From a candidate division KSB1 bacterium (GTDB lineage: Bacteria; Zhuqueibacterota; Zhuqueibacteria; Residuimicrobiales; Krinioviventaceae): a stretch of DNA of 64,000 nt. The DNA lies in the NCBI GenBank assembly GCA_034521575.1, contig JAXHMJ010000003.1, positions 434,001 to 498,000 on the forward strand, written 5' to 3'. The notes under the pieces were generated by a model. It was not told the origin of the DNA. It was given only the letters and a program-made list of their open reading frames with translations, and made no database searches. The position numbers and the translations under genes are program-made. Below are positions 1-64,000 of the stretch, one piece after another (positions within the stretch are counted from its first letter, which is position 1; every line of letters starts with the position of its first letter).

Positions 1-459
1 GATCGCGCAGCGCAGACGTTCAATGCCGAGGTGATCAATGAGAAACGTCTGGGCTTTGACCATATCGCGGATTGTGATGACCGGAAAATCCAGGTTATAA
101 TGCTGTCCGGTACGGGGATTCACAGAAGACGGCCCGGTGGAGCCCTGGCAGCCGCCGATGACGTTGGAGCAGATGATGAAATATTTGTCCGTGTCCATAG
201 CCCGGCCGGGACCGATCATAAAATCCCACCAGCCGGGTTTGCGGTCATGTTCATGATGCCGGCCTGCGGCATGCGCGTCGCCGGAAAGCGCGTGCGTGAT
301 AAGAATGGCATTGTCTTTTTGTTTGTTCAAAGACCCGTACGTTTCATAGGCCAGAGTCACAGGACCCAGTGTTTCGCCGCTTTCCAGCCGCATGGCATCC
401 GGCGGTTCGGCACATGTGTACGATTGGGGTTTGACAATTCCCACAGAGTTTGTGTTCAT
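1..459 (-). CDS. metX: Homoserine O-acetyltransferase MetX, 5' part (runs off window)
   Basis: This reading frame is open from an ATG at 459 to the window edge, giving the first 153 residues. They match the alpha/beta-hydrolase acyltransferase MetX, which acetylates (or succinylates) L-homoserine in cytoplasmic methionine synthesis. The recognisable N-terminal blocks are '[18 protein letters not shown]', '[17 protein letters not shown]', '[19 protein letters not shown]', and '[14 protein letters not shown]', a very typical MetX signature. The catalytic serine, aspartate and histidine would lie beyond the edge. The gene follows recO after 11 bases and is probably the next gene of the minus-strand operon. 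Which acyl donor it uses cannot be read from this fragment. Confidence 0.93.
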
Positions 460-470
460 ATTAAAGCTTT

Positions 471-1247
471 TCAGGATTCTTTTTTTAAACCGTTTAAAAG
501 TTGTTTGATATAGATCTCGGATTTTAACTGACACAGTGCATCAATGTGATAACATAAAATATCGTGCAGAAATGTATCCAGATGTTCCGCGGTGTGCTTT
601 GAGCAGGCAGCCTGTGCAGTCTGTTCAATCGGAATCTCTGCAAACCAGCGCAGCAATTCCAGAGCATGCCGGTTCATCGGGTAGAGCGGTCCGTCCGGCG
701 CCGGACAAGCGGAACAGGTATAGCCGCCTTCTTTGATGGATAGCGTGTTCACCGCGTCCAGTTCCGTTGTACCGCATTCCATGCACTTGAAATCCGGAGC
801 AAATCCGGATAATGCTAAAAACTTGAGTTTGAACGCGCGTATAATCTGTTTGTGGCCGGTCTGCGCCTGGTCGACAGCCTGCAGAGTATGCAGCAGCAGA
901 TCGTACAATTCCGGATTCGGATGTCCGGTATCCTCGGCCCGTGTCACGATTTCGCAGGGAATGGACGCCAGGGATAGTTTCCCGAGTTCGTTCAGCAGCG
1001 ATGGGAACCGGGACAACAGGCTGACCTGGCTGAGGTACTGCAGACCGCGGGTCTGTTTGTGATAAAACACCATGGAAACATGGTTGAATGTTTCCAGCGC
1101 ACCCGAATGTTTGGAACGAATACCGCGTGATCCTTTGGCCATCAGGGATAATTTTCCGAACTCTCGCGTGTACATGGACAAAATTTTACTGGTTTCACCC
1201 TGTTTGCGGCTGTGCAGAATGAGAGCCTCTGTTTTACATAGCGCCAT
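471..1247 (-). CDS. recO: DNA repair protein RecO
   Basis: A 258-residue protein of normal RecO length. RecO works with RecF and RecR to load RecA onto gapped DNA coated with single-strand binding protein. The N-terminal OB-fold is recognisable ('[19 protein letters not shown]', '[11 protein letters not shown]'). The zinc-finger cysteines typical of many RecO proteins are at residues 155, 158, 178 and 181 (CxxC...CxxC). The gene lies 16 bases after mgtE and 11 bases before metX on the same strand, consistent with one operon. Confidence 0.95.
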
Positions 1248-1263
1248 GGCCTGATTCCTGCTA

Positions 1264-2625
1264 TCAGCTTATATAATTCAGGTAAGCTGTGGCCATGGTC
1301 AGATAAATAAACAACCCGAGTATGTCATTGGTCGTGGTTATAAAAGGCCCGGTGGCGATCGCGGGATCCAGGTTAAAGCGAGTCAGTACGAACGGAATGA
1401 TGGAACCGAAAATCGCTGAATTGATAATGACAAAGATCATTGCCAGGCCCACCACCAGACCGAAAAGCGGTTCGCCGCGCCACAACCAGATGAATGAAAA
1501 CAGCAAAAGACCCAACAGCACACCATTGAGCAACGCAACGCGCAGTTCGCGGTAAAACATGCTCCAAATATTCGAGGCCAGACCTTCGTCCAGAGCCAGG
1601 CCGCGCACGATAATGGTACTGGATTGAATGCCGACATTGCCGCCCATGGCCATGATCACCGGGATGAAAAAAGTGAGCGCGGCGATTTCTGCGATGGTCA
1701 CTTCAAAGCGGCTCAGAATCAGAGCGGCGCAAATCTGTCCGAAAAACGCGATGATCAGCCAGGGCAGCCGGTTTCTGGAAATACGCAGCGGGGAGGTCTC
1801 CTGAAGAATCTCCTCGTCGCTGATACCGGCCATGCGTTGGATGTCTTCGTTGGCCTCGTCCTGGAGAACATCGACAATGTCATCAATGGTAATGCGTCCG
1901 ACCAGCCTATTGTGTTTGTCAACCACGGGCACGGCCAGCAAATCATATTTGCTCACGATATTGGCGACGCTTTCCTGATCCATGTCCACTGTAACCGAAA
2001 TAACATCATGCTTCATAATGTCGCGAATGAGCCGGGCGGGATTGCGCAAAAACAGCTGCTTGATGGGCACCACACCGACCAGGCGTCCGCCCCGGTCAAC
2101 CGCGTACACATGAAACACATGTTCCACTTCCTGGGCGCGCTGACGAATTTCCTGAATGGCGTCATCCACGGTCTGATCTTCATACACCGCAATGAACTCC
2201 AGCGCCATAATTCCACCGGCCGAGTCCTCTTTGTGGCGAAGCAGTTTCTGAACTTCGATACGGTCGTGCGGCTCAATACGCGACAGGATGTTTTTTGCTG
2301 TGGTCTCGTCCATTTCAGAAATAAGATCAGCGGAATCATCCGAGTCCATTTCGTGAATGATTTTGACCAGATGTCCCGAGTCAATTTCCGGCAGCAGATG
2401 CTCACGCGTCACTTCGTCGAGTTCCATGAGCACATAAGCAGCGGTTTGCGTCGGAAGCAGATTGAACAGATAGCCGCGTTTGTCTTCATTAATTTCTGAT
2501 AGAATATCCGCCAGGTCGGCAGGATGGCTGTCGATGATGATGCTCTTGATCTTGGAATCTTCACCTGCATCGATGAGGTAGGAGAGGTTTTCAATAATTT
2601 CTCTGAGTTCAAGCATGTCAGTCAT
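1264..2625 (-). CDS. mgtE: Magnesium transporter MgtE
   Basis: A 453-residue inner-membrane Mg2+ channel/transporter of the MgtE family. The order is an acidic N-terminal helical domain (about residues 1-130), two CBS domains (about 135-255) that sense cytoplasmic Mg2+, and five C-terminal membrane segments (about 285-450). The pore signature 'MGGNVGIQSSTIIVRGLA' and the late conserved 'TTNDILGLFIYL' are both present. The start is supported by an AGGAGAG ribosome-binding site just upstream. It begins one base after the rsmA stop codon, so translational coupling is likely. No Mg2+ riboswitch precedes it because rsmA lies immediately upstream. Confidence 0.96.
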   Translation of the reverse strand: MTDMLELREIIENLSYLIDAGEDSKIKSIIIDSHPADLADILSEINEDKRGYLFNLLPTQTAAYVLMELDEVTREHLLPEIDSGHLVKIIHEMDSDDSADLISEMDETTAKNILSRIEPHDRIEVQKLLRHKEDSAGGIMALEFIAVYEDQTVDDAIQEIRQRAQEVEHVFHVYAVDRGGRLVGVVPIKQLFLRNPARLIRDIMKHDVISVTVDMDQESVANIVSKYDLLAVPVVDKHNRLVGRITIDDIVDVLQDEANEDIQRMAGISDEEILQETSPLRISRNRLPWLIIAFFGQICAALILSRFEVTIAEIAALTFFIPVIMAMGGNVGIQSSTIIVRGLALDEGLASNIWSMFYRELRVALLNGVLLGLLLFSFIWLWRGEPLFGLVVGLAMIFVIINSAIFGSIIPFVLTRFNLDPAIATGPFITTTNDILGLFIYLTMATAYLNYIS

Positions 2626-2626
2626 A

Positions 2627-3415
2627 CTATCTCTCCTGATTTTGGTGTTGCATCAGTTCATTGGTTAAATCAATCCATTCCTGAATGGACAGATCTTCCG
2701 GTCTCCGGGTCAAATCAAAATCATTACGGGTATCATTGACCCTGTCTTTTAACGAACGCCGCATCATTTTTCGCCGCTGTCCGAATGCCTGTTTGACAAT
2801 GGTCCGATACAGCTCCGGATCTTTGAGCTGTGTTTCGTATTTTTGTGTAAATGTCCAGCGAACCAATGCAGAGTCCACTTTGGGCCGCGGTTTGAAAACC
2901 GTGGGCGGCACTCGCAATAAAAGCTCAACATCCGCAAATGTCTGGGACAACACGGCGAGAATGCCGTATTCTTTGCTGTTGGGAGCGGATACGAAACGTT
3001 CCGCCACTTCTCTTTGAATAAGCATAATCAATCGGCTGATGCAATGCCGATTGTCCAGAGCCTTGAAAAAAATCGGACTGGTGATATTGTAGGGAATATT
3101 TCCGACAACCACAAGTCCGTCTTTGCCCTTGACCGAAAAGTCGTATTTTAATGCGTCCTGGTGCAAAATTGTGAGGTTCTTTGCATCGGCCAGGTCGCGT
3201 TGCAGACCGGGAATGAGGCGCTGGTCAATTTCTAGGGCAATGCATTCATGTACCAATGGACAGATACGGCGGGTCAGCATGCCGCGTCCCGGACCGATCT
3301 CAATCACCGTATCAGTGCTGTTCAATTGCATAGCGGATACGATATTATCCGCGACGTTCGCATCTGTCAGAAAATTCTGGCCAAGGCTTTGTTTGGCCTT
3401 TAGCTCAACCGTCAT
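2627..3415 (-). CDS. rsmA: 16S rRNA (adenine1518/1519-N6)-dimethyltransferase RsmA/KsgA
   Basis: A 262-residue KsgA-family methyltransferase that dimethylates two adjacent adenosines near the 3' end of 16S rRNA during small-subunit maturation. Visible motifs are 'KQSLGQNFL' at the N-terminus, the SAM-binding 'VIEIGPGRGMLT', and the catalytic 'NIPYNI' (NxPY-like). The 'PKVDSALVRW' block and the C-terminal 'RRPEDLSIQEW' segment are family-typical. The start codon overlaps the tatD stop codon (ATGA), indicating coupling. Confidence 0.96.
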   Translation of the reverse strand: MTVELKAKQSLGQNFLTDANVADNIVSAMQLNSTDTVIEIGPGRGMLTRRICPLVHECIALEIDQRLIPGLQRDLADAKNLTILHQDALKYDFSVKGKDGLVVVGNIPYNITSPIFFKALDNRHCISRLIMLIQREVAERFVSAPNSKEYGILAVLSQTFADVELLLRVPPTVFKPRPKVDSALVRWTFTQKYETQLKDPELYRTIVKQAFGQRRKMMRRSLKDRVNDTRNDFDLTRRPEDLSIQEWIDLTNELMQHQNQER

Positions 3416-4203
3416 GAATCCATCTCGAGCGGAAGATTGAACAGGGAAACCGCGTTTTGCGTTGTTATCCGGGCGACCTGTTCAACAGGTATATTCTTTG
3501 CTTTTGCCAGCCTGGACGCCACGTATTGCACAAATGCCGGTTCATTGCGCCGGCCGCGTTTGGGAACCGGGGACATAAACGGACAGTCTGTTTCCACCAT
3601 CAACCGGTTCAGCGGCAGCGCCGCTGCTACGTCTATAGAACGCGAGCGTTTGAACGTGATATTCCCTGTAAAAGAGATATGGAATCCCAGTTCAATCGCT
3701 TTTTCCGCCATGGGCACATCTCCGGAAAAACAGTGAAACACACCGCTCCAGTTGTGTCTGGAACGGCCCTGGATCACGTCCAGAATATCTTCATCTGCTT
3801 CCCGGGTGTGTATGATAACCGGTTTTTTAGATTCCTGCGACAGGTCCAGGAAGCGCCGAAACACACGCCGCTGCACATCGCGCGGTGAATAATCATAATG
3901 ATAATCCAGGCCGATTTCACCAATGGCCACCACTTTGGGATGATTTAGCAGATCGCGGATAGCGTCAAAGTGCTCGTCCGTCATATCTTTGGCATCATGT
4001 GGATGAACCCCCACGGCCGCGAAAATAAAGTCGTATTTTTCAGCTGTGCTGACCGCCTGCAGCGAGGATTCATAGTCGATGCCCACAACCAGCATGGCGA
4101 TGACATCCGCACCCTGCGCGCGACCGACAACGGCATCGAGATCGGATTCAAATTGATCAAAATATAAATGCGTATGTGTATCAATTAATTTGGGTTCAGT
4201 CAT
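3412..4203 (-). CDS. tatD: TatD family metal-dependent hydrolase/DNase
   Basis: A 263-residue TIM-barrel metal hydrolase of the TatD/YcfH family. It carries the first metal-binding HxH motif ('DTHTHLYFDQF'), the 'GEIGLDYHYD' block, 'PVIIHTREADEDIL', 'FHCFSGD', and the late 'VETDCPFMSP' aspartate motif. Family members are 3'-5' exonucleases or DNases acting in repair and nucleic-acid turnover. The metG-tatD-ksgA neighbourhood is common in bacteria and supports the call. It starts 12 bases after metG. Confidence 0.93.
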   Translation of the reverse strand: MTEPKLIDTHTHLYFDQFESDLDAVVGRAQGADVIAMLVVGIDYESSLQAVSTAEKYDFIFAAVGVHPHDAKDMTDEHFDAIRDLLNHPKVVAIGEIGLDYHYDYSPRDVQRRVFRRFLDLSQESKKPVIIHTREADEDILDVIQGRSRHNWSGVFHCFSGDVPMAEKAIELGFHISFTGNITFKRSRSIDVAAALPLNRLMVETDCPFMSPVPKRGRRNEPAFVQYVASRLAKAKNIPVEQVARITTQNAVSLFNLPLEMDS

Positions 4204-4215
4204 AACAACTCTTGT

Positions 4216-6285
4216 TTAACGTATCGGGGCGCCGGACTCGATGTCACGGTCGCAGGTTAACACGGAAAAATGACCGTTCTCATCTTCCGCGGCCAACAAC
4301 ATTCCATTGGACTCGATTCCGCGAATTTTAGCGGGTTCGAGATTGGCTGCAATGATAATCTTTTTGCCGGTGATCTCTTCCGGAGAATAGTGCTGCGCGA
4401 TGCCGGCGACGATTTGGCGTTCTTCTGAACCGACTTTGATCTGCAGCTTGAGCAGCTTGTCTGTTTTTTTGACATTTTCGGCCCGCAGCACGGTCGCAAC
4501 CTTGAGTTTAACGCGTGCAAATTCATCGATTGATATCTTTTTATCCTCTTGTTTCGGTGATGGTTCAGCCGTTTGCTCCTGTTCAAGTTTCTTTTGAATA
4601 GCGCGCAGCCGCTGTATCTCCGGCTCTATATCTTTGTATTCAATTTTTTTGAATAAAATTTCGATTTTACCGAGTTTGTGACCGGCCGGAATGTCCTGTT
4701 TTCCGATGTCGTCCCAGGCTTTTTTCTCCAGGGCTTCATCCAATCCCAGCATCGGCCAGCCTCTGCGTGCTGTGTGCGGCAGCACGGGTTCCATGAGCAT
4801 CAAAAGCACCTGGCAGGTATGAATACAAATATTCAGTGTGGTGGCGCAGCGATCCGGATCGGACTTTATCGTTTTCCAGGGATGCTGATCATTGAAATAT
4901 TTGTTGGCCGCACGCGCCACGTCCATCAGCGCAGTTACGGCTTTGCGGTTTTCATAGTGTTCCAGATGGCTGCCGATTATCTGCGGCGCCCGGCGGATCG
5001 TATCCAGCATGCTGTTGTCCAGATCGTCCAGTTCGCCGCGTGGCGGAACCGCACCGTCAAAACGTTTTTGAGTGAACGCCAGGCTGCGGTTGATAAAGTT
5101 ACCCAGAATGTCCGCCAGTTCATCATTGTTGCGGTGCAGGTATTCTTCCCAGGTAAAGTCAGAATCGCGCGTTTCCGGCGCTGTGCAGGCCAGATAATAG
5201 CGCAGAGGATCAACCGGATATTTTTTGCAATAGTCTTCCAGCCACACCGCATAGTTTTTGCTGGTACTGAGTTTATTGCCTTCCAGGTTTAAAAATTCGT
5301 TCGCCGGCACATTGTCCGGTAACACAAAATCACCGTGCACCTGCAGCATGGCCGGAAACATGATACAATGGAACACGATATTGTCTTTACCGATAAAATG
5401 CACCAGTTTGGTATCGTCGCGCTGCCAGTATTCTTTCCAGCGTTCGGGTTCATTCAGCTCCTGCGCCCATTCCTTGGTGGCGGAGATATAACCGATGGGC
5501 GCGTCAAACCAGACATACAGGACTTTGCCCGTTGCTTCCTGCAGGGGAACGGGAACACCCCATTTCAGGTCACGGGTCACCGCGCGGTCCGCCAGGCCTT
5601 CGTTCAGCCAGGTTTTAACCTGACCCATCACGTTGGATTTCCAGTTCTCGCGCGAATCGATCCAGGCTTCAATCTCTTTTTGCAGACGCTCCAGCGGCAG
5701 ATACCAGTGCTCGGTTTCCTTGAGTTCCGGTTTGTTGCCGGTCAGAGTGCTGACCGGATCAATGAGTTCATTGGGGGACAGGGAGGCCCCGCATTTTTCG
5801 CACTGGTCACCGTACGCTTCGTTATAGCCGCAGGAGGGGCAGGTGCCTTTGACGTACCGGTCCGGCAAAAACATATCCGTCTTTTGATCGTAAAGCTGTT
5901 TTTCCGACTTTTTTTTGAATATATCTTTGTTATACAGTTTTAAAAAGAATTGCTGCGAGGTTTCGTGATGTACGGGGGAACTGGTTCTGCCGTAATAATC
6001 AAACGACATTCCAAACGCCTGGAAGGCCTTGAGATTGCGGTTGTGAAATTCATCGACAATATCCTGAGGAGAGACCCCTTTTTTCTCAGCGGCTATGGTA
6101 ATCGGAACACCGTGTTCATCCGAACCGCAGATATAGATCACCTCGCGTTTTTTGCGGCGCTGATAACGCACATAGATATCAGCCGGAAGATAAGCGCCGG
6201 CCAGATGGCCGAGATGAATCGGTCCGTTTGCGTAGGGTAGAGCGCTGGTCACGAGTATACGTTTGTATTCCTTGTTCTGTGCCAT
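4216..6285 (-). CDS. metG: Methionyl-tRNA synthetase with C-terminal tRNA-binding domain
   Basis: A class I aminoacyl-tRNA synthetase of 689 residues from the ATG at 6285; a TTG two codons upstream also keeps the frame open. The HIGH-like motif is 'PIHLGHLAGA', and KMSKS appears as 'KLSTSKN'. The connective-peptide zinc knuckle has four cysteines ('CPSCGYNEAYGDQCEKCG'). The last 110 residues are an EMAP/Trbp111-like tRNA-binding OB fold ('IDEFARVKLKVATVLRAENV', 'RQIVAGIAQHYSPEE'), which makes family members dimeric. It follows pfkA by 20 bases. Confidence 0.97.
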   Translation of the reverse strand: MAQNKEYKRILVTSALPYANGPIHLGHLAGAYLPADIYVRYQRRKKREVIYICGSDEHGVPITIAAEKKGVSPQDIVDEFHNRNLKAFQAFGMSFDYYGRTSSPVHHETSQQFFLKLYNKDIFKKKSEKQLYDQKTDMFLPDRYVKGTCPSCGYNEAYGDQCEKCGASLSPNELIDPVSTLTGNKPELKETEHWYLPLERLQKEIEAWIDSRENWKSNVMGQVKTWLNEGLADRAVTRDLKWGVPVPLQEATGKVLYVWFDAPIGYISATKEWAQELNEPERWKEYWQRDDTKLVHFIGKDNIVFHCIMFPAMLQVHGDFVLPDNVPANEFLNLEGNKLSTSKNYAVWLEDYCKKYPVDPLRYYLACTAPETRDSDFTWEEYLHRNNDELADILGNFINRSLAFTQKRFDGAVPPRGELDDLDNSMLDTIRRAPQIIGSHLEHYENRKAVTALMDVARAANKYFNDQHPWKTIKSDPDRCATTLNICIHTCQVLLMLMEPVLPHTARRGWPMLGLDEALEKKAWDDIGKQDIPAGHKLGKIEILFKKIEYKDIEPEIQRLRAIQKKLEQEQTAEPSPKQEDKKISIDEFARVKLKVATVLRAENVKKTDKLLKLQIKVGSEERQIVAGIAQHYSPEEITGKKIIIAANLEPAKIRGIESNGMLLAAEDENGHFSVLTCDRDIESGAPIR

Positions 6286-6305
6286 AAACAATTCAAATCC
6301 TTTTT

Positions 6306-7409
6306 TTAGAGTTCCCGGGTTCCCAAGCTGGAGCCGACGGAGAGAACGGCTTTAATGAGCCTGTTATCCTTGTCGACAAAGCGTGTTTTGCCTCCGATTT
6401 CCTTGATGGGGACGCTGGTGATCTTGTTGTTCTGCAGAGCCACCATTCTGTCAAACTGACGATTGGCGATCAGTTCCGCTGCAGCCACACCGTAAAGCGT
6501 GGCCAGGATGCGGTCATGGGCGGTGGGGGTTCCGCCGCGCTGTAAATGTCCGAGAACGGTGGCCCGGCATTCCAGTCCGGTTTCGTCCTCGATTTCTGTA
6601 CTCAACTTCCAGGCGATGCCGCCCAAACGGATTTTCTCCGGACTGTCTTTTACAGTGCGGGCGACGGTCAGTTCGCCGCCTTGGGGTTTGGCGCCCTCGG
6701 CCACAGCGATAATGCTGAATTTGCGTCCGCGATGGCTGCGTTCCCGAACCACATCGCAGATTTCTTCAAGATCGTATTCGATTTCCGGGATCAGCACAAT
6801 ATCGGCGCCGCCGGCCAGTCCCGAGCCCAGCGTCAACCACCCGGCGTACCGCCCCATCACTTCAACCAGCATCACCCGGTGATGCGACATGGCTGTGGTG
6901 TGAATGCGGTCAATGGCGTCGGTTGCGGTACTCAACGCGGTGTCATAACCGAATGTCACGTCTGTGCCGTAAATGTCATTGTCGATGGTTTTCGGAACCC
7001 CTACCACGCGCAGTCCTTTTTTCATCATGTCATGCGCCACAGTCATGGTGCCGTCGCCGCCGATGCATACCACGGCATCCAGTCCCATTTCTTCCGCGTT
7101 TTTCAGAGTCTGTTCCGAGTAATCTTCATAGACGGTCTTTCCGTTTTTCTGAACCGGCCGCTGAAAGGGGTTGGCTTTATTTGAAGTCCCCAGTACGGTG
7201 CCGCCCTGCTGCAGAATCCCGGACACCGCATCCCAGTCCAGTGCGCGGACATTTTTATCCATCAGTCCCTGGAATCCATCCACCAGTCCCAGTACCTCGA
7301 TTTCATGATTGCGCAACAGTGATTTGGATACAGCGCGTATAACAGCATTCAGGCCGGGGCAATCGCCTCCGCCTGTTAACAATCCTACTCGTTTTACCTG
7401 GCCCGGCAT
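6306..7409 (-). CDS. pfkA: 6-phosphofructokinase, probably ATP-dependent (group III type)
   Basis: A 367-residue phosphofructokinase for the committed step of glycolysis. It has 'GGDCPGLNAVIR' for substrate/nucleotide binding, 'CIGGDGTMTVAHDM', 'VPKTIDNDI', and 'EVMGRYAGWLTLGSGLAGGAD'. The Gly in GGDG (E. coli position 104) points to ATP. The Lys in PKTIDND (E. coli position 124) is shared with PPi enzymes and with group III ATP enzymes of the Streptomyces type. The ATG has a GGAG ribosome-binding site. A second, PPi-type homologue lies at 11654, so the two probably divide glycolytic and reversible roles. Confidence 0.93.
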   Translation of the reverse strand: MPGQVKRVGLLTGGGDCPGLNAVIRAVSKSLLRNHEIEVLGLVDGFQGLMDKNVRALDWDAVSGILQQGGTVLGTSNKANPFQRPVQKNGKTVYEDYSEQTLKNAEEMGLDAVVCIGGDGTMTVAHDMMKKGLRVVGVPKTIDNDIYGTDVTFGYDTALSTATDAIDRIHTTAMSHHRVMLVEVMGRYAGWLTLGSGLAGGADIVLIPEIEYDLEEICDVVRERSHRGRKFSIIAVAEGAKPQGGELTVARTVKDSPEKIRLGGIAWKLSTEIEDETGLECRATVLGHLQRGGTPTAHDRILATLYGVAAAELIANRQFDRMVALQNNKITSVPIKEIGGKTRFVDKDNRLIKAVLSVGSSLGTREL

Positions 7410-7429
7410 AGTTACAATCTCCTTGATGA

Positions 7430-8245
7430 TCAGGAATGATCAGAGTTTCTGTTTTTTTCAAAATCCTGCATCTCCTGCAGGCTGTACGTTTCGTACTGAT
7501 GGTTGTCGAATTCGAGCGTGACCGTTTCTTTGAATACATTATAAGACGCCACTCGCCCGATTCCTTTTTCCGTTTTGAACCGGCAGCCGCATCCCGGCAT
7601 TTTCTGCGTCTGTTGCTTGTAAAAATCACGTTCATACATCAGGCAGCAGAGCAGGCGGCCACAGAGTCCGGATAATTTTTGCGGATTCAACGGTAAATTC
7701 TGTTCCTTGGCGCATTGGGTGGTGATGGGATCAAATTCTTTTAAAAACGTGGTGCAGCACAGTTTTCTGCCGCAGCAGCCATATCCGCCCACGCGTTTGG
7801 CTTCGTCGCGCACTCCGATCTGGCGCAGCTCGATACGGACTTTGTAAATACTGGCCAGGTCTTTGACCAAAGACCGGAAATCCACGCGCTTGTCCGCTGT
7901 GAAATAAAAGGTGATCTTTTGCCCGTCAAACTGGTATTCCACATCAACCAGTTTCATGTTCAGCGCATGTTCGGATATCTTGATTTTACAGAGCTGATAG
8001 GCATCCGCTTCGCGTTTGCGGTTTCTGTGATACCGCTCCATATCGGTTTTGGTGGGCTTGCGGATGACATTGCGGATCTCTTTATTGCCTTTTTTGCGTT
8101 CCAAAACAGAGCCCAGCTGATTCACCACCCCCAGATCCTCGCCTTTTTCAGCTTCAACAATGGCATAATCGCCGATTTGAAACGGAAACTGCTGGGGATT
8201 TTCATATATTTGTTTGCGTTCGTTTTTGAATACCAGTTCTATCAT
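7430..8245 (-). CDS. PSP1-domain protein, RicT/YaaT-like
   Basis: A 271-residue cytoplasmic protein of the PSP1/RicT family. The signature is a cysteine-rich core, 'GGYGCCGRKLCCTTFL' followed by 'LSGLCGRLLCCLMYE'. In Bacillus the RicAFT complex carries [4Fe-4S] clusters and influences RNA processing and sporulation; a role here can only be proposed. It lies immediately downstream of holB, an arrangement (holB-yaaT) that is widely conserved, and 20 bases before pfkA. The start is the ATG at 8245. Confidence 0.9.
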   Translation of the reverse strand: MIELVFKNERKQIYENPQQFPFQIGDYAIVEAEKGEDLGVVNQLGSVLERKKGNKEIRNVIRKPTKTDMERYHRNRKREADAYQLCKIKISEHALNMKLVDVEYQFDGQKITFYFTADKRVDFRSLVKDLASIYKVRIELRQIGVRDEAKRVGGYGCCGRKLCCTTFLKEFDPITTQCAKEQNLPLNPQKLSGLCGRLLCCLMYERDFYKQQTQKMPGCGCRFKTEKGIGRVASYNVFKETVTLEFDNHQYETYSLQEMQDFEKNRNSDHS

Positions 8246-8255
8246 AACAACAACC

Positions 8256-9335
8256 TCAACGCTTCTTCATATTTTTGCCCAAACGCTGAAACAAAACTGT
8301 TAAAACAAGCTGAATCTGAATATTGCGTTCGAGCATTTCAATTGATCGTTCTATCTCCAATATGGATCGTTCATGATCGATAGATTCGAATGTATTATTA
8401 AATTTTTCCAGGGTATCCGACAGATCTGCATTCACAATCCGCTCGCGGCTGTCATTTAGCAGAGATGCGATATGCGAATCCCGATACCAGAGAATAAGCC
8501 AGGTCAGAATTTTTCTAATCTGACTCTTGTCTTGCGTTTGCAGCAATTCCTGGATCAGGTCCAGTTGGGCTTTTCGGGATTTCAGGCAGGTGCGCAAAAT
8601 GTTCAGTGCGGTCTCGCGTTTCTCCTGAAATCCTTCTTCTTTCCATTCCAGAGCCTGTCCATAACTGCCCTGCGCCGCCAGTGACAGCAGGCGCGCCTGC
8701 CCGGTTTTCAGGCCTTCACGCTCCACAAGCGCGGTTTCAATGTCCTGCGCGCGCAGCGGGCCGAGCCGAATTTCCTGACAACGCGACAGAATAGTCGGCA
8801 GTAGTTTTGCCGGCTGTGCCGTCGTGAGGATCAGATGCATGGAGGCCGGCGGTTCCTCAAGTATTTTCAAAATGGCGTTGGACGCCTGTATATTCATTTT
8901 ATCAGCCTCCGCGATCACCACCATGCGCCTGCCTTCCGATGGTTTTAAATTGCTGGCTTTGCGCACCTGACGCACGGCATCTATGCTGATCAGCGGAGAT
9001 GCCCAGAGCTGCTTGCGGGCGTACGGATTGGCAGCCACGCTCTGCAGCACCTGATTCTGTTCTTCGATCTTGTCTCCGGATGTCGGAAACAGGAATATAA
9101 AATCCGGATGCTGAAACCGGGATATCCGGGTACAGCTGGAGCACACATGGCAGGGACGTTTTTCCAGTGAGCTGCAAAACAAGGCTTTGGTAAACTCGAT
9201 TGCCAGCGCTTCCTTGCCCACACCGGCGGGGCCGCTGAACAAGTAGGCGTGCGGTACACGGCCGTTTTCCAGCGCCCGGCCCAGAATTTGTTTGGGGCGT
9301 TCCTGACCCATGGTATCCATTTGTATGTGTGCCAT
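8256..9335 (-). CDS. holB: DNA polymerase III subunit delta'
   Basis: A 359-residue AAA+ clamp-loader subunit. It shows the Walker A-like 'FSGPAGVGKEALAIEF', a zinc module ('CHVCSSC'), 'RMVVIAEADKMN' as Walker B, 'NAILKILEEPPASMHLIL' with 'LLPTILSRCQEIRL' as sensor and SRC motifs, and a helical C-terminal collar. It opens the sliding clamp together with DnaX and the delta subunit. The start was placed at the ATG at 9335 because the frame can otherwise only begin at a TTG nine bases earlier. It follows the EnvC-like gene after 10 bases. Confidence 0.92.
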   Translation of the reverse strand: MAHIQMDTMGQERPKQILGRALENGRVPHAYLFSGPAGVGKEALAIEFTKALFCSSLEKRPCHVCSSCTRISRFQHPDFIFLFPTSGDKIEEQNQVLQSVAANPYARKQLWASPLISIDAVRQVRKASNLKPSEGRRMVVIAEADKMNIQASNAILKILEEPPASMHLILTTAQPAKLLPTILSRCQEIRLGPLRAQDIETALVEREGLKTGQARLLSLAAQGSYGQALEWKEEGFQEKRETALNILRTCLKSRKAQLDLIQELLQTQDKSQIRKILTWLILWYRDSHIASLLNDSRERIVNADLSDTLEKFNNTFESIDHERSILEIERSIEMLERNIQIQLVLTVLFQRLGKNMKKR

Positions 9336-9345
9336 CGTGCTCAAC

Positions 9346-10542
9346 CTATTTTAACCAGGTTTCCGGATTCAAGTTCTCTGTATTTTTCCATATCTGAAAA
9401 TGCAGGATCGGTCCCTTTAGAGAACCCGATTCACCAACCGTACCTATAATGTCTTCGGCGCTCACATGCTGCATCATATTCACTTTGATCGATTCAATAT
9501 GCGTATACACCGTGTAATAGCCGTTGTCATGCGCCAGAATAATGATATTGCCGCGGCCCCGCTGCCAGGTGATGGTTTGCACCTGACCGGCGTCGACCGC
9601 TTTTACAGGCTGCCCGCGCGAGGTTTTGATTTCCACACCAATGTTTTCCGTAACGGTGTTCAATGTCGGGTGTTTGTATGTGCCAAACCGGGTGATGATT
9701 TCACCCTGAACCGGCCACGGCAGACGCCCGCGAAGCGAGCTAAATGCAACCCCGTCCTGTTGGCGGTCTGCGGCTGCATCGGTTCCGGCCGTTGATTTTT
9801 GATGCAGCCGGCGTTTGCGCTCGTTGCGTTCAATCGCCTGACGGATCTGAGTCTGAGCCTGCTGCAGTTCCTCCAGATGCCGCGCCAGGTACGTCGTATC
9901 CCGGGCCAGGGATTTTAAATATTTCCGGCGTTTTTCGCGGCTGAGTTTCAGTTGCCGGGTTTCGCGCGTGTGCTGGTTGAGAGCGTACTCCCGCTCCCGA
10001 ATATCCTGTTTGAGCTGTTCCCGGCGTTGCTGCAGTTCATTGCGTTTCTCGATCAGCGCTTGATAATTGCGCCGGTCATTCCCGGCAATGAGTTTTTGAT
10101 ATTTTAACCAGACCTGGACCTGGCGCCATGTATTGCTGGTGAACAAAAGCTCGTAATCGTGGCGCTGTCCGTATTTATAGTAACTGACAATCCGACGTTT
10201 GACCAGCGCCTTTAATTCATCGATCTGCTCACTCAGCTCGTCAATTTGCTGCTTTTGTTCCCGAATCTCTTGTTCTTTGCTTTGGACAACCTGTTTCAGA
10301 TTGTCCACATAGCGGATTGCCACATCAATTTCACGGTCCATATTGGCAATCAGATCGCCGGCGGCTTTTGTCTTGCTTTTCGATTCCGCAAGTTTTTCTT
10401 CATAATTTTCAATTTCGGAGCGCAGCTCTTGCAGTTCCCGCCGCTGCCGGGCCGTGTTGGAACCGGCGGATTGCGCCTGAACTCCGGAAACAGACAGCAG
10501 AAAAATAACAAAGAGTATTTTGTAAAATTGATATAGTTTCAC
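9346..10542 (-). CDS. EnvC/NlpD-like murein hydrolase activator (coiled coil + degenerate LytM)
   Basis: A 398-residue exported protein with a signal peptide ('ILFVIFLLSVSGVQAQ'), a long charged coiled coil (about residues 30-265) and a C-terminal LytM/M23 domain (about 285-395: 'LPWPVQGEIITRFG', 'NIGVEIKTSRGQPVKAV', 'GYYTVYTHI', 'PILHFQIW'). In active LytM peptidases the zinc ligands lie in HxGxD; here that site reads NIGVE. The domain is therefore probably non-catalytic and activates an amidase during cell separation, as EnvC does. The start is a GTG at 10542 with no clear ribosome-binding site. It is the first gene of the minus-strand operon. Confidence 0.85.
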   Translation of the reverse strand: MKLYQFYKILFVIFLLSVSGVQAQSAGSNTARQRRELQELRSEIENYEEKLAESKSKTKAAGDLIANMDREIDVAIRYVDNLKQVVQSKEQEIREQKQQIDELSEQIDELKALVKRRIVSYYKYGQRHDYELLFTSNTWRQVQVWLKYQKLIAGNDRRNYQALIEKRNELQQRREQLKQDIREREYALNQHTRETRQLKLSREKRRKYLKSLARDTTYLARHLEELQQAQTQIRQAIERNERKRRLHQKSTAGTDAAADRQQDGVAFSSLRGRLPWPVQGEIITRFGTYKHPTLNTVTENIGVEIKTSRGQPVKAVDAGQVQTITWQRGRGNIIILAHDNGYYTVYTHIESIKVNMMQHVSAEDIIGTVGESGSLKGPILHFQIWKNTENLNPETWLK

Positions 10543-10567
10543 AAGTCAACCATTTAGTAAAGTATTA

Positions 10568-10596
10568 AAAATACTATTTCCATGTTTCAAAATCAA
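10568..10596 (-). promoter_or_regulatory. Candidate sigma-70-type promoter for the minus-strand operon
   Basis: Read on the minus strand, TTGATT (10591-10596) is followed after 17 bases by TATTTT (10568-10573), about 25 bases before the GTG start of the EnvC-like gene. The gap between divergent genes is A+T-rich and must contain promoters for both directions. Spacing is ideal but the hexamers are only moderate matches. Confidence 0.35.
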
Positions 10597-10659
10597 TAGA
10601 AAAGATGCTGCAAAACCGGTAGTTAAAAATTCTTGAAATATTTTGGTTGCAACCCGTTA

Positions 10660-10688
10660 TTGCATTTTTCCTGAAAAAAAATTATATT
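10660..10688 (+). promoter_or_regulatory. Candidate sigma-70-type promoter for pheA
   Basis: TTGCAT (10660-10665), a 17-base spacer, then TATATT (10683-10688), with a start site expected near 10695. It lies in the divergent gap upstream of pheA. The same two hexamers at the same spacing recur at 55691-55719. Confidence 0.45.
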
Positions 10689-10795
10689 ATAACTTGTAAT
10701 CATCTTTTAATTTACTTATGGGTCATTTCCGCCTCGCTGGACTGCATGGTTTGATCCTTGTGACAATGACCATCTGGAGAACAGAGACATTGAAT

Positions 10796-11638
10796 ATGGC
10801 TATACCCAAGGTTGCCTTTCAGGGTGCGCGCTACGCCTTTAGTGAAATGGCATCTCAAAAGTTTTTTGGCAAAGAGATAGAGTGTATTCCCTGCAAAACG
10901 TTTCAAACCGTGTTCGAACGCGTGGAAAAAGGCGATGCGGATTACGGAGTGGTGCCGGTGGAAAATTCACTCACCGGCAGCATACACCGGAATATTGATC
11001 TGCTTCTCGAACATGATATCCATATCATCGGCGAAGTGCATTTGCGCGTCGCTCAGCATCTGATTGCCTGTCCCGGCGTTCAAATGCAGGATATTCATAT
11101 GATTTACTCGCATCCGCAGGCGCTGGAGCAATGCCGGTCTTTTCTCATGTCCCTAAAGGATGTAGAGCCTATTGCCAGTTATGATACGGCGGGCAGTGTT
11201 AAAATGATCCGTGATAAAAAGATGATGGACGCTGCTGCTATCGGCAGCCGCTGGGCGGCCCGGGATTACGGGATGACTATTCTCAAAGAAGAGGTGGAAG
11301 ATATTCCGGAAAACTATACCCGGTTTAATGTGCTGTCCCTGCGGGATGAACCACTAAAAGCGCCGACCAAAACATCCGTGGTGTTTGCCATGAAAAGCAT
11401 CCCGGGCGCACTCTTTAAATCACTGAGTGTTTTTGCTCTTAGGGATATTGATTTGGTGAAAATCGAGTCCAGGCCCCTGCGCGGCAGACCCTGGGAATAT
11501 ATTTTTTATCTGGATTTTGTCGGTTCAATGCAGGAAGAACGCAGTCAGAATGCCATCCGGCATCTAAAAGAAATTACGTCCATGATCCGGGTGCTTGGGT
11601 CTTATCCGGCAGCAAACAGAAATGGAAACGAACAATAA
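10796..11638 (+). CDS. pheA: Prephenate dehydratase
   Basis: A 280-residue monofunctional prephenate dehydratase that converts prephenate to phenylpyruvate for phenylalanine synthesis. The catalytic domain shows 'VAFQGARYAFSEMA', 'YGVVPVENSLTGSIHRNIDLL', 'YSHPQALEQC', 'AAIGSRWAARDYGM' and 'NYTRFNVLS'. A C-terminal ACT domain ('KTSVVFAMKSIPGALFKSLSVF', 'ESRPLRGRPWEYIFYLDF') gives feedback inhibition by phenylalanine. The start at 10796 was chosen because family similarity begins there; in-frame ATGs at 10718 and 10766 would add residues without similarity. The PPi-type phosphofructokinase follows after 15 bases. Confidence 0.93.
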   Translation: MAIPKVAFQGARYAFSEMASQKFFGKEIECIPCKTFQTVFERVEKGDADYGVVPVENSLTGSIHRNIDLLLEHDIHIIGEVHLRVAQHLIACPGVQMQDIHMIYSHPQALEQCRSFLMSLKDVEPIASYDTAGSVKMIRDKKMMDAAAIGSRWAARDYGMTILKEEVEDIPENYTRFNVLSLRDEPLKAPTKTSVVFAMKSIPGALFKSLSVFALRDIDLVKIESRPLRGRPWEYIFYLDFVGSMQEERSQNAIRHLKEITSMIRVLGSYPAANRNGNEQ

Positions 11639-11653
11639 AATCAGGAGAGTTAT

Positions 11654-12943
11654 ATGAGTCAGGAAAAAGGAAATGTAGGTATATTGGTGGGCGGCGGCCC
11701 GGCTCCGGGATTGAACGGGGTGATTGCCGCAGTTACTATCGAAGCGCGTCGCCGCGGCTTAAAAGTATATGGAATTTACGACGGCTACAAATGGCTGGTT
11801 CAGGATGATTTTGATGAACTCATGGAGCGCGTTGTTGAATTTGAGATCCAGGATGTATCCCGGATTCACTTTAACGGTGGTTCCGTGTTGAGAACATCGC
11901 GAACCAATCCGGCTCGCGAAGAAAACGGCGTTAAAAATGCTGTTAAAAATCTGGAAAAACTCGGCATCAAATATATGGTCACCATCGGCGGTGATGATAC
12001 GTCCTACGGCGCCAGTGAAATCGCCAAAGGCGCAGAAGGCAGAATTAAATTCGCTCACGTCCCCAAAACCATTGACAATGATTTGCCGCTGCCCAATGAT
12101 CTGCCGACATTCGGATACAACACCGCGCGTCATTACGGCGCCCAGCTGGTGAAAAACCTGATGGAAGATGCAAAAACCACCAGCCGCTGGTATGTAACCG
12201 TTGCCATGGGCCGGCACGCCGGGCATTTGGCGCTGGGAATCGGCAAGTCAGCCGGCGCGACTCTGACGTTGATTGCCGAAGAGTTTAAAGATGATGAATA
12301 CATCGACATTGAAAAAGTCTGTGATATTTTCGAAGCTTCTATTCTCAAACGCCGCGCCATGGGCAATCCGCACGGCGTGCTGGTGATCGCTGAAGGGGTT
12401 GCAGAGCGCTTTAGCCCGGAACAGCTGAAATCTATACCCGGTGTGATGGTGGAGTATGATAATTATGGCCATTTGCGTCTGGCTGAAGTGGAGTTGGGTA
12501 AAATTATCATGCAAAAGGTGACCGAACGTTTCAAGGAACGCGGTGATAAACAGAGCATGGTCGAAATTAATATCGGCTATGTGTTGCGTTGTGCCGATCC
12601 CATTCCCTACGATCAGGAATACACCCGCGATCTGGGCTACAGCGCTGTTGATTATTTGATGCGCACGGATCCGGAACACCAGAAAAACGCCATGATCTGC
12701 GTTGAGAATGGCCGGTTCCATCCGCTTTATTTTGAAGATATGATCGATCCGAAAACCAATAAAACCACGGTCCGGTTGGTGGACACGGAGCGCGATTATT
12801 ACAAAGTGGCAACCAAATACATGGTGCGTCTGGAACAACGGGATTTGAAAGATAATGCTCTGATCTCTCGTATGGCTGATATTGCCAGGATGACCAATGA
12901 AGAATTTATCAAAAAATTCGAATATATTGCCATCGATGACTAG
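11654..12943 (+). CDS. 6-phosphofructokinase, probably pyrophosphate-dependent
   Basis: A 429-residue phosphofructokinase distinct from the one at 6306. 'GGGPAPGLNGVIAA' begins the protein, followed by 'TIGGDDTSYGASEIA' and 'VPKTIDNDLPLPNDLPTFGYNTA'. Asp in GGDD together with Lys in PKTIDND is the established signature of PPi as phosphoryl donor, making the reaction readily reversible. 'VAMGRHAGHLALGIGKSAGA' forms the fructose-6-phosphate site. The ribosome-binding site AGGAGAG lies just before the ATG. A strong terminator follows directly. Confidence 0.9.
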   Translation: MSQEKGNVGILVGGGPAPGLNGVIAAVTIEARRRGLKVYGIYDGYKWLVQDDFDELMERVVEFEIQDVSRIHFNGGSVLRTSRTNPAREENGVKNAVKNLEKLGIKYMVTIGGDDTSYGASEIAKGAEGRIKFAHVPKTIDNDLPLPNDLPTFGYNTARHYGAQLVKNLMEDAKTTSRWYVTVAMGRHAGHLALGIGKSAGATLTLIAEEFKDDEYIDIEKVCDIFEASILKRRAMGNPHGVLVIAEGVAERFSPEQLKSIPGVMVEYDNYGHLRLAEVELGKIIMQKVTERFKERGDKQSMVEINIGYVLRCADPIPYDQEYTRDLGYSAVDYLMRTDPEHQKNAMICVENGRFHPLYFEDMIDPKTNKTTVRLVDTERDYYKVATKYMVRLEQRDLKDNALISRMADIARMTNEEFIKKFEYIAIDD

Positions 12944-12958
12944 TCCGATTGTGTCATC

Positions 12959-12989
12959 GCCGGAGAACCTGCGGGTTCTCCGGCTTTTT
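12959..12989 (+). terminator. Rho-independent terminator after the PPi-phosphofructokinase gene
   Basis: An 11-bp perfect G+C-rich stem (12959-12969 with 12974-12984), a 4-base loop and a run of five T. It begins 16 bases after the stop codon and closes the pheA transcript. Confidence 0.92.
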
Positions 12990-13089
12990 ACGGGGATCGG
13001 GGAAAAATCAGGTCTTGCGGACAGAGTTTACAGGGATTGAAATATTTGTCTTGTTTTTCATGTTATGGTTGAAAAACAGGGAGAAACCA

Positions 13090-13653
13090 ATGAATAAAAC
13101 AGTTTATTTTTTAATGGTGTTGTTTATGACATTTCAGATAAATGCAAATGAGGCAAACTCTCCGCTTGATTTTACGGTACAGTCTATTGATGGCGAGTCC
13201 GTTGATCTGGCCCAATACAAGGGCAATGTAGTACTCATTGTCAATACAGCCAGCAAATGCGGTTTCACGCCGCAATATGACGGATTGCAGGATTTGTATG
13301 AGACCTACAAGGATTCCGGATTTACGGTGCTGGGATTCCCGGCAAACAATTTTGCCAACCAGGAACCCGGCAGCAATGAACAAATTCAGGAATTTTGCAG
13401 CGCCGAATTCGGTGTGACATTCCCCATGTTTGCCAAGATATCCGTCAAAGGCGAGGATCAGGCGCTTCTGTATCAATATCTGACGGATAAATCCATGCAT
13501 GATCACGGCGGCGCGATCAAGTGGAATTTTACCAAATTTTTGATCGGACGCGACGGCAGTGTGGTTGACCGTTTTGCACCGACTGTCAAGCCCTCCGGGA
13601 AAAAAATCAAAACTGCGATTGAGCAGCAATTGGCCGTGAACGAACAGAGATGA
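13090..13653 (+). CDS. Glutathione peroxidase family protein (Cys type), exported
   Basis: A 187-residue thiol peroxidase of the GPx/BtuE family, reducing hydroperoxides with glutathione or, more often in bacteria, thioredoxin. The peroxidatic cysteine sits in 'VNTASKCGFTPQY' and is a normal Cys codon rather than selenocysteine. The 'GFPANNFANQEPGSN' block carries the conserved Asn/Gln, and 'IKWNFTKFLIGRDG' the conserved Trp-Asn-Phe. The N-terminus 'TVYFLMVLFMTFQINANEAN' looks like a signal peptide. The start at 13090 has a GGAG site and replaces an upstream in-frame extension without similarity. Confidence 0.92.
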   Translation: MNKTVYFLMVLFMTFQINANEANSPLDFTVQSIDGESVDLAQYKGNVVLIVNTASKCGFTPQYDGLQDLYETYKDSGFTVLGFPANNFANQEPGSNEQIQEFCSAEFGVTFPMFAKISVKGEDQALLYQYLTDKSMHDHGGAIKWNFTKFLIGRDGSVVDRFAPTVKPSGKKIKTAIEQQLAVNEQR

Positions 13654-13780
13654 GCCGCGAATTGAGATTGTTTGTCTGTTGAATTATTGTTATACTCTGA
13701 TTACGGGAACCGATAAAACCGGATGCTGATACGATATCAGAGCCAAACGACCTGAACATAACCCATAAATTGGAGGTTGT

Positions 13781-14104
13781 ATGGAGTATACGTATGAGCA
13801 ATTAAAGGATATGTCCGCTGCGCAGCTGAAAGAAGCAGCAGCAAAGATTGATCATGATGCCGTGCACGGCTATTCGAGCATGCACAAGGATCATTTGATC
13901 CAGGCCATCTGTGAAGCGCTGGGAATCGAAGCGCACGAACATCACGAGGTGGTCGGTATCGACAAGGCGGCGGTCAAACAGCAGATTCGGGAGCTGAAAA
14001 AACAGCGGGACAAGGCGCTGGAGGAAAAAGACAAAGTCCGGCTGAAACGAATCCGGCGAAAAATACATCGGCTGAAATTAAAGCTGCGTGAAGCGATGGT
14101 ATGA
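13781..14104 (+). CDS. Small basic protein with Rho-N/SAP-like N-terminus
   Basis: A 107-residue protein preceded by a good ribosome-binding site (GGAGG seven bases before the ATG). The first 50 residues ('YEQLKDMSAAQLKEAAAKI', 'HKDHLIQAICEALGI') resemble the helix-extended-loop-helix Rho N-terminal/SAP fold that binds nucleic acid. The C-terminal half is a lysine/arginine-rich helix that should form a coiled coil. Nucleic-acid binding is inferred only from this composition. It is transcribed in the same direction as the following hydrolase. Confidence 0.7.
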   Translation: MEYTYEQLKDMSAAQLKEAAAKIDHDAVHGYSSMHKDHLIQAICEALGIEAHEHHEVVGIDKAAVKQQIRELKKQRDKALEEKDKVRLKRIRRKIHRLKLKLREAMV

Positions 14105-14200
14105 TTCGCTGATACCCGGAGGGAGCGGCAGACCGGAGACGATGATAGACAGGCAATATCCTTGAAACAACCCGAACAGGGGAGATGACGGAAAACGACT

Positions 14201-14971
14201 ATGGCAAAAGACATTAAAACAAAGTTGATCTCCTTTCCCGGAAGCCAGGGCACGACTCTGCAGGGCCGTCTGGATTTGCCGCCTGACGAATCCCCGCATG
14301 CATTCGCGCTGTATGCACACTGTTTTACGTGTAGCAAAAATTTGAAATCCATCCATGCCTTGTCCGGGGCTCTGGCCCGGCACGGGATCGGGGTGTGCCG
14401 GTTCGATTTTACCGGACTCGGCGACAGTCAGGGCGATTTTGCGGATACCAATCTGAGCACCAATGTGGCTGACCTCAAAGCTGCGGCCGATTATCTGGAG
14501 GCGCATTACCGCCCGCCGGATATTCTCATCGGTCATTCACTGGGTGGATCAGCTGTTCTGCAGCTTGCGCATCAGGGCTATGCAAACGCGGTTGTCACCA
14601 TCGCAGCGCCGTTTTCACCGCAGCATCTGCAGCACCTGATGAAAAAAAACATCAAGCAATCGCATCAGGATTATGTGGTGGTAAGCGTCGGGCCGCGCGA
14701 TTACCGGATCAATAGACATTTTTTTCAGGATCTGGATGACAATGCCATGCGCCAGAATATTCACGAGTTAAAAGCGCCGTTGCTGGTGCTGCATGCAGCC
14801 GGCGATGGCGTGATTGAGGTAAAGCAGGGAGAGCAGCTGTTCGAAGAAGCGCCGCAGCCCAAGAGTTTTGTGGTTCTGCCGCATGCGGATCATCTGATTA
14901 GTTCCGAGTCCATGGCTGTCAAGACGGGAGAACTTGTCTCGGCCTGGTATACACTCAATAAAATGGAATAG
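14201..14971 (+). CDS. Alpha/beta hydrolase, esterase type
   Basis: A 256-residue soluble alpha/beta hydrolase. The nucleophile elbow is 'IGHSLGGSA' (Ser), preceded by 'CRFDFTGLGDSQGDF'; 'LLVLHAAGDGVI' carries the acid and 'PHADHLIS' the histidine. The sequence is close to the hydrolase half of hydrolase-OsmC fusion proteins, but no OsmC domain follows here. The substrate is unknown. znuA begins 9 bases after its stop codon, so it may be co-transcribed with the zinc importer. Confidence 0.85.
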   Translation: MAKDIKTKLISFPGSQGTTLQGRLDLPPDESPHAFALYAHCFTCSKNLKSIHALSGALARHGIGVCRFDFTGLGDSQGDFADTNLSTNVADLKAAADYLEAHYRPPDILIGHSLGGSAVLQLAHQGYANAVVTIAAPFSPQHLQHLMKKNIKQSHQDYVVVSVGPRDYRINRHFFQDLDDNAMRQNIHELKAPLLVLHAAGDGVIEVKQGEQLFEEAPQPKSFVVLPHADHLISSESMAVKTGELVSAWYTLNKME

Positions 14972-14980
14972 GAACCCTAT

Positions 14981-15856
14981 ATGTATCGATCATCCTTTTA
15001 TTTTCTCGTATTGCTTTTGTTGACACACTGTTCTGCTCCGGATCACGAGCCGGAAAGACCCGTAGTGGCGGTCAGCATTCGACCGCTCACTGATTTTACA
15101 CAACAAATCGGCGGAGAGTATGTGGATGTGTTTACGGTCATTCCGGCCGGCTCCAATCCGCATACATTTGAACTGTCACCGGCGTTGATGCGGAAAATTG
15201 TCGATTCGGAACTGCTGGTGCTCAACGGGCTTGGCCTGGAATACTGGGCCGACAAGGTGCGGGAGAATGCGGATGAGACAACTGTTCTGGTCACGACCCG
15301 GGTACTGCACGATTTTTTGGAAACACATCACGGACATGGCTCGGACGATCATCATTATAACCCGCATGTCTGGCTCGATCCCGTTTTGGCGGTTCAACAG
15401 GTTAAACAGATTTGCGATGCCCTGAGTGAACTGGATCCTGAACATGCAAATGAATATGAACTGAAAGCAGATTCTTTGATAACCGGGATCAGCAAACTGG
15501 ATACATGGATTGAGACCCAGGTCTCCGGCTGGTCGCAGAAACGTTTTGTCACGTTTCATCCGGCCTGGTTCTATTTTGCAAGACGTTATGGACTCGAAAT
15601 TGCGGGGGTTATTGAAAAACGTCCCGGCGCGGAACCCACACCCGGGGATATCCGCGAGATTATTCAGCAGGTGGAGGCGATTGATGCCAAAGCTGTTTTC
15701 ACGGAAGCGCAGTTTCCCAGCAAAGTTGCCGAAATGATCGCAAATGAGAGCGGTGTATCGGTGATTGCCCTTGATCCGCTGGGAGCCACCGGCCGGGAAA
15801 CCTATGTGGATATCATGACATATAATGTTCAACAGATGGCGCGGGGCCTGCAATAA
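14981..15856 (+). CDS. znuA: Zinc/manganese ABC transporter substrate-binding lipoprotein (ZnuA-like)
   Basis: A 291-residue cluster A-I metal-binding protein. The N-terminus has a lipobox ('LLLTHC'), so it is anchored as a lipoprotein. 'VSIRPLTDFTQQIGG', 'GSNPHTFELSP' (first metal His), 'NPHVWLDPVLAVQQV', 'VTFHPAWFYFARRYGL' and the late 'VIALDPLG' supply the expected ligands. A histidine-rich loop ('HHGHGSDDHH') favours zinc over manganese. Its stop codon overlaps the znuC start. Confidence 0.92.
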   Translation: MYRSSFYFLVLLLLTHCSAPDHEPERPVVAVSIRPLTDFTQQIGGEYVDVFTVIPAGSNPHTFELSPALMRKIVDSELLVLNGLGLEYWADKVRENADETTVLVTTRVLHDFLETHHGHGSDDHHYNPHVWLDPVLAVQQVKQICDALSELDPEHANEYELKADSLITGISKLDTWIETQVSGWSQKRFVTFHPAWFYFARRYGLEIAGVIEKRPGAEPTPGDIREIIQQVEAIDAKAVFTEAQFPSKVAEMIANESGVSVIALDPLGATGRETYVDIMTYNVQQMARGLQ

Positions 15857-16662
15857 TGAAACATGAACAGCCTGTTATCGAAACAAAGCATCTCTATGTC
15901 GCTTATCAGGACAAGCTGGTGCTGGAAGATGTCACCTTTGCGGTTAACCGGTCTGAATTTCTGGGGATTTTGGGCCCGAACGGTTCGGGCAAGTCAACCC
16001 TGCTCAAGGCGATCCTGGGATTGATCCAGCCCCTGTCCGGCGAAGCGTTTGTGTTCGGTAAAACATCCACCCGTTTGAACAAAGAGCGCCGGCGCATCGG
16101 TTATGTACCCCAGTCGGTTGATATTAATCTGCAGTTCCCGATTGATGTATGGGATACCGTGATGCTGGGGCGCAGCCGATTGATCGGCCCCGGAAAACGG
16201 CCCGGCGACCCTGACAAACGCGCTGTTCGGCAGGCGCTGGAACAGGTTGAACTGGATGAACTGGCAAATCAGCCGATCGGGCACCTCTCGGGCGGACAGC
16301 GGCAGCGGGCTCTGATTGCCCGGGCGCTGGCTGTGGAACCGGACCTTTTGATTCTGGATGAACCCACCGCGGCGCTGGATATCAATTCCACGGAAAGTTT
16401 TTACGAATGGCTGTATAAAATGCAAAAGCAAATGAAACTGACGCTTCTCATTGTGTCGCATGATGTGGGTGTGGTCTCTCAATATGTGGATGCTGTGGCC
16501 TGTCTGAATCGCAAACTGGTCACGCATGGCATCCCCAATCAGGTGCTCGGAAAAGACACGCTCGAAGAAATGTACGGCTGCGAAGCCATGTTTTTTGGTC
16601 ATGGCGATGTTCCGCATCTGGTCGTGCCCAGGAAAAACGGATCGGACTCTACAGATGATTGA
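15856..16662 (+). CDS. znuC: Metal ABC transporter ATP-binding protein (ZnuC-like)
   Basis: A 268-residue ABC ATPase powering the importer. Walker A is 'LGPNGSGKSTLL', the signature is 'LSGGQRQRALIARAL', Walker B is 'LLILDEPTAALD', and the switch is 'LLIVSHDVGVV'. 'YVPQSVDINLQFPIDV' is typical of zinc/manganese transporter ATPases. It overlaps znuA at the start and znuB at the end. Confidence 0.94.
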   Translation: MKHEQPVIETKHLYVAYQDKLVLEDVTFAVNRSEFLGILGPNGSGKSTLLKAILGLIQPLSGEAFVFGKTSTRLNKERRRIGYVPQSVDINLQFPIDVWDTVMLGRSRLIGPGKRPGDPDKRAVRQALEQVELDELANQPIGHLSGGQRQRALIARALAVEPDLLILDEPTAALDINSTESFYEWLYKMQKQMKLTLLIVSHDVGVVSQYVDAVACLNRKLVTHGIPNQVLGKDTLEEMYGCEAMFFGHGDVPHLVVPRKNGSDSTDD

Positions 16663-17512
16663 TTTACTGACCTATACATTTATGCAGCGCGCTCTGGTGA
16701 TGGCCACGGTCACCGGTACATTATGTGCATTGATTGGCGTTTATGTGGTGTTGCGGCACATGTCGTTTATCGGCGCCGGTATTGCACACGCGAGTTTCGG
16801 AGGGGTGGCCATTGGATTGCTCATCGGTATTCAGCCGTTTTTTACGTCGGTTGTGTTTTGTTCGCTCACCGCTTATGCCATTGGTTATGTGAGTGAGCAT
16901 CACAGAATTCGCGAGGATACCGCGGTCGGTATTTTTTTCGCCTCTACCATGGCGCTGGGTGTGCTGTTGATCGGCTTTATTGAGGGTTACAATCCGGATT
17001 TGTTTGGATATATTTTCGGAAATGTACTGGCTGTCACCCGTTTTGACGTGATCGCCGGCGTGGTTCTTCTGTTGCTGGTGGGCGGCATCTTGTTTTATTA
17101 TTTCAAAGAGTTTATGTTTTTGTCTTTTGATCCGGCCATGGCGCGGGTGATCGGACTGCCGGTCCGGCGCTTGAATTATATGATGCTGACACTGATCGCC
17201 CTGACCATTGTCATTTCGATCAAGGCGGTGGGTATTGTGCTTGTTTCAGCCCTGATTGTCACACCGGCAGCCGCCGCACACCAATGGACCCAGGATTTCA
17301 GACGCATGATGTTTCTGGCGGTGCTGTTCGGCGTCGGGTCCTCGTGGATTGGTCTGTTTTTTTCCGCCGCCCTGAATTTGCCTTCCGGTGCGACCATTGT
17401 TCTGACTGCAACGTTTGTGTTTCTGATCAGTTCGGTATTTTCACCGCAAACGCGTAAATTGAAAAGGCACCGCAGGGCTCTGCAGCAAAAACTGCAGCAA
17501 GAGACGGGATAA
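16655..17512 (+). CDS. znuB: Metal ABC transporter permease (ZnuB-like)
   Basis: A 285-residue polytopic inner-membrane protein of the ABC-3 family with about eight hydrophobic helices. Typical segments are 'ALIGVYVVLRHMSFIGAGIAHASFGGVAIG', abbreviated here by its motif 'SFIGAGIAHASFGG', and 'GIVLVSALIVTPAAAA'. The start at 16655 lies inside the end of znuC (8-base overlap) and removes an unrelated N-terminal extension. No separate Zur gene or clear operator was seen nearby. Confidence 0.93.
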   Translation: MIDLLTYTFMQRALVMATVTGTLCALIGVYVVLRHMSFIGAGIAHASFGGVAIGLLIGIQPFFTSVVFCSLTAYAIGYVSEHHRIREDTAVGIFFASTMALGVLLIGFIEGYNPDLFGYIFGNVLAVTRFDVIAGVVLLLLVGGILFYYFKEFMFLSFDPAMARVIGLPVRRLNYMMLTLIALTIVISIKAVGIVLVSALIVTPAAAAHQWTQDFRRMMFLAVLFGVGSSWIGLFFSAALNLPSGATIVLTATFVFLISSVFSPQTRKLKRHRRALQQKLQQETG

Positions 17513-17583
17513 CCTGCATGAGGCGGGTGCGGGAAACAAATCATTAGTTAAAACAATCATGTTCATCAACTCTTGAGGGGGTT

Positions 17584-18735
17584 ATGATTTCTACTGTATT
17601 GAGCGGAGCGGTTCTGGGAATTGATGCTTATGTTGTCAAAGTTGAGGCCAATCTTGAGCGCGGCGCGCCCAAATTTTTTACAGTGGGACTGCCGGAAGGG
17701 GCGGTGCGAGAATCCAAAGACCGGGTGCGGGCGGCGATCAAGAATTCCGGTCTGTCGTTTCCGGTCAAGATCATTGTCATCAATCTGGCCCCGGCGGATA
17801 TCAAAAAAGAGGGGGCTGCCTTTGACCTGCCCATTGCGATCGGTATACTGGCTGCCTATGACCAGGTGGAAAGTGAAAAACTCAAGGAATACATCATACT
17901 CGGTGAACTGTCTCTGGACGGCGGCTGCCGCCCGATCAAAGGGGTGTTGCCCATAGCTGCAGAAGTGGTGCGCAGCGGTTACAAAGGCATTATTCTGCCG
18001 CGGGAAAACGCCAAGGAAGCGGCCATGGCCCGTGATCTGGATGTGATTGCCGTGGATTCTCTCACCGATGCGGTGGAATTTCTCAATCGGGACAAGGATA
18101 TTGAGCCGTACCAGGTGGATATGAACGCCATGTTTTCGCATCGGCGCAGTTATCATCTAAATTTCTGTGATGTCAAGGGGCAGGAACATGTCAAGCGGGC
18201 GCTGGAAGTTGCGGCAGCCGGCGGACATAATATCGTGATGGTGGGACCGCCTGGCTCCGGAAAAACCATGCTGGCCAAACGTCTGCCCACGATTTTACCG
18301 GATATGACCCTGAGCGAGGCCATCGAAACCACAAAAATACACTCGGTGGCCGGTGTGCTGCCGAATAGCGAGGCGCTTATCGCCACCCGGCCCTATCGGG
18401 CGCCGCATCACACCATCAGCGATGCCGGACTTATTGGCGGCGGCACCATTCCGCGGCCCGGCGAAGTCAGTCTGGCGCATCATGGCGTGCTGTTTCTGGA
18501 TGAACTGCCGGAATTCAAAAAAAATGTGCTCGAAGTCATGCGCCAGCCCCTTGAGGACGGGCTGGTGACCATTTCCCGCGCCATGCTGTCTCTGACCTAT
18601 CCGGCCGAATTTATGCTGGCGGCGGCTATGAATCCCTGTCCGTGCGGCTATTACACCGATCCCAAACGCGAGTGCAGCTGTTCACCGCCGCAGAATCCAG
18701 CGCTATATCTTCGCGTATCTCCGGTCCGCTGTTAG
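17584..18735 (+). CDS. comM: ComM/YifB Mg-chelatase-like AAA+ ATPase, N-terminal part (frameshifted)
   Basis: 383 residues covering the Lon-like N-terminal domain ('[24 protein letters not shown]', cited by its motif '[16 protein letters not shown]') and the AAA+ core with Walker A '[15 protein letters not shown]' and Walker B-type '[12 protein letters not shown]'. ComM is a branch-migration helicase used when transformed DNA is integrated. Family proteins are about 500 residues. Here the frame is lost just after 'ECSCSPPQ', and the remainder continues in another frame from 18711. A GGGG-rich site precedes the ATG. Confidence 0.88.
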
Positions 18736-19121
18736 ACCGCATCGATATCCATATCGAAGTGCCGGCTGTCAAATACAAGGAATTGAGCAGTACGGAAAAG
18801 GGAGAAAGCTCGGAACGGATTCGCGATCGGGTGTGCCGGGCGCGGCATATCCAGTTGAAACGGTTTCAACAACAAAAACATTTGTTCTGCAACGCGCGTA
18901 TGGATTCCAAAGAGATACGCTCGTACTGCCGCATCGACGAACAGGGCAATCAATTGATGAAAACCGCCATTAACCGTCTCGGCTTGTCGGCGCGCGCCTA
19001 TGACCGCATCTTAAAAGTGTCGCGTACGATTGCAGATCTGGAGGGTTCGGAACATATCGAGTCGCAGCATATCAGTGAAGCGATTCAATACAGGTCTTTG
19101 GACAGGCAGGTGGGGTTATAA
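18711..19121 (+). pseudogene. comM: ComM/YifB C-terminal part in a shifted frame
   Basis: This frame encodes '[18 protein letters not shown]' through 'LNRL'-type helices to the end of ComM ('[19 protein letters not shown]', '[14 protein letters not shown]'). Removing one base at 18694/18695 and one at 18710/18711 reconstructs '[19 protein letters not shown]', which matches the family. The gene therefore carries two single-base insertions about 15 bases apart, either a true lesion or sequence errors. It has no start codon of its own at the break. Confidence 0.8.
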
Positions 19122-19524
19122 AAAAGGCCTGCAGGCTACTTTAGATTCAAGAAAGAACCCTAGCTGACAATGTGGGCGCCGCCTGAATGCTTTTTACGTC
19201 CACTCGAAGGAGGCTTGTAATACACATCCAGAGGTAAGCTCCCAATATAAAAAGTGTTGGTTCTTTTTATTAGCACTTCACCTACAGGCATCATTAATTT
19301 GGGAAAAAGAAGGTACAATGTCAAGTAAAAGTTTGTATGCTCACTAACAGGTTCCACCTGATTTTGTAACCTCGGTTCATTATACGGGCGACTTGCCCAA
19401 AGGTTCAAATCAATTTTTCAAATTGGGAAATAAAACCCTTGTTTTTCAGGTTTATTTTTAAAATATTGGTACAGCCGGATGTTAACTATTCGGTGTGATT
19501 GATTATGAACATGGGAATCTATAT
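19122..19524. other. Intergenic stretch with no recognisable gene
   Basis: About 400 bases between comM and the nfeD-like gene. A minus-strand frame of 82 codons (19160-19408) has no ribosome-binding site, no similarity I recognise and an unlikely composition, so I do not call it. A palindromic GCCTGCAGGC follows comM but lacks a T run. The promoter for the downstream pair presumably lies in the A+T-rich last 100 bases. Confidence 0.6.
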
Positions 19525-20823
19525 ATGAAACGGCCAATTTACAGTCTGTTGACTGTACTCATTTTTACCGTGTCCTCGGTTTTTGCGTCTGATGATATTC
19601 TGAAAATCACCATCGAAGGCGATATCAATCCCATATCCGCGGCGCATATTCTGGATCATATTGAACGCGCTGAACAGGAAAACTATCAGGCGCTTTTGAT
19701 TCAGATGGATACGCCGGGAGGACTGTTGCAGTCGACTCAGGACATTGTCAAGGGCATCCTGCAGGCCAATGTGCCGGTGATAACCTATGTATCACCCAGC
19801 GGCGCCGGAGCGGTATCCGCCGGGGTGTTTATCACCATGGCCAGCCATGTGGCCGCCATGGACGAAGGCACCAATATCGGCGCAGCGCATCCGGTAGGCG
19901 GCGGACAGCAGCAGGACACCTCCGGGGTGATGAAGGAAAAAGTGGAAAATTATGCCGCGTCCTGGGCGCGCGGTATTGCCGAGAAAACAGAGCGCAATGC
20001 CGACTGGATTGAACAGGCGGTGCGCAAAAGTGTGTCGATTAATGAAAAAGAAGCCGTTGAACTGAATGTGGTGGATTTGATTGCGCCCAACCAGGACTCG
20101 CTTCTTGTTTTGCTGGACGGCCGCGAGGTACAGCTTCCGGAAGAGACAGTGATCTTGTCAACGGCTGATTCGCGGGTGATCAGCCGTGAAATGGGCTGGA
20201 TGCGGTCGATTTTGTACAAGATATCCAATCCGACGATCGCCTATATTCTGCTCACACTGGGCATTTACGGCATTATTTTCGAGCTGTCGAATCCGGGCGC
20301 TATTCTGCCCGGCGTGATCGGCGGAATTTTCCTGATTCTGGCGTTTATGGCATTGCAGACCCTGCCGGTGCAGGCCGCCGGAATTCTTTTGATTCTGTTT
20401 TCAATTGTTCTATTTGTTCTGGAGGTCAAAGTGACGAGTTTCGGTATATTAACCATCGGCGGCATTGTCTCTATGTTTTTAGGCGGCATTATGCTGTTCG
20501 AAGAAGCGCCGGGTTTTCCGTTTCAGGTGGACTGGCGCATCGCACTGACCGTGGCCATATGCACGGGTGCGTTTTTTATTTTTGCTCTCGGCATGGCGAT
20601 GAAAGTCCGTCTTACCCGGCCCAAGACCGGGAGCGAGGGCCTAGTGAATACCACTGGAACCGCGGTGACGGATATTGATCCGCGCGGCGATGTCCGGTTG
20701 CACGGCGAATACTGGAGCGCGGTGAGCGATGAGCCGATAAAAAAGGGCGAATCGGTTCGCGTGCTGCGAGTGGATGGACTGCAATTAAAAGTTGTCAAAC
20801 AAGATTCCGATTATAAATCGTGA
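19525..20823 (+). CDS. NfeD-like membrane serine protease (ClpP class)
   Basis: A 432-residue membrane protein of the long NfeD (1b) family. A signal peptide is followed by a ClpP-like protease domain ('[15 protein letters not shown]', '[16 protein letters not shown]' with the nucleophilic Ser, '[14 protein letters not shown]'). Four to five transmembrane helices follow (about residues 225-345), then a C-terminal OB-fold NfeD domain ('[20 protein letters not shown]'). Partners of this family cleave or interact with stomatin-like proteins, and the next gene is one. The start at 19525 was chosen because the signal peptide begins there. Confidence 0.92.
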
Positions 20824-20833
20824 GGAGGAAGTC

Positions 20834-21598
20834 ATGTCACCTGTATTAACTGTTGTTGTCGTTCTTGCTGTCATTATACTCGCCAGTGCCATCCGGGTGC
20901 TGCGCGAATATGAGCGTGGTGTTGTATTTCGACTGGGCCGACTGATCGAAACAAAGGGACCCGGTATCATTTTGCTCATCCCGATCATCGATCGTATGGT
21001 TAAAGTGTCTCTGCGAACCATTGCCATGGATGTGCCGCCCCAGGATATCATCACCCGGGATAACGTATCCGTCAAGGTCAATGCCGTGTTGTATTTCCGC
21101 GTTCTGGACCCGGCCAAAGCGATCGTCGAAGTGGAAGAATACCTGTTTGCCACCTCGCAGCTGTCGCAAACCACCTTGCGCAGCATTCTGGGCCAGTCCG
21201 ATCTGGACGATCTGCTGGCGGAACGCGACCGTATTAATCAGGAGCTGCAGCAGATTATTGATTCCCAGACAGATCCCTGGGGTATCAAGGTGTCGCTGGT
21301 CGAGGTCAAGCACGTGGATTTGCCCACTGAAATGCAGCGCGCTATGGCGCGTCAGGCGGAAGCTGAGCGTAATCGCCGCGCCAAGGTCATCCATGCCGAA
21401 GGTGAACTGCAGGCATCCAAAACTTTGGCCAAAGCCGCGCAAAACATGGCGGTCAATCCCCAGGCTCTGCAGCTGCGTTATTTGCAGACCCTGAATGAAA
21501 TCGCCGCGGAAAACAATTCCACCACCATTTTCCCGGTGCCTATCGATCTGCTGAGACCGTTTTTGAAATTGAAAAAAGGTGAAACAGAAGAAGAATAA
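20834..21598 (+). CDS. Slipin/stomatin-like SPFH membrane protein
   Basis: A 254-residue SPFH-domain protein with one N-terminal membrane helix ('[17 protein letters not shown]'), then the band-7 domain ('[16 protein letters not shown]', '[20 protein letters not shown]', '[17 protein letters not shown]') and an oligomerising helix rich in Ala/Glu. It scaffolds membrane microdomains together with the NfeD-like protease encoded 10 bases upstream. An AGGAGG site precedes the ATG. The last 15 codons and following bases are duplicated as a relic at 52963-53031. Confidence 0.95.
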
Positions 21599-21624
21599 AT
21601 CCAATCAACTGCCGCGGCGGCCGC
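21556..21624 (+). repeat. Left copy of the 69-bp slipin-tail direct repeat
   Basis: These 69 bases contain the last slipin codons, the stop and the first half of the palindrome. They match 52963-53031 with about five mismatches and no gaps, in the same orientation. The two copies bracket the polysaccharide-utilisation island. Confidence 0.85.
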
Positions 21625-21631
21625 CGCGGCA
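21610..21631. terminator. Perfect 22-bp G+C palindrome after the slipin gene
   Basis: Twelve bases after the slipin stop codon lies a perfect two-arm palindrome of 11 bases each made only of G and C apart from its outer T/A. It could act as a transcription stop, but there is no following T run. A partly altered copy occurs at 53016-53041 next to the slipin relic. Confidence 0.45.
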
Positions 21632-21773
21632 GGAATTCCGTTGTTTCGGATTCATCTGGGGGATATTGAACACGTCTTTTGTTCTTGTTGTAAACAGACC
21701 TGAAAAAAAATCAATGCTCCTGTCGGTCAAACCCGATTGAGGCTTTTGCAGCCATTGTCATTCTGACTTGACG

Positions 21774-22044
21774 TACTTAGACCCAAGGCCGTGATGTTTA
21801 TGATGTCATGTTTCTGTTATCACGCTGGCGGGGTTTGAATCCAAATTTTCAGTATTTGAATTCCGCGTTACAGCAAACCCATTACACAGGTCCGAAAATT
21901 TTTAGGCAGAATTGGCAAAACATACTGCGTCAAACAATTCAACAACGCAACTAAAAAACCATCGTCTCTGATGTTGAATCTTTTTTGCAGAGCAGCGCGG
22001 ATTTGCAACTGTTTACAAAGGAACATATGCTGATGCTGTTATAG
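21774..22044 (+). pseudogene. Relic of an AbiEii-like nucleotidyltransferase gene (3' end)
   Basis: This stretch aligns along its whole length with the 3' end of the intact AbiEii gene (54620-54887), from 'KGRDFYDVMF...LSRW' to the terminal '...LL stop'. It has substitutions and indels that break the frame; no start region is present. It lies 170 bases downstream of the slipin gene and directly before an MNT relic, in the order seen on the right side of the island. Confidence 0.85.
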
Positions 22045-22061
22045 GATAAGATGAAAAATAC

Positions 22062-22142
22062 CGATTTGAGCATTGTATTCACTCGTCAACCGTCAGAGTT
22101 TGCCAGGCTGCTGATCATTGCGCCGGTTAAGTGCTTTGTCAA
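22062..22142 (-). pseudogene. Relic of an MNT-type nucleotidyltransferase gene
   Basis: About 80 bases match, on the opposite strand, the middle of the intact MNT gene (around 55193-55270; coding for 'FDQRNDQQLGKLWRLTSEYN'). Only this fragment remains. It directly follows the AbiEii relic. Confidence 0.75.
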
Positions 22143-22315
22143 TCAGAATCCTCTTAATAGGCTATTAATCCCATTTCAATAATAGGTATATTCATAGTAT
22201 ATTAAATAAATTTTGAAAATAATAATATTGCTATTTATAGTCAGAAAAACGATATTATAAATTGAAATATATGGTTCATCTGACATGAGTCTGGTAAAGG
22301 ATATTATTCAAGGCT

Positions 22316-22813
22316 ATGAAGAATTTTGAGCGACTCTATAAACAGCATATTCAAGATCTTGTAAAATTTTCTTTTTACTATGTTCGCGATTTAGACACCG
22401 CTCAGGATGTTGTTCAGGAAGTTTTCCTTAAAGTCTGGGATAAAAAACCTACTTTGAAAAGTGTTGAGCATGAAAAAGCCTACCTATATAAACTGACAAA
22501 GAATGCTTGTTTGATGATTTTAAGAAAAAAACAAGTGAGGCAAAAATATCAGCCGACTAAAGGGGAAAGCATATCGGATTCACCGGAATCGGATTTTATC
22601 AGCAAAGAGATTGATGATGCATATAAAACGGCTGTTTTAGAGTTGCCGGAAAAATGCAGGATTATATTTTCTATGAGCCGCTTTGATCACCTTTCTCATA
22701 AAGAGATTGCTAAAACGCTCGGCATCTCGGTAAAAACAGTCGAAACGCAAATCGGCCGGGCTTTTGTGTTCTTGAGAAAACGGCTCTCCTCTTTCCTCAC
22801 ATTGCTATTTTAG
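22316..22813 (+). CDS. ECF-type RNA polymerase sigma factor (FecI-like)
   Basis: A 165-residue extracytoplasmic-function sigma factor. Region 2 is at the N-terminus ('YYVRDLDTAQDVVQEVFLKVW') and region 4 at the C-terminus ('LSHKEIAKTLGISVKTVETQI', cited as 'HKEIAKTLGISVKTVE'). No sigma-1.1 or region 3 is present. It is the first gene of the polysaccharide-utilisation island and is followed by a FecR-type anti-sigma factor and a TonB receptor with a signalling domain. It should switch on the island when the receptor binds its ligand. The upstream region is very A+T-rich. Confidence 0.93.
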   Translation: MKNFERLYKQHIQDLVKFSFYYVRDLDTAQDVVQEVFLKVWDKKPTLKSVEHEKAYLYKLTKNACLMILRKKQVRQKYQPTKGESISDSPESDFISKEIDDAYKTAVLELPEKCRIIFSMSRFDHLSHKEIAKTLGISVKTVETQIGRAFVFLRKRLSSFLTLLF

Positions 22814-22945
22814 CACTTTTTTATAAAATATTAACAATTTTTCACAAACAGTAAAAAACCTGTAGGGGTAAAACCAGTCTTAGGCATTGTATATATGTAG
22901 ATCTAGATCACAAATAGTCAATTCACTTACTTTAAGGAATAAAAG

Positions 22946-23962
22946 GTGAGGGAAAAGAAACGGCTTCAATTCATTGCTCGTTATTTAAGTGGTAAAAAAA
23001 GTAAACGATTCAGCAAATTTGCCCGTAAAGTTGAGTCCGATACTGAATTTTTTAAAGAATTATCCCAGATGAAATCGATATGGGATTATGATGTTAATCT
23101 GGTCGAACCAAAACCTGCTGAGGAGATGTGGCAGGATTTTCAAAAACGACTGCGTTATGAAAAGAATCCTACCAGGCGTGCGGTTTCTCAATATGCAAAG
23201 CGTCGGCGCATTTCACGTTATTCTTTTGCATATGCATTTGCTATTATCGTGCTGCTTTTACTGCCGCTGTCAATTTTTGTTTATAATAATGTAGAAACAA
23301 CAGAACAGACCGTTCAGTATTCGGAAATAAGAGTGCCACATGGGCAGCGGCATACATTGCAGTTGAGTGACGGAACGAGAATTATATTAGACTCTGGCAG
23401 TTATCTTCGTTATCCGTCCACATTCTCGAACAAACGCGTGGTTTATCTGAAAGGTGAAGCTTTTTTTGAGGTGACAAGAAATCCTCGCAAACCGTTTATT
23501 GTGCATGCTAATAAAGCGCGCGTTCAGGTTTTAGGAACAAAATTTAATATTCGGGCCTGGGAACCAAGTCACAAGGTAGAGGTCGCTGTTAAAGAGGGTC
23601 TGGTTTCTCTGCAACGAGCCGATTCTACGGATGCCAAGATGGTCTATATTGAAAAGAACCAAATCAGTATTCTTGAGGATCAAAATCCACCGATAGAGCC
23701 CATGAGTACGGATATAAGCCATCATCTGGGTTGGATGCAGAACGAAATTCGATTTGAATCAGCTTCTATAGGTCAGGTTTTTGAACAGTTGCAGCGCTGG
23801 TATGAGTATAATTTTGTTATTTCTGATTCCAGCATTTTGCAACAAAAGGTGACAGTGCATATTTTGAATACCAATGTGGAAGATGTATTGCAAATAATGG
23901 GTAGACTTACGGGCAGTTGTATTGAACGAGAAGGAAATCAAATTCGCTTTATTGAGAAATAA
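22946..23962 (+). CDS. FecR-family anti-sigma factor
   Basis: A 338-residue protein starting at a GTG behind AAAAGG. A cytoplasmic N-terminal segment that would bind the sigma factor is followed by one membrane helix at about residues 92-112 ('FAYAFAIIVLLLLPLSIFVY'). The periplasmic FecR domain ('RHTLQLSDGTRIILDSGSYL', 'VYLKGEAFFEVTRNPRKPF') comes next, then a C-terminal DUF4974-like domain ('FESASIGQVFEQLQRWYEY'). It transmits the receptor signal to the ECF sigma factor encoded just upstream. Confidence 0.93.
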   Translation: MREKKRLQFIARYLSGKKSKRFSKFARKVESDTEFFKELSQMKSIWDYDVNLVEPKPAEEMWQDFQKRLRYEKNPTRRAVSQYAKRRRISRYSFAYAFAIIVLLLLPLSIFVYNNVETTEQTVQYSEIRVPHGQRHTLQLSDGTRIILDSGSYLRYPSTFSNKRVVYLKGEAFFEVTRNPRKPFIVHANKARVQVLGTKFNIRAWEPSHKVEVAVKEGLVSLQRADSTDAKMVYIEKNQISILEDQNPPIEPMSTDISHHLGWMQNEIRFESASIGQVFEQLQRWYEYNFVISDSSILQQKVTVHILNTNVEDVLQIMGRLTGSCIEREGNQIRFIEK

Positions 23963-23982
23963 CAAGCTCAACATCGGAGAGT

Positions 23983-26900
23983 GTGAACATGATGTTAAAA
24001 CGGAATATGCTTTTTCTATTCATAGTCATTCTGGCCATGCAGGTTTTTGCAGAAAAGAAAGAAAAAGTGTCTTATGCGATGTTAAATGATCTCTATGGTA
24101 AAAACATACCACATAATTTTTTAAATAAAATTACTTTTCATGCAAACAAAACCCCACTTGAAGAAGTGTTGTCAGATTTTTCAACAATGGCTGGTTTGAA
24201 TTTAAATTACAATCGAGCCGAGATTCCGCTCGATCAACCCATCACGCTTCACATGGAAGAGGTCTATGCTGTTGAGGCACTGTTTGCTGCCTTGTCCATG
24301 ACGAATACCAGATTATTCATTTCAGATGGTGGGCAACTTGTTATTGAAGCGGGAAGTCCCGGCGGAAGTAAAAGCAGTGCCGCCAGGGAGAAGAAAAAAA
24401 CCGGCACAATAAGAGGCAAAGTTATTGAAAAAGCCACAGATTCACCGTTACCTGGCGCAAATGTCATTCTTGAGGGTACCAGTATAGGGGCAGCCACGGA
24501 TTTAAAAGGTGAATATTTAATTTCAAACGTGCCAGAGGGAAATTACACACTCGTTGTAAAATACATTGGGTACAATGATGGCAAAAACACCATTTTTGTG
24601 AATCATGATAAGACAGTTCAATATGATGCTGAAATGGAAAGGGCCACTGTAAAGGGCGAAGAAATTACCATTACAGCCCAGGCCGAAGGACAATTAGCAG
24701 CCATCAACCAGCAGTTAGCCTCCAGGACTATAAAAAATGTTGTCGCGGCAGACCGTATTCAAGAGATTCCGGATGCCAATGCCGCTGAATCCATTGGGCG
24801 GTTGCCCGGTATATCGATCGTTCGAAGCGGTGGTGAGGGTCAAAAAGTGTCAATCCGCGGAATGTCTCCAAGATATAACGTGATGATGGTTAATGGTGTT
24901 CGATTGCGCTCTACAGATCGGGATGATCGCAGTGTAGATTTAAATATGATTTCTTCCAATATGCTGTCAGGAATTGAGGTCACAAAAGCATTGACGGCAA
25001 ATATGGACGCTGATGCTGTTGGCGGAACGGTGAATCTGAGACTCACAGGAGCAGAGCCCGGCTGGCATGGGAATATCACGATGCAGGGGGGCTATGGGTC
25101 TATTCAGAATAATTATGATAATTACAAGACTAACGCTTCCTTGAGCAATCGATTTTTCGATGACAAGCTTGGTGTTGTTTTGACTGCCAATGTAGAACGT
25201 ATAGACAGAAGTTCCGATATGTTAAGAGCGGGTTACGGCGTTAATGAAGAATCTGATAAGGATGAAAAAGGGTTGTCAAACATCGATTTAAGCAGTGTCA
25301 AACTCAGAGATGTGGCCACGAAAAGAAAACGGCATGGGGCCGGTTTGATTCTTGACTATCGTTTACCGGCCGGAGAACTCTTGTATCATGGATTTGCGAG
25401 TCAGCTTTCTGAACATCAAATGGATATGTCGAATTCTTTGCCTGTCGATATGGAGCGGCTTACAGGTTATATGATTGAACGTAATATTAAAAATACTGTC
25501 ATGAGTCAGGCGCTTCAAGGTAATTATCGTATCGGTCAAATAAAGCTGGATTTTTCTCTGCATCAATCAATCTCTAGACAGAATCGACCCGGTGATCTGC
25601 AGCTTAATATAGGTTCACCCGATGAACCCAGTATATTTAGTGCATTATCCATTGAAGATGCGTTCAAAGCCACGCCGAACAGGTATTTAAATTCCGTCAC
25701 GGTCAATAATAATGTGTTGGCGGTTAGTGAACTGTTTAATATGAAACGTGATGTTGTCGAATCGGAACGCATGGCGCAAGGTAATTTGGCCATTCCGTAT
25801 CAATTCAGCAAAAATGTGACGGGAAAGCTTCGGCTCGGTTTCAAGTACGGGAACACCGAGCGCGATAATGATGAGACGCATGATGTTGTGGCCTTTGAGA
25901 CAGGGTCGAATGGAAAAGAGTTTACACGAATGCTGCCTGAACTATGGCCTGAATTGGGTGTTGAAGCAAAAGATTATGAACAAAACCTGCGTGCCGGTTT
26001 ATTTGAAAATCCCGGTTATGATGAAGGTAATTTTCTCAGTGGTAATGAATCTGTGAATTCTCTTTTCTGGACCGGCTCTTTCGGAAAGTTGAATCATTTG
26101 GATCAGCTCGCGAAAGATGAGGATGTTTATGTGATTGATGGGCTGGCATCAACTGCACGCAGATATGACATGACCGAGACCTTGACGGCATTTTATATAA
26201 GCACGGCATTAAATCTTGGCAGGCGAATTACGTTTCAACCGGGTGTTCGATATGAATCTTTTGAAACTGACTATCTGGCGTATAAAGGAATTCAGACCGG
26301 TTGGCGTGTCTGGAATTATTTTTCCGAGCCGGTCACTTCTACCCGCAAAAGTGATCAATGGTTTCCTCAAATACATTTAAGAGTCAAACCTGCAGAATGG
26401 TTTGATATTCGCCTGGCAAGTACACGCTCCCTGATTCGCCCTGATTACAGAGCTTATTCTCCCTATAGTTATTATGCCGGCGTTTCCGCGCAACCGTCTC
26501 TGCAAATTGGAAATATTAATATAAAACCTTCTATCTCCAATAATCTGGATTTGTATGTTTCCGTTTATAATAATGCCATTGGACTTTTTACGGCAGGTGG
26601 ATTTTATAAAGAAATAGATAATATTATCACTCCATTGCGTTTTCATTCATCAGATAACGATGATATCGATAATCAATACGAATTGGGCGGAATCATGACC
26701 GTGATTGATACCTGGATCAATGTAAACGAGAAACCAACCATTGTACGCGGTTTTGAGCTGGATTGGCAAACCAATTTCTGGTATCTCCCATCGATATTTA
26801 AAGGGATGGTGCTGAATGTGAATTACACAAGACTTTTCAGTGAGACTATCTATCCTTATGATGTGTTTTACAAAGATCCAGACAATATTTTTGCCCGCGG

Positions 26901-27318
26901 CGTGTTTGTAGACTCGTCCAGAACCGGCCGCATGCCACATCAACCCAATGATGTGCTGAATCTGACAGTGGGGTATGATTTGGGCGGATTATCTGCTCGA
27001 CTTTCCTTTCTCTTTCAGGGACAAATGCTGGGTAAAGGCGGATCCGGAGAAACCGCCGGTAATATACGAGGCAGTTCCAGCCGAATGGGAAACGTGGCAA
27101 TCGGCATTCGCCCGGAATTGGATCCCTACACAGATGACTATTATCGCTGGGATTTGACAGTTCAGCAAAAATTACCGTGGCCTGGATTTCAGCTATATTT
27201 TAACGCAAACAATTTATCTAATAGCATCGATCAGCAATCACTCAGTATTCTTGGAAAGCTCAAGGCCCGAGAATATTATGGCCGAACCTTTGATCTTGGT
27301 TTTCGATACAGATTTTAA
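23983..27318 (+). CDS. TonB-dependent receptor with STN signalling domain
   Basis: A 1111-residue outer-membrane transporter. After a signal peptide come an STN domain (about residues 45-115: 'FHANKTPLEEVLSDFSTMAGL'), a carboxypeptidase-regulatory-like beta-sandwich (about 140-215: 'GTIRGKVIEKATDSPLPGANV'), a plug domain (about 235-350: 'ESIGRLPGISIVRSGG', 'KVSIRGMSPRYNVMMVNG') and a 22-strand barrel ending in 'FDLGFRYRF'. The STN domain links it to the FecR/sigma pair upstream. No SusD-like surface lipoprotein gene accompanies it, unlike classical Bacteroidota loci. The ligand is presumably an oligosaccharide released by the enzymes downstream. Confidence 0.94.
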   Translation: MNMMLKRNMLFLFIVILAMQVFAEKKEKVSYAMLNDLYGKNIPHNFLNKITFHANKTPLEEVLSDFSTMAGLNLNYNRAEIPLDQPITLHMEEVYAVEALFAALSMTNTRLFISDGGQLVIEAGSPGGSKSSAAREKKKTGTIRGKVIEKATDSPLPGANVILEGTSIGAATDLKGEYLISNVPEGNYTLVVKYIGYNDGKNTIFVNHDKTVQYDAEMERATVKGEEITITAQAEGQLAAINQQLASRTIKNVVAADRIQEIPDANAAESIGRLPGISIVRSGGEGQKVSIRGMSPRYNVMMVNGVRLRSTDRDDRSVDLNMISSNMLSGIEVTKALTANMDADAVGGTVNLRLTGAEPGWHGNITMQGGYGSIQNNYDNYKTNASLSNRFFDDKLGVVLTANVERIDRSSDMLRAGYGVNEESDKDEKGLSNIDLSSVKLRDVATKRKRHGAGLILDYRLPAGELLYHGFASQLSEHQMDMSNSLPVDMERLTGYMIERNIKNTVMSQALQGNYRIGQIKLDFSLHQSISRQNRPGDLQLNIGSPDEPSIFSALSIEDAFKATPNRYLNSVTVNNNVLAVSELFNMKRDVVESERMAQGNLAIPYQFSKNVTGKLRLGFKYGNTERDNDETHDVVAFETGSNGKEFTRMLPELWPELGVEAKDYEQNLRAGLFENPGYDEGNFLSGNESVNSLFWTGSFGKLNHLDQLAKDEDVYVIDGLASTARRYDMTETLTAFYISTALNLGRRITFQPGVRYESFETDYLAYKGIQTGWRVWNYFSEPVTSTRKSDQWFPQIHLRVKPAEWFDIRLASTRSLIRPDYRAYSPYSYYAGVSAQPSLQIGNINIKPSISNNLDLYVSVYNNAIGLFTAGGFYKEIDNIITPLRFHSSDNDDIDNQYELGGIMTVIDTWINVNEKPTIVRGFELDWQTNFWYLPSIFKGMVLNVNYTRLFSETIYPYDVFYKDPDNIFARGVFVDSSRTGRMPHQPNDVLNLTVGYDLGGLSARLSFLFQGQMLGKGGSGETAGNIRGSSSRMGNVAIGIRPELDPYTDDYYRWDLTVQQKLPWPGFQLYFNANNLSNSIDQQSLSILGKLKAREYYGRTFDLGFRYRF

Positions 27319-27416
27319 TCTTTTGTTTTTGCAATGTGAAAGGAGGTGAGTGGAAAAAAGTAATTGTATTTGTAATTCATTTCATACATTAAATCCAACG
27401 AATGGAGGAAAGTTAA

Positions 27417-29084
27417 ATGCGGAAATTCTTTTGTATGGTTGTCATGGCATGTTCTCTGGTTGCTAGCTTGCTAATGGCTCAAGGCGCTGATCAGGATACA
27501 CTTGTGCTTGACCCCAACCAGTTTGTGAACGGTCAAATTCTTGGAGATACCACAGAGACCGGCGAACGTTTAAATCCGGATCGTGTGTACAAGGTAGAGA
27601 GAAATAAATTTTATTTATTTGACGGGCGACTGGATGTAGAAGGCTTCAAGTGTGAAATTGTCGGTCCCTACAACGGTCCTATTGTTCATGATACAGAAAA
27701 TGGTCATCCACCTGTTTTGCTAATGAAAGCAAATGATAATGGTCAGGCTAAACAATTTTTCAGACTCTATACAGACGGCGAATTCATTCTGAAAAATTCC
27801 ATTTACGCCGGATTGTCCGATGCGGGCGTTACAACCGGACGTTTTATGGACAATACCAGCGGAAAGCGTGTTATATTGGATAATCTGATTGTTTCACAGA
27901 ACCGTTTCCAGAACCGATGGTTGGCAGAAAATGGCGAACACATCGTTCGCAACTGTGTTTTTATGAACCATTGGGATGGCTCCAATACAGCGGAGCGTGG
28001 TGTTGGTTTTGTAGTCAAACCTTCGACTGCGAGTTTTATTTGTGAGAACAATACCTTTGTTAATATGGGTGCCCCCATACGCGTGCGGGATCCGCAGTTT
28101 GAGACAGAGACCTATTACGCACATAATACCTGTGTCAATACCATGATGCATGAGCTGGGTTTGAGACAGAAGGAACTCATTGCCGCCAATAATTTGTACT
28201 ATAATTGGAGTTGGGTTGGATATGGTGATGCAAAATTGACCGAAGAACCACTCGATCTGCTGGTCATGTATCTGGCCGATAATAATGAAGCCGTTAATAT
28301 GGACAGTGTTTCACTGTATTTCGGTGATAATGCATTCTATCGTGAAACAGCCCTGGAGAACTGGTACAATAACCAGGATACAGTACAGCTGGCAGGGATT
28401 TTACCTCCTTCCGCGTATGACTATGTTGCGCTGGATGATAACTGGACGATCGGAGAAATTATTGAAGGTAAAGACCCGCAGTTTTCTTTGTTTGACTCGA
28501 ATTCAGATTCTTTGATTGGATTCCTCGAAGGTTATTTTGCCATTCCGCCGGTTATCCCTGCTGCGAACTGGCTCTCGGATTATCTTGTCATGTGGGATGA
28601 AAACGGTCCTTATATGAATCAATGGCCGTTACCGTTTGATCTGAGCTACAGTAATCCGGACTTGATGACGGCCGCTTCCGATGGCTTGCCGCTCGGTGAT
28701 TTGAACTGGTTCCCCGAGAAAAAAGCGGAATATGAAGCCAATCGTGAGGCCATTGTTGCAGATTTAGCAGCAAAAAAATCAGGTGCAACGGGCGTGGAAA
28801 CAGCAGCTGCAAAGGTTTCTAATTTCAACCTTTTACAGAATTATCCCAACCCGTTCAATCCGACAACAACCATAGCATTCTCTTTGAAAAATCCCGCGAG
28901 TGTAAAGGTGACTGTTTATAACACACTTGGCCAACAGGTAGAAACCTTGTTGAACAAAACGATACAAGCCGGAGCCCACAGTGTGATCTGGAATGCGGGA
29001 AATAACGTCAGTGGTGTTTATTTTTATGAGCTGCAAATTGACGGAGCGCGGTCCAAAATCATGAAAATGATGTTGGTCAAATAA
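27417..29084 (+). CDS. Secreted right-handed beta-helix protein with type IX sorting domain
   Basis: A 555-residue exported protein with signal peptide ('FCMVVMACSLVASLLMAQG'). The central part has short repeated beta-helix turns ('VILDNLIVSQNRF', 'HIVRNCVFMNHW', 'FICENNTFVNMG', 'TYYAHNTCVNT') as in pectate lyase-like and chondroitinase-B-like folds. I could not identify catalytic residues. The C-terminus (about 475-555) is a sorting domain with 'NYPNPFNPTTTIAFSL' and 'SGVYFYELQI'. A GGAGG site lies before the ATG. It sits between the receptor and the PL1 lyase, so a role in binding or cleaving pectin-like chains is plausible but unproven. Confidence 0.8.
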   Translation: MRKFFCMVVMACSLVASLLMAQGADQDTLVLDPNQFVNGQILGDTTETGERLNPDRVYKVERNKFYLFDGRLDVEGFKCEIVGPYNGPIVHDTENGHPPVLLMKANDNGQAKQFFRLYTDGEFILKNSIYAGLSDAGVTTGRFMDNTSGKRVILDNLIVSQNRFQNRWLAENGEHIVRNCVFMNHWDGSNTAERGVGFVVKPSTASFICENNTFVNMGAPIRVRDPQFETETYYAHNTCVNTMMHELGLRQKELIAANNLYYNWSWVGYGDAKLTEEPLDLLVMYLADNNEAVNMDSVSLYFGDNAFYRETALENWYNNQDTVQLAGILPPSAYDYVALDDNWTIGEIIEGKDPQFSLFDSNSDSLIGFLEGYFAIPPVIPAANWLSDYLVMWDENGPYMNQWPLPFDLSYSNPDLMTAASDGLPLGDLNWFPEKKAEYEANREAIVADLAAKKSGATGVETAAAKVSNFNLLQNYPNPFNPTTTIAFSLKNPASVKVTVYNTLGQQVETLLNKTIQAGAHSVIWNAGNNVSGVYFYELQIDGARSKIMKMMLVK

Positions 29085-29194
29085 AAAACCAGCACGTTAG
29101 GAGCAATACTGATTTGTCGCCAAAACATATCATATCATCGCTCTAAACATACTGGCCTTGAAAAAATGTAACAATAAATAATCGAATACACAAT

Positions 29195-29233
29195 AAAAAC
29201 CCTGGCCGAACACCATTAATGGCCAGGGTTTTT
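29195..29233 (+). terminator. Rho-independent terminator after the beta-helix gene
   Basis: A perfect 13-base stem (29195-29207 with 29221-29233), 13-base loop, ending in a run of five T. It separates the receptor/beta-helix transcript from the enzyme genes. The A run on the 5' arm would let it work in the other direction as well. Confidence 0.9.
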
Positions 29234-29258
29234 AGTAAAAGTAAATAAAGGTGTGATC

Positions 29259-30884
29259 ATGTCCAAATTTATACTCTATAAAGCAATGTCAAAAATTGTC
29301 GCCATAGTATTACTCATGTTGATTTTATTCAGTTCGATGCTTTTGGGACAACCATATTATTTATCCGGAGGCTATGGAACCAACACCCAGGGAGGTTTGA
29401 ATGGAAAAGTCATTAAAGTAACTTGTTTAAACAGTGACGGCCCCGGGTCATTGAGAGCGGCCTGTGAAGCGTCCGGAGAACGGCTGGTTGTATTTGAGGT
29501 GGGAGGCGTTATAGATCTGGAAAAATCTTCAATTAAAATTAAAAATCCCTATATCACAATTGCCGGGCAAACAGCTCCTTCACCGGGAGTGACTATTATT
29601 CGCGGCGGACTTTCGGTGGTGACTCATGATGTCGTTATTCAGCATTTGGCTTCCAGACCCGGTGAGGCCGGTGAAGCCAAAGGCAGCGGCTGGGAAGTTG
29701 ATGGTATGTCCGCTTATGGCGTTAATGCCTATAATGTTGTTTTTGATCATTGCTCCGTGACCTGGTCCACTGATGAAAATTTATCTATCTCCGGCCCGCC
29801 GGATTCAGCACCCGGCGAATCAAGTCATGATGTGACGCTGTATGGGTGTTTAATTGCTGAAAGCTTGTCTCATTCCACGCATAGCGGGGGTGAGCATGGC
29901 AAAGGTACGCTTTTGCTGGAGGGGATTACCAATGTGTCTATTATTGGCTGTCTCTACGCGCACAATAATCGCAGAAATCCTTTTGTGAAAGGCAATACAC
30001 GGACTGTGTTTGTCAATAACCTGATTTATAATTCTGGCTCCCAGTGTATTGGCATGGCCGATCGCGGCAAATCCCCGTATGTTGGCAAATCCCATGCTGT
30101 CATCATGGGCAATGCCTGGATGACCGGTCCCAGTAGTTCGAGAAAAGTATTTGTACACGGAGTGGAGGACAGAGTATGCGCGAATGTTTATTTTAGTGAC
30201 AATTTTCTTCAAGATCGTTCCGGCAATCATATGGAACTGAACCTTGCAAATATTCATATTTATCAATTAAATAATGCCCCGTTGTGGTTTGAAGGACCGG
30301 AGGCAAAACCGGCGTCTGAATCAATTTCTTGTGTTTTGCGAACAGCCGGTGCAAGGGCTGCAGACCGGGATCCTGTCGATCAACGCATTGTTCAGACTGT
30401 CATTGATTCAACCGGAGCTATTATAGACAGTGAGCAGGAAGTGGGGGGGTATCCGGTCTATGATGTTGTCAACCAGCCGGTTGAAATTCCAGAGACGGAA
30501 GATTTGCGACGCGCGTGGTTAGACAGTCTTTCGCAGTCTATCGGAACCGATACGACACTGGATCTTTCCGAATTTGAGTCCAATGCATCTGGAGTTCAAG
30601 AACAGGATGTAAATAGAAATTCTTTTGACTATGAACTGAGCAGCTATCCGAATCCTTTCAATCCGACAACCTGCATAAAGTACACATTAAAAAGCGCGGA
30701 ACATGTATCAGTTCAAATTTTCAATATTGTGGGCCGGCAAGTTGCGATGCTGTTCAATGGTTTTCAGGAGGCGGGGCAATACCAAACAAGTTGGTATGCC
30801 GGGGATAATAAAAGTGGATTGTATTTTTGTCGTTTAAGGGTTGGTGAACGGACAAAAATTTTGAAACTTTTATTACAGCATTAA
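29259..30884 (+). CDS. Pectate lyase, PL1-like, with type IX sorting domain
   Basis: A 541-residue secreted enzyme. Its catalytic domain (about residues 25-390) begins 'GGYGTNTQGGLNGKVIKVTCL' and includes 'GPGSLRAAC', 'GVIDL', 'ITIAGQTAPSPGVTI', 'VVFDHCSVTWSTDE' and 'NNRRNPFVKG'. These are hallmarks of PL1 beta-helix lyases that cleave polygalacturonate by beta-elimination with Ca2+. A C-terminal sorting tail follows ('YPNPFNPTTCIKYTL'). The ATG at 29259 has AAGG seven bases before it; the frame could also open at a GTG six bases earlier. Its unsaturated products fit the GH105 enzyme encoded next. Confidence 0.9.
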   Translation: MSKFILYKAMSKIVAIVLLMLILFSSMLLGQPYYLSGGYGTNTQGGLNGKVIKVTCLNSDGPGSLRAACEASGERLVVFEVGGVIDLEKSSIKIKNPYITIAGQTAPSPGVTIIRGGLSVVTHDVVIQHLASRPGEAGEAKGSGWEVDGMSAYGVNAYNVVFDHCSVTWSTDENLSISGPPDSAPGESSHDVTLYGCLIAESLSHSTHSGGEHGKGTLLLEGITNVSIIGCLYAHNNRRNPFVKGNTRTVFVNNLIYNSGSQCIGMADRGKSPYVGKSHAVIMGNAWMTGPSSSRKVFVHGVEDRVCANVYFSDNFLQDRSGNHMELNLANIHIYQLNNAPLWFEGPEAKPASESISCVLRTAGARAADRDPVDQRIVQTVIDSTGAIIDSEQEVGGYPVYDVVNQPVEIPETEDLRRAWLDSLSQSIGTDTTLDLSEFESNASGVQEQDVNRNSFDYELSSYPNPFNPTTCIKYTLKSAEHVSVQIFNIVGRQVAMLFNGFQEAGQYQTSWYAGDNKSGLYFCRLRVGERTKILKLLLQH

Positions 30885-30916
30885 TCGCAATTAATGGCTT
30901 TTAATTGGAGATAAAC

Positions 30917-32236
30917 ATGCGTTTAAATTTAATTTTTTACTTTATATTTTTATCATCGCTTGCTGCCGGTGATATACCCGAACATTCAGCCCCTATAGAT
31001 ATTGCCAAAGGGGTTGCTGATAAAATTATTGATACAGCAACATTTGAATTCAAAGATATTACGAACGGCGAAAAATTCGAGAACATAAACGGTTTGCCTT
31101 TATCACCAGATATTCGTCTTGTCAGTAAATATAATAACTGGAAATACTGGAATGGTGTGATTCATATCGCCATGCTGGCATTGGAGAAAAGTACAGGTGA
31201 GAAAAAATATAGCGGTTATGTAAAAAATACATATGATTTTATTCTGAATGAGAAAAATCTGCAATATTTTCAAAAACAGTATTATGCCGCTTTAACCGGC
31301 AAAGTTGACGGTAGACCCTCTGAAGCATTTGCAGCTCTAAATGGAAACACAAACGGCGTAGCCTTTCAACAATTCTTCCGCCTGGATCGTCTGGATGATT
31401 GCGGCGCTATGGGCGCCGCTTTGATTGAAATGTATCGCCAAAACCATGATCCTCACGTTCATAAAACCATCCACCGTTTTGCGGACTATATCAAAAATGA
31501 GGAATTTCGACTGGAGGATGGTACCCTGGCACGTATCTGGCCGAGACAGTATACTATTTGGGCTGATGATCTATATATGAGTGTCCCCTTTATGGTACGA
31601 TATGCTATCTCTATGAATGATACAGAAATGCTGGAGGATGCGGTCCAGCAGGCTCTTGCCTATTATGAATACCTTATACGTCCCGATGTGAATATCTGCT
31701 ATCATTGTTATTATTCGGATACTGATGAAAATGGAACTGCAAGCTGGGGGCGGGCCAATGGATGGTTTTTGCTTGCTTATATTGATTTATTGTCAATCCT
31801 GCCGGAAGATCACCCGGATCGCAATCAGTTGATTATGAATTTACAGCATTTTATCAAGGGAATTACAAGATGTCAAAGTCAAACAGGCGCCTGGCACCAA
31901 TTGCTTGATAAATCGGATTCTTATTTGGAACTGTCATGTACGGCAATGTTCACCTATGGCATCGCCAAAGCCGTAAATCAGGGCTGGGTTCATAAAGACT
32001 ATGCCGATGTCGCTGAACAGGGATGGAAAAGTATATTGTCAAACATGACGGAAGAGTATGATGTCAATTCAATTTGTGTAGGTACGGGTATTCGCCCGTC
32101 TATTACCTACTATTACAATCGCCCGGCAAAAATGAATGAACCTCATGGATTAGGTGCTGTTATTCTGGCAGGCATAGAGATGACAAACATGGAAAAATAT
32201 AAACTCTATCGTCCTAAAATCATGAAAAAGAATTAA
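30917..32236 (+). CDS. GH105 unsaturated uronyl hydrolase
   Basis: A 439-residue (alpha/alpha)6-barrel protein of the YteR/RhiN group. It removes the unsaturated uronic acid left by polysaccharide lyases at the non-reducing end of oligosaccharides. 'WKYWNGVIHIAMLAL', 'RLDRLDDCGAMGAALIEM' with the conserved catalytic Asp region, 'IWPRQYTIWADDLYMSVPF', 'ASWGRANGWFLLAYIDLL' and 'SYLELSCTAMFTYGIA' are all characteristic. A signal peptide places it in the periplasm. The ATG at 30917 follows GGAG. Confidence 0.93.
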   Translation: MRLNLIFYFIFLSSLAAGDIPEHSAPIDIAKGVADKIIDTATFEFKDITNGEKFENINGLPLSPDIRLVSKYNNWKYWNGVIHIAMLALEKSTGEKKYSGYVKNTYDFILNEKNLQYFQKQYYAALTGKVDGRPSEAFAALNGNTNGVAFQQFFRLDRLDDCGAMGAALIEMYRQNHDPHVHKTIHRFADYIKNEEFRLEDGTLARIWPRQYTIWADDLYMSVPFMVRYAISMNDTEMLEDAVQQALAYYEYLIRPDVNICYHCYYSDTDENGTASWGRANGWFLLAYIDLLSILPEDHPDRNQLIMNLQHFIKGITRCQSQTGAWHQLLDKSDSYLELSCTAMFTYGIAKAVNQGWVHKDYADVAEQGWKSILSNMTEEYDVNSICVGTGIRPSITYYYNRPAKMNEPHGLGAVILAGIEMTNMEKYKLYRPKIMKKN

Positions 32237-32270
32237 TGATTGCACGATTTTTAATTGAGTTGGAGTGGTT

Positions 32271-34727
32271 ATGACGGTTTTGAAATACTTTGATTTTATT
32301 ATACTCGTATGCTGTCTGTTTGCAATGATATCTGCAGACAGCTCTGCGAATACGAACTCTAAGGCTATTGACCGGAATCAGAATGGTGTAATAGATGAAT
32401 ATGAGGATCCAAGCGCCACAATCGAGAAACGGGTGAATGATCTGCTTTCCCGGATGACCCTTGCTGAAAAAGTCGGACAAATGCAGCAATTGTGGCAGCT
32501 TGATTTAATGAACGAGTCCTGCATGTTCTCAAAGGAAAAGGCCATAGAGTTGGTCGATCGCCAAGGTATCGGATCTTTCCTGAGAGTGCCATGTCAGTTA
32601 ACACCTCAGGATCAAGCCAGTGTGATATCAAAAATTCAAAAAATTGCCTTTGATTCGCGTCTGGGTATCCCGGTTCTTTTTGGACAAAATGCCTGCTATG
32701 GATATGCGGATATGTATGGCGCCTCTGTCTTTCCCGGTGGAATTGCCATGGCTTGCACCTGGCGACCTGAACTGTTGTTTGAGACGGCAAAAGCAACAGC
32801 TTATGAATGCAGCGCCGTTGGTGTATACTGGAATTATGCGCCGATTCTGGGTATCGCACGGGATCCGAGATGGGGGCGGATTGGAGAGACTTTGGGTGAA
32901 GATCCTGTGCTGGCTTCTGTGATGGCATATCATCAAATCCGTGGATACCAGGCGCCCTCTTTTGATCATCACCACACAATTATGGCAACACCCAAGCATT
33001 ATGCTGCGAATAGTGTTCCTAAAGGGGGAATCAATCATGGCGGAGTTGACATGTCTGACAAAGCATTAAGGGAAGTATTTTTACCCCCTTTTCGTGCTGC
33101 TGCATTTGCCGACGCCGGCTCCTTTATGGCTGCACATAATGAGATCAATGGCATCCCCTGTCATTGTAATTCAGCCCTTTTGACGGATATTTTACGCGGG
33201 GAGTTTGGATTCAATGGTGTTATGATCTCGGATTATTCAGATGTGGAACGTATTTTCAGTGTGTTTAATTTAGCGTCTTCGGTTCAAGAAGCAGGTAAAC
33301 TTGCTCTGGAAGCAGGTATTGATGTGGATATGGTGGGCAGTTGGGAAGGGGAACCGGCTTTTGGTCAATCCTTTATTCGAGATGTTAATTCGGGCAAGGT
33401 GAGTGACGTGGATGTCAATCGTGCTGCCGGAAATCTGTTGCGGATGAAATTCAAATTGGGACTTTTTGACAGGTCTTTGAATATAGATCCTGTAAAAGCA
33501 AAGAAACAAGTGGCGGAAAGCCAAACGCAGCATCGGCAATTGGCGCTTCGGGCAGCCAGGGAAAGTATGGTTCTGTTAAAAAACAGGAACGCCACCCTAC
33601 CATTGAATATTGAAAATCTGCAATCAATTGCCGTGCTGGGACCCAATGCCGACAGCAGAAATGCGTTGTTTGCCATGAAATACAACAATCCTGAAACGCC
33701 GATGCCGACCGTGTTGGCCGGGATTCGTAAGAAGATAAAAAATAACGCTGAGATTTATTTTGAAAAAGGCTGCAACAGTTTGGATTCGTCACGGGCAGAT
33801 TTTGAGGCGGCTTTTCAAGCGGCGCAGCAGTCAGATGTAGCGATAATTGTGGTGGGCGAGACTGCTGTCACTGATGAAACCGTTCAGGAAGTGGCTGATA
33901 TGAAAGCCAGTGTCGGGGAGGAAGTGGATCGTGCTCGATTGGGACTGCCGGGTATTCAGCAGAAATTCGTCGAGTACATCCATAAAACCGGGACTCCCCT
34001 TGTGGTGGTATTGCTCAACGGACGTCCCCTGGCTATTGAATGGATTGCAGAGCATGCCGATGCCATCATCGAAGCATGGGGCCCGGGCGAGGAGGGCGGC
34101 AATGCGGTTGCAGATGTACTTTTTGGCGATTACAATCCGGGTGGAAAGCTGACTGTAACCTTTCCTCGGACAGCAGGACAATTACCGGTGCATTACAATC
34201 ATCTGCGCTTTCGTAAACCAAAACATGACTATGTTGAAACCCAAAAATCACCACTCTATGTATTCGGGCATGGTTTGAGTTACACAACCTTTAATTACAG
34301 CAATTTGATAATGTCAAAAAATATAGACGCTTCAAAACCTTTAACATGTCAGTTCAAACTGAAAAATACCGGAAAATATAGGGGAGATGAAGTGATGCAG
34401 GTTTATTTGAAGGACAAAATTGCAAGTATTGCCAGACCTGTCAAAGAATTAAAAGCGTTCAAGCGCGTAACTCTGGAACCAGGGGAAGAAGTCACTTTGT
34501 CCATTTCAATCCCTGTTGAAATGCTTGCCTTTTATGATATCAATCATGCTTATGTGATTGAGCCGGGTGAATTTGAATTCATGATTGGGAGCTCATCGGA
34601 AGATATCCGCTTAAAACAATCTTTTTTTATCGAGGGCAAGAAAAGAAAAGTTGACTATTCAAAAACATATTTCCCCAAAGTCAAAGTCAATCATACAACT
34701 AAAGCCAATTTTCATGAAAATAAATAA
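32271..34727 (+). CDS. GH3 family beta-glycosidase
   Basis: An 818-residue exported enzyme with a signal peptide and an acidic loop ('DRNQNGVIDEYEDPS') before the GH3 TIM-barrel ('MTLAEKVGQMQQL', 'PKHYAANSVPKGGINHGG', 'GVMISDYSDVERIF' with the nucleophile Asp). The alpha/beta sandwich follows ('SMVLLKNRNATLPL', 'AWGPGEEGGNAVADVLFGDYNPGGKL', cited by 'VLFGDYNPGGKL'), then a fibronectin III-like cap. Family members remove beta-linked glucose or xylose. The nucleophile motif reads SDY rather than the commoner SDW. The start was put at the ATG at 32271, behind TTGGAG. Confidence 0.93.
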   Translation: MTVLKYFDFIILVCCLFAMISADSSANTNSKAIDRNQNGVIDEYEDPSATIEKRVNDLLSRMTLAEKVGQMQQLWQLDLMNESCMFSKEKAIELVDRQGIGSFLRVPCQLTPQDQASVISKIQKIAFDSRLGIPVLFGQNACYGYADMYGASVFPGGIAMACTWRPELLFETAKATAYECSAVGVYWNYAPILGIARDPRWGRIGETLGEDPVLASVMAYHQIRGYQAPSFDHHHTIMATPKHYAANSVPKGGINHGGVDMSDKALREVFLPPFRAAAFADAGSFMAAHNEINGIPCHCNSALLTDILRGEFGFNGVMISDYSDVERIFSVFNLASSVQEAGKLALEAGIDVDMVGSWEGEPAFGQSFIRDVNSGKVSDVDVNRAAGNLLRMKFKLGLFDRSLNIDPVKAKKQVAESQTQHRQLALRAARESMVLLKNRNATLPLNIENLQSIAVLGPNADSRNALFAMKYNNPETPMPTVLAGIRKKIKNNAEIYFEKGCNSLDSSRADFEAAFQAAQQSDVAIIVVGETAVTDETVQEVADMKASVGEEVDRARLGLPGIQQKFVEYIHKTGTPLVVVLLNGRPLAIEWIAEHADAIIEAWGPGEEGGNAVADVLFGDYNPGGKLTVTFPRTAGQLPVHYNHLRFRKPKHDYVETQKSPLYVFGHGLSYTTFNYSNLIMSKNIDASKPLTCQFKLKNTGKYRGDEVMQVYLKDKIASIARPVKELKAFKRVTLEPGEEVTLSISIPVEMLAFYDINHAYVIEPGEFEFMIGSSSEDIRLKQSFFIEGKKRKVDYSKTYFPKVKVNHTTKANFHENK

Positions 34728-34741
34728 TAAAGGAAAAGAAA

Positions 34742-36250
34742 ATGATGAAATCTAATACAATCAACCTTAACCGCCGTCAATTCATGAAATTCGCAACGGT
34801 TGCGGGCGCTGCTTCATTTATGGGAACCTTTTGTCAATCATCGACTATAGATAGAAAATTATCCAGGCCGAATATATTGTTTTGCCTCGCTGATGATTGG
34901 GGTTGGCCTCACGCGGGTGCCTGTGGTGACAATGTTGTCAAAACACCTGTCTTTGACCGTATAGCAGAAGAAGGCGTGCTGTTTGAAAATGCTTTTGTTT
35001 CAAGTCCTTCATGTACACCTTCGCGAAACGCGATACTCACGGGGCAACAATTCTATCGCCTCAAAGAAGGAGCAAGCCTACGCAGCACCCTTGATGTTAA
35101 TTTACCAAACTTTATGTTTCTATTACGTGACCATGGATATGAAATCGGGCGCTGGCGAAAAGGCTGGGGACCCGGTGATTTCAGCAAAGGAGGTTATACA
35201 GAATATCCCTGTGGCCCTGAGAGTTCATTTGAAGATTTTATGACCCATCGCGATAAAAACAAGCCCTTCTGTTTTTGGTTCGGCACCAGCGATCCGCATC
35301 GCCCTTATGAGAAAGGTAGTGGTCAAAAAAGCGGCATCCATATCAATCATGTGCATGTACCAGAATTTTATCCCGACCATGAAAAAATTCGCAGTGATAT
35401 TGCAGATTATTATTATGAAGTCCAGAGATGGGATAAAGATGTCGGTAAAGCCATTAGACTTTTAGAAAAATCGGGTGCATTGGATAATACTATTGTTGTT
35501 ATGACGGGTGATCATGGTATGCCCTTTCCACGCTGCAAAGCCAATCTTTATGATTATGGCACACGCGTACCCCTGGCATTTCGATGGGGTGATCGAATTA
35601 AATCCGGTCGCAAAGTTGCTGATTTTGCATCGTTTACCGATTTTGCCCCCACGTTTCTTGAAGCTGCAGGAGTTGAGGTCCCGGAACAAATGACCGGTAA
35701 ATCTCTGCTTCCAATACTTGAATCTGAAAGCAGCGATAAAGAACGTGACTTTATCGTCTTTGGTCGGGAACGTCACACGCCAGCCCAGAAAATGCCTTCC
35801 ATGGAAGGTTACCCGGCGCGAGCACTTCGCACGGACAAATGGTTGCTAATCCTTAACCTGGAGCCCGAACGATGGCCGGCCGGTGTTCCCACAGGCGCGA
35901 CGCATCCGATGAATAGTCACTCGGATTGTGACAACAGCCCGACGAAATCATTTCTTATTGATCACAAGAACGATCCTGAATTGTCTCGATACTATCAACT
36001 CTGCTTTGCCAAACGTCCGCCTGTGGAATTGTATGATTGTGATACCGATAAAGATCAGGTGAATAATCTTGCTGCGAAACCAGAATTCGCTCCGGTCCTC
36101 AAAAAACTCAAACAAAAACTTGAATCCTATTTAAAGTCCACATCGGATCCACGGTTTGTTGAATCCCAGGCAAATTTTGATACCTATCCATATTATGCCG
36201 ACTATTTAAAAGAATACCTGCAAAAGCATGGCTATGAAGGATTGGATTAA
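34742..36250 (+). CDS. Sulfatase (S1 family), Tat-type signal
   Basis: A 502-residue formylglycine-dependent sulfatase. The signal 'LNRRQFMKFATVAGAASFMG' is twin-arginine-like with a following Cys, suggesting Tat export. Metal and substrate motifs are 'RPNILFCLADDWGWP', 'SPSCTPSRNAILTG' (Cys of CxPxR becomes formylglycine) and 'IVVMTGDHGMPFPRCK'. It should remove sulfate esters from the polysaccharide. No sulfatase-maturing enzyme gene is in the window, so maturation must be supplied elsewhere. Confidence 0.93.
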   Translation: MMKSNTINLNRRQFMKFATVAGAASFMGTFCQSSTIDRKLSRPNILFCLADDWGWPHAGACGDNVVKTPVFDRIAEEGVLFENAFVSSPSCTPSRNAILTGQQFYRLKEGASLRSTLDVNLPNFMFLLRDHGYEIGRWRKGWGPGDFSKGGYTEYPCGPESSFEDFMTHRDKNKPFCFWFGTSDPHRPYEKGSGQKSGIHINHVHVPEFYPDHEKIRSDIADYYYEVQRWDKDVGKAIRLLEKSGALDNTIVVMTGDHGMPFPRCKANLYDYGTRVPLAFRWGDRIKSGRKVADFASFTDFAPTFLEAAGVEVPEQMTGKSLLPILESESSDKERDFIVFGRERHTPAQKMPSMEGYPARALRTDKWLLILNLEPERWPAGVPTGATHPMNSHSDCDNSPTKSFLIDHKNDPELSRYYQLCFAKRPPVELYDCDTDKDQVNNLAAKPEFAPVLKKLKQKLESYLKSTSDPRFVESQANFDTYPYYADYLKEYLQKHGYEGLD

Positions 36251-36380
36251 AAAGGCACTCGTATATAAATATATGGAGATTGAATTCTGTTCCTGATAAA
36301 ATATTAAACAACAGGGCATATCTAGTGAAAATTGTGATGCTTTTATTTTACGTTTCATATTTCAAGAAAGGTTCCATTTT

Positions 36381-37664
36381 ATGAAATGGTCAAAAAATAT
36401 AGGGATGTTGATGAGCCTGGGGATAATGTGTTTTTGTGCAGGATGTGCAAAACAGGACAGCATTCTAACTCGTATGTACCCATTTGCTTTTAAAGTGATG
36501 GTGAGCAATCCTGCGGAACTGAATCGTTTTGAAGAGCCTGTAGTAATCTCTGTTTCCGATATTCAGGAAATTAATTCACAATTCAATCCTTTTTCATTTG
36601 TGGTATTGGCTGAACAGGGTGGTACTTTTAATAAAGTGCCGTCTCAGGCTGTAGATTCAAAAGGAAATGGCAAAAAAGATCAAATTCAATTTATGGTCCA
36701 ATTGTCACCAAAAGCACAAAAAACATATACGATTCGTTTTTCAAGTGACACAAAAAAAGAACCTGATTATCTGACACGTTCTTATGCTGAACTCTCTGTA
36801 AAAAAAGGCGGTTATTTTAAAGACAACAAATATATAGGCGGATCATTCCATTCTATCGATTCCCTTCGAGTTCCGGCGCAGCACACCGATCATTCTTTTT
36901 ACATTCGTTATGAAGGCCCCGGCTGGGAGTCAGATCTTGTCGGATACCGGTTCTATCTGGATTGGCGGAATGCCATTGACATTTTTGGCAAGAAAACAAC
37001 GAATATGGTGCTTGATCAGGTGGGGCAGGATGGATTTGACTCCTATCATGAAATGTCTGACTGGGGCATGGATATTCTCAAGGTGGGTGAATCCCTGGGT
37101 ATCGGTTCTCTGGGTATGTGGCATCATAACCGGGCAGAACGATTGTCTGAAACTGATAGTGTGATTTGCATCATTCAGGAAGATGGCCCGATTTATTCGA
37201 GAATTCAGACCTGCTATTATGGATGGCAGATTGATCAGGATGAATTTGATGTGAAATCAAATCTTTCTATTTCTGCCGGCAGTCGGATGACATGGCATCA
37301 GGTTGATATTCAGGGCAATCCCGTAAATCTATGCACCGGTCTGGTGAAACATGAAAATGCGAGTATGGTACAACAAGATTCATCCGGCGAGTGGGGGTAT
37401 TTGTTCACTTTTGGTCAACAAAGTTTATCCCATGATCATCTTGGAATGGCGGTTGTTTTTCCGAACAATCAATTTTTAAAGTTTGATACCGATGAGCACA
37501 ACCATGTTGTTGTGCTAAAACCGGAAAAGGGCCAGCTGCAATACGGCTTTCTTGCGGCCTGGGAACAGGATCAAGATGGCTTTCAAACAAAAACTGAATT
37601 TGAAACGTATTTAAAACAGGTGTGTGAACAGTTGTCAAATCCACTGATTGTTGAAATTCAGTAG
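36381..37664 (+). CDS. DUF4861 family lipoprotein
   Basis: A 427-residue lipoprotein (lipobox 'CFCAGC') whose sequence ('VVISVSDIQEIN', 'HTDHSFYIRYEGPGWESDLVGYRFYLDWRNAIDIFGKK', cited by 'GPGWESDLVGYRFYLDWRN', and 'FDSYHEMSDWGMDILKVG') matches the DUF4861 family. Members occur in loci for breakdown of uronate-rich plant and algal polymers. I do not assign a reaction. It has a beta-sandwich-like, Trp/Tyr/Asp-rich pattern as in carbohydrate-active enzymes. GH97 begins 25 bases after its stop. Confidence 0.8.
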   Translation: MKWSKNIGMLMSLGIMCFCAGCAKQDSILTRMYPFAFKVMVSNPAELNRFEEPVVISVSDIQEINSQFNPFSFVVLAEQGGTFNKVPSQAVDSKGNGKKDQIQFMVQLSPKAQKTYTIRFSSDTKKEPDYLTRSYAELSVKKGGYFKDNKYIGGSFHSIDSLRVPAQHTDHSFYIRYEGPGWESDLVGYRFYLDWRNAIDIFGKKTTNMVLDQVGQDGFDSYHEMSDWGMDILKVGESLGIGSLGMWHHNRAERLSETDSVICIIQEDGPIYSRIQTCYYGWQIDQDEFDVKSNLSISAGSRMTWHQVDIQGNPVNLCTGLVKHENASMVQQDSSGEWGYLFTFGQQSLSHDHLGMAVVFPNNQFLKFDTDEHNHVVVLKPEKGQLQYGFLAAWEQDQDGFQTKTEFETYLKQVCEQLSNPLIVEIQ

Positions 37665-37689
37665 ATGTAAAAATAAAGGAATAATATTT

Positions 37690-39624
37690 ATGAAAAGTTA
37701 TACGCTTTATAGCGGTTTGATGTTTTTTTTGATTATTTGCGTTTCTTGTTTGAACGCATCTGAATGGGAAGCGAGTTCTCCGGATGATCGATTGCGCTTG
37801 ATTGTAAAGAAGGATGCTGATGAGTATCTATACTATTGTCTTACATGCCAAAACAGCACGATTCTGGACTGGTCAAAATTAAGTATGGGACTAGAAGATC
37901 GAATGATCGGTCGAGATCTGATTATAAGCAATGTGTCGATAGTCGCTATTCAGGATGAATATAGACTGGTTCATGGAAAGCAGAAATCTGTTCGCTATAA
38001 AGCGAATGAAATGGTTTTATCCATGCAGGATCAAAAAAAACAACAATATAATATCATGTTTAGAGTGTATAATGACGGATTGGCATTCAGATATGGTTTT
38101 TTAGGCAGCCAGAAACAACTCACCCTTAATCAGGATTTAACCACATTTTGCGTGAATAAAAACAGTACAGGATTTTTACAGCCCTATCAAAAACCGGGTA
38201 AAAATACACCTTCCTATGAAGAGAGTTTCTATCATCTCAAAAATTTAAGCCAAACCTCTCCGACAGGTGTGGGCTGGGCTTTTCCTGCTTTATATTCCAT
38301 TGAGGGTGACAGACACTGGATGCTTGTTACCGAGGCAGGCCTTGACGAAACGCAATGTGCTTTTCATTTTAAAACCGGTAATAAAACAGGGGAATATCGT
38401 TTTGTATTTCCCGAACCTGATGATGGGAACAATTATGGTAATGCGTTTCCGGAATGTGATCTTTGCTGGTATTCACCGTGGCGCGTCTTTATTGTCGGCG
38501 ATTCACTCGAGGATATTGTAGAATCTACGTTGATTACACATGTAAATCCGCCTGCACAGAAAGATGATTACAGCTGGGTACGTCCCGGCAGGGTGTCCTG
38601 GAGCTGGTGGTCCACCAGACCGAACTCGGTGAATTATAATTATTATAAAAAGTTTATTGATCTGGCGGCGGATATGAATTGGGAATATTCGCTCATTGAT
38701 GCCGGTTGGCCCGAGTTGGGTGAAAATCAAATCATCGACCTCGTAAATTATGCAAAAACCCGAAATGTGGATATCATTCTCTGGTACAACTCGGGAGGTC
38801 CCCAAAGTGGTTCACATCACAGTCCCATGCATCGACTCTGGCAGCAATCCATTCGTCGGGAAGAAATGCAATGGCTGAATAAAATCGGCGTCAAGGGAAT
38901 TAAGGTTGATTTTTTTGTGAGTGACAAGCAGGAGATTATCAAATATTATCTCGATATTTTAAAGGATGCAGCAGAATTTCAATTAATGGTTAATTTCCAC
39001 GGCTGTACGCTGCCCCGTGGCTGGTCCAGAACGTATCCCAATTTAATGACAATGGAAGCCGTCAATGGTGCGGAAAGATATTTGTTTAAACCTTCTTATA
39101 AAGATAAAAGTCCTGAACAAAATACAATCCTGCCCTTTACCCGGAATGTGGTTGGCCCTATGGATTTCACGCCTGTCACCTTTTCAGCTGAATCCAGAAA
39201 AACCACACAAGCCCATGAACTGGCTCTTTCCGTTATTTTTCAGTCCGGATGGCAGCATTTCCCGGACAAACCGGATGTTTATCAACAGTCACAATGGAAC
39301 GATTTCCTTCAAAAGGTCTCCAGCGACTGGGATGATGTTCATTATATTGATGGTTATCCTGGTGACTTTGTTTGTCTTGCAAGAAGACACAAGGATGATT
39401 GGTATTTTGCTGCAATTAATAGCGGCAGTGAAAAGACGATAAAAATGTCTCTGGACTTTATAAATCCCGGTGAGTATAAAAGTACGTTGTATCATGACGA
39501 GTCTGAACACTCTAAAACGATGCAGGTTAGTCCCATAAGGATAAAAACAACCGATATACCGGAAATTCCGGTTGGAGAGAATGGAGGATTTGTTTTTGTC
39601 TTGAAGAACAGTTTCAAAAAATGA
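37690..39624 (+). CDS. GH97 alpha-glycosidase, retaining type
   Basis: A 644-residue enzyme with signal peptide, an N-terminal beta-supersandwich ('WEASSPDDRLRLIVKKD', 'YNIMFRVYNDGLAFRY'), a TIM barrel ('RVSWSWWSTRPNS', 'EYSLIDAGWPE', 'GIKVDFFVSDKQEII', 'NFHGCTLPRGWSRTYPNLMTMEAVNGAE', cited by 'TMEAVNGAE') and a C-terminal beta domain. The Asp in 'IKVDFF' is the nucleophile of the retaining alpha-galactosidase-like subgroup; inverting SusB-type members lack it. The start is the ATG at 37690, since upstream codons do not form a signal peptide. Confidence 0.92.
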   Translation: MKSYTLYSGLMFFLIICVSCLNASEWEASSPDDRLRLIVKKDADEYLYYCLTCQNSTILDWSKLSMGLEDRMIGRDLIISNVSIVAIQDEYRLVHGKQKSVRYKANEMVLSMQDQKKQQYNIMFRVYNDGLAFRYGFLGSQKQLTLNQDLTTFCVNKNSTGFLQPYQKPGKNTPSYEESFYHLKNLSQTSPTGVGWAFPALYSIEGDRHWMLVTEAGLDETQCAFHFKTGNKTGEYRFVFPEPDDGNNYGNAFPECDLCWYSPWRVFIVGDSLEDIVESTLITHVNPPAQKDDYSWVRPGRVSWSWWSTRPNSVNYNYYKKFIDLAADMNWEYSLIDAGWPELGENQIIDLVNYAKTRNVDIILWYNSGGPQSGSHHSPMHRLWQQSIRREEMQWLNKIGVKGIKVDFFVSDKQEIIKYYLDILKDAAEFQLMVNFHGCTLPRGWSRTYPNLMTMEAVNGAERYLFKPSYKDKSPEQNTILPFTRNVVGPMDFTPVTFSAESRKTTQAHELALSVIFQSGWQHFPDKPDVYQQSQWNDFLQKVSSDWDDVHYIDGYPGDFVCLARRHKDDWYFAAINSGSEKTIKMSLDFINPGEYKSTLYHDESEHSKTMQVSPIRIKTTDIPEIPVGENGGFVFVLKNSFKK

Positions 39625-39727
39625 CAGTATGTTAATTGTTTCCCTTGATTAAAAATTTTGCCATCGTGTGGCTGAAACATCAAGATGAATGATTGCTGAT
39701 TTTTTTAACGACAATGAGAGGTGTTTT

Positions 39728-41311
39728 ATGTCTATTTCAAGAAGAAGGTTTATCCAGTCAACAACATCCTTGTTTGGTATGGCTGCAGCAGGTGCCTGGT
39801 TGACAAGTTGTCAAAAGAAAATTTCAAAACCCAATATACTGCTGATTATGGCTGATGATATGGGGTTTTCTGACCTGGGGTGCTACGGATCTGAGATAAA
39901 GACACCTCATATTGACCGACTGGCTCGGGAGGGCTTGAGATTCACACAATTTTATAATGCAGCGAGATGTTGCCCGACCCGTGCCTCTCTGTTGACAGGA
40001 TTATATCCTCATCAAGTCGGAATGGGCGGTATGGTCGTTCGAAAACCGGATGAGAGCTATACAGGTGCTTATCAGGGATATTTAAATAATGAATGCGTAA
40101 CTCTGGCTGAAGCATTGAAACCTGTCGGATACACCACACTTATGTCAGGAAAATGGCACGTTGGTGAATTTAGACCTGTCTGGCCGGTTGATCGCGGTTT
40201 TGACCGGTATTGGGGACTGATCAGTGGTGCGGCAAACTATTACAACGTTACCCGCACTAAAAATCATCAACCGATACGAACAATGGCACGGGATAACGAA
40301 GAAATTCCACTCCCGACTGAGAACTTTTACATGACCGATGCTATTACTGAAAATGCAATAGAGATGTTGAAAGAGAATAGCGATAAACCCTTTTTTCAAT
40401 ATGTTGCATATACAGCACCGCATTGGCCTCTACATGCTTTGCCCGAGGATATAGAGAAATATAAAGGCAAGTATATGGAGGGATGGGATGCTTTGAGAAA
40501 AAAACGTTATCAAAAAATGGTCGAACTGGGTATCATCCGCAAAGAATGGGGCTTGTCTCCAAAAGATGAGGGTGCAATAGATTGGGAAAATGTTCCAGAT
40601 CACGAATTAATGGATTTAAAAATGGCCATATATGCGGCTCAAATTGACCGTATGGATCAGGGGGTCGGAAAGATACTCCAAACGCTCCAGGAACAAGGTC
40701 GTCTGGATAATACAATTGTACTTTTTCTTTCTGATAATGGCGCTTGCTCCGAGTATGGACCGCTTGGACATGATTTTTGGGAAAACGGTGTGTTGCCTGG
40801 CGGTGAAGAATCCTATCAGAGTTATGGGAGATCATGGTCAAACGCCTCCAATACGCCATTCAGGCTGCATAAACATTGGGTTCATGAAGGCGGTATTGCC
40901 ACACCACTGATTGTGCGTTGGCCCCAAATGATTCCAAAGGGCGGTAAGATGACCCATCAACCCGGTCATATTATTGATATCATGGCAACCTTGATTGATA
41001 TTGCAGGAGTAGAATATCCGTCCAATAATAATGGGAATACTGTACAACCACTACGAGGAAAGTCTTTACTGCCCGTTTTAAGAGGCAAAGTCAGGGAACC
41101 CCATTCCTATTTGTTCTGGGAACATGAAGAAAACAAGGCTGTTCGTCACGGAAAGTGGAAATTGGTCGCTGAATCCGGCAAAGAATGGGAGTTGTATGAC
41201 ATAGAAAGCGATCGATCAGAAATGGATGATTTAGCCGCGGAACATCCGGAAATTGTCAAGGAAATGAATATTGCCTGGGAACAATGGGCAAACAAGGTTG
41301 GAGTGAAATAG
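39728..41311 (+). CDS. Sulfatase/arylsulfatase (S1 family), Tat-type signal
   Basis: A 527-residue second sulfatase, of the arylsulfatase A type. The leader 'ISRRRFIQSTTSLFGMAAAGAWLTSC' has twin arginines and a lipobox-like Cys. The core motifs are 'KPNILLIMADDMGFSDLGCYG', cited by 'LLIMADDMGFSDLG', 'ARCCPTRASLLTG' (formylglycine Cys in CxPxR), 'SGKWHVGEF' and 'LFLSDNGACSEYG'. It is not closely related to the sulfatase at 34742 and probably acts on a different sulfate position. It is the last gene of module A. The ATG is preceded by a weak GAGAGG site. Confidence 0.94.
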   Translation: MSISRRRFIQSTTSLFGMAAAGAWLTSCQKKISKPNILLIMADDMGFSDLGCYGSEIKTPHIDRLAREGLRFTQFYNAARCCPTRASLLTGLYPHQVGMGGMVVRKPDESYTGAYQGYLNNECVTLAEALKPVGYTTLMSGKWHVGEFRPVWPVDRGFDRYWGLISGAANYYNVTRTKNHQPIRTMARDNEEIPLPTENFYMTDAITENAIEMLKENSDKPFFQYVAYTAPHWPLHALPEDIEKYKGKYMEGWDALRKKRYQKMVELGIIRKEWGLSPKDEGAIDWENVPDHELMDLKMAIYAAQIDRMDQGVGKILQTLQEQGRLDNTIVLFLSDNGACSEYGPLGHDFWENGVLPGGEESYQSYGRSWSNASNTPFRLHKHWVHEGGIATPLIVRWPQMIPKGGKMTHQPGHIIDIMATLIDIAGVEYPSNNNGNTVQPLRGKSLLPVLRGKVREPHSYLFWEHEENKAVRHGKWKLVAESGKEWELYDIESDRSEMDDLAAEHPEIVKEMNIAWEQWANKVGVK

Positions 41312-41359
41312 CGGCTAATTTTTTTAATTTGAATTGATGATAATTAATGTTGTTCTGCT

Positions 41360-41450
41360 CAAGCCGCCTTGCTCGGAGTGATTTCAATTCCGTATGCCTG
41401 TGTCCCTATGGATCAGTGGGGAAGTATCATCATTTACAAAGCGAGAATTA
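41360..41450 (-). pseudogene. MNT nucleotidyltransferase relic (C-terminal end), copy 1 at the module junction
   Basis: About 90 bases resemble the 3' end of the MNT gene (as at 55090-55180) on the opposite strand and also the nearby relic at 41622. Reading frames are broken. It abuts the relic of a small protein gene. Confidence 0.55.
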
Positions 41451-41594
41451 CGGGATCAACATGCTTTAAAATTTGAACATGATACAGATGCTGTTTTTGA
41501 TGATATTCTTAAACGGCAAAAATTATCAGACCGAAAACAGATTTCTTTGCCCGGTCGCAAGCCGGATTCAAGGCGAAAAAAACGATCGGGTTGA
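41450..41594 (+). pseudogene. 5'-truncated small antitoxin-like gene
   Basis: Encodes '...RDQHALKFEHDTDAVFDDILKRQ' through 'ISLPGRKPDSRRKKRSG' and a stop codon. A second copy at 56500-56682 has an intact start ('MWQDPVVKETRALRDQYA'), showing that the first 13 or so codons are missing here. The pattern resembles the small 'W.DPIVEE.R..R...A..F..D..AI..DL' proteins often found beside toxin genes; function is not established. Confidence 0.6.
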
Positions 41595-41621
41595 ATTTGT
41601 TGATTCATTTTTTAGATCGTT

Positions 41622-41821
41622 CAAGCCGCCCGGCTCCTGATCTCAATTTTGCTCTGCCTGGCCCTATGGATTACCGGGGAACCCTTTGTCATGTTCAAAG
41701 CGAAACCGACCACGTCTCGATTTGAGCATTGTATTCACTCGTCAACCGCCAGAGTTTGCCAGGTTGCTGATCATTGCGCCGATCAAATGCCTTTCCCGCT
41801 CACATCACATCGATATCACTC
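41622..41821 (-). pseudogene. MNT nucleotidyltransferase relic, copy 2 at the module junction
   Basis: About 200 bases match the 3' two-thirds of the MNT gene at 55087-55300 on the minus strand, with changes that break the frame. Together with the preceding small-gene relic it forms a convergent pair that is repeated at 56500-56932. It ends 110 bases before the first giant protein gene. Confidence 0.8.
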
Positions 41822-41932
41822 ATTATTCGAGTTTGCAGTATCATATTTTCAACCAAGGAATATTTTTAGCTCATTATTGTTATACCGGCTCTGTACTTTC
41901 TTGTATTTATTATTTATGGGAGTTTATTGATT

Positions 41933-44900
41933 ATGAAAACAGTTGGATTACTTGCGCTGATGGCGCTTTTGACGGGTTTGAGTCTGAACGCTCAAACTCT
42001 GGACAGTGTCAAATATTGTTATGACCTTGAGATAGAAGATATTGACTGTAAAGGCGACACCGGCAATGTGATTGATGTACAACGATTTGATCCCGCGCTG
42101 GGGCGTCTCGAAAACGTGCGTATGCATCTCAAAATGGATGTGGAACACACATTTAAAGTTGAAAATACCGCTGCCGGAGAGTCAGAGGTGGCGCTGGATA
42201 TTTTCAGTGATGTGAGCTCCGGTCTGCCTTTGAATGTCACCGCACTGATGCAGACAAAGGTGGAAATTGACACGATCTATCTGGATGCTTATGATGGAAT
42301 TACGGATTACGCAGGCCCCTCCGGATATCAGATCGATGGTCTTGTCGGCAGCGGCGGTCCCGCCAATACGAACGAAACTGAAAAAGTTTACAGCGGCCAG
42401 GATCTGGTTGATTTTCAATTTGCGGGTTCAGGAACGTACCCGACCAAAACCTGCGAACAAACTTCTTTCAGTGTGTACGGCGGGGGCGGGAATGCAGACA
42501 TGAATATCATTACCAACGGCACGGTTCAGCTTTGCGTGACCTATTATTATGTCAAAGAGTCGGATCTTTCTCTGCAGAAAACCGTATCTGCCAATTATCC
42601 GGCGGTTGGCGATAGCGTGGATTTCAGAATTACGGTGACCAATGACGGACCCACCCTCGCTACAGGTGTAGAGGTGAGCGATCCGCTGCCCGTACCGTTG
42701 ACAGCGGTCGCCCCCATCCAGACCGGTTATGATCCGGTTTCAGGTATCTGGACTGTGGATTCTCTAACGACAGGAGAGAGCAAAGAACTGAATATTCGCA
42801 CGGTCGTGAATACAGGAGGCGCAACCGTTACCAATATTGCACAGGTCTCTGCCTCTGATCTTCCCGATCCGGATTCCGAGCCCGATAATAACGAGTCCGG
42901 CGAGGACGATCAGGATGAGGTTCAGGTTACGTTATATCAGCTCGGTCAGATCGGTGATTATGTCTGGTTTGATGATGACCGTCAAGGGGATCAGGATAGC
43001 GGTGAATCCGGTGTTGACAATGTACGAATTTGGCTTTATGATAACGCGGGCAATCTTTTGGATACCCGGGTCACCGATGCTTCGGGCGCTTTTATGTTTT
43101 CGGATTTGCATTGGGGAGACTATGTGATTGTACTGGATCGAACCAGCCTGCCCGAGGATTACGAGTCACTGATTTCAGATACTGTTTTTGTTGATCTTGA
43201 TCCCGGTGCGAGTTATCTTGAAGCCGATTTTCCGGTGGCAAAGGCGTATTCAAAACTTGGCGATTATGTCTGGCGTGATCTTGACCGGGATGGCGTTCAG
43301 GATGCGAATGAACCCGGTATTGAGAATGTGCGCTTGTTCCTGGAAAACGGGACGGGTGTGATTGACACGGTCGTCACGGATGAACAGGGGTATTACCTGT
43401 TTACCAATATCGAGGATACGCTGGTTCAGATTGTTCTGGACACAACAACCATTCCTCAAGGGTATGAACTCACCAGTGGAACGATTCCCGGTGGATTTTT
43501 GCAAACGCCGCCCGGAACTGTCCGTCTTGATCTCGATTACGGATTTCATTATTTCCATGGAAGTATCGGCGATCTGGTCTGGTATGATTTAAACCGGAAT
43601 GGGACTGTGGATGAGGGAGAGCCCGGCATCTCGGATATGATTGTATATCTCCTAAATGAAAAGGGTGAACGCATCGCAAAAACAGTGACGGATCAGCAAG
43701 GCAAATATACGTTTAAGAATATACCGCACGGTTCCTATACGATCGCAGTCGACCTCAATTCGGTTCCGGGGTATTTCAGCATGACAACCGATGATTCTAT
43801 GGCTGTTGAATTGAAAAAATATCAAAATTATGTGCTTGCGGATTTTGGATTCTGGAGTCCTGCTGCAAAGTATATGCAGGGCGGGCAGCGAAAAGTTCTG
43901 GCCTGGTACGAAAACTCACTGCAACCTTCACCGCTTGTAAAACAGGATTATGAGCATCAGGATGTGTTTTACGGGAATTCCTATACATCCACACGCTATG
44001 AATACGATATCCTGCTTGCCTGGGCGTCGGGTATTGACGGGTTTGTGGTAGAATGGTACGGCCAGACCGACAACCCATCCAATCCATCCTCACAGCGTTT
44101 GCTGGCCCTTTTGCATACCGCACATGAAATGAATGAACGCTACCGGGAATCCGGTTTTCGGTTTGAGATCATAGCCGTGCAGCATGAAAATTCGGTTGGA
44201 ACCTGGGAAGAGAATTTTCAGTTCCTGGCTGATTCTGTTCTCCAACATCCCGCTTATTGGGGCAGAGGCGACAATTCGTTTGCACCGTTGTTTGTTTTTC
44301 ATAATGAGCAAACAATGCTGGAGCCGAAGAAAATCTCCCGGCTTGCGGATCGATTGCTCCCGGATTTTGTTTATTTGGGCTGGAACGAGGGCTATAATCT
44401 CTCGGTATTTGAAGATTTTGACCTTCTGTATCCCTGGGTTCAGCCCATGAATCGGGAGTACGATACAGAATCCGGTTTGCTCTGGGGAGACCAATACCTA
44501 AATTTTGAATATAACAATATGAACCGTATGCCGGACAATGCAGATATTTTGTTTTCCATTGGTGCGGTTTGGCCGGGATATAATAATGGATCAAAGAGTC
44601 AGCCCCGATTTATTGATGCTCAGGACACTCTGGTCTATCAAAAGACATGGGAAAAGGTTTTGGCCTACAGTAATCATAAAAATATTTTTGAACAATTGCC
44701 TATGGCATGGACGCTGATTCAGTCCTGGAATGTTTTCTCAGACAAGACGGACATTGTCACCACACATGAAAATCGATACAAATTTGAGAGAATGACACAG
44801 CGTTACAGCCGCCTGTTCAAAGGTGATGAAGAACGACGCGTTTCTTCGGACCTGGGATTGCTGGTGCCGTCAAAATTACGGCAAGTTAGAATCAAAGCAA

Positions 44901-46150
44901 TTCAGCATCCTGAAATATCCTGGCAGCTTGATTTTGCAGCAACGCGTGCCATGGCGAATTATTTTGTTCAGGATTATCAAGAAGCCGTCAGTATTCTTGA
45001 TCAGGCGCTGGGTCTGGCGCCTTCAAAGGTGCACGTGCTGGAAAGTGCGGATACGTTTATCGAACTCGAGTGGGATGCTGCAGCGGCTGCCAATGCCTAT
45101 CATATTTTTTATTCAAAAGATTCCACTGATTTTCAAATCAATTCACGTGAATGGCCGGACGTGCAGACCCGGTACACGACGAAAGCGCGCCTAAAAGGTC
45201 TGGAAGCGGGAAATGTCTATTATATTGCTGTGGCGCCTGCGGATACAGCGCTTGATGCGTACACCCATTATGGCTGGTACCGGAATCAATTTTCAGATGC
45301 AGATATCATCGCGGTAACCCTCAATAAGAATAATGACGACATCATTCCGCCGTCCCCGGTGCATCATGACAATCACCTCGTTTTTGTTTCCGGTTCTCCC
45401 ACTTTTAAAAAGGGGGAACAGCAACTGGACTGGTCAAATGCTGTAGACGGCGATTACACAGGCTGGGATGCAACGGTCTGGGCGCAGGGTTCGGATAAAC
45501 CGTCCGATACAGCCTGGGCTATTTTTGAATTTGCTGATCATGCCCGTTATCAGTTTAATTATGTGGCATTAACCACGGATAACGGCAATGACGATAATAA
45601 TTATCATTATTTGAAAACAAAACGGATTGAAGTATGGGTTTCCAATACGGGAACAGACCCTGACGATTTTCATAAAGTTCTGAATACGTTTTTCAAATCC
45701 GACGGTACTGAACGGATGTGGGCGCCGCTGCAGGAATATGTAAAAGCAAAATATGTGATGTTGCGCTTGATCTTTCCGCATTACCACCAGGGAGGATGGC
45801 GGCAGATCGTTGAATTTGAGGTTCACACGCAAGAAAAACAAGGCGCGGTGCCCGCTTCTGAGAACCAGGCATTTAAAACGGTGCCCGGCTCTTTTTCCTG
45901 TGAATCCAATTTCCCAAACCCCTTTAATCCATCCACCACAATCCGCTATACCCTGGCCGAGGCAGCGGATGTAAGCTTGAATATCTATAACCTGAACGGC
46001 CAGCTTGTTGAAACGTTGGTGCGCGAATATCAATCCGCCGGAAGCTATCAGGCGACCTGGCATTCGGATGAACATCCGTCAGGTGTTTATATTTATCGGT
46101 TAAACGCCGGATCTTTTTCCGCCGTGAGACGGATGACTTTATTGAAATAA
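41933..46150 (+). CDS. Giant secreted surface protein: DUF11, SdrD-B repeats, GH99-like and discoidin domains
   Basis: A 1405-residue exported protein. The order is signal peptide; an N-terminal domain like 'choice-of-anchor E' (about 30-208: 'FDPALGRLENVRMHL', 'YDGITDYAGPSG'); one DUF11 domain (213-335); three SdrD B-like repeats (340-640: 'GDYVWRDLDRDGVQDANEPG' is one of the Ca2+-loop cores, cited as 'DLDRDGVQDANEPG'); a GH99/GH71-like barrel (650-990: 'RKVLAWYENS', 'IDGFVVEWYG'); a fibronectin III-like segment; a discoidin (F5/8 C) domain (1165-1300); and a type IX sorting tail ('NFPNPFNPSTTIRYTL'). It is probably a surface glycosidase on a rigid stalk. The ATG at 41933 has GGGAG upstream. 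Confidence 0.88.
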   Translation: MKTVGLLALMALLTGLSLNAQTLDSVKYCYDLEIEDIDCKGDTGNVIDVQRFDPALGRLENVRMHLKMDVEHTFKVENTAAGESEVALDIFSDVSSGLPLNVTALMQTKVEIDTIYLDAYDGITDYAGPSGYQIDGLVGSGGPANTNETEKVYSGQDLVDFQFAGSGTYPTKTCEQTSFSVYGGGGNADMNIITNGTVQLCVTYYYVKESDLSLQKTVSANYPAVGDSVDFRITVTNDGPTLATGVEVSDPLPVPLTAVAPIQTGYDPVSGIWTVDSLTTGESKELNIRTVVNTGGATVTNIAQVSASDLPDPDSEPDNNESGEDDQDEVQVTLYQLGQIGDYVWFDDDRQGDQDSGESGVDNVRIWLYDNAGNLLDTRVTDASGAFMFSDLHWGDYVIVLDRTSLPEDYESLISDTVFVDLDPGASYLEADFPVAKAYSKLGDYVWRDLDRDGVQDANEPGIENVRLFLENGTGVIDTVVTDEQGYYLFTNIEDTLVQIVLDTTTIPQGYELTSGTIPGGFLQTPPGTVRLDLDYGFHYFHGSIGDLVWYDLNRNGTVDEGEPGISDMIVYLLNEKGERIAKTVTDQQGKYTFKNIPHGSYTIAVDLNSVPGYFSMTTDDSMAVELKKYQNYVLADFGFWSPAAKYMQGGQRKVLAWYENSLQPSPLVKQDYEHQDVFYGNSYTSTRYEYDILLAWASGIDGFVVEWYGQTDNPSNPSSQRLLALLHTAHEMNERYRESGFRFEIIAVQHENSVGTWEENFQFLADSVLQHPAYWGRGDNSFAPLFVFHNEQTMLEPKKISRLADRLLPDFVYLGWNEGYNLSVFEDFDLLYPWVQPMNREYDTESGLLWGDQYLNFEYNNMNRMPDNADILFSIGAVWPGYNNGSKSQPRFIDAQDTLVYQKTWEKVLAYSNHKNIFEQLPMAWTLIQSWNVFSDKTDIVTTHENRYKFERMTQRYSRLFKGDEERRVSSDLGLLVPSKLRQVRIKAIQHPEISWQLDFAATRAMANYFVQDYQEAVSILDQALGLAPSKVHVLESADTFIELEWDAAAAANAYHIFYSKDSTDFQINSREWPDVQTRYTTKARLKGLEAGNVYYIAVAPADTALDAYTHYGWYRNQFSDADIIAVTLNKNNDDIIPPSPVHHDNHLVFVSGSPTFKKGEQQLDWSNAVDGDYTGWDATVWAQGSDKPSDTAWAIFEFADHARYQFNYVALTTDNGNDDNNYHYLKTKRIEVWVSNTGTDPDDFHKVLNTFFKSDGTERMWAPLQEYVKAKYVMLRLIFPHYHQGGWRQIVEFEVHTQEKQGAVPASENQAFKTVPGSFSCESNFPNPFNPSTTIRYTLAEAADVSLNIYNLNGQLVETLVREYQSAGSYQATWHSDEHPSGVYIYRLNAGSFSAVRRMTLLK

Positions 46151-46165
46151 ACAGGAGATGATATC

Positions 46166-49100
46166 ATGAATAAATATATAAATATAATTATATTCACGGT
46201 TCTGGTTTTTGCGGCCTCCGCCTGGTCCCAGATCACCACACAGACGGTCGAGGACTCGACAGGGTGGATGACGACTGACTGGACCGAATCGGTTGTTCTG
46301 GATCAATTTGATTCGTCGCTTGGACGCCTGGTGAGCGCAAAGCTCGTGATCAATGTCGCCAGTCTTCAGACAGTCAAAGTTGAAAATCTGGAAGACCGGG
46401 AAGCTACGGTCACCGTCAAAGGCATCCTGAATGTCGACGCGACTCTTCCCGAAGGTGGAACACCGGTAGAGTTGCAATCTGTGGCCACAGCCGGGGAACA
46501 ATTTTATCAAGCCTGGGACGGATCAACGGATTATGCGGGGGGGTCCGGTCGAATTGATGAAGATTTGGTTGGAAGTTCTCAGTTTAATCAGGATCGCTAT
46601 GAAAAGACCTATACCGGAACGGACCTTGCTCAATTTATTGGCACGGGCACGGTTTCTGTGGACGGAAATACCGATGCCTATTATAACGTCAGCGGCACCA
46701 CCGGCAAAGTCAGCGCTGAGGTCATTGCGGATGCCAATATGGGAGTTCAGATTGTCTATACCTATTCCCGCGAGGCTGATCTGGAACTGTCCAAGCAGTT
46801 GGATGTTTCCTCTCCGGAAATTGGAGACACGCTGACTTTTACATTAACCGTGAACAATAACGGCGGCCCGCTTGCGGTGGACGGTGTTGTGGTGAGTGAT
46901 CAGCTGCCCGCTAATTTGAGCTTTATCAGTTCGGACGGCGACGGCTCTTACAATGAAACCACCGGTGACTGGACAGTGGGTGACCTGGCGATTGATGAAA
47001 GCAAACAGATTCAGATCAAGACCGAGGTCACGGCAAGCGGAAACACCGAGAATACAGCGGAAATAACAGCAGCTTCCCTGCCGGATCCCGACTCGGAGGT
47101 CAATAATGACAATCCCGCAGAGGATGATCAGGATGCGGTGTCATTTGACGTGCCGCCTCAGGCTGATCTTTCTCTTGAGAAAACGGTCAATCAGACAACT
47201 CCCAATGTGCGAGACGAAATTGAATATACGCTGACGGTGACCAATGACGGGCCGGATGCGGCGGAAAATATAATCGTGACCGATCAGCTGCCGACCGGAT
47301 TGTCGTTTGTTTCAGATAACAGCGGCGGCGACTATGATGAGAGCACCGGAGAGTGGGAGGTGGGTAATCTGAATGTCGGTGAAAGCCAATCTATTGTCAT
47401 TCGGGCGCGTGTAACCCGATCCGGAACCATCAACAACAGCGCTGAAATAACCGCTACCGATACGGATGATCCGGATTCTACGCCGAATAATAATCTGCCC
47501 GGTGAGGATGACCAGGATAATGTGGAAATCAACGTCCCCAATGCGGCGGATTTGTCTTTGCAGAAAACCACCAGCGTGGACAGTATTCGTGCCGGGGAAG
47601 AATTTGATTTTCTGATTACAATTACGAATGACGGTCCGGATGCGGCAAATAATGTCGAGGTCACTGATGTTCTGGACAGTCGTTTGACTTTGGTGTCCTC
47701 AAGTGCGACCCAGGGAAGTTACAACAGCAGCACGGATATCTGGACTGTCGGTACGGTTGCAAACGGCGCCACCGGCACATTGACCCTGACGGTTAGCGCG
47801 GATGACGAATATGATTTGCCCATTGAAAATACGGCCGAGGTGTCTGCGAGCGATGAGTATGACCCGGATTCCACCCCGGGTAACGGCGATCCTGATGAAG
47901 ATGATCAGGATGATTCCAATATCACATCGGTAAAATATGCGGACCTGCAGCTGACCAAAGCAGTCGACGAGGCAACCCCGTATCTCGGTTCTCAGGTTAC
48001 CTTTACGTTAACGCTTGAAAATTCCGGACCGGATCCTGCCTTTAATGTGGTGGTCAATGATGTGCTGCCTGCCGGTCTGTCTTTTGATTCTTCCACACCC
48101 TCGCAAGGCAGTTATAATCAGAGTACCGGCGATTGGTCTGTGGGTGATATCGCAGTCGGAACAACCCATACTCTGACGATCACCGCCACGGTCGACGAGC
48201 CTGACGAAATCACAAACACAGCGCAGGTGAGTTCAGCTGAACCGCTGGACCCGGATTCCGAGCCGGGAAACGATGATCCCGATGAGGATGATCAGGATCA
48301 GGTCACTCTTGATCCGGTGTCCATCGACCTGGACCTGAGCAAATCGGCCAATCAGAGTCAATATTTTTCCAATGATACCGTGGTCTATACTTTGACGTTG
48401 GTCAATAACGGACGCAAAACCGCAAACAATATCGAGATTACAGATGCAATCCCCGCCGGCCTGACCGTGGACCGTGTAACACCTTCGGCCGGAAACTGGA
48501 GCGCGCCTATCTGGAGTCTTGATTCCCTGAACAGCGGCGCCACGGAAACGCTGTCTATCCGGGCTGTTCCAAATACGGTCGGCGATTTCGATAATACCGC
48601 CGAGGTGACAGCAGCGGATGAACCGGATGTGGATTCTACCCCGAATAACAACGCGCCTGATGAAGACGATCAGGATACGGCGGATATCACGGTTCGGGAA
48701 TTGGTGGATCTCAGTCTGCAGAAAAGCGTGGATAATGCTTCGCCTGCAGTCGGCGGACAGGTTGTGTTTACTCTCACCGTATCAAACGCCGGCCCTGATA
48801 ACGCAACTCAGGTTGTTGTCAAGGATGTATTACCGGATGGCCTCTCGTTTGTCAGCGCCAGTCCGGCGGATTATGACGCGGCAACCCATCAGTGGACGGT
48901 GGGAAGCGTGGCCGGCGGTGCGCAAGCCGGCATTGATATCACTGCACGTGTGGACCGCGCCGGGGTGTTTGAAAATACGGCCGAGGTCTCTGCACAGGAT
49001 CAGGAGGATGCGGACAGCACACCGGATAATGGTGATCCTGCTGAAGATGATCAGGACTCGGCTGAACTTCAGGCCGGTGAGGCTGATCTCAGTCTGACCA

Positions 49101-51295
49101 AGAGTGTTTCCGCTGATTCGGTCATGCAGGGCGTGGAATTTGATTTTGTGGTCACGATCACCAATAACGGCCCGGACGATGTGTCCGAGGTCAATGTGAC
49201 CGATGTATTGCCGTCCGGTCTTACTTTGGTGACCGGATCTCCGGATTATGATGAAAATACCGGCGTATGGTCGGTTGGTGAACTGGCTGATGCTGAATCG
49301 AAAATCCTGACCCTTGTCGTACAGGCTGACGCTGCCGGGGAATACAGCAATACGGCTCAGGTGACGCTCAGCGCCGTTCGGGACCCGGATTCAACACCGG
49401 ATAATAATGATGCGGATGAAGATGATCAGGACACCGCGGATGTGCAAGTCTATGCTCCCGGATCGATTGGTGATTACGTGTGGGCGGATTATGACGGCGC
49501 CGGCGACCAGGACGCGGGAGAACCCGGTATTGAAAACGTCAGAGTGCTGTTGTTGTCCGCCGCAGGTGATACCCTGGCCGAGACTATAACAAACAGTTCC
49601 GGCGGGTATCTGTTCAGCGATCTGGACCGGGGTGACTATAGCGTGGCGATTGACGCCTCTACCGTGCCTGCAAATTATAATCTGACAACAACCGAGCCGC
49701 TGGCTGTAAACCTGTCGCCGGAAGAAAATTATCGCAGCGCGGATTTTGGTTATCAACCGGAGCCGTCATCAATTGGTGATCTCGTTTGGGGCGACCTGAA
49801 CAACAACCAATTGTTTGACAGCGAAAATGGATTGTCCGGCATCGAACTGGAATTGTCACAAGACGGGAGTGTGATTGCCACACAGACAACCGATTCCAAC
49901 GGCAATTATTTGTTCGAAACTCTGATGCCCGGCACTTTTACGGTCAATGTCGTCGAGTCCACGCTTCCTGCCGATTGGGAACTGACCACCGCGAATGAAC
50001 CGCTGACTGTAAATCTGGGCGCCGGGGAAGACTATCGTGACGCGGATTTCGGATATCGTCCCAGGCGGGCGGAAATCGGCGACTATGTATGGCAGGACAT
50101 CAACGGCGATGGTGTGCAGGACAGCAATGAGCCGGGTGTTGAAACTGTTCGGTTGATTTTGTTCGATGATCAGGACCAGCCGCTGGACAGCGCCCTGACC
50201 GACGCCGACGGCGCCTATTTGTTCGATGATCTGCCGCCGGGCAGCTTTACTGTCAGACTCGATACCAGCAGCATTCCGGCGCAGCATTCACCCAGTACGC
50301 CGACGCAGGTCTCTTACGAACTAACTGCGGGAGAATCCTATCCCCACGCCGACTTTGGATTGTTTCCGGCGCGTGTCTCTATTGGTGATTATGTGTTCTT
50401 TGATTATGATCAAAACGGGACTGAAACTATAGGCAGCAGAAGAGAGTACGGCTTTGAACATGTGCGTCTCATCCTGCTTGATTCTGATGATACAGCGCTG
50501 GATTCTATGTTTTCAGGACCGGACGGCAGATACCTTTTCACTGATTTGCCCTATGGCGACTATTCGGTGCGTGTGGACACATCAACCGCCCCCGATTACC
50601 ATACGCTGACATCCCCGATGCTGATCTCTGCAAGCCTTGAACCGGGTGATCATTACAGTCTTGCCGATTTTGGTTTCTATCGGTATTTGAATGCGATTGG
50701 TGATTTTGTTTACCATGATCAAAATATGGATGGCGTTCATGACCCGAACGAACCACCGATTCCGGGTGTGATCATTCGTCTTTTGGATGAGAATGGAACT
50801 TATATTGCCAAACAGGTGACCGGTCAAAATGGAAAGTATCTGTTTGAACGCCTGGCCCCTAAAAATTATCAGGTAGAGATTGATATGTCCAGCGTACCTG
50901 AAAACTATCAATTGACAACGGGCTCTGCAATCATAGATGTTGAATTGCAGGACAACGACTATCACTATCACTACGATTTCGGTCTCTCGTTTGATCTGCG
51001 AACCCGGTATCCCGGCATCGGTAAAGAGCGAAAGGTGTTTGCCTGGTATGAACCCTGGTATGGAAATGCTGAAAATGATTCAACCTTGCGACACTGGGCT
51101 ATCGATTATAACGGCGGAATCGCTGATACCAGCTACTGGGGATTGTTTGATTCTCACCGGCAGCGCCAATGGGAATATGATATTCTGCAGGCCTGGAATG
51201 TCGGCATTGACGCTTTTGTGGTGGAATGGCATCCTCAGGATACCCTTTATAGTGAAAACTATGAGACGGCCGGTTTGATGGGACTGTTCGGATAA
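46166..51295 (+). CDS. Giant secreted surface protein, second copy, N-terminal part (frameshifted)
   Basis: 1709 residues with signal peptide; anchor-E-like domain (about 25-200); seven DUF11 repeats of about 120-130 residues starting near 203, 331, 460, 592, 719, 847 and 973 and mostly ending in a 'DPDSxPxNxxPxEDDQD' linker; five SdrD B-like repeats starting near 1097, 1200, 1302, 1404 and 1507; and the first part of a GH99-like domain ('RKVFAWYEPWYGNAEN', 'GIDAFVVEWHPQD'). One extra G at 51290/51291 ends the frame at 51295; the rest continues from 51291 in another frame. It is a paralogue of the preceding protein with a longer stalk. An AGGAG site precedes the ATG, 15 bases after the upstream stop. 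Confidence 0.87.
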   Translation: MNKYINIIIFTVLVFAASAWSQITTQTVEDSTGWMTTDWTESVVLDQFDSSLGRLVSAKLVINVASLQTVKVENLEDREATVTVKGILNVDATLPEGGTPVELQSVATAGEQFYQAWDGSTDYAGGSGRIDEDLVGSSQFNQDRYEKTYTGTDLAQFIGTGTVSVDGNTDAYYNVSGTTGKVSAEVIADANMGVQIVYTYSREADLELSKQLDVSSPEIGDTLTFTLTVNNNGGPLAVDGVVVSDQLPANLSFISSDGDGSYNETTGDWTVGDLAIDESKQIQIKTEVTASGNTENTAEITAASLPDPDSEVNNDNPAEDDQDAVSFDVPPQADLSLEKTVNQTTPNVRDEIEYTLTVTNDGPDAAENIIVTDQLPTGLSFVSDNSGGDYDESTGEWEVGNLNVGESQSIVIRARVTRSGTINNSAEITATDTDDPDSTPNNNLPGEDDQDNVEINVPNAADLSLQKTTSVDSIRAGEEFDFLITITNDGPDAANNVEVTDVLDSRLTLVSSSATQGSYNSSTDIWTVGTVANGATGTLTLTVSADDEYDLPIENTAEVSASDEYDPDSTPGNGDPDEDDQDDSNITSVKYADLQLTKAVDEATPYLGSQVTFTLTLENSGPDPAFNVVVNDVLPAGLSFDSSTPSQGSYNQSTGDWSVGDIAVGTTHTLTITATVDEPDEITNTAQVSSAEPLDPDSEPGNDDPDEDDQDQVTLDPVSIDLDLSKSANQSQYFSNDTVVYTLTLVNNGRKTANNIEITDAIPAGLTVDRVTPSAGNWSAPIWSLDSLNSGATETLSIRAVPNTVGDFDNTAEVTAADEPDVDSTPNNNAPDEDDQDTADITVRELVDLSLQKSVDNASPAVGGQVVFTLTVSNAGPDNATQVVVKDVLPDGLSFVSASPADYDAATHQWTVGSVAGGAQAGIDITARVDRAGVFENTAEVSAQDQEDADSTPDNGDPAEDDQDSAELQAGEADLSLTKSVSADSVMQGVEFDFVVTITNNGPDDVSEVNVTDVLPSGLTLVTGSPDYDENTGVWSVGELADAESKILTLVVQADAAGEYSNTAQVTLSAVRDPDSTPDNNDADEDDQDTADVQVYAPGSIGDYVWADYDGAGDQDAGEPGIENVRVLLLSAAGDTLAETITNSSGGYLFSDLDRGDYSVAIDASTVPANYNLTTTEPLAVNLSPEENYRSADFGYQPEPSSIGDLVWGDLNNNQLFDSENGLSGIELELSQDGSVIATQTTDSNGNYLFETLMPGTFTVNVVESTLPADWELTTANEPLTVNLGAGEDYRDADFGYRPRRAEIGDYVWQDINGDGVQDSNEPGVETVRLILFDDQDQPLDSALTDADGAYLFDDLPPGSFTVRLDTSSIPAQHSPSTPTQVSYELTAGESYPHADFGLFPARVSIGDYVFFDYDQNGTETIGSRREYGFEHVRLILLDSDDTALDSMFSGPDGRYLFTDLPYGDYSVRVDTSTAPDYHTLTSPMLISASLEPGDHYSLADFGFYRYLNAIGDFVYHDQNMDGVHDPNEPPIPGVIIRLLDENGTYIAKQVTGQNGKYLFERLAPKNYQVEIDMSSVPENYQLTTGSAIIDVELQDNDYHYHYDFGLSFDLRTRYPGIGKERKVFAWYEPWYGNAENDSTLRHWAIDYNGGIADTSYWGLFDSHRQRQWEYDILQAWNVGIDAFVVEWHPQDTLYSENYETAGLMGLFG

Positions 51296-52796
51296 AGCCC
51301 ATGACCTCAATATCCGATATGAATCCCAGGGATTCCGGTTCAATATCATTTTGGCGTATCACGATAATCCGCAAGATTATTTGCAGCAAAGGCTGACGTT
51401 TGTTGCGGATTCCGTTATGAGTCATCCGGCTTATTACGATGCCGACGACTATGACTTTACACCGCTTTTTGTGTTTCACGAACCTGATGCGCATACCGCG
51501 GCGGAAATTGATTCTGTAGCGGATCGGGTACTGCCTGAGAATACCCTGTTGGCCTGGAATGAGGGCTATGACTGGGATGTATTTCGACATATGGATTTGC
51601 TGTATCCCTGGGCGCAGCCGATGAATAAAAATTGGCATGAACAGGGACAGCGCTGGGGCGATGAATATCTGGATTTTGAATATGAAAATATGAACAAATC
51701 GAGAGGATCGCATGGCGTTTATTTTGCCATAGGCGCTGCCTGGCCCGGTTTTGATGATCGGTCCTGGGTTGACGGCACAGATCGATGGATCGACCGTCAG
51801 GATACTCTGGTGTATCACCAGACCTGGGAAAAGATACATGCCTATCAGCAGCCGATGCCTATGCCCTGGGTGCTGCTGCAGTCCTGGAATGATTTCAACC
51901 GGTCTACTCATCTGGACCTGTCGCAGAATAACCGTTTTACGTTTTTAACCATGACGCGAGATCATATTGCGCGCTTTAAAGCAGATGTGCCGCCCAAAGA
52001 TGATCTGGCTTTGGTCGCAGCTCAGCATTTGCACATGGCCCGGATTTTTGCGGAACAACGACCGCAGGAAAAATGGTTGATCGAGTCCTCTATTGAACAG
52101 GGCTGGAAATCCATTATGAACGGTGAATATTACAAAGCCCTGTCTATTTTTGATCAAGTCATGGGCATTGCTCCCAATCCGCTCACGGTGGAGGTGGGTA
52201 CAGATCAAATTCACTTGTCCTGGCGGGCTGCGCCTTATGCGACGGGATATCGAATCGCTCTGGCTGCGGACAGCGGACCATTTGATATCTCCCATTCCAC
52301 AGCGCCAGCGTTTGTGCGTGTCACCGGCACCGATACGGTTTTGTCCGTCAACTCACTGCCGGTTTACGTGGCTGTGGCGCCGGAGGCGGACCTGGATATT
52401 GTCGGCCGGTTTGCCTGGTACCAAAATGTGTACACACGCGGCGGCATTTATAAAGTGGATCGTTCAGGTGTAACCCGATTACAGGAAGCGGATAAAACCG
52501 TCAACCAGGATATGCAAGTGATCCAGGTTCCTGAGAAAACACAATTGTCACAAAATTATCCAAATCCGTTCAATCCGGTCACAACGATTGAATATCAGCT
52601 TGATCAGGCTCAGCACGTCAAGCTGAATATCTATAATATGAACGGGCGTTTGATGGATCAGCTGGTGAACCAGAGTCAGGATGCAGGTGTTCATCGAATA
52701 CAGTGGCGGGCGCATGATCAACCCAGCGGCTTGTATTTCTATCAGTTGCAAACCGAATCCTTGCAAACGACCCGGCGAATGCTTTTGGTTCGTTAA
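51291..52796 (+). CDS. Giant surface protein, second copy, C-terminal part in shifted frame
   Basis: About 500 codons continue the GH99-like domain without loss: 'DKAHDLNIRYESQGFRFNII' aligns with 'LHTAHEMNERYRESGFRFEII' in the paralogue (each cited as the aligned segment). 'ADRVLPENTLLAWNEGYDWD', 'LYPWAQPMNKNW' and 'WGDEYLDFEYENMN' follow, then a fibronectin III-like segment and a sorting tail ('NYPNPFNPVTTIEYQL', 'SGLYFYQLQ'). The discoidin domain of the paralogue is absent. An ATG at 51351 could start a separate product, but it has no ribosome-binding site and lies inside the fold. The intact gene would encode about 2200 residues. Confidence 0.85.
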   Translation, partial: DKAHDLNIRYESQGFRFNIILAYHDNPQDYLQQRLTFVADSVMSHPAYYDADDYDFTPLFVFHEPDAHTAAEIDSVADRVLPENTLLAWNEGYDWDVFRHMDLLYPWAQPMNKNWHEQGQRWGDEYLDFEYENMNKSRGSHGVYFAIGAAWPGFDDRSWVDGTDRWIDRQDTLVYHQTWEKIHAYQQPMPMPWVLLQSWNDFNRSTHLDLSQNNRFTFLTMTRDHIARFKADVPPKDDLALVAAQHLHMARIFAEQRPQEKWLIESSIEQGWKSIMNGEYYKALSIFDQVMGIAPNPLTVEVGTDQIHLSWRAAPYATGYRIALAADSGPFDISHSTAPAFVRVTGTDTVLSVNSLPVYVAVAPEADLDIVGRFAWYQNVYTRGGIYKVDRSGVTRLQEADKTVNQDMQVIQVPEKTQLSQNYPNPFNPVTTIEYQLDQAQHVKLNIYNMNGRLMDQLVNQSQDAGVHRIQWRAHDQPSGLYFYQLQTESLQTTRRMLLVR

Positions 52797-52806
52797 GCAG
52801 GACTAT

Positions 52807-52860
52807 AGCTCACAGGCGGTATGCATCCGCTTGTGAGCTGTATGTCTATTTTAAACTTTT
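52807..52860 (+). terminator. Terminator after the second giant gene
   Basis: A 13-bp stem with one G-T wobble (52807-52819 with 52827-52839), a 7-base loop and a moderately T-rich tail ending in TTTT. It starts 10 bases after the stop codon and would close the island's transcript. Confidence 0.7.
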
Positions 52861-52962
52861 TTGCCGGCCAGAGTGGTTATATATGCAGGGGGATTTTTTT
52901 CAAGAGAGCCTGTTTGACTCAATTTGATGTCTTTTCTGCCTGATCCCAGGTTTGCCAATGGA

Positions 52963-53031
52963 ACCGTTTTTGAAATTAAAAAAAGGTGAATCAGAAGAAG
53001 AATAAAGCCAATTCACTGCCGCGGCGGCCGC
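52963..53031 (+). repeat. Right copy of the 69-bp slipin-tail direct repeat
   Basis: Matches 21556-21624 with about five mismatches and no gaps. It still encodes '[13 protein letters not shown]' and a stop, as at the end of the slipin gene, but the upstream slipin sequence is missing. It marks the right edge of the utilisation island. Confidence 0.85.
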
Positions 53032-53089
53032 TACAGCAGTGAATTCAGGTCATTCAATTGAGGCGATGCACAAGCGGAAACGTTTTTCT

Positions 53090-53397
53090 GCGTTTTTGAA
53101 AATCGGACCGTCTTTAAAACGCATATACGATTCGCCCTGCCGGGTGACGGAACGATCGAAATTCTCAAGCAAAAAGCCTGGATATTGAGGAGGAGAGCAA
53201 AATTCCGTTCATTCGCCTTGGTCTGCCAAGCCGGAACTGATGGAGAAATACAGGAAAACGGTGAAACCGTTTTCCACTATCGCAATCCCGTGTATGCGGC
53301 CATGGAGGAAACCCTGGACATTGCAGTCGGGCGGGTCATCGATGCTGTCGACGATCTGGGACTATCGGTACAAGGCAAATCCGTAAACAGTGAATAG
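53090..53397 (+). pseudogene. Degenerate sulfatase fragment
   Basis: Two frames together give a short piece of an S1 sulfatase: 'VHSPWSAKPELMEKYRKTVKP' (resembling the 'HxPLQAPEELIEKYRKK' region, 53197 onward) and then, after a frameshift, 'YRNPVYAAMEETLDIAVGRVIDAVDDLGL' (53275-53365), cited by its core 'NPVYAAMEETLDIAVGRV'. The catalytic Cys region and the end are absent. A single frame of 70 codons over part of this stretch is therefore not a real gene. It is not a copy of either intact sulfatase in the window. Confidence 0.7.
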
Positions 53398-53420
53398 AAT
53401 GAGTGAAATTAAAAAAATAT

Positions 53421-53450
53421 TTGCATAATTTACCATTTTTGGTAAATTAT
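53421..53450 (+). promoter_or_regulatory. AbiE promoter with overlapping inverted-repeat operator
   Basis: A perfect inverted repeat, ATAATTTACC (53425-53434) and GGTAAATTAT (53441-53450), lies four bases before the AbiEi start. TTGCAT (53421-53426) and TAAATT (53443-53448) form a possible promoter at 16-base spacing, so the operator covers the spacer and -10 element. AbiEi-type antitoxins bind inverted repeats to repress their own operon, and this is the obvious site. Confidence 0.75.
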
Positions 53451-53454
53451 ACAA

Positions 53455-54087
53455 ATGAAATTTGAAGAATTACAACATAGTTTGATGCATCGTCCATTTT
53501 TTGAGAGCCATGAGCTTGTGACGTTATTTGACGAACCGGAAAAGCAAATCATGGCCCGATTGTCCCGTTGGGTTGCTCATGGAAAACTGTTGAGGTTGCG
53601 TCGCGGTAAATATATGCTTCCGGTGCCATATCAAAAAGAGATGGCGTCTTTATTTTATATTTCAAATTATCTCTATCGGCCTTCATTTATCAGTCTTTTT
53701 TCTGCATTACAACATTACCAGTGTATCCCGGAACATGTGCAGGCCATTCAGGCTGTCACCACCCGCCAAACAAAAGTCTGGAATACGCAAGTCGGACGGT
53801 TTCAATATTTCAGCACCCACTCTGAACGCTTTTTTGGCTATGAGCGAGTAAAGTTGGGTCCAGGCCTCCAGCAAACAGCTCTGATTGCCACACTTGAACG
53901 CGCTCTCGTTGATATTTGCTATTTTTATTCGGGCGAATGGACACAAAACCGGTGGACAGAATTGCGGCTCGATCTGCCCGACTTTTTTCAAAGAGAGAGA
54001 TTGCTCGGTTATGCGGATCGAATGCAGAGTAAAAAAGTGTTGCGTTCTGTTCATGCATTACTCAAACTGGTTAATAAAAAACAATGA
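53455..54087 (+). CDS. AbiEi family antitoxin/transcriptional regulator
   Basis: A 210-residue protein of the AbiEi family, the antitoxin of type IV toxin-antitoxin and abortive-infection systems. A winged-helix N-terminus ('FFESHELVTLFDEPEKQIMARLSRWVAHGKLLRLRRGKYML', cited by 'LSRWVAHGKLLRLRRGKYML') would bind the inverted repeat upstream. The C-terminal part ('ISNYLYRPSFISLFSALQHY', 'ATLERALVDICYF') is the antitoxin domain. There is no ribosome-binding site before the ATG. The start of the toxin gene overlaps its stop by four bases. Confidence 0.9.
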   Translation: MKFEELQHSLMHRPFFESHELVTLFDEPEKQIMARLSRWVAHGKLLRLRRGKYMLPVPYQKEMASLFYISNYLYRPSFISLFSALQHYQCIPEHVQAIQAVTTRQTKVWNTQVGRFQYFSTHSERFFGYERVKLGPGLQQTALIATLERALVDICYFYSGEWTQNRWTELRLDLPDFFQRERLLGYADRMQSKKVLRSVHALLKLVNKKQ

Positions 54088-54887
54088 AAGACCAAGCCAA
54101 ACAAATTATACAATCAGCCCAAAATCGCGGGCAAGCGCGTTTGTTACTGCGCGAGTATATTCAGCATGTGATTTTAAGACAACTGTTTGAACAAAAAATA
54201 TTGCAGCGCTGGATTTTCCATGGCGGAACAGCCCTGCGTATTCTGCACAAGGTTAACCGGTTTTCAGAATATCTTGATTTTCATGCAGATTTGTCCAAAG
54301 CGCAGCCTGAATTGTCTAATATGATTGATTCACTTGTTCGGGGACTAAAATATCAGGGATACTCTGTCTCTACAAGATTGGGAGATGAAAATGCAATTGT
54401 TTTTACAGCAATGATCAAATTCAAACATCTGCTATATGAATTGGGATTATCAGCGCATGCTGATGAAAATTTATCCGTTAAAATTGAGTGTGATACCCGA
54501 CCTCCGTCCGGCTATAATGTGGATCAAAGCTTGATCAATACATATTTCCCCATTGGATTGCGACATCATGATCTCTCCAGTTTTTTATCCGGGAAATTGC
54601 ACGCAATTTTACAGCGTGCTTATACCAAAGGCCGTGATTTTTATGATGTCATGTTCTTGTTATCGCGCTGGCGGGATTTAAATCCCAATTTTAAGTATTT
54701 GAATCATGCTTTAAAACAAACCCAATACGCAGGTCCGAAAATCTCCCGGGAAAATTGGAAAAACATTCTGCGTCAAACGATTCAACAACGCAACTGGAGA
54801 ACAATCGTTGCTGATGTTGAACCTTTTTTGGAAAGCAACCCGGATTTGCAAATGTTTACAAAGGAGCATCTGCTGACACTGTTATAA
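54084..54887 (+). CDS. AbiEii-like nucleotidyltransferase toxin
   Basis: A 267-residue protein of the AbiEii/AbiGii family, a DNA polymerase beta-like nucleotidyltransferase that modifies tRNA or related targets. 'WIFHGGTALRILHKVNRFSEYLDF' (cited by 'FHGGTALRILHKVNRF') is the first active-site block, and 'FLSGKLHAILQRAYTKGRDFYDVMFLL' (cited by 'KLHAILQRAYTKGRDFYD') the lysine block. In family members the acidic motif reads SEDLDF; here it is SEYLDF with Tyr at residue 63, so one metal-binding Asp is lost. The enzyme may be inactive. A relic of its 3' end lies at 21774-22044. Confidence 0.88.
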   Translation: MKDQAKQIIQSAQNRGQARLLLREYIQHVILRQLFEQKILQRWIFHGGTALRILHKVNRFSEYLDFHADLSKAQPELSNMIDSLVRGLKYQGYSVSTRLGDENAIVFTAMIKFKHLLYELGLSAHADENLSVKIECDTRPPSGYNVDQSLINTYFPIGLRHHDLSSFLSGKLHAILQRAYTKGRDFYDVMFLLSRWRDLNPNFKYLNHALKQTQYAGPKISRENWKNILRQTIQQRNWRTIVADVEPFLESNPDLQMFTKEHLLTLL

Positions 54888-54948
54888 AAAGATCCGGTTT
54901 GAAACGAATTTTTTTATGATGGAAAATCGGGTTTTCGGTTGAGAGAGG

Positions 54949-54968
54949 AAAAGAGTATATACTCTTTT
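54949..54968. terminator. Perfect 20-bp A+T palindrome between AbiEii and MNT genes
   Basis: Two perfect 10-base arms (AAAAGAGTAT and its complement) without a loop, 62 bases after AbiEii. With its T-rich 3' end it could stop transcription from either side of this convergent gene pair. Confidence 0.5.
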
Positions 54969-55004
54969 AACATGTTATAAGATAAAAATAATCAAAGATT
55001 TAAG

Positions 55005-55023
55005 GGGGTATAAAATATACCCC
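55005..55023. terminator. Second hairpin between AbiEii and MNT genes
   Basis: Arms GGGGTATA (55005-55012) and TATACCCC (55016-55023) with a 3-base loop. It lies between convergent genes and may act as part of a bidirectional stop. It lacks a T run of useful length. Confidence 0.4.
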
Positions 55024-55086
55024 TCCTTGCAACTTTTATGATAGTCAATAATATTTTACTCCCTTTTCCTGCCCTAACTGGAACTT

Positions 55087-55416
55087 TTAAACCGCCCGGC
55101 TCCTGATCTCAATTCCGCTTTGCCTGACCCTTTGGATGAGCGGAGAACCATGATCATGTTCAAAGCGTTCCGAACCGATTGGGTAAGGTTCAATTCGAGA
55201 ATTGTATTCGCTCGTCAAACGCCAGAGTTTGCCAAGCTGCTGATCATTGCGCTGGTCAAATGCTTTTCCCACCAACATGACATCGATATCACTTTCAGCT
55301 GTTGATTCACCGCGTGAATAGCTGCCGTACAGAAACGCTTTTTCAATGTCATATCCGTTCCGGATTAAATAATCCAGGTATTTTTGCAAATGGATTATAA
55401 TATCTCTATCAGCCAT
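55087..55416 (-). CDS. MNT-type nucleotidyltransferase (antitoxin of HEPN/MNT pair)
   Basis: A 109-residue minimal nucleotidyltransferase. The active-site motif 'FLYGSYSRGESTAESDIDVMLV' (cited by 'GSYSRGESTAESDIDVML') is complete, with Gly-Ser and two spaced aspartates. In HEPN/MNT toxin-antitoxin systems such proteins adenylylate and silence the HEPN ribonuclease. A HEPN C-terminal fragment overlaps its start on the same strand. This is the only intact member of a family of at least five sequence copies in the window. Confidence 0.9.
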   Translation of the reverse strand: MADRDIIIHLQKYLDYLIRNGYDIEKAFLYGSYSRGESTAESDIDVMLVGKAFDQRNDQQLGKLWRLTSEYNSRIEPYPIGSERFEHDHGSPLIQRVRQSGIEIRSRAV

Positions 55417-55529
55417 TGGAACAGATCCCTGGTATTTGATAAATATTTCTTTACAGCATGTTCAGAAGGAATTTGAGGATAATGATCAGGATATCTCCCC
55501 TCAATTTGGTAAACCATAAGAATACCCAT
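55395..55529 (-). pseudogene. HEPN-domain gene fragment (C-terminal part)
   Basis: A 44-codon frame ('MGILMVYQIEGRYPDHYPQI' onward to 'DLFQWLIEIL') overlapping the MNT start by 22 bases. The 'RYPDxYP' and 'A...A..L...F.W...IL' pattern is the usual C-terminal helix region of HEPN proteins. A stop codon lies just upstream in frame and the N-terminal part with the RxxxxH nuclease motif is missing. It is most likely a decayed toxin gene. Confidence 0.65.
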
Positions 55530-55690
55530 AAAATCTCTTTATCAATATAGCAAAGCCTTGCAATTAATGTCAACTGTTTTCTAATGGCAACCAGTATGGT
55601 TAGATGAAAATTTATAATACTCGGAACATTTTGCCTTGATATCCTGCAACCTGTTGAGGCTACAACTGTCCTCTGTAGGGTTTAAACGTA

Positions 55691-55719
55691 TTGCATTTAT
55701 TAAAATTTTAAAATATATT
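55691..55719 (+). promoter_or_regulatory. Candidate sigma-70-type promoter before the DUF6904-like gene
   Basis: TTGCAT (55691-55696), 17 bases, TATATT (55714-55719), 33 bases before the ATG. Both hexamers and the spacing are identical to the pheA candidate at 10660-10688. Confidence 0.5.
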
Positions 55720-55751
55720 CTATTTGAACACACACGATAAAAGGGATTATT

Positions 55752-56408
55752 ATGATTTTTATAGAACCGACCCGCTATGGCACCGGGATCACGCTCTGGG
55801 GCGACCCGTTCGATCTGGATCATATCCGGGATACGATCTATGCGTGCGCCGACGAAACAATTTGGGGAGAACCGGTTGCTTTTTATCTCCTGGCCCTGGC
55901 CTATGACATCCGGCACGCCTGTCAGGGCGACCGTTTGGAAAAACAGTTCGGTATGGATGAAGAGGATACCGTAACCTATCGGGGGGTTCGTATTCTTTGG
56001 CCGTATTTTCTGGTGCAGTTGGGATTTTTACGCAAGGCCGCCGGGTACATACCGACAACAAAAGCACAACAGGCGGATATCTATCGTTTGGAATACGAAA
56101 CCGAAAACGCGTTGATCACCTATGACGCGTCTGTGGGACAAAAATGTGTGGACCTCATCTCTATAGCCGGCGACCTGAATCCTGACTATCTGACCGCATT
56201 CATCAGCGTGCGCACACGAGAATTCCTAAGCGAGGCCAAACCCGGTAAAGCGCGGTTCAGAAAACTGCCGGCGCTTTTAAAAAATCTTCATAGTTCGAGT
56301 TCGCAGTATCATCAGTTCAAGACCCATCTGCAAATGATAGCTGACGAGCAGGGATGTGAACCCTTTCAACTGGCCGATCAAGGCGAGTGGCCGGAGTTTA
56401 AATGGTAA
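55752..56408 (+). CDS. DUF6904-like protein of unknown function
   Basis: A 218-residue soluble protein without signal peptide or membrane segment. The pattern 'TRYGTGITLWGDPFDLDHI', 'LALAYDIRHACQGDR' and 'RGVRILWPYFLVQLGFLR' recalls the DUF6904 family, which is often found among defence and toxin genes. No catalytic residue can be named. It is preceded by a clear promoter-like sequence and has better codon quality than the surrounding relics. It stands alone between the HEPN/MNT pair and the small antitoxin-like gene. Confidence 0.7.
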   Translation: MIFIEPTRYGTGITLWGDPFDLDHIRDTIYACADETIWGEPVAFYLLALAYDIRHACQGDRLEKQFGMDEEDTVTYRGVRILWPYFLVQLGFLRKAAGYIPTTKAQQADIYRLEYETENALITYDASVGQKCVDLISIAGDLNPDYLTAFISVRTREFLSEAKPGKARFRKLPALLKNLHSSSSQYHQFKTHLQMIADEQGCEPFQLADQGEWPEFKW

Positions 56409-56499
56409 CGGGATGCGTGGATTTTTGTGATGTTTTTATTGGAGTGGAGTAAAAGTGCTCTTTACAATGAATCACTTGATTTGCCGGGAGGACTAGTCC

Positions 56500-56628
56500 A
56501 TGTGGCAGGATCCTGTTGTAAAAGAAACCCGGGCATTGCGGGATCAATATGCTTCAAAATTTAAGCATGATATAAAAGCTGTTTTTGATGATATTCTTAA
56601 ACGGCAAAAGTCAACGAACCGGAAATAG
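56500..56628 (+). pseudogene. Small antitoxin-like gene with an in-frame stop
   Basis: Starts 'MWQDPVVKETRALRDQYASK' behind a good GGGAGGA site and stops at a TAG after 42 codons. Without that TAG the frame runs on as 'ISFPGRKPDSRRNKRSG' to a TGA at 56680, giving about 60 codons. The copy at 41450 has CAG at the same place. One C-to-T change thus truncated this copy. The 42-residue product could still be made. Confidence 0.6.
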
Positions 56629-56705
56629 ATTTCTTTTCCGGGACGCAAGCCAGATTCACGGCGGAATAAACGATCAGGTTGAATCTATGGATTTAATTTT
56701 AAGAT

Positions 56706-56932
56706 CAAGCCGATCGGCTCCTGATCTCAACCTTGCTCTGCCTGACCCTTTGAAAATATCATCCTGTTTAAAGCGAAACCGACCGGGTCTCGATTTTAGA
56801 ATTGTATTCGCTTGTCAAACGCCATAGTTGACCAGGCTGCTGATTAAATGCTTTCCCCACCAACATGACATCGATATCACTGTCGCTTGTTGATTCATCT
56901 TGTGAATAACTGCCGTATAGAAACGCTTTTTT
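56706..56932 (-). pseudogene. MNT nucleotidyltransferase relic, defence-island copy
   Basis: About 225 bases match the MNT gene 55090-55340 on the minus strand, including the part coding for the catalytic region, but with deletions and frame breaks. It lies directly downstream of, and convergent with, the small antitoxin-like gene, as at 41450-41821. The VapC gene begins just beyond it. Confidence 0.8.
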
Positions 56933-56950
56933 GATAATATACTCGATGAA

Positions 56951-57364
56951 TTACATCTTGTACAATTGTATTTCAGAGATATCTTGATAATCTCTTTTAT
57001 TAATAGATGCGATGAGTGAAATGCGATTTGCAAGACTAATACTCATGATTTCGAAATCATGAATTTTCAAACCCACCGGTTGATATTTTTTAAGCAATTC
57101 AAAAAATATATGATTTGAAAGCGAGGTGGGATACAAGATATGAGTAAAATGAGAAAATTCAGCAACCAATTCCAATGCCTGGGAGACAGTTAAATCGGCT
57201 TTGGGCAATCTTGTTATGACTGAAAGCAATTCTGAGATGTTTTTTGAGGTGGTGAATAAATCAAGATCCGGATTATTTAAAATAGACTGGGCTTGATCAA
57301 AGTATTTGGAATCTCTGTCGATCGAGTATACGAAAATATTTGTATCAATCAGTACTTTGCTCAT
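56951..57364 (-). CDS. PIN-domain ribonuclease toxin (VapC-like)
   Basis: A 137-residue PIN-domain protein. The conserved acidic residues are in 'VLIDTNIFVYSID' (first Asp), 'SKNISELLSVITR' (Glu) and 'VGLKIHDFEIMSISLAN' (Asp), with 'INKRDYQDI' near the end. VapC toxins cleave specific RNAs such as initiator tRNA or rRNA. The gene for its probable antitoxin lies just upstream and overlaps its start by 20 bases. Confidence 0.88.
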   Translation of the reverse strand: MSKVLIDTNIFVYSIDRDSKYFDQAQSILNNPDLDLFTTSKNISELLSVITRLPKADLTVSQALELVAEFSHFTHILYPTSLSNHIFFELLKKYQPVGLKIHDFEIMSISLANRISLIASINKRDYQDISEIQLYKM

Positions 57365-57539
57365 AAGCCCCTTTTCTTATATCCATATCATCGAATTTGC
57401 CTTTGAGATGATAGGTTTTAATCGTTCGATCCGCAATTTTTTCCGTCTGTATATGCTCCTTGATATAGTGATACAATTCTTCCAATTGATCATCAGGAAT
57501 ATTGTCTATCTCTTTTTTAATTTTATCTTTGATAACCAT
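57345..57539 (-). CDS. Probable antitoxin of the PIN toxin (VapB-like)
   Basis: A 64-residue protein with an N-terminal helix pair ('IKKEIDNIPDDQLEELYHYI') and a charged tail ('HLKGKFDDMDIRKGAY'), as in small antitoxins that wrap around PIN toxins. It overlaps the toxin gene start and is transcribed first. The similarity is to antitoxins of the DUF2281 type rather than to AbrB-type VapB. Confidence 0.75.
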   Translation of the reverse strand: MVIKDKIKKEIDNIPDDQLEELYHYIKEHIQTEKIADRTIKTYHLKGKFDDMDIRKGAYEQSTD

Positions 57540-57600
57540 TGGCTTTTACCGGAAAGTTTGTTCATTTCTTTCAGATGTGATTAAAAATATATATTTTATT

Positions 57601-58143
57601 TTAATTTTCAAAATTAAAAAAAGTTTCATAGATATCCTCTGCTTTCAGAGCATCAATGTTTTTCAACATGGCGTCGATATTGTATTTTGTAGTGTCCAGA
57701 TTTTTGTTCAACAATTCAGCATAGTCAATCGCTTCCCGGCCTCTCTGCATGGTTTTATATTCCGGCAGATTACGGATAAACGGCATCATGGCGCGACTAT
57801 CCATGTTTTCATGCTGTTTATAAATCCGCCGCAGCAGCGACCATTCAGCCATGGACAACTCGTCGGTACCGGGATTTTTGATCAAGATTACATCTTCGTT
57901 ATCCGTTCTCAGGTATTCATTCCAGTCATCATGACAGCCGGCGCTGAGTCTGTCACTGATCCCGCCGACAATCGGCCCGCGTTTTGTCAGATATAAATCC
58001 TCGAACAACAGGGGAAATCCCCAGTGTAACAGCGCCTCTCGTTCGGCAAGATAGAGCAATGTGAGGAGTTTGCTGATATTTTCTTTACCGTGGTTCAGGC
58101 GGATGAGAACGGCTGTGGTTTGCAGCGCTTTGATGGGGTTCAT
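57601..58143 (-). CDS. Panacea-domain protein (SocA/DUF4065-like antitoxin)
   Basis: A 180-residue protein of the Panacea/DUF4065 family, the antitoxin half of PanAT systems and of SocA. 'ISKLLTLLYLAEREALLHWG', 'LTKRGPIVGGISDRL' and 'MAEWSLLRRIYKQHENMDSR' fit the domain. There is no adjacent toxin gene on its strand, so it is an orphan or its partner has been lost. A GGGAG site precedes the ATG. Confidence 0.8.
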   Translation of the reverse strand: MNPIKALQTTAVLIRLNHGKENISKLLTLLYLAEREALLHWGFPLLFEDLYLTKRGPIVGGISDRLSAGCHDDWNEYLRTDNEDVILIKNPGTDELSMAEWSLLRRIYKQHENMDSRAMMPFIRNLPEYKTMQRGREAIDYAELLNKNLDTTKYNIDAMLKNIDALKAEDIYETFFNFEN

Positions 58144-58430
58144 TTTTTTCTCCCGGTTTGCCTATAACTTAAAACTATTGTGCTAAATTGCAATGAATTT
58201 TTCAGACGATACATGGGCTATTTTTTTGAACATTTAATTCTGTTTGTAGTAAAAATACAACATGATGATAAATATTTTTGAAATTTTATAAAAAATGACT
58301 ATGTTGATCTGAATATGTGATATCGTTTAACGCGGGGAGAAAATAAAAGTGATTTTTTTGCCATATTGAAAATGATGAAAATAGGCAACTGAATCATCTT
58401 GTTTAAATTCGTATAAAGGATTTATTCCTG
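58144..58430. other. A+T-rich divergent intergenic stretch
   Basis: About 290 bases between divergently transcribed Panacea and small genes. I see no gene and no well-formed promoter pair. It must hold start signals for both directions. Confidence 0.6.
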
Positions 58431-58616
58431 ATGTTGGACAAAAAACAAGAAATTATTGCAAAAAATCCAAAAATTGACAAAAAGATCGTCGAAAATTATG
58501 ATGCCTTGCTGGAAAAATCAACAGGATTTATCAAACCCCAAAAGGGCGCGGATTATAATATAACACCTCCGATGGGAACAAAAATTCAATTTGAGCGAAA
58601 AGTAAAAAGCACATGA
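58431..58616 (+). CDS. Small charged protein of unknown function
   Basis: A 61-residue lysine-rich protein ('LDKKQEIIAKNPKIDKKIVENYDALLEK') preceded by AAAGGA. The first half should be helical. It lies upstream of the second Panacea gene on the same strand, so it could belong to that unit. I recognise no family. Confidence 0.5.
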   Translation: MLDKKQEIIAKNPKIDKKIVENYDALLEKSTGFIKPQKGADYNITPPMGTKIQFERKVKST

Positions 58617-58737
58617 ACATGTATAAAATTTGATTTATACATTGAATTGATTTAACATTTATAGTTATTTAAAACTATATACTCTAATAAAATTTTCCGA
58701 CCTTTTTAAAAAAACATGCTATTTCGCAGGTTTAAAT

Positions 58738-59316
58738 ATGAACACTGAGAAACAACGCGAAAAATTGATTCATGCTATCATCTATTTTGCGAAACATACC
58801 AAATACTGCCACAAATTAAAAATAATGAAATTGTTATATTATTTGGACTTTTGGCATTTTAAAGAAACGGGTAGATCGGTAACCGGGCTGCAATACAAAG
58901 CCTGGAAGAAGGGACCTGTGCCCCCCAAAGTCTATCATGATATTGAGCCCAAAAATAATACCAAAGATTTTGAAAACGCCTTTTTTATTGAAAATGAAGA
59001 ATTTGAAAATGGAATCGGGCATTGTTTGAAAATTATGCCCCGAAAAGAGTTTAATCCCAAAATCTTCAGTAGACGAGAAATTCAAATTCTCGAAAAGGTA
59101 GCATTAATTTTTAATAATGCAAAAGCAAAGGATATGTCGGATTCAAGCCATTTAAGAAATTCTCCCTGGTACAAAACCAGACAGGAAAAAGGTGAGAATG
59201 AATGGATTGATTATCTGCTGGCTTTGGATGATGAAAAAAATTCTATTGATGGTAAAGATATCAAAGATCGTGAACAAATCGATGATGAATTTCAACAGAT
59301 TATTGGGGAGATATGA
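58738..59316 (+). CDS. Panacea-domain antitoxin (PanA-like)
   Basis: A 192-residue Panacea/DUF4065 protein ('AIIYFAKHTKYCHKLKIMKLLYYLDFWHFKETGRSVTGLQY', cited by 'LKIMKLLYYLDFWHFKETG', and 'WKKGPVPPKVYHDI', 'NSPWYKTRQEKGENEWIDY'). Such proteins neutralise many unrelated toxins by direct contact. The stop codon overlaps the start of a MazF/PemK-like gene, so this is a bicistronic PanAT-type pair. Confidence 0.87.
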   Translation: MNTEKQREKLIHAIIYFAKHTKYCHKLKIMKLLYYLDFWHFKETGRSVTGLQYKAWKKGPVPPKVYHDIEPKNNTKDFENAFFIENEEFENGIGHCLKIMPRKEFNPKIFSRREIQILEKVALIFNNAKAKDMSDSSHLRNSPWYKTRQEKGENEWIDYLLALDDEKNSIDGKDIKDREQIDDEFQQIIGEI

Positions 59317-59582
59317 AACCGGGGACGGTGCTGTTTTTCAAAGATTTTATATTTAAAGATGGCAGCAGCAAAGATAAATTGGTGATTATTTTAAATCATC
59401 CCAAGGGAGAAGAGCCTTACCTGCTTTGTACAACGACAAGCCAAAAGCACACAAGAAAAAAAGAACTGGGGTGTCATGCAAAAGAGAATTATTTCTATAT
59501 TGATCAAGATCAGGACGGATTTATAAAGAATACCTGGGTTGTTTCTCTTGATTTCTCTTTTATTTCCAAGAAATTTTGTTAA
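59313..59582 (+). CDS. MazF/PemK-like toxin partner, probably truncated
   Basis: An 89-residue protein with the beginning of a PemK/MazF-like barrel ('PGTVLFFKDFIFKDGSSKDKLVIIL', cited by 'GTVLFFKDFIFKDGSSKDK', 'YLLCTTTSQ', 'YFYIDQDQDGFIKNTWVVSLDF'). It overlaps the Panacea gene by four bases. MazF-like toxins in such pairs are usually longer; the frame stops soon after a strand that normally continues, and no continuation was found with confidence in 59583-59690. It may be a decayed or minimal toxin. Confidence 0.65.
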   Translation: MKPGTVLFFKDFIFKDGSSKDKLVIILNHPKGEEPYLLCTTTSQKHTRKKELGCHAKENYFYIDQDQDGFIKNTWVVSLDFSFISKKFC

Positions 59583-59699
59583 ATTAAACCAACCTTGCTC
59601 GAATAGAAAAAGAAAAGATGGAATAATAGGTCCAGACGGGGTTATACAATGATCACCTATGGTTTTATTAGAAATATAGATACCAAAGGAGCCTGATCC

Positions 59700-62600
59700 A
59701 TGCACGCCCGAAGTGAACTCGCAGCTGTCGTAAATTCGTTTAGTCGAACCCATCTGTTGCGCTTTTTCAGAACCGCGCACAGCGGATTCAAACCGTCTGA
59801 CCAGGATTTTTCGCATTATGATGATCGTAAAGACAGCCGATTCACGCGGATTGAAAAACTCGGCGAGATCGAATTTGATGAGATTCAACGATTTGTGGTG
59901 GTTACGGCCCGGACAAAAGGCGAATTAACCGAGCGTAACAGCAAGAAACGCCAGTACGAACTGGGTAAAAAAATATTGAAACATGAATTGTATGATGCCG
60001 GTATTTTTGTGTTTCATGATGACAGTGGACATTTTCGATTTAGTCTGATCGTGGCGCAGTACTTTGGCAAACAGCGTCAATACAGCAATTTTCGCCGTTA
60101 CACCTATTTTGTGTCCCCTGATTATGCCAACAAGACTTTTCTCAACCAGGTGGGACGGGCGGATTTTTCTTCGATTGATAAAATCCTGCAAGCATTTTCC
60201 ATCGAAGCGGTGTCGAACGAGTTTTATAATGAATTTAAACCCAAATTTGATGCCATTGCGGAACAGGTGCAGGGCACGGATGATGTCGAACTCAAACAGG
60301 ATTTTGCGCTTTTGTTTGTCATTCGTATCATTTTTCTGGGATTTGTGCAGAAAAAAGGCTGGCTTGGCAAAACAAAACAGTTTATTCAGAATTACTGGAA
60401 AGAATATCAACAAAAGTTCAGTGATTCAAACCAGTTTTACCTGGACTGGCTTGAACCCTTCTTTTTTCAGGCTTTGAATTCACCCCCGGGACGCAAGGTG
60501 TTGTATCAAAACAACGACTTTTCACCCGAGACCGAGGCTATTCTTCAAAACGCTCCATTCTTAAACGGAGAGTTGTTCAAGGAAAAAACCGGTGTGGATG
60601 ATCTGGATTTATGGATTCCGGATGCGATGATTGATGATTTTTTCCAGTTCCTGTTTCAATATAATTTTACCATCGAAGAGAACAAATTGTTCGATGAGGA
60701 ATTGGAACTGAATCCGGAATTTCTCGGACTGATTTTTGAGCGCCTGACCAACAAAGATCAGGGCGCGGTCTATACGCCGCGTGTTGAAGTGGATTTTATG
60801 TGCCGTATGGCGCTGGTAAAATGGCTGGGGAAAAACAGTTCCTGCGAACAACGTGAATTGTATCGTTTGTTTTTCAGAGAAAAAGGACAGGGTAGTGAAT
60901 TTGACGAGGATCAGAAACAAGGGGATTTCTCGGTCGCAGAGATTCGCGAATTGGTGCAGTTGCTGCAAAATGTCACTATCTGCGATCCGGCGGCGGGGTC
61001 CGGGGCCTTTGAGGTTGGCGCCTTGCAGGTTCTGGATGAAATACTTGAGAATTTGACCACACGCAACAATGGCCCACAGGAATTGCAATATAATAGCGAT
61101 TATGACCGCAAAAAAGAGATCATTGCCCGGTCGCTGTATGGGGTCGAGGTTAAACATTGGGCGGTTTGGATTAACCAATTGCGGTTGTGGCTGACCTTGT
61201 TCATCGATATGCCGCCTGAATTTCGTCGCTTGCCTGAACCGCTGCTGCCGAGCCTGAATTTTAAAGTGCGGTGCGGCGATGCGCTCGTGCAGCGCGTCGG
61301 CTCCAAATTGTTCCCGGTTCAGGGCCATGCAGAGCTGCCCGCCTCAATAAAGAGAAAAATAACCGAGTTGAAAAAGATGAAACATGATTTTTTCTATAAC
61401 CGGGGCAAAGATGGCAACTCTATCCGGCATCAGGAGACGCTGATTTACAAAGAAATTCTTGATGACGAAATTCAGAAAAAACAGAATAGACTGACTTTGA
61501 TACGGACGCAAGAAAATCAAATGGATATTGAACTTGATGATTCGGAACAATCCGGTCAGCAAGTGAACAAACAAGCCCTAAAGATCGAGAATGAAATCAT
61601 TGAGCTGCGTGAACAGCGGAAAAGTCTCAAAGATTCACATCCCCTGATCTGGAATATCGAATTTGCCGAAGTGTTTTATGACAAAGGCGGATTTGATGTT
61701 ATTATCGGCAATCCGCCGTATGTGCGCCAGGAATCTATATCCGATCCATTATATCATGTGACACCGCGTGAATATAAAACATTGTTGGCGGATGTAATCC
61801 GAATGGATTATCCGCATTATTTTAAGCCTAAAACAAAGATAAGCGCCAAATCCGATTTGTATGTGTATTTTTATGTGCGTTCACTGCATTTGCTCAACTC
61901 GATGGGGGTGCATGCTTTCATCTGTTCCAATTCCTGGCTGGATGTCCAATATGGCGTATGGATGCAGGAATTTTTACTGCATCATGTGCGTATGGCGTTT
62001 GTGATTGATAACCACGCCAAACGCAGTTTTTCCGGTTCAGATGTGAATACCGTGATTACGTTGTTTCATGCTCCTGACGCGAAAAGCAGATCACAAACGA
62101 ATAAAACTGAATTGATGAGATTTGTAGCGTTCAAGCAGCCGTTTGAAGATGTGATCTTGACGGAGAATCTGCTCGAACTTGAGGATTCGGCTGCGATTAC
62201 CACCAATGATCGGTTTCGGGTGTATCCGGTGACAGCAAAGCAGTTGTTGAGAGATGGAACGGAATTCAAAGATGATCTGGACAGCGGCACCTATATCGGC
62301 GATAAATGGGGCGGGAAATATTTGCGCGCGCCGGATATCTTTTTTACGATTTTGAAAAAAGGTGCAGGGAAACTGGTTAAATTGAAAGATGTTGCGGAAG
62401 TGCGACGTGGTATTACAAGCGGTGCCAATGATTTTTTCTATTTAAAACCGCTGGGACCAGGATCAAAATCGGGATTAACACGGGTGATAAACGGTGCCGG
62501 TTGGGAAGGTGAAATTGAGGATAAATTTTTAAAACCGGTAATAAAAAGTCCTAGAGAATGTAGTAGTAATTTAGTAATTCCTGAAGATTTACAATTTAAA

Positions 62601-63230
62601 TTGTTCATGTGTAATAAAACTAAAGACAAGTTGCAAAATACTTATGTGTTAAAATATATTGAATGGGGTGAAGAAAATGGATTCAATAATGTAACTAGTC
62701 TTAGAACAAGAAGATTATGGTGGAGTTTACCAAATAAAGAAAGATGGAAGTATCTTTGGCCAATGGTTCATAATGAACGCATTGCGATATTTTATAATAA
62801 GCATTCGGTTTATGTCGATCATAATTTATTTGAAATAAATTTTAAGGATTTTCCTATATCATTTTTTTCGGTATTTGTCTTATTTAGTAGAGAGCTTTTC
62901 GGACGATCGAATTTAGGAGAAGGTGCGCTAAAGACTGAAGGAATCGATATTAAAAAATTTTTAATTGTAGATCCAACTTTGATATCAAGTAAATATAATT
63001 ATCATCAATATTTTAAAACTAACATAAATTCAATATTTTTTGATTGCGGCATTAATCCTGAATCTGACATTCCGATAGCCCAACAGGAACCTGAGCCTCT
63101 GCCGGATCGCGCTCAATTGGACAATATTGTCTTTGATGTTTTGAATTTAACAGTAGAGGAGCGAAAAGAAGTATATCGGGCGGTGTGTCAGCTGGTGTGG
63201 AACCGGATACAGAAGGCAAGGAGCGTATAG
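59700..63230 (+). CDS. Type IIG-like restriction-modification enzyme (Eco57I-type methylase domain)
   Basis: A 1176-residue protein. The N-terminal third is a nuclease/helical region whose catalytic residues I could not pin down. The methyltransferase core has motif I 'CDPAAGSGAFEVGALQVL' and motif IV 'DVIIGNPPYVRQES' (NPPY), indicating adenine-N6 methylation. The stretch coded by about 62525-63055 is the likely target-recognition domain and is much richer in A+T than the rest of the gene. A short C-terminal helix ends the protein. Such single-chain enzymes both methylate and cut DNA; BREX-type PglX proteins are an alternative but lack the other BREX genes here. Confidence 0.85.
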   Translation: MHARSELAAVVNSFSRTHLLRFFRTAHSGFKPSDQDFSHYDDRKDSRFTRIEKLGEIEFDEIQRFVVVTARTKGELTERNSKKRQYELGKKILKHELYDAGIFVFHDDSGHFRFSLIVAQYFGKQRQYSNFRRYTYFVSPDYANKTFLNQVGRADFSSIDKILQAFSIEAVSNEFYNEFKPKFDAIAEQVQGTDDVELKQDFALLFVIRIIFLGFVQKKGWLGKTKQFIQNYWKEYQQKFSDSNQFYLDWLEPFFFQALNSPPGRKVLYQNNDFSPETEAILQNAPFLNGELFKEKTGVDDLDLWIPDAMIDDFFQFLFQYNFTIEENKLFDEELELNPEFLGLIFERLTNKDQGAVYTPRVEVDFMCRMALVKWLGKNSSCEQRELYRLFFREKGQGSEFDEDQKQGDFSVAEIRELVQLLQNVTICDPAAGSGAFEVGALQVLDEILENLTTRNNGPQELQYNSDYDRKKEIIARSLYGVEVKHWAVWINQLRLWLTLFIDMPPEFRRLPEPLLPSLNFKVRCGDALVQRVGSKLFPVQGHAELPASIKRKITELKKMKHDFFYNRGKDGNSIRHQETLIYKEILDDEIQKKQNRLTLIRTQENQMDIELDDSEQSGQQVNKQALKIENEIIELREQRKSLKDSHPLIWNIEFAEVFYDKGGFDVIIGNPPYVRQESISDPLYHVTPREYKTLLADVIRMDYPHYFKPKTKISAKSDLYVYFYVRSLHLLNSMGVHAFICSNSWLDVQYGVWMQEFLLHHVRMAFVIDNHAKRSFSGSDVNTVITLFHAPDAKSRSQTNKTELMRFVAFKQPFEDVILTENLLELEDSAAITTNDRFRVYPVTAKQLLRDGTEFKDDLDSGTYIGDKWGGKYLRAPDIFFTILKKGAGKLVKLKDVAEVRRGITSGANDFFYLKPLGPGSKSGLTRVINGAGWEGEIEDKFLKPVIKSPRECSSNLVIPEDLQFKLFMCNKTKDKLQNTYVLKYIEWGEENGFNNVTSLRTRRLWWSLPNKERWKYLWPMVHNERIAIFYNKHSVYVDHNLFEINFKDFPISFFSVFVLFSRELFGRSNLGEGALKTEGIDIKKFLIVDPTLISSKYNYHQYFKTNINSIFFDCGINPESDIPIAQQEPEPLPDRAQLDNIVFDVLNLTVEERKEVYRAVCQLVWNRIQKARSV

Positions 63231-63311
63231 ATAACTCCAAATTATTCCAGATTGATTTCTTGTTTATCTGGGATATTTTATTTATTTTGATGAAAATTGG
63301 AAAGAAAAACT

Positions 63312-64000
63312 ATGAAAGAATTTTTTAAATACGGCAGTCGCTGGCTGCGTTCTGATTTTCATTTGCACACCAAAGCGGACAAAGAGGCGTTTCGCGGATG
63401 GGATGATAATAACTTTTTCAACATCTCATTTGTTCAAAAATTGAACAATGAAAAAATCCGTGTCGGGGCTATCACGAACCACAACAAATTTGCTCAAAAA
63501 GAATACAAGACCCTTATGCAGCAGGCCAGGAAACAGGAAATCTGTCTTTTGCCCGGTGTCGAATTATCTGTGGGCGAAGGCAATGGTATACATACTTTGA
63601 TCGTTTTCCATCCTGAACCCTGGTTGTCTCAACATGATGATTTTATCAACCGGTTTTTGGATGAGGCGTATCCGAATTCACCGCGCCAGGACAGGGAAAA
63701 TAATAATGCGCGTGCATCCTGGAATTTTAATCAGCTATTGGACAAACTTCAGGAACATAAAATCAGCAAACGCGATAGTTTTGTCATCCTTGCACATGTG
63801 GATCAACCAAATGGATTTTGCAAGGAGCTTAATGCGGGTCGTCAAAAAGAATTGGTGAAGAATCCGCTTTTCAGGGAATTTGTACTGGGAATACAAAAAT
63901 GCACATCTCATCAAAGTCGGGAAAATATCAACAATTGGTTTGATTCTCATGTACCTGCTTTTGTCCAGGGCAGCGATAATAAAGATATTGATTCTATTGG
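63312..64000 (+). CDS. PHP-domain protein, probably TrlF-like ATPase (5' part)
   Basis: The frame is open from the ATG at 63312 to the window edge (229 codons). The N-terminal PHP metal-phosphoesterase motifs are visible: 'WLRSDFHLHTKADKEAF' with HxH, 'VGAITNHNKF', 'LLPGVELSVGEGNGIHTLIVF' (cited by 'LLPGVELSVGEGNG') and 'VILAHVDQPNGF'. In TrlF-like proteins a PHP domain is followed by an AAA/SMC-type ATPase; that part would lie outside the window. It comes 80 bases after the restriction-modification gene and may form one defence unit with it. Confidence 0.75.
   Translation, partial: MKEFFKYGSRWLRSDFHLHTKADKEAFRGWDDNNFFNISFVQKLNNEKIRVGAITNHNKFAQKEYKTLMQQARKQEICLLPGVELSVGEGNGIHTLIVFHPEPWLSQHDDFINRFLDEAYPNSPRQDRENNNARASWNFNQLLDKLQEHKISKRDSFVILAHVDQPNGFCKELNAGRQKELVKNPLFREFVLGIQKCTSHQSRENINNWFDSHVPAFVQGSDNKDIDSI

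Follow-up and report, generated by a model that had tools for sequence, protein, structure and literature searches.

Tandem, probably surface-anchored fibrillar proteins of a candidate division KSB1 bacterium with a predicted glycan-binding pseudo-glycosidase barrel

A window of 64,000 nucleotides from a candidate division KSB1 bacterium contains two adjacent genes for long surface proteins, and the question they raise is whether the glycosidase-like barrel in each of them cuts a glycan or holds it. The original prediction described giant stalked proteins with GH99-like heads that may hold cells on, and cut, a mannan or other polymer. On balance, we consider the pair to be tandem surface-anchored fibrillar proteins with a predicted glycan-binding pseudo-glycosidase.

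Gene 1 (41933..46150, +) encodes, from an ATG and in a single frame, a secreted surface protein of 1405 aa, as given by translation and a Pfam/NCBIfam scan. An N-terminal hydrophobic stretch, read from the sequence as a signal peptide, precedes a choice-of-anchor E domain (choice_anch_E, 42059..42550, +; NF033208, 80.8 bits against a cut-off of 23.8), which is the probable distal tip. A single DUF11 (CLIPPER) repeat with a Lys/Asp/Asn isopeptide triad (42563..42895, +) and three SdrD_B repeats with Asp-rich loops of calcium type (42950..43858, +) come next. The GH99/GH71-fold barrel and its C-terminal helices, assigned by AF2, Foldseek and a profile comparison with PDB, occupy 43859..45016 (+). 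Directly C-terminal to the barrel, where GH71 has a packed beta-sandwich, a weak fn3-like match was found (45017..45235, +; PF00041, 22.0 bits, under the cut-off of 25), followed by a weak discoidin-like (F5/8 type C) domain (45437..45685, +; PF22633, E 0.033) and a T9SS type A sorting domain (45911..46147, +; PF18962, TIGR04183). Stretches related to the discoidin-like region are also present at G000:C5:2395848-2397152, G000 being the window's genome.

Gene 2 consists of choice_anch_E, seven DUF11 repeats, five SdrD_B repeats, the barrel and the T9SS tail, spread over two frames within 46166-52796. The first open frame (46166..51295, +; 1709 aa) reaches from the signal peptide to about the first 70 aa of the barrel, and comprises the choice-of-anchor E domain (46250..46765, +; NF033208, 72.8 bits), the DUF11 repeats, in each of which Lys, Asp and Asn hold fixed positions (46775..49465, +) and the SdrD_B repeats (49466..51001, +). 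It ends at a net one-base frameshift inside the barrel (about 51285..51292, +), with its TAA at 51293-51295. The second (+1) frame (51279..52796, +), which the ORF list starts at TTG 51351, supplies the missing part of the barrel, which extends up to about 52169, together with the T9SS tail at 52557-52793. The domain order that had been predicted, anchor-E, DUF11, SdrD-B, GH99/GH71-like barrel and type IX tail, was confirmed by Pfam/NCBIfam, AF2, Foldseek and the profile, and the counts of one versus seven DUF11 and three versus five SdrD-B repeats proved exact. The claimed discoidin difference stands in that the Pfam/NCBIfam scan gave no match in gene 2, while the match in gene 1 is only weak. 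As for the two giant proteins, gene 1 is indeed a single frame, but gene 2 is broken by the frameshift.

Neither window protein has a significant Pfam match to its barrel, and PF16317 (GH99) gave no hit at its gathering cut-off in these proteins or anywhere in the window's genome. A phmmer search of PDB with the gene 1 barrel alone found nothing, whereas the family alignment profile matched GH99 (4acz, E 7e-16); similarly, a single-sequence scan of the genome contigs for the barrel gave nothing and the alignment-based scan succeeded. Several barrel relatives match PF16317 or PF03659 (GH71), and a few exceed the gathering score. An AF2 model of the gene 1 barrel, built from a 19-row alignment, has a pLDDT of 75.5 and a pTM of 0.84, with a weak region near the beta8 loop (block pLDDT 53-78), and GH99 and GH71 account for every one of its best 23 Foldseek matches in PDB, at TM-scores of around 0.5-0.6. 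Based upon the Pfam matches of the relatives, the family profile and Foldseek together, the barrel is homologous to GH99 and has the (beta/alpha)8 fold; the structure prediction proposed as a check thus agrees with the GH99/GH71 assignment.

Neither gene has a complete catalytic dyad. In the family profile alignment, the GH99 motif N-E-W-H-E aligns with N-[DSTV]-x-x-[RQNHSD] in the clade. The first and last acids of the motif are E333 and E336 of BxGH99, changed to Gln in PDB 5mel/6fwq and 6fwo according to the entry titles. Gene 1 has WNVFSD at this site (44726..44743, +), with Val at E333 and Asp at E336, and gene 2 has WNDFNR (51885..51902, +), with Asp at E333 and Arg at E336. The dyad D/E-x-x-E is therefore V-x-x-D in one and D-x-x-R in the other; the Asp of the GH71 dyad D-x-x-E is kept in gene 2 only, and its Glu in neither. 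The original prediction had named a barrel lacking all catalytic residues as one result that would speak against it, and the search for catalytic glutamates came near to this, a single Asp surviving in each gene. Alanine changes at the dyad residues of AnGH71B/C lower activity 210- to 15,427-fold (PMC12394665).

This pattern extends to the whole clade. Core members score >410 bits across the complete barrel, except that the frameshifted gene 2 reaches 318 and 103 bits with its two fragments. Among 388 genomes they were found only in the KSB1 phylum, and all other matches score at most about 145 bits. None of the 21 core stalked barrels has the GH99 dyad E-x-x-E. Their first dyad position is Asp in 15, Ser in three, Val in two and Thr in one, leaving six members with no acid there; the second, which is that of the catalytic Glu, is mostly Arg (13) or Gln (four), with one each of Asn, His, Ser and Asp, and never Glu. 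In comparison, D/E-x-x-E is kept in 12 of the 13 lower-scoring GH99/71-like proteins compared, the exception being L064, and also in a Chloroflexota relative (L060; D-x-x-E, WNDFEE) and in G138. In the maximum-likelihood tree, all 23 dyad-lost rows fall on one side of a branch (support 98/98, 98% of bootstrap trees) and the ordinary GH99/71 relatives keep the dyad in 11 of 11 cases; the root of this tree is not independently known, and the side opposite the dyad-lost rows has long branches. Since the Chloroflexota relative keeps D-x-x-E, loss of the dyad is likelier than ancestral absence, and it was most simply, and likely, lost once at the base of the KSB1-specific clade. Outside the core, L038 has Asn/Glu and L064 has Asn/Asn at the dyad. 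These two proteins (both in G013) form a sister branch with a laminin-G domain after the barrel and without a recognised stalk, carrying N-x-x-E and N-x-x-N, respectively. L064 was also considered as an ordinary enzyme, and was rejected because the tree and its N-x-x-N motif put it in the dyad-lost clade.

The same domain order was found in about 20 further KSB1 proteins. Barrel relatives come from the order and phylum of the window's genome, candidate division KSB1 where named, with one Chloroflexota outlier; elsewhere in the family to which the window belongs, the clade is absent and only ordinary relatives, or none at all, occur. Barrel and tail hardly change among these proteins, but the stalk is highly variable: the largest repeat numbers are 15 DUF11 (L031, 3155 aa) and 11 SdrD_B (L033, 2922 aa), and at the short end there is just one SdrD_B or none of the recognised repeats. 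A tandem pair in G019 has the same repeat counts as the window pair (1+3, 7+5). In the tree, each window gene pairs with the corresponding G019 gene, which places the duplication before the split of the two lineages. In one further relative (L039, G010:C40:64156-65229) an in-frame TAG lies within the barrel match.

Surface anchoring is predicted from the C-terminal tail. The features of T9SS type A cargo are present, namely the TIGR04183/PF18962 C-terminal domain together with PorU (852.9 bits, cut-off 420) and SprA (452 bits, cut-off 200) encoded in the window's genome, in which a first search gave >100 matches, mostly to the sorting tail. Tails of this type are cleaved by PorU and the new C-terminus is joined to surface LPS, or the cargo is released, so that some T9SS cargo does not stay attached (PMC10202324). 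In our proteins, the PorU sortase would cut off the tail after export and link the freshly formed C-terminus to the cell surface. Given that the sorting tail lies at the C-terminal end, beside the barrel, and that PorU is encoded, the barrel would sit near the membrane and choice_anch_E at the far end of the rod. Proteins of this kind are probably upside down with respect to the stalked head first described, with the barrel at the cell-surface base; the surface exposure, the stalk and the GH99/71-like fold of that description agree with our results. All eight DUF11 repeats of the two genes keep Lys 7, Asp at about 40 and Asn at 90-95, the three residues seen in the crystal structure of the isopeptide-bonded DUF11 (CLIPPER) domain (PMC12617251), and the SdrD_B repeats of both genes carry Asp-rich loops. 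A stiff fibre stabilised by calcium and isopeptide bonds is therefore likely, as judged from these residues. Its rod would be roughly 15-20 nm long for gene 1 and 50-60 nm for gene 2, taking about 4 nm per domain. The AF2 model of the choice_anch_E tip is poor (pLDDT 50).

The barrel most likely descends from a GH71/GH99-type hydrolase and is now a putative non-hydrolytic glycan-binding module. Shared loss of the dyad with a maintained fold would be the pattern expected of a pseudo-enzyme. A canonical glycosidase is unlikely, since neither gene, nor any other member of the clade, has a complete dyad. For the same reason a mannan-cutting enzyme was set aside as first choice; of the function first proposed, cutting is not supported by our results and mannan finds no support. 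The barrel may instead keep a polysaccharide at the cell surface, or a glycan from the capsule or LPS of the cell itself. We consider it about as likely as not that the KSB1 clade converted the active site of a glycosidase into a lectin-like pocket, and that fibres locked by isopeptide bonds and anchored through T9SS carry this pocket at their base.

We consider it rather unlikely that the barrel is catalytically active through another pair of acids and so represents a new glycoside hydrolase family related to GH71/GH99. Relocated catalysis comes into question because other acids of the barrel are conserved (E/D110 in 19, D188 in 18, D202 in 19 and D/E243 in 19 of the 21 core members). Much of the pocket is clade-conserved (D60, W66, PG 239-240, WN 290-291, and E110 in 16/21), which would also fit relocated catalytic residues, the first dyad position is, as in GH71, Asp in 15 of 21 barrels, and an identity of 53% between gene 1 and its ortholog over the whole alignment indicates that the protein is maintained. 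The candidate pair would be the first-dyad Asp of gene 2 with Glu/Asp 110 or with the PGxDD acids. However, the alternative acids are not consistent replacements: in L040 and L042 the dyad is Ser/Gln, yet position 110 is occupied by Arg, and three more residues typical of the clade have been lost in gene 1 (D242 to N, R254 to A, E73 to P).

The frameshift might mean that gene 2 at least is a decaying pseudogene and the pair has no present function in this organism, which is highly improbable although the shift falls inside the barrel. No further stops occur downstream of it, the tail is intact, and the second frame shares 39% identity with the corresponding stretch of gene 1. The gene 2 ortholog in G019 (L029) is a single intact frame of 2213 aa with 58% identity, so the split represents a frameshift within one gene. 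Moreover, the only sprA detected in the window's genome is likewise split between two overlapping frames (G000:C5:125989-131855; L079, L080) despite the >100 sorting-tail matches, which points to residual indels in the assembly. With the intact ortholog and the similarly split sprA, an assembly error is the likely and simplest cause. Programmed frameshifting was rejected, as no slippery run is visible in the sequence at the site and the ortholog has one frame. Alternatively, the pair could be surface capture proteins of an adjacent polysaccharide-utilisation locus for a sulfated, uronate-containing polymer, a reading we find improbable. Such a locus lies upstream of gene 1 on the same strand (22316-41311) and encodes an ECF sigma factor, FecR, a TonB receptor, two T9SS proteins, GH88, GH3, a sulfatase, DUF4861, GH97 and a sulfatase, a content that suggests a sulfated uronate polymer as target; the Arg in the gene 2 pocket would suit an anionic sugar. 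But >600 bases separate the locus from gene 1, and the sampled neighbours of the homologs are unrelated. In 20 other loci, none of the enzymes (GH88, GH3, sulfatases, GH97, DUF4861), nor the TonB receptor or the regulators, stands next to the homologs; the association was seen in the window's genome only. We treat the link as local because the enzymes, receptor and regulators are absent beside the homologs elsewhere, and the pair was rejected as a plain component of the locus since the linkage is not conserved in relatives.

The predicted binding proteins resemble several known systems in part. GH99 endo-alpha-1,2-mannosidase/mannanase (BtGH99, BxGH99, human MANEA) shares the (beta/alpha)8 fold and is the best PDB match by both profile and structure, but its ExxE (E333/E336 in BxGH99) is Vxx[DS] or DxxR in the KSB1 barrels, which add an N-terminal tip and stalk of about 620 or 1600 aa. 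The GH71 alpha-1,3-glucanase AnGH71C shares the fold and, with 15/21 members, the Asp of D-x-x-E, but its general-acid Glu is kept in no core member. CMANEAL, a vertebrate GH99 paralog, is another GH99-fold protein that was inferred to have lost catalysis, probably through an inactivating E404Q change, and is not pseudogenised (PMC11025385); it differs in being eukaryotic, in having one substitution and in not being a surface protein with a stalk. Fibrillar adhesins of bacteria whose stalks contain DUF11/CLIPPER and SdrD_B have the same stalk domains, repeat layout, signal peptide and C-terminal anchor (PMC9210967, PMC12617251), and their features are present here, as signal peptide, tandem stalk domains and a surface anchor predicted from the T9SS tail and PorU. 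The KSB1 proteins differ by T9SS sorting, by the extra GH71/99-fold barrel between stalk and anchor, and by the uncharacterised choice_anch_E domain as tip. The architecture had been presented as undescribed, and no published description was found in the literature searched; it is nevertheless shared by many undescribed KSB1 proteins.

These proteins present a clean case in which the use of a pseudo-glycosidase on surface fibres of bacteria can be put to the test, and the same phylum supplies ordinary relatives with an intact dyad to compare them with. They also add anchoring by T9SS, in an uncultured phylum, to the range of fibrillar proteins built from DUF11 and SdrD_B. A GH99-like annotation in a KSB1 genome may not imply that mannan or glucan is degraded. 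If correct, our reading would define a new class of glycan-binding surface protein; if alternative acids work, the barrels would form a new glycoside hydrolase family.

Some further genes of the neighbourhood deserve mention. The second T9SS protein of the upstream polysaccharide locus is pectate-lyase-like by eye. Just downstream of gene 2 lies an AbiEi-like/AbiEii type IV toxin-antitoxin pair (53455-54887), and at 58738-63230 a gene resembling the SocA/Panacea antitoxin precedes one for an Eco57I-type restriction-modification methylase; together with AbiE, these genes look like a small defence island.
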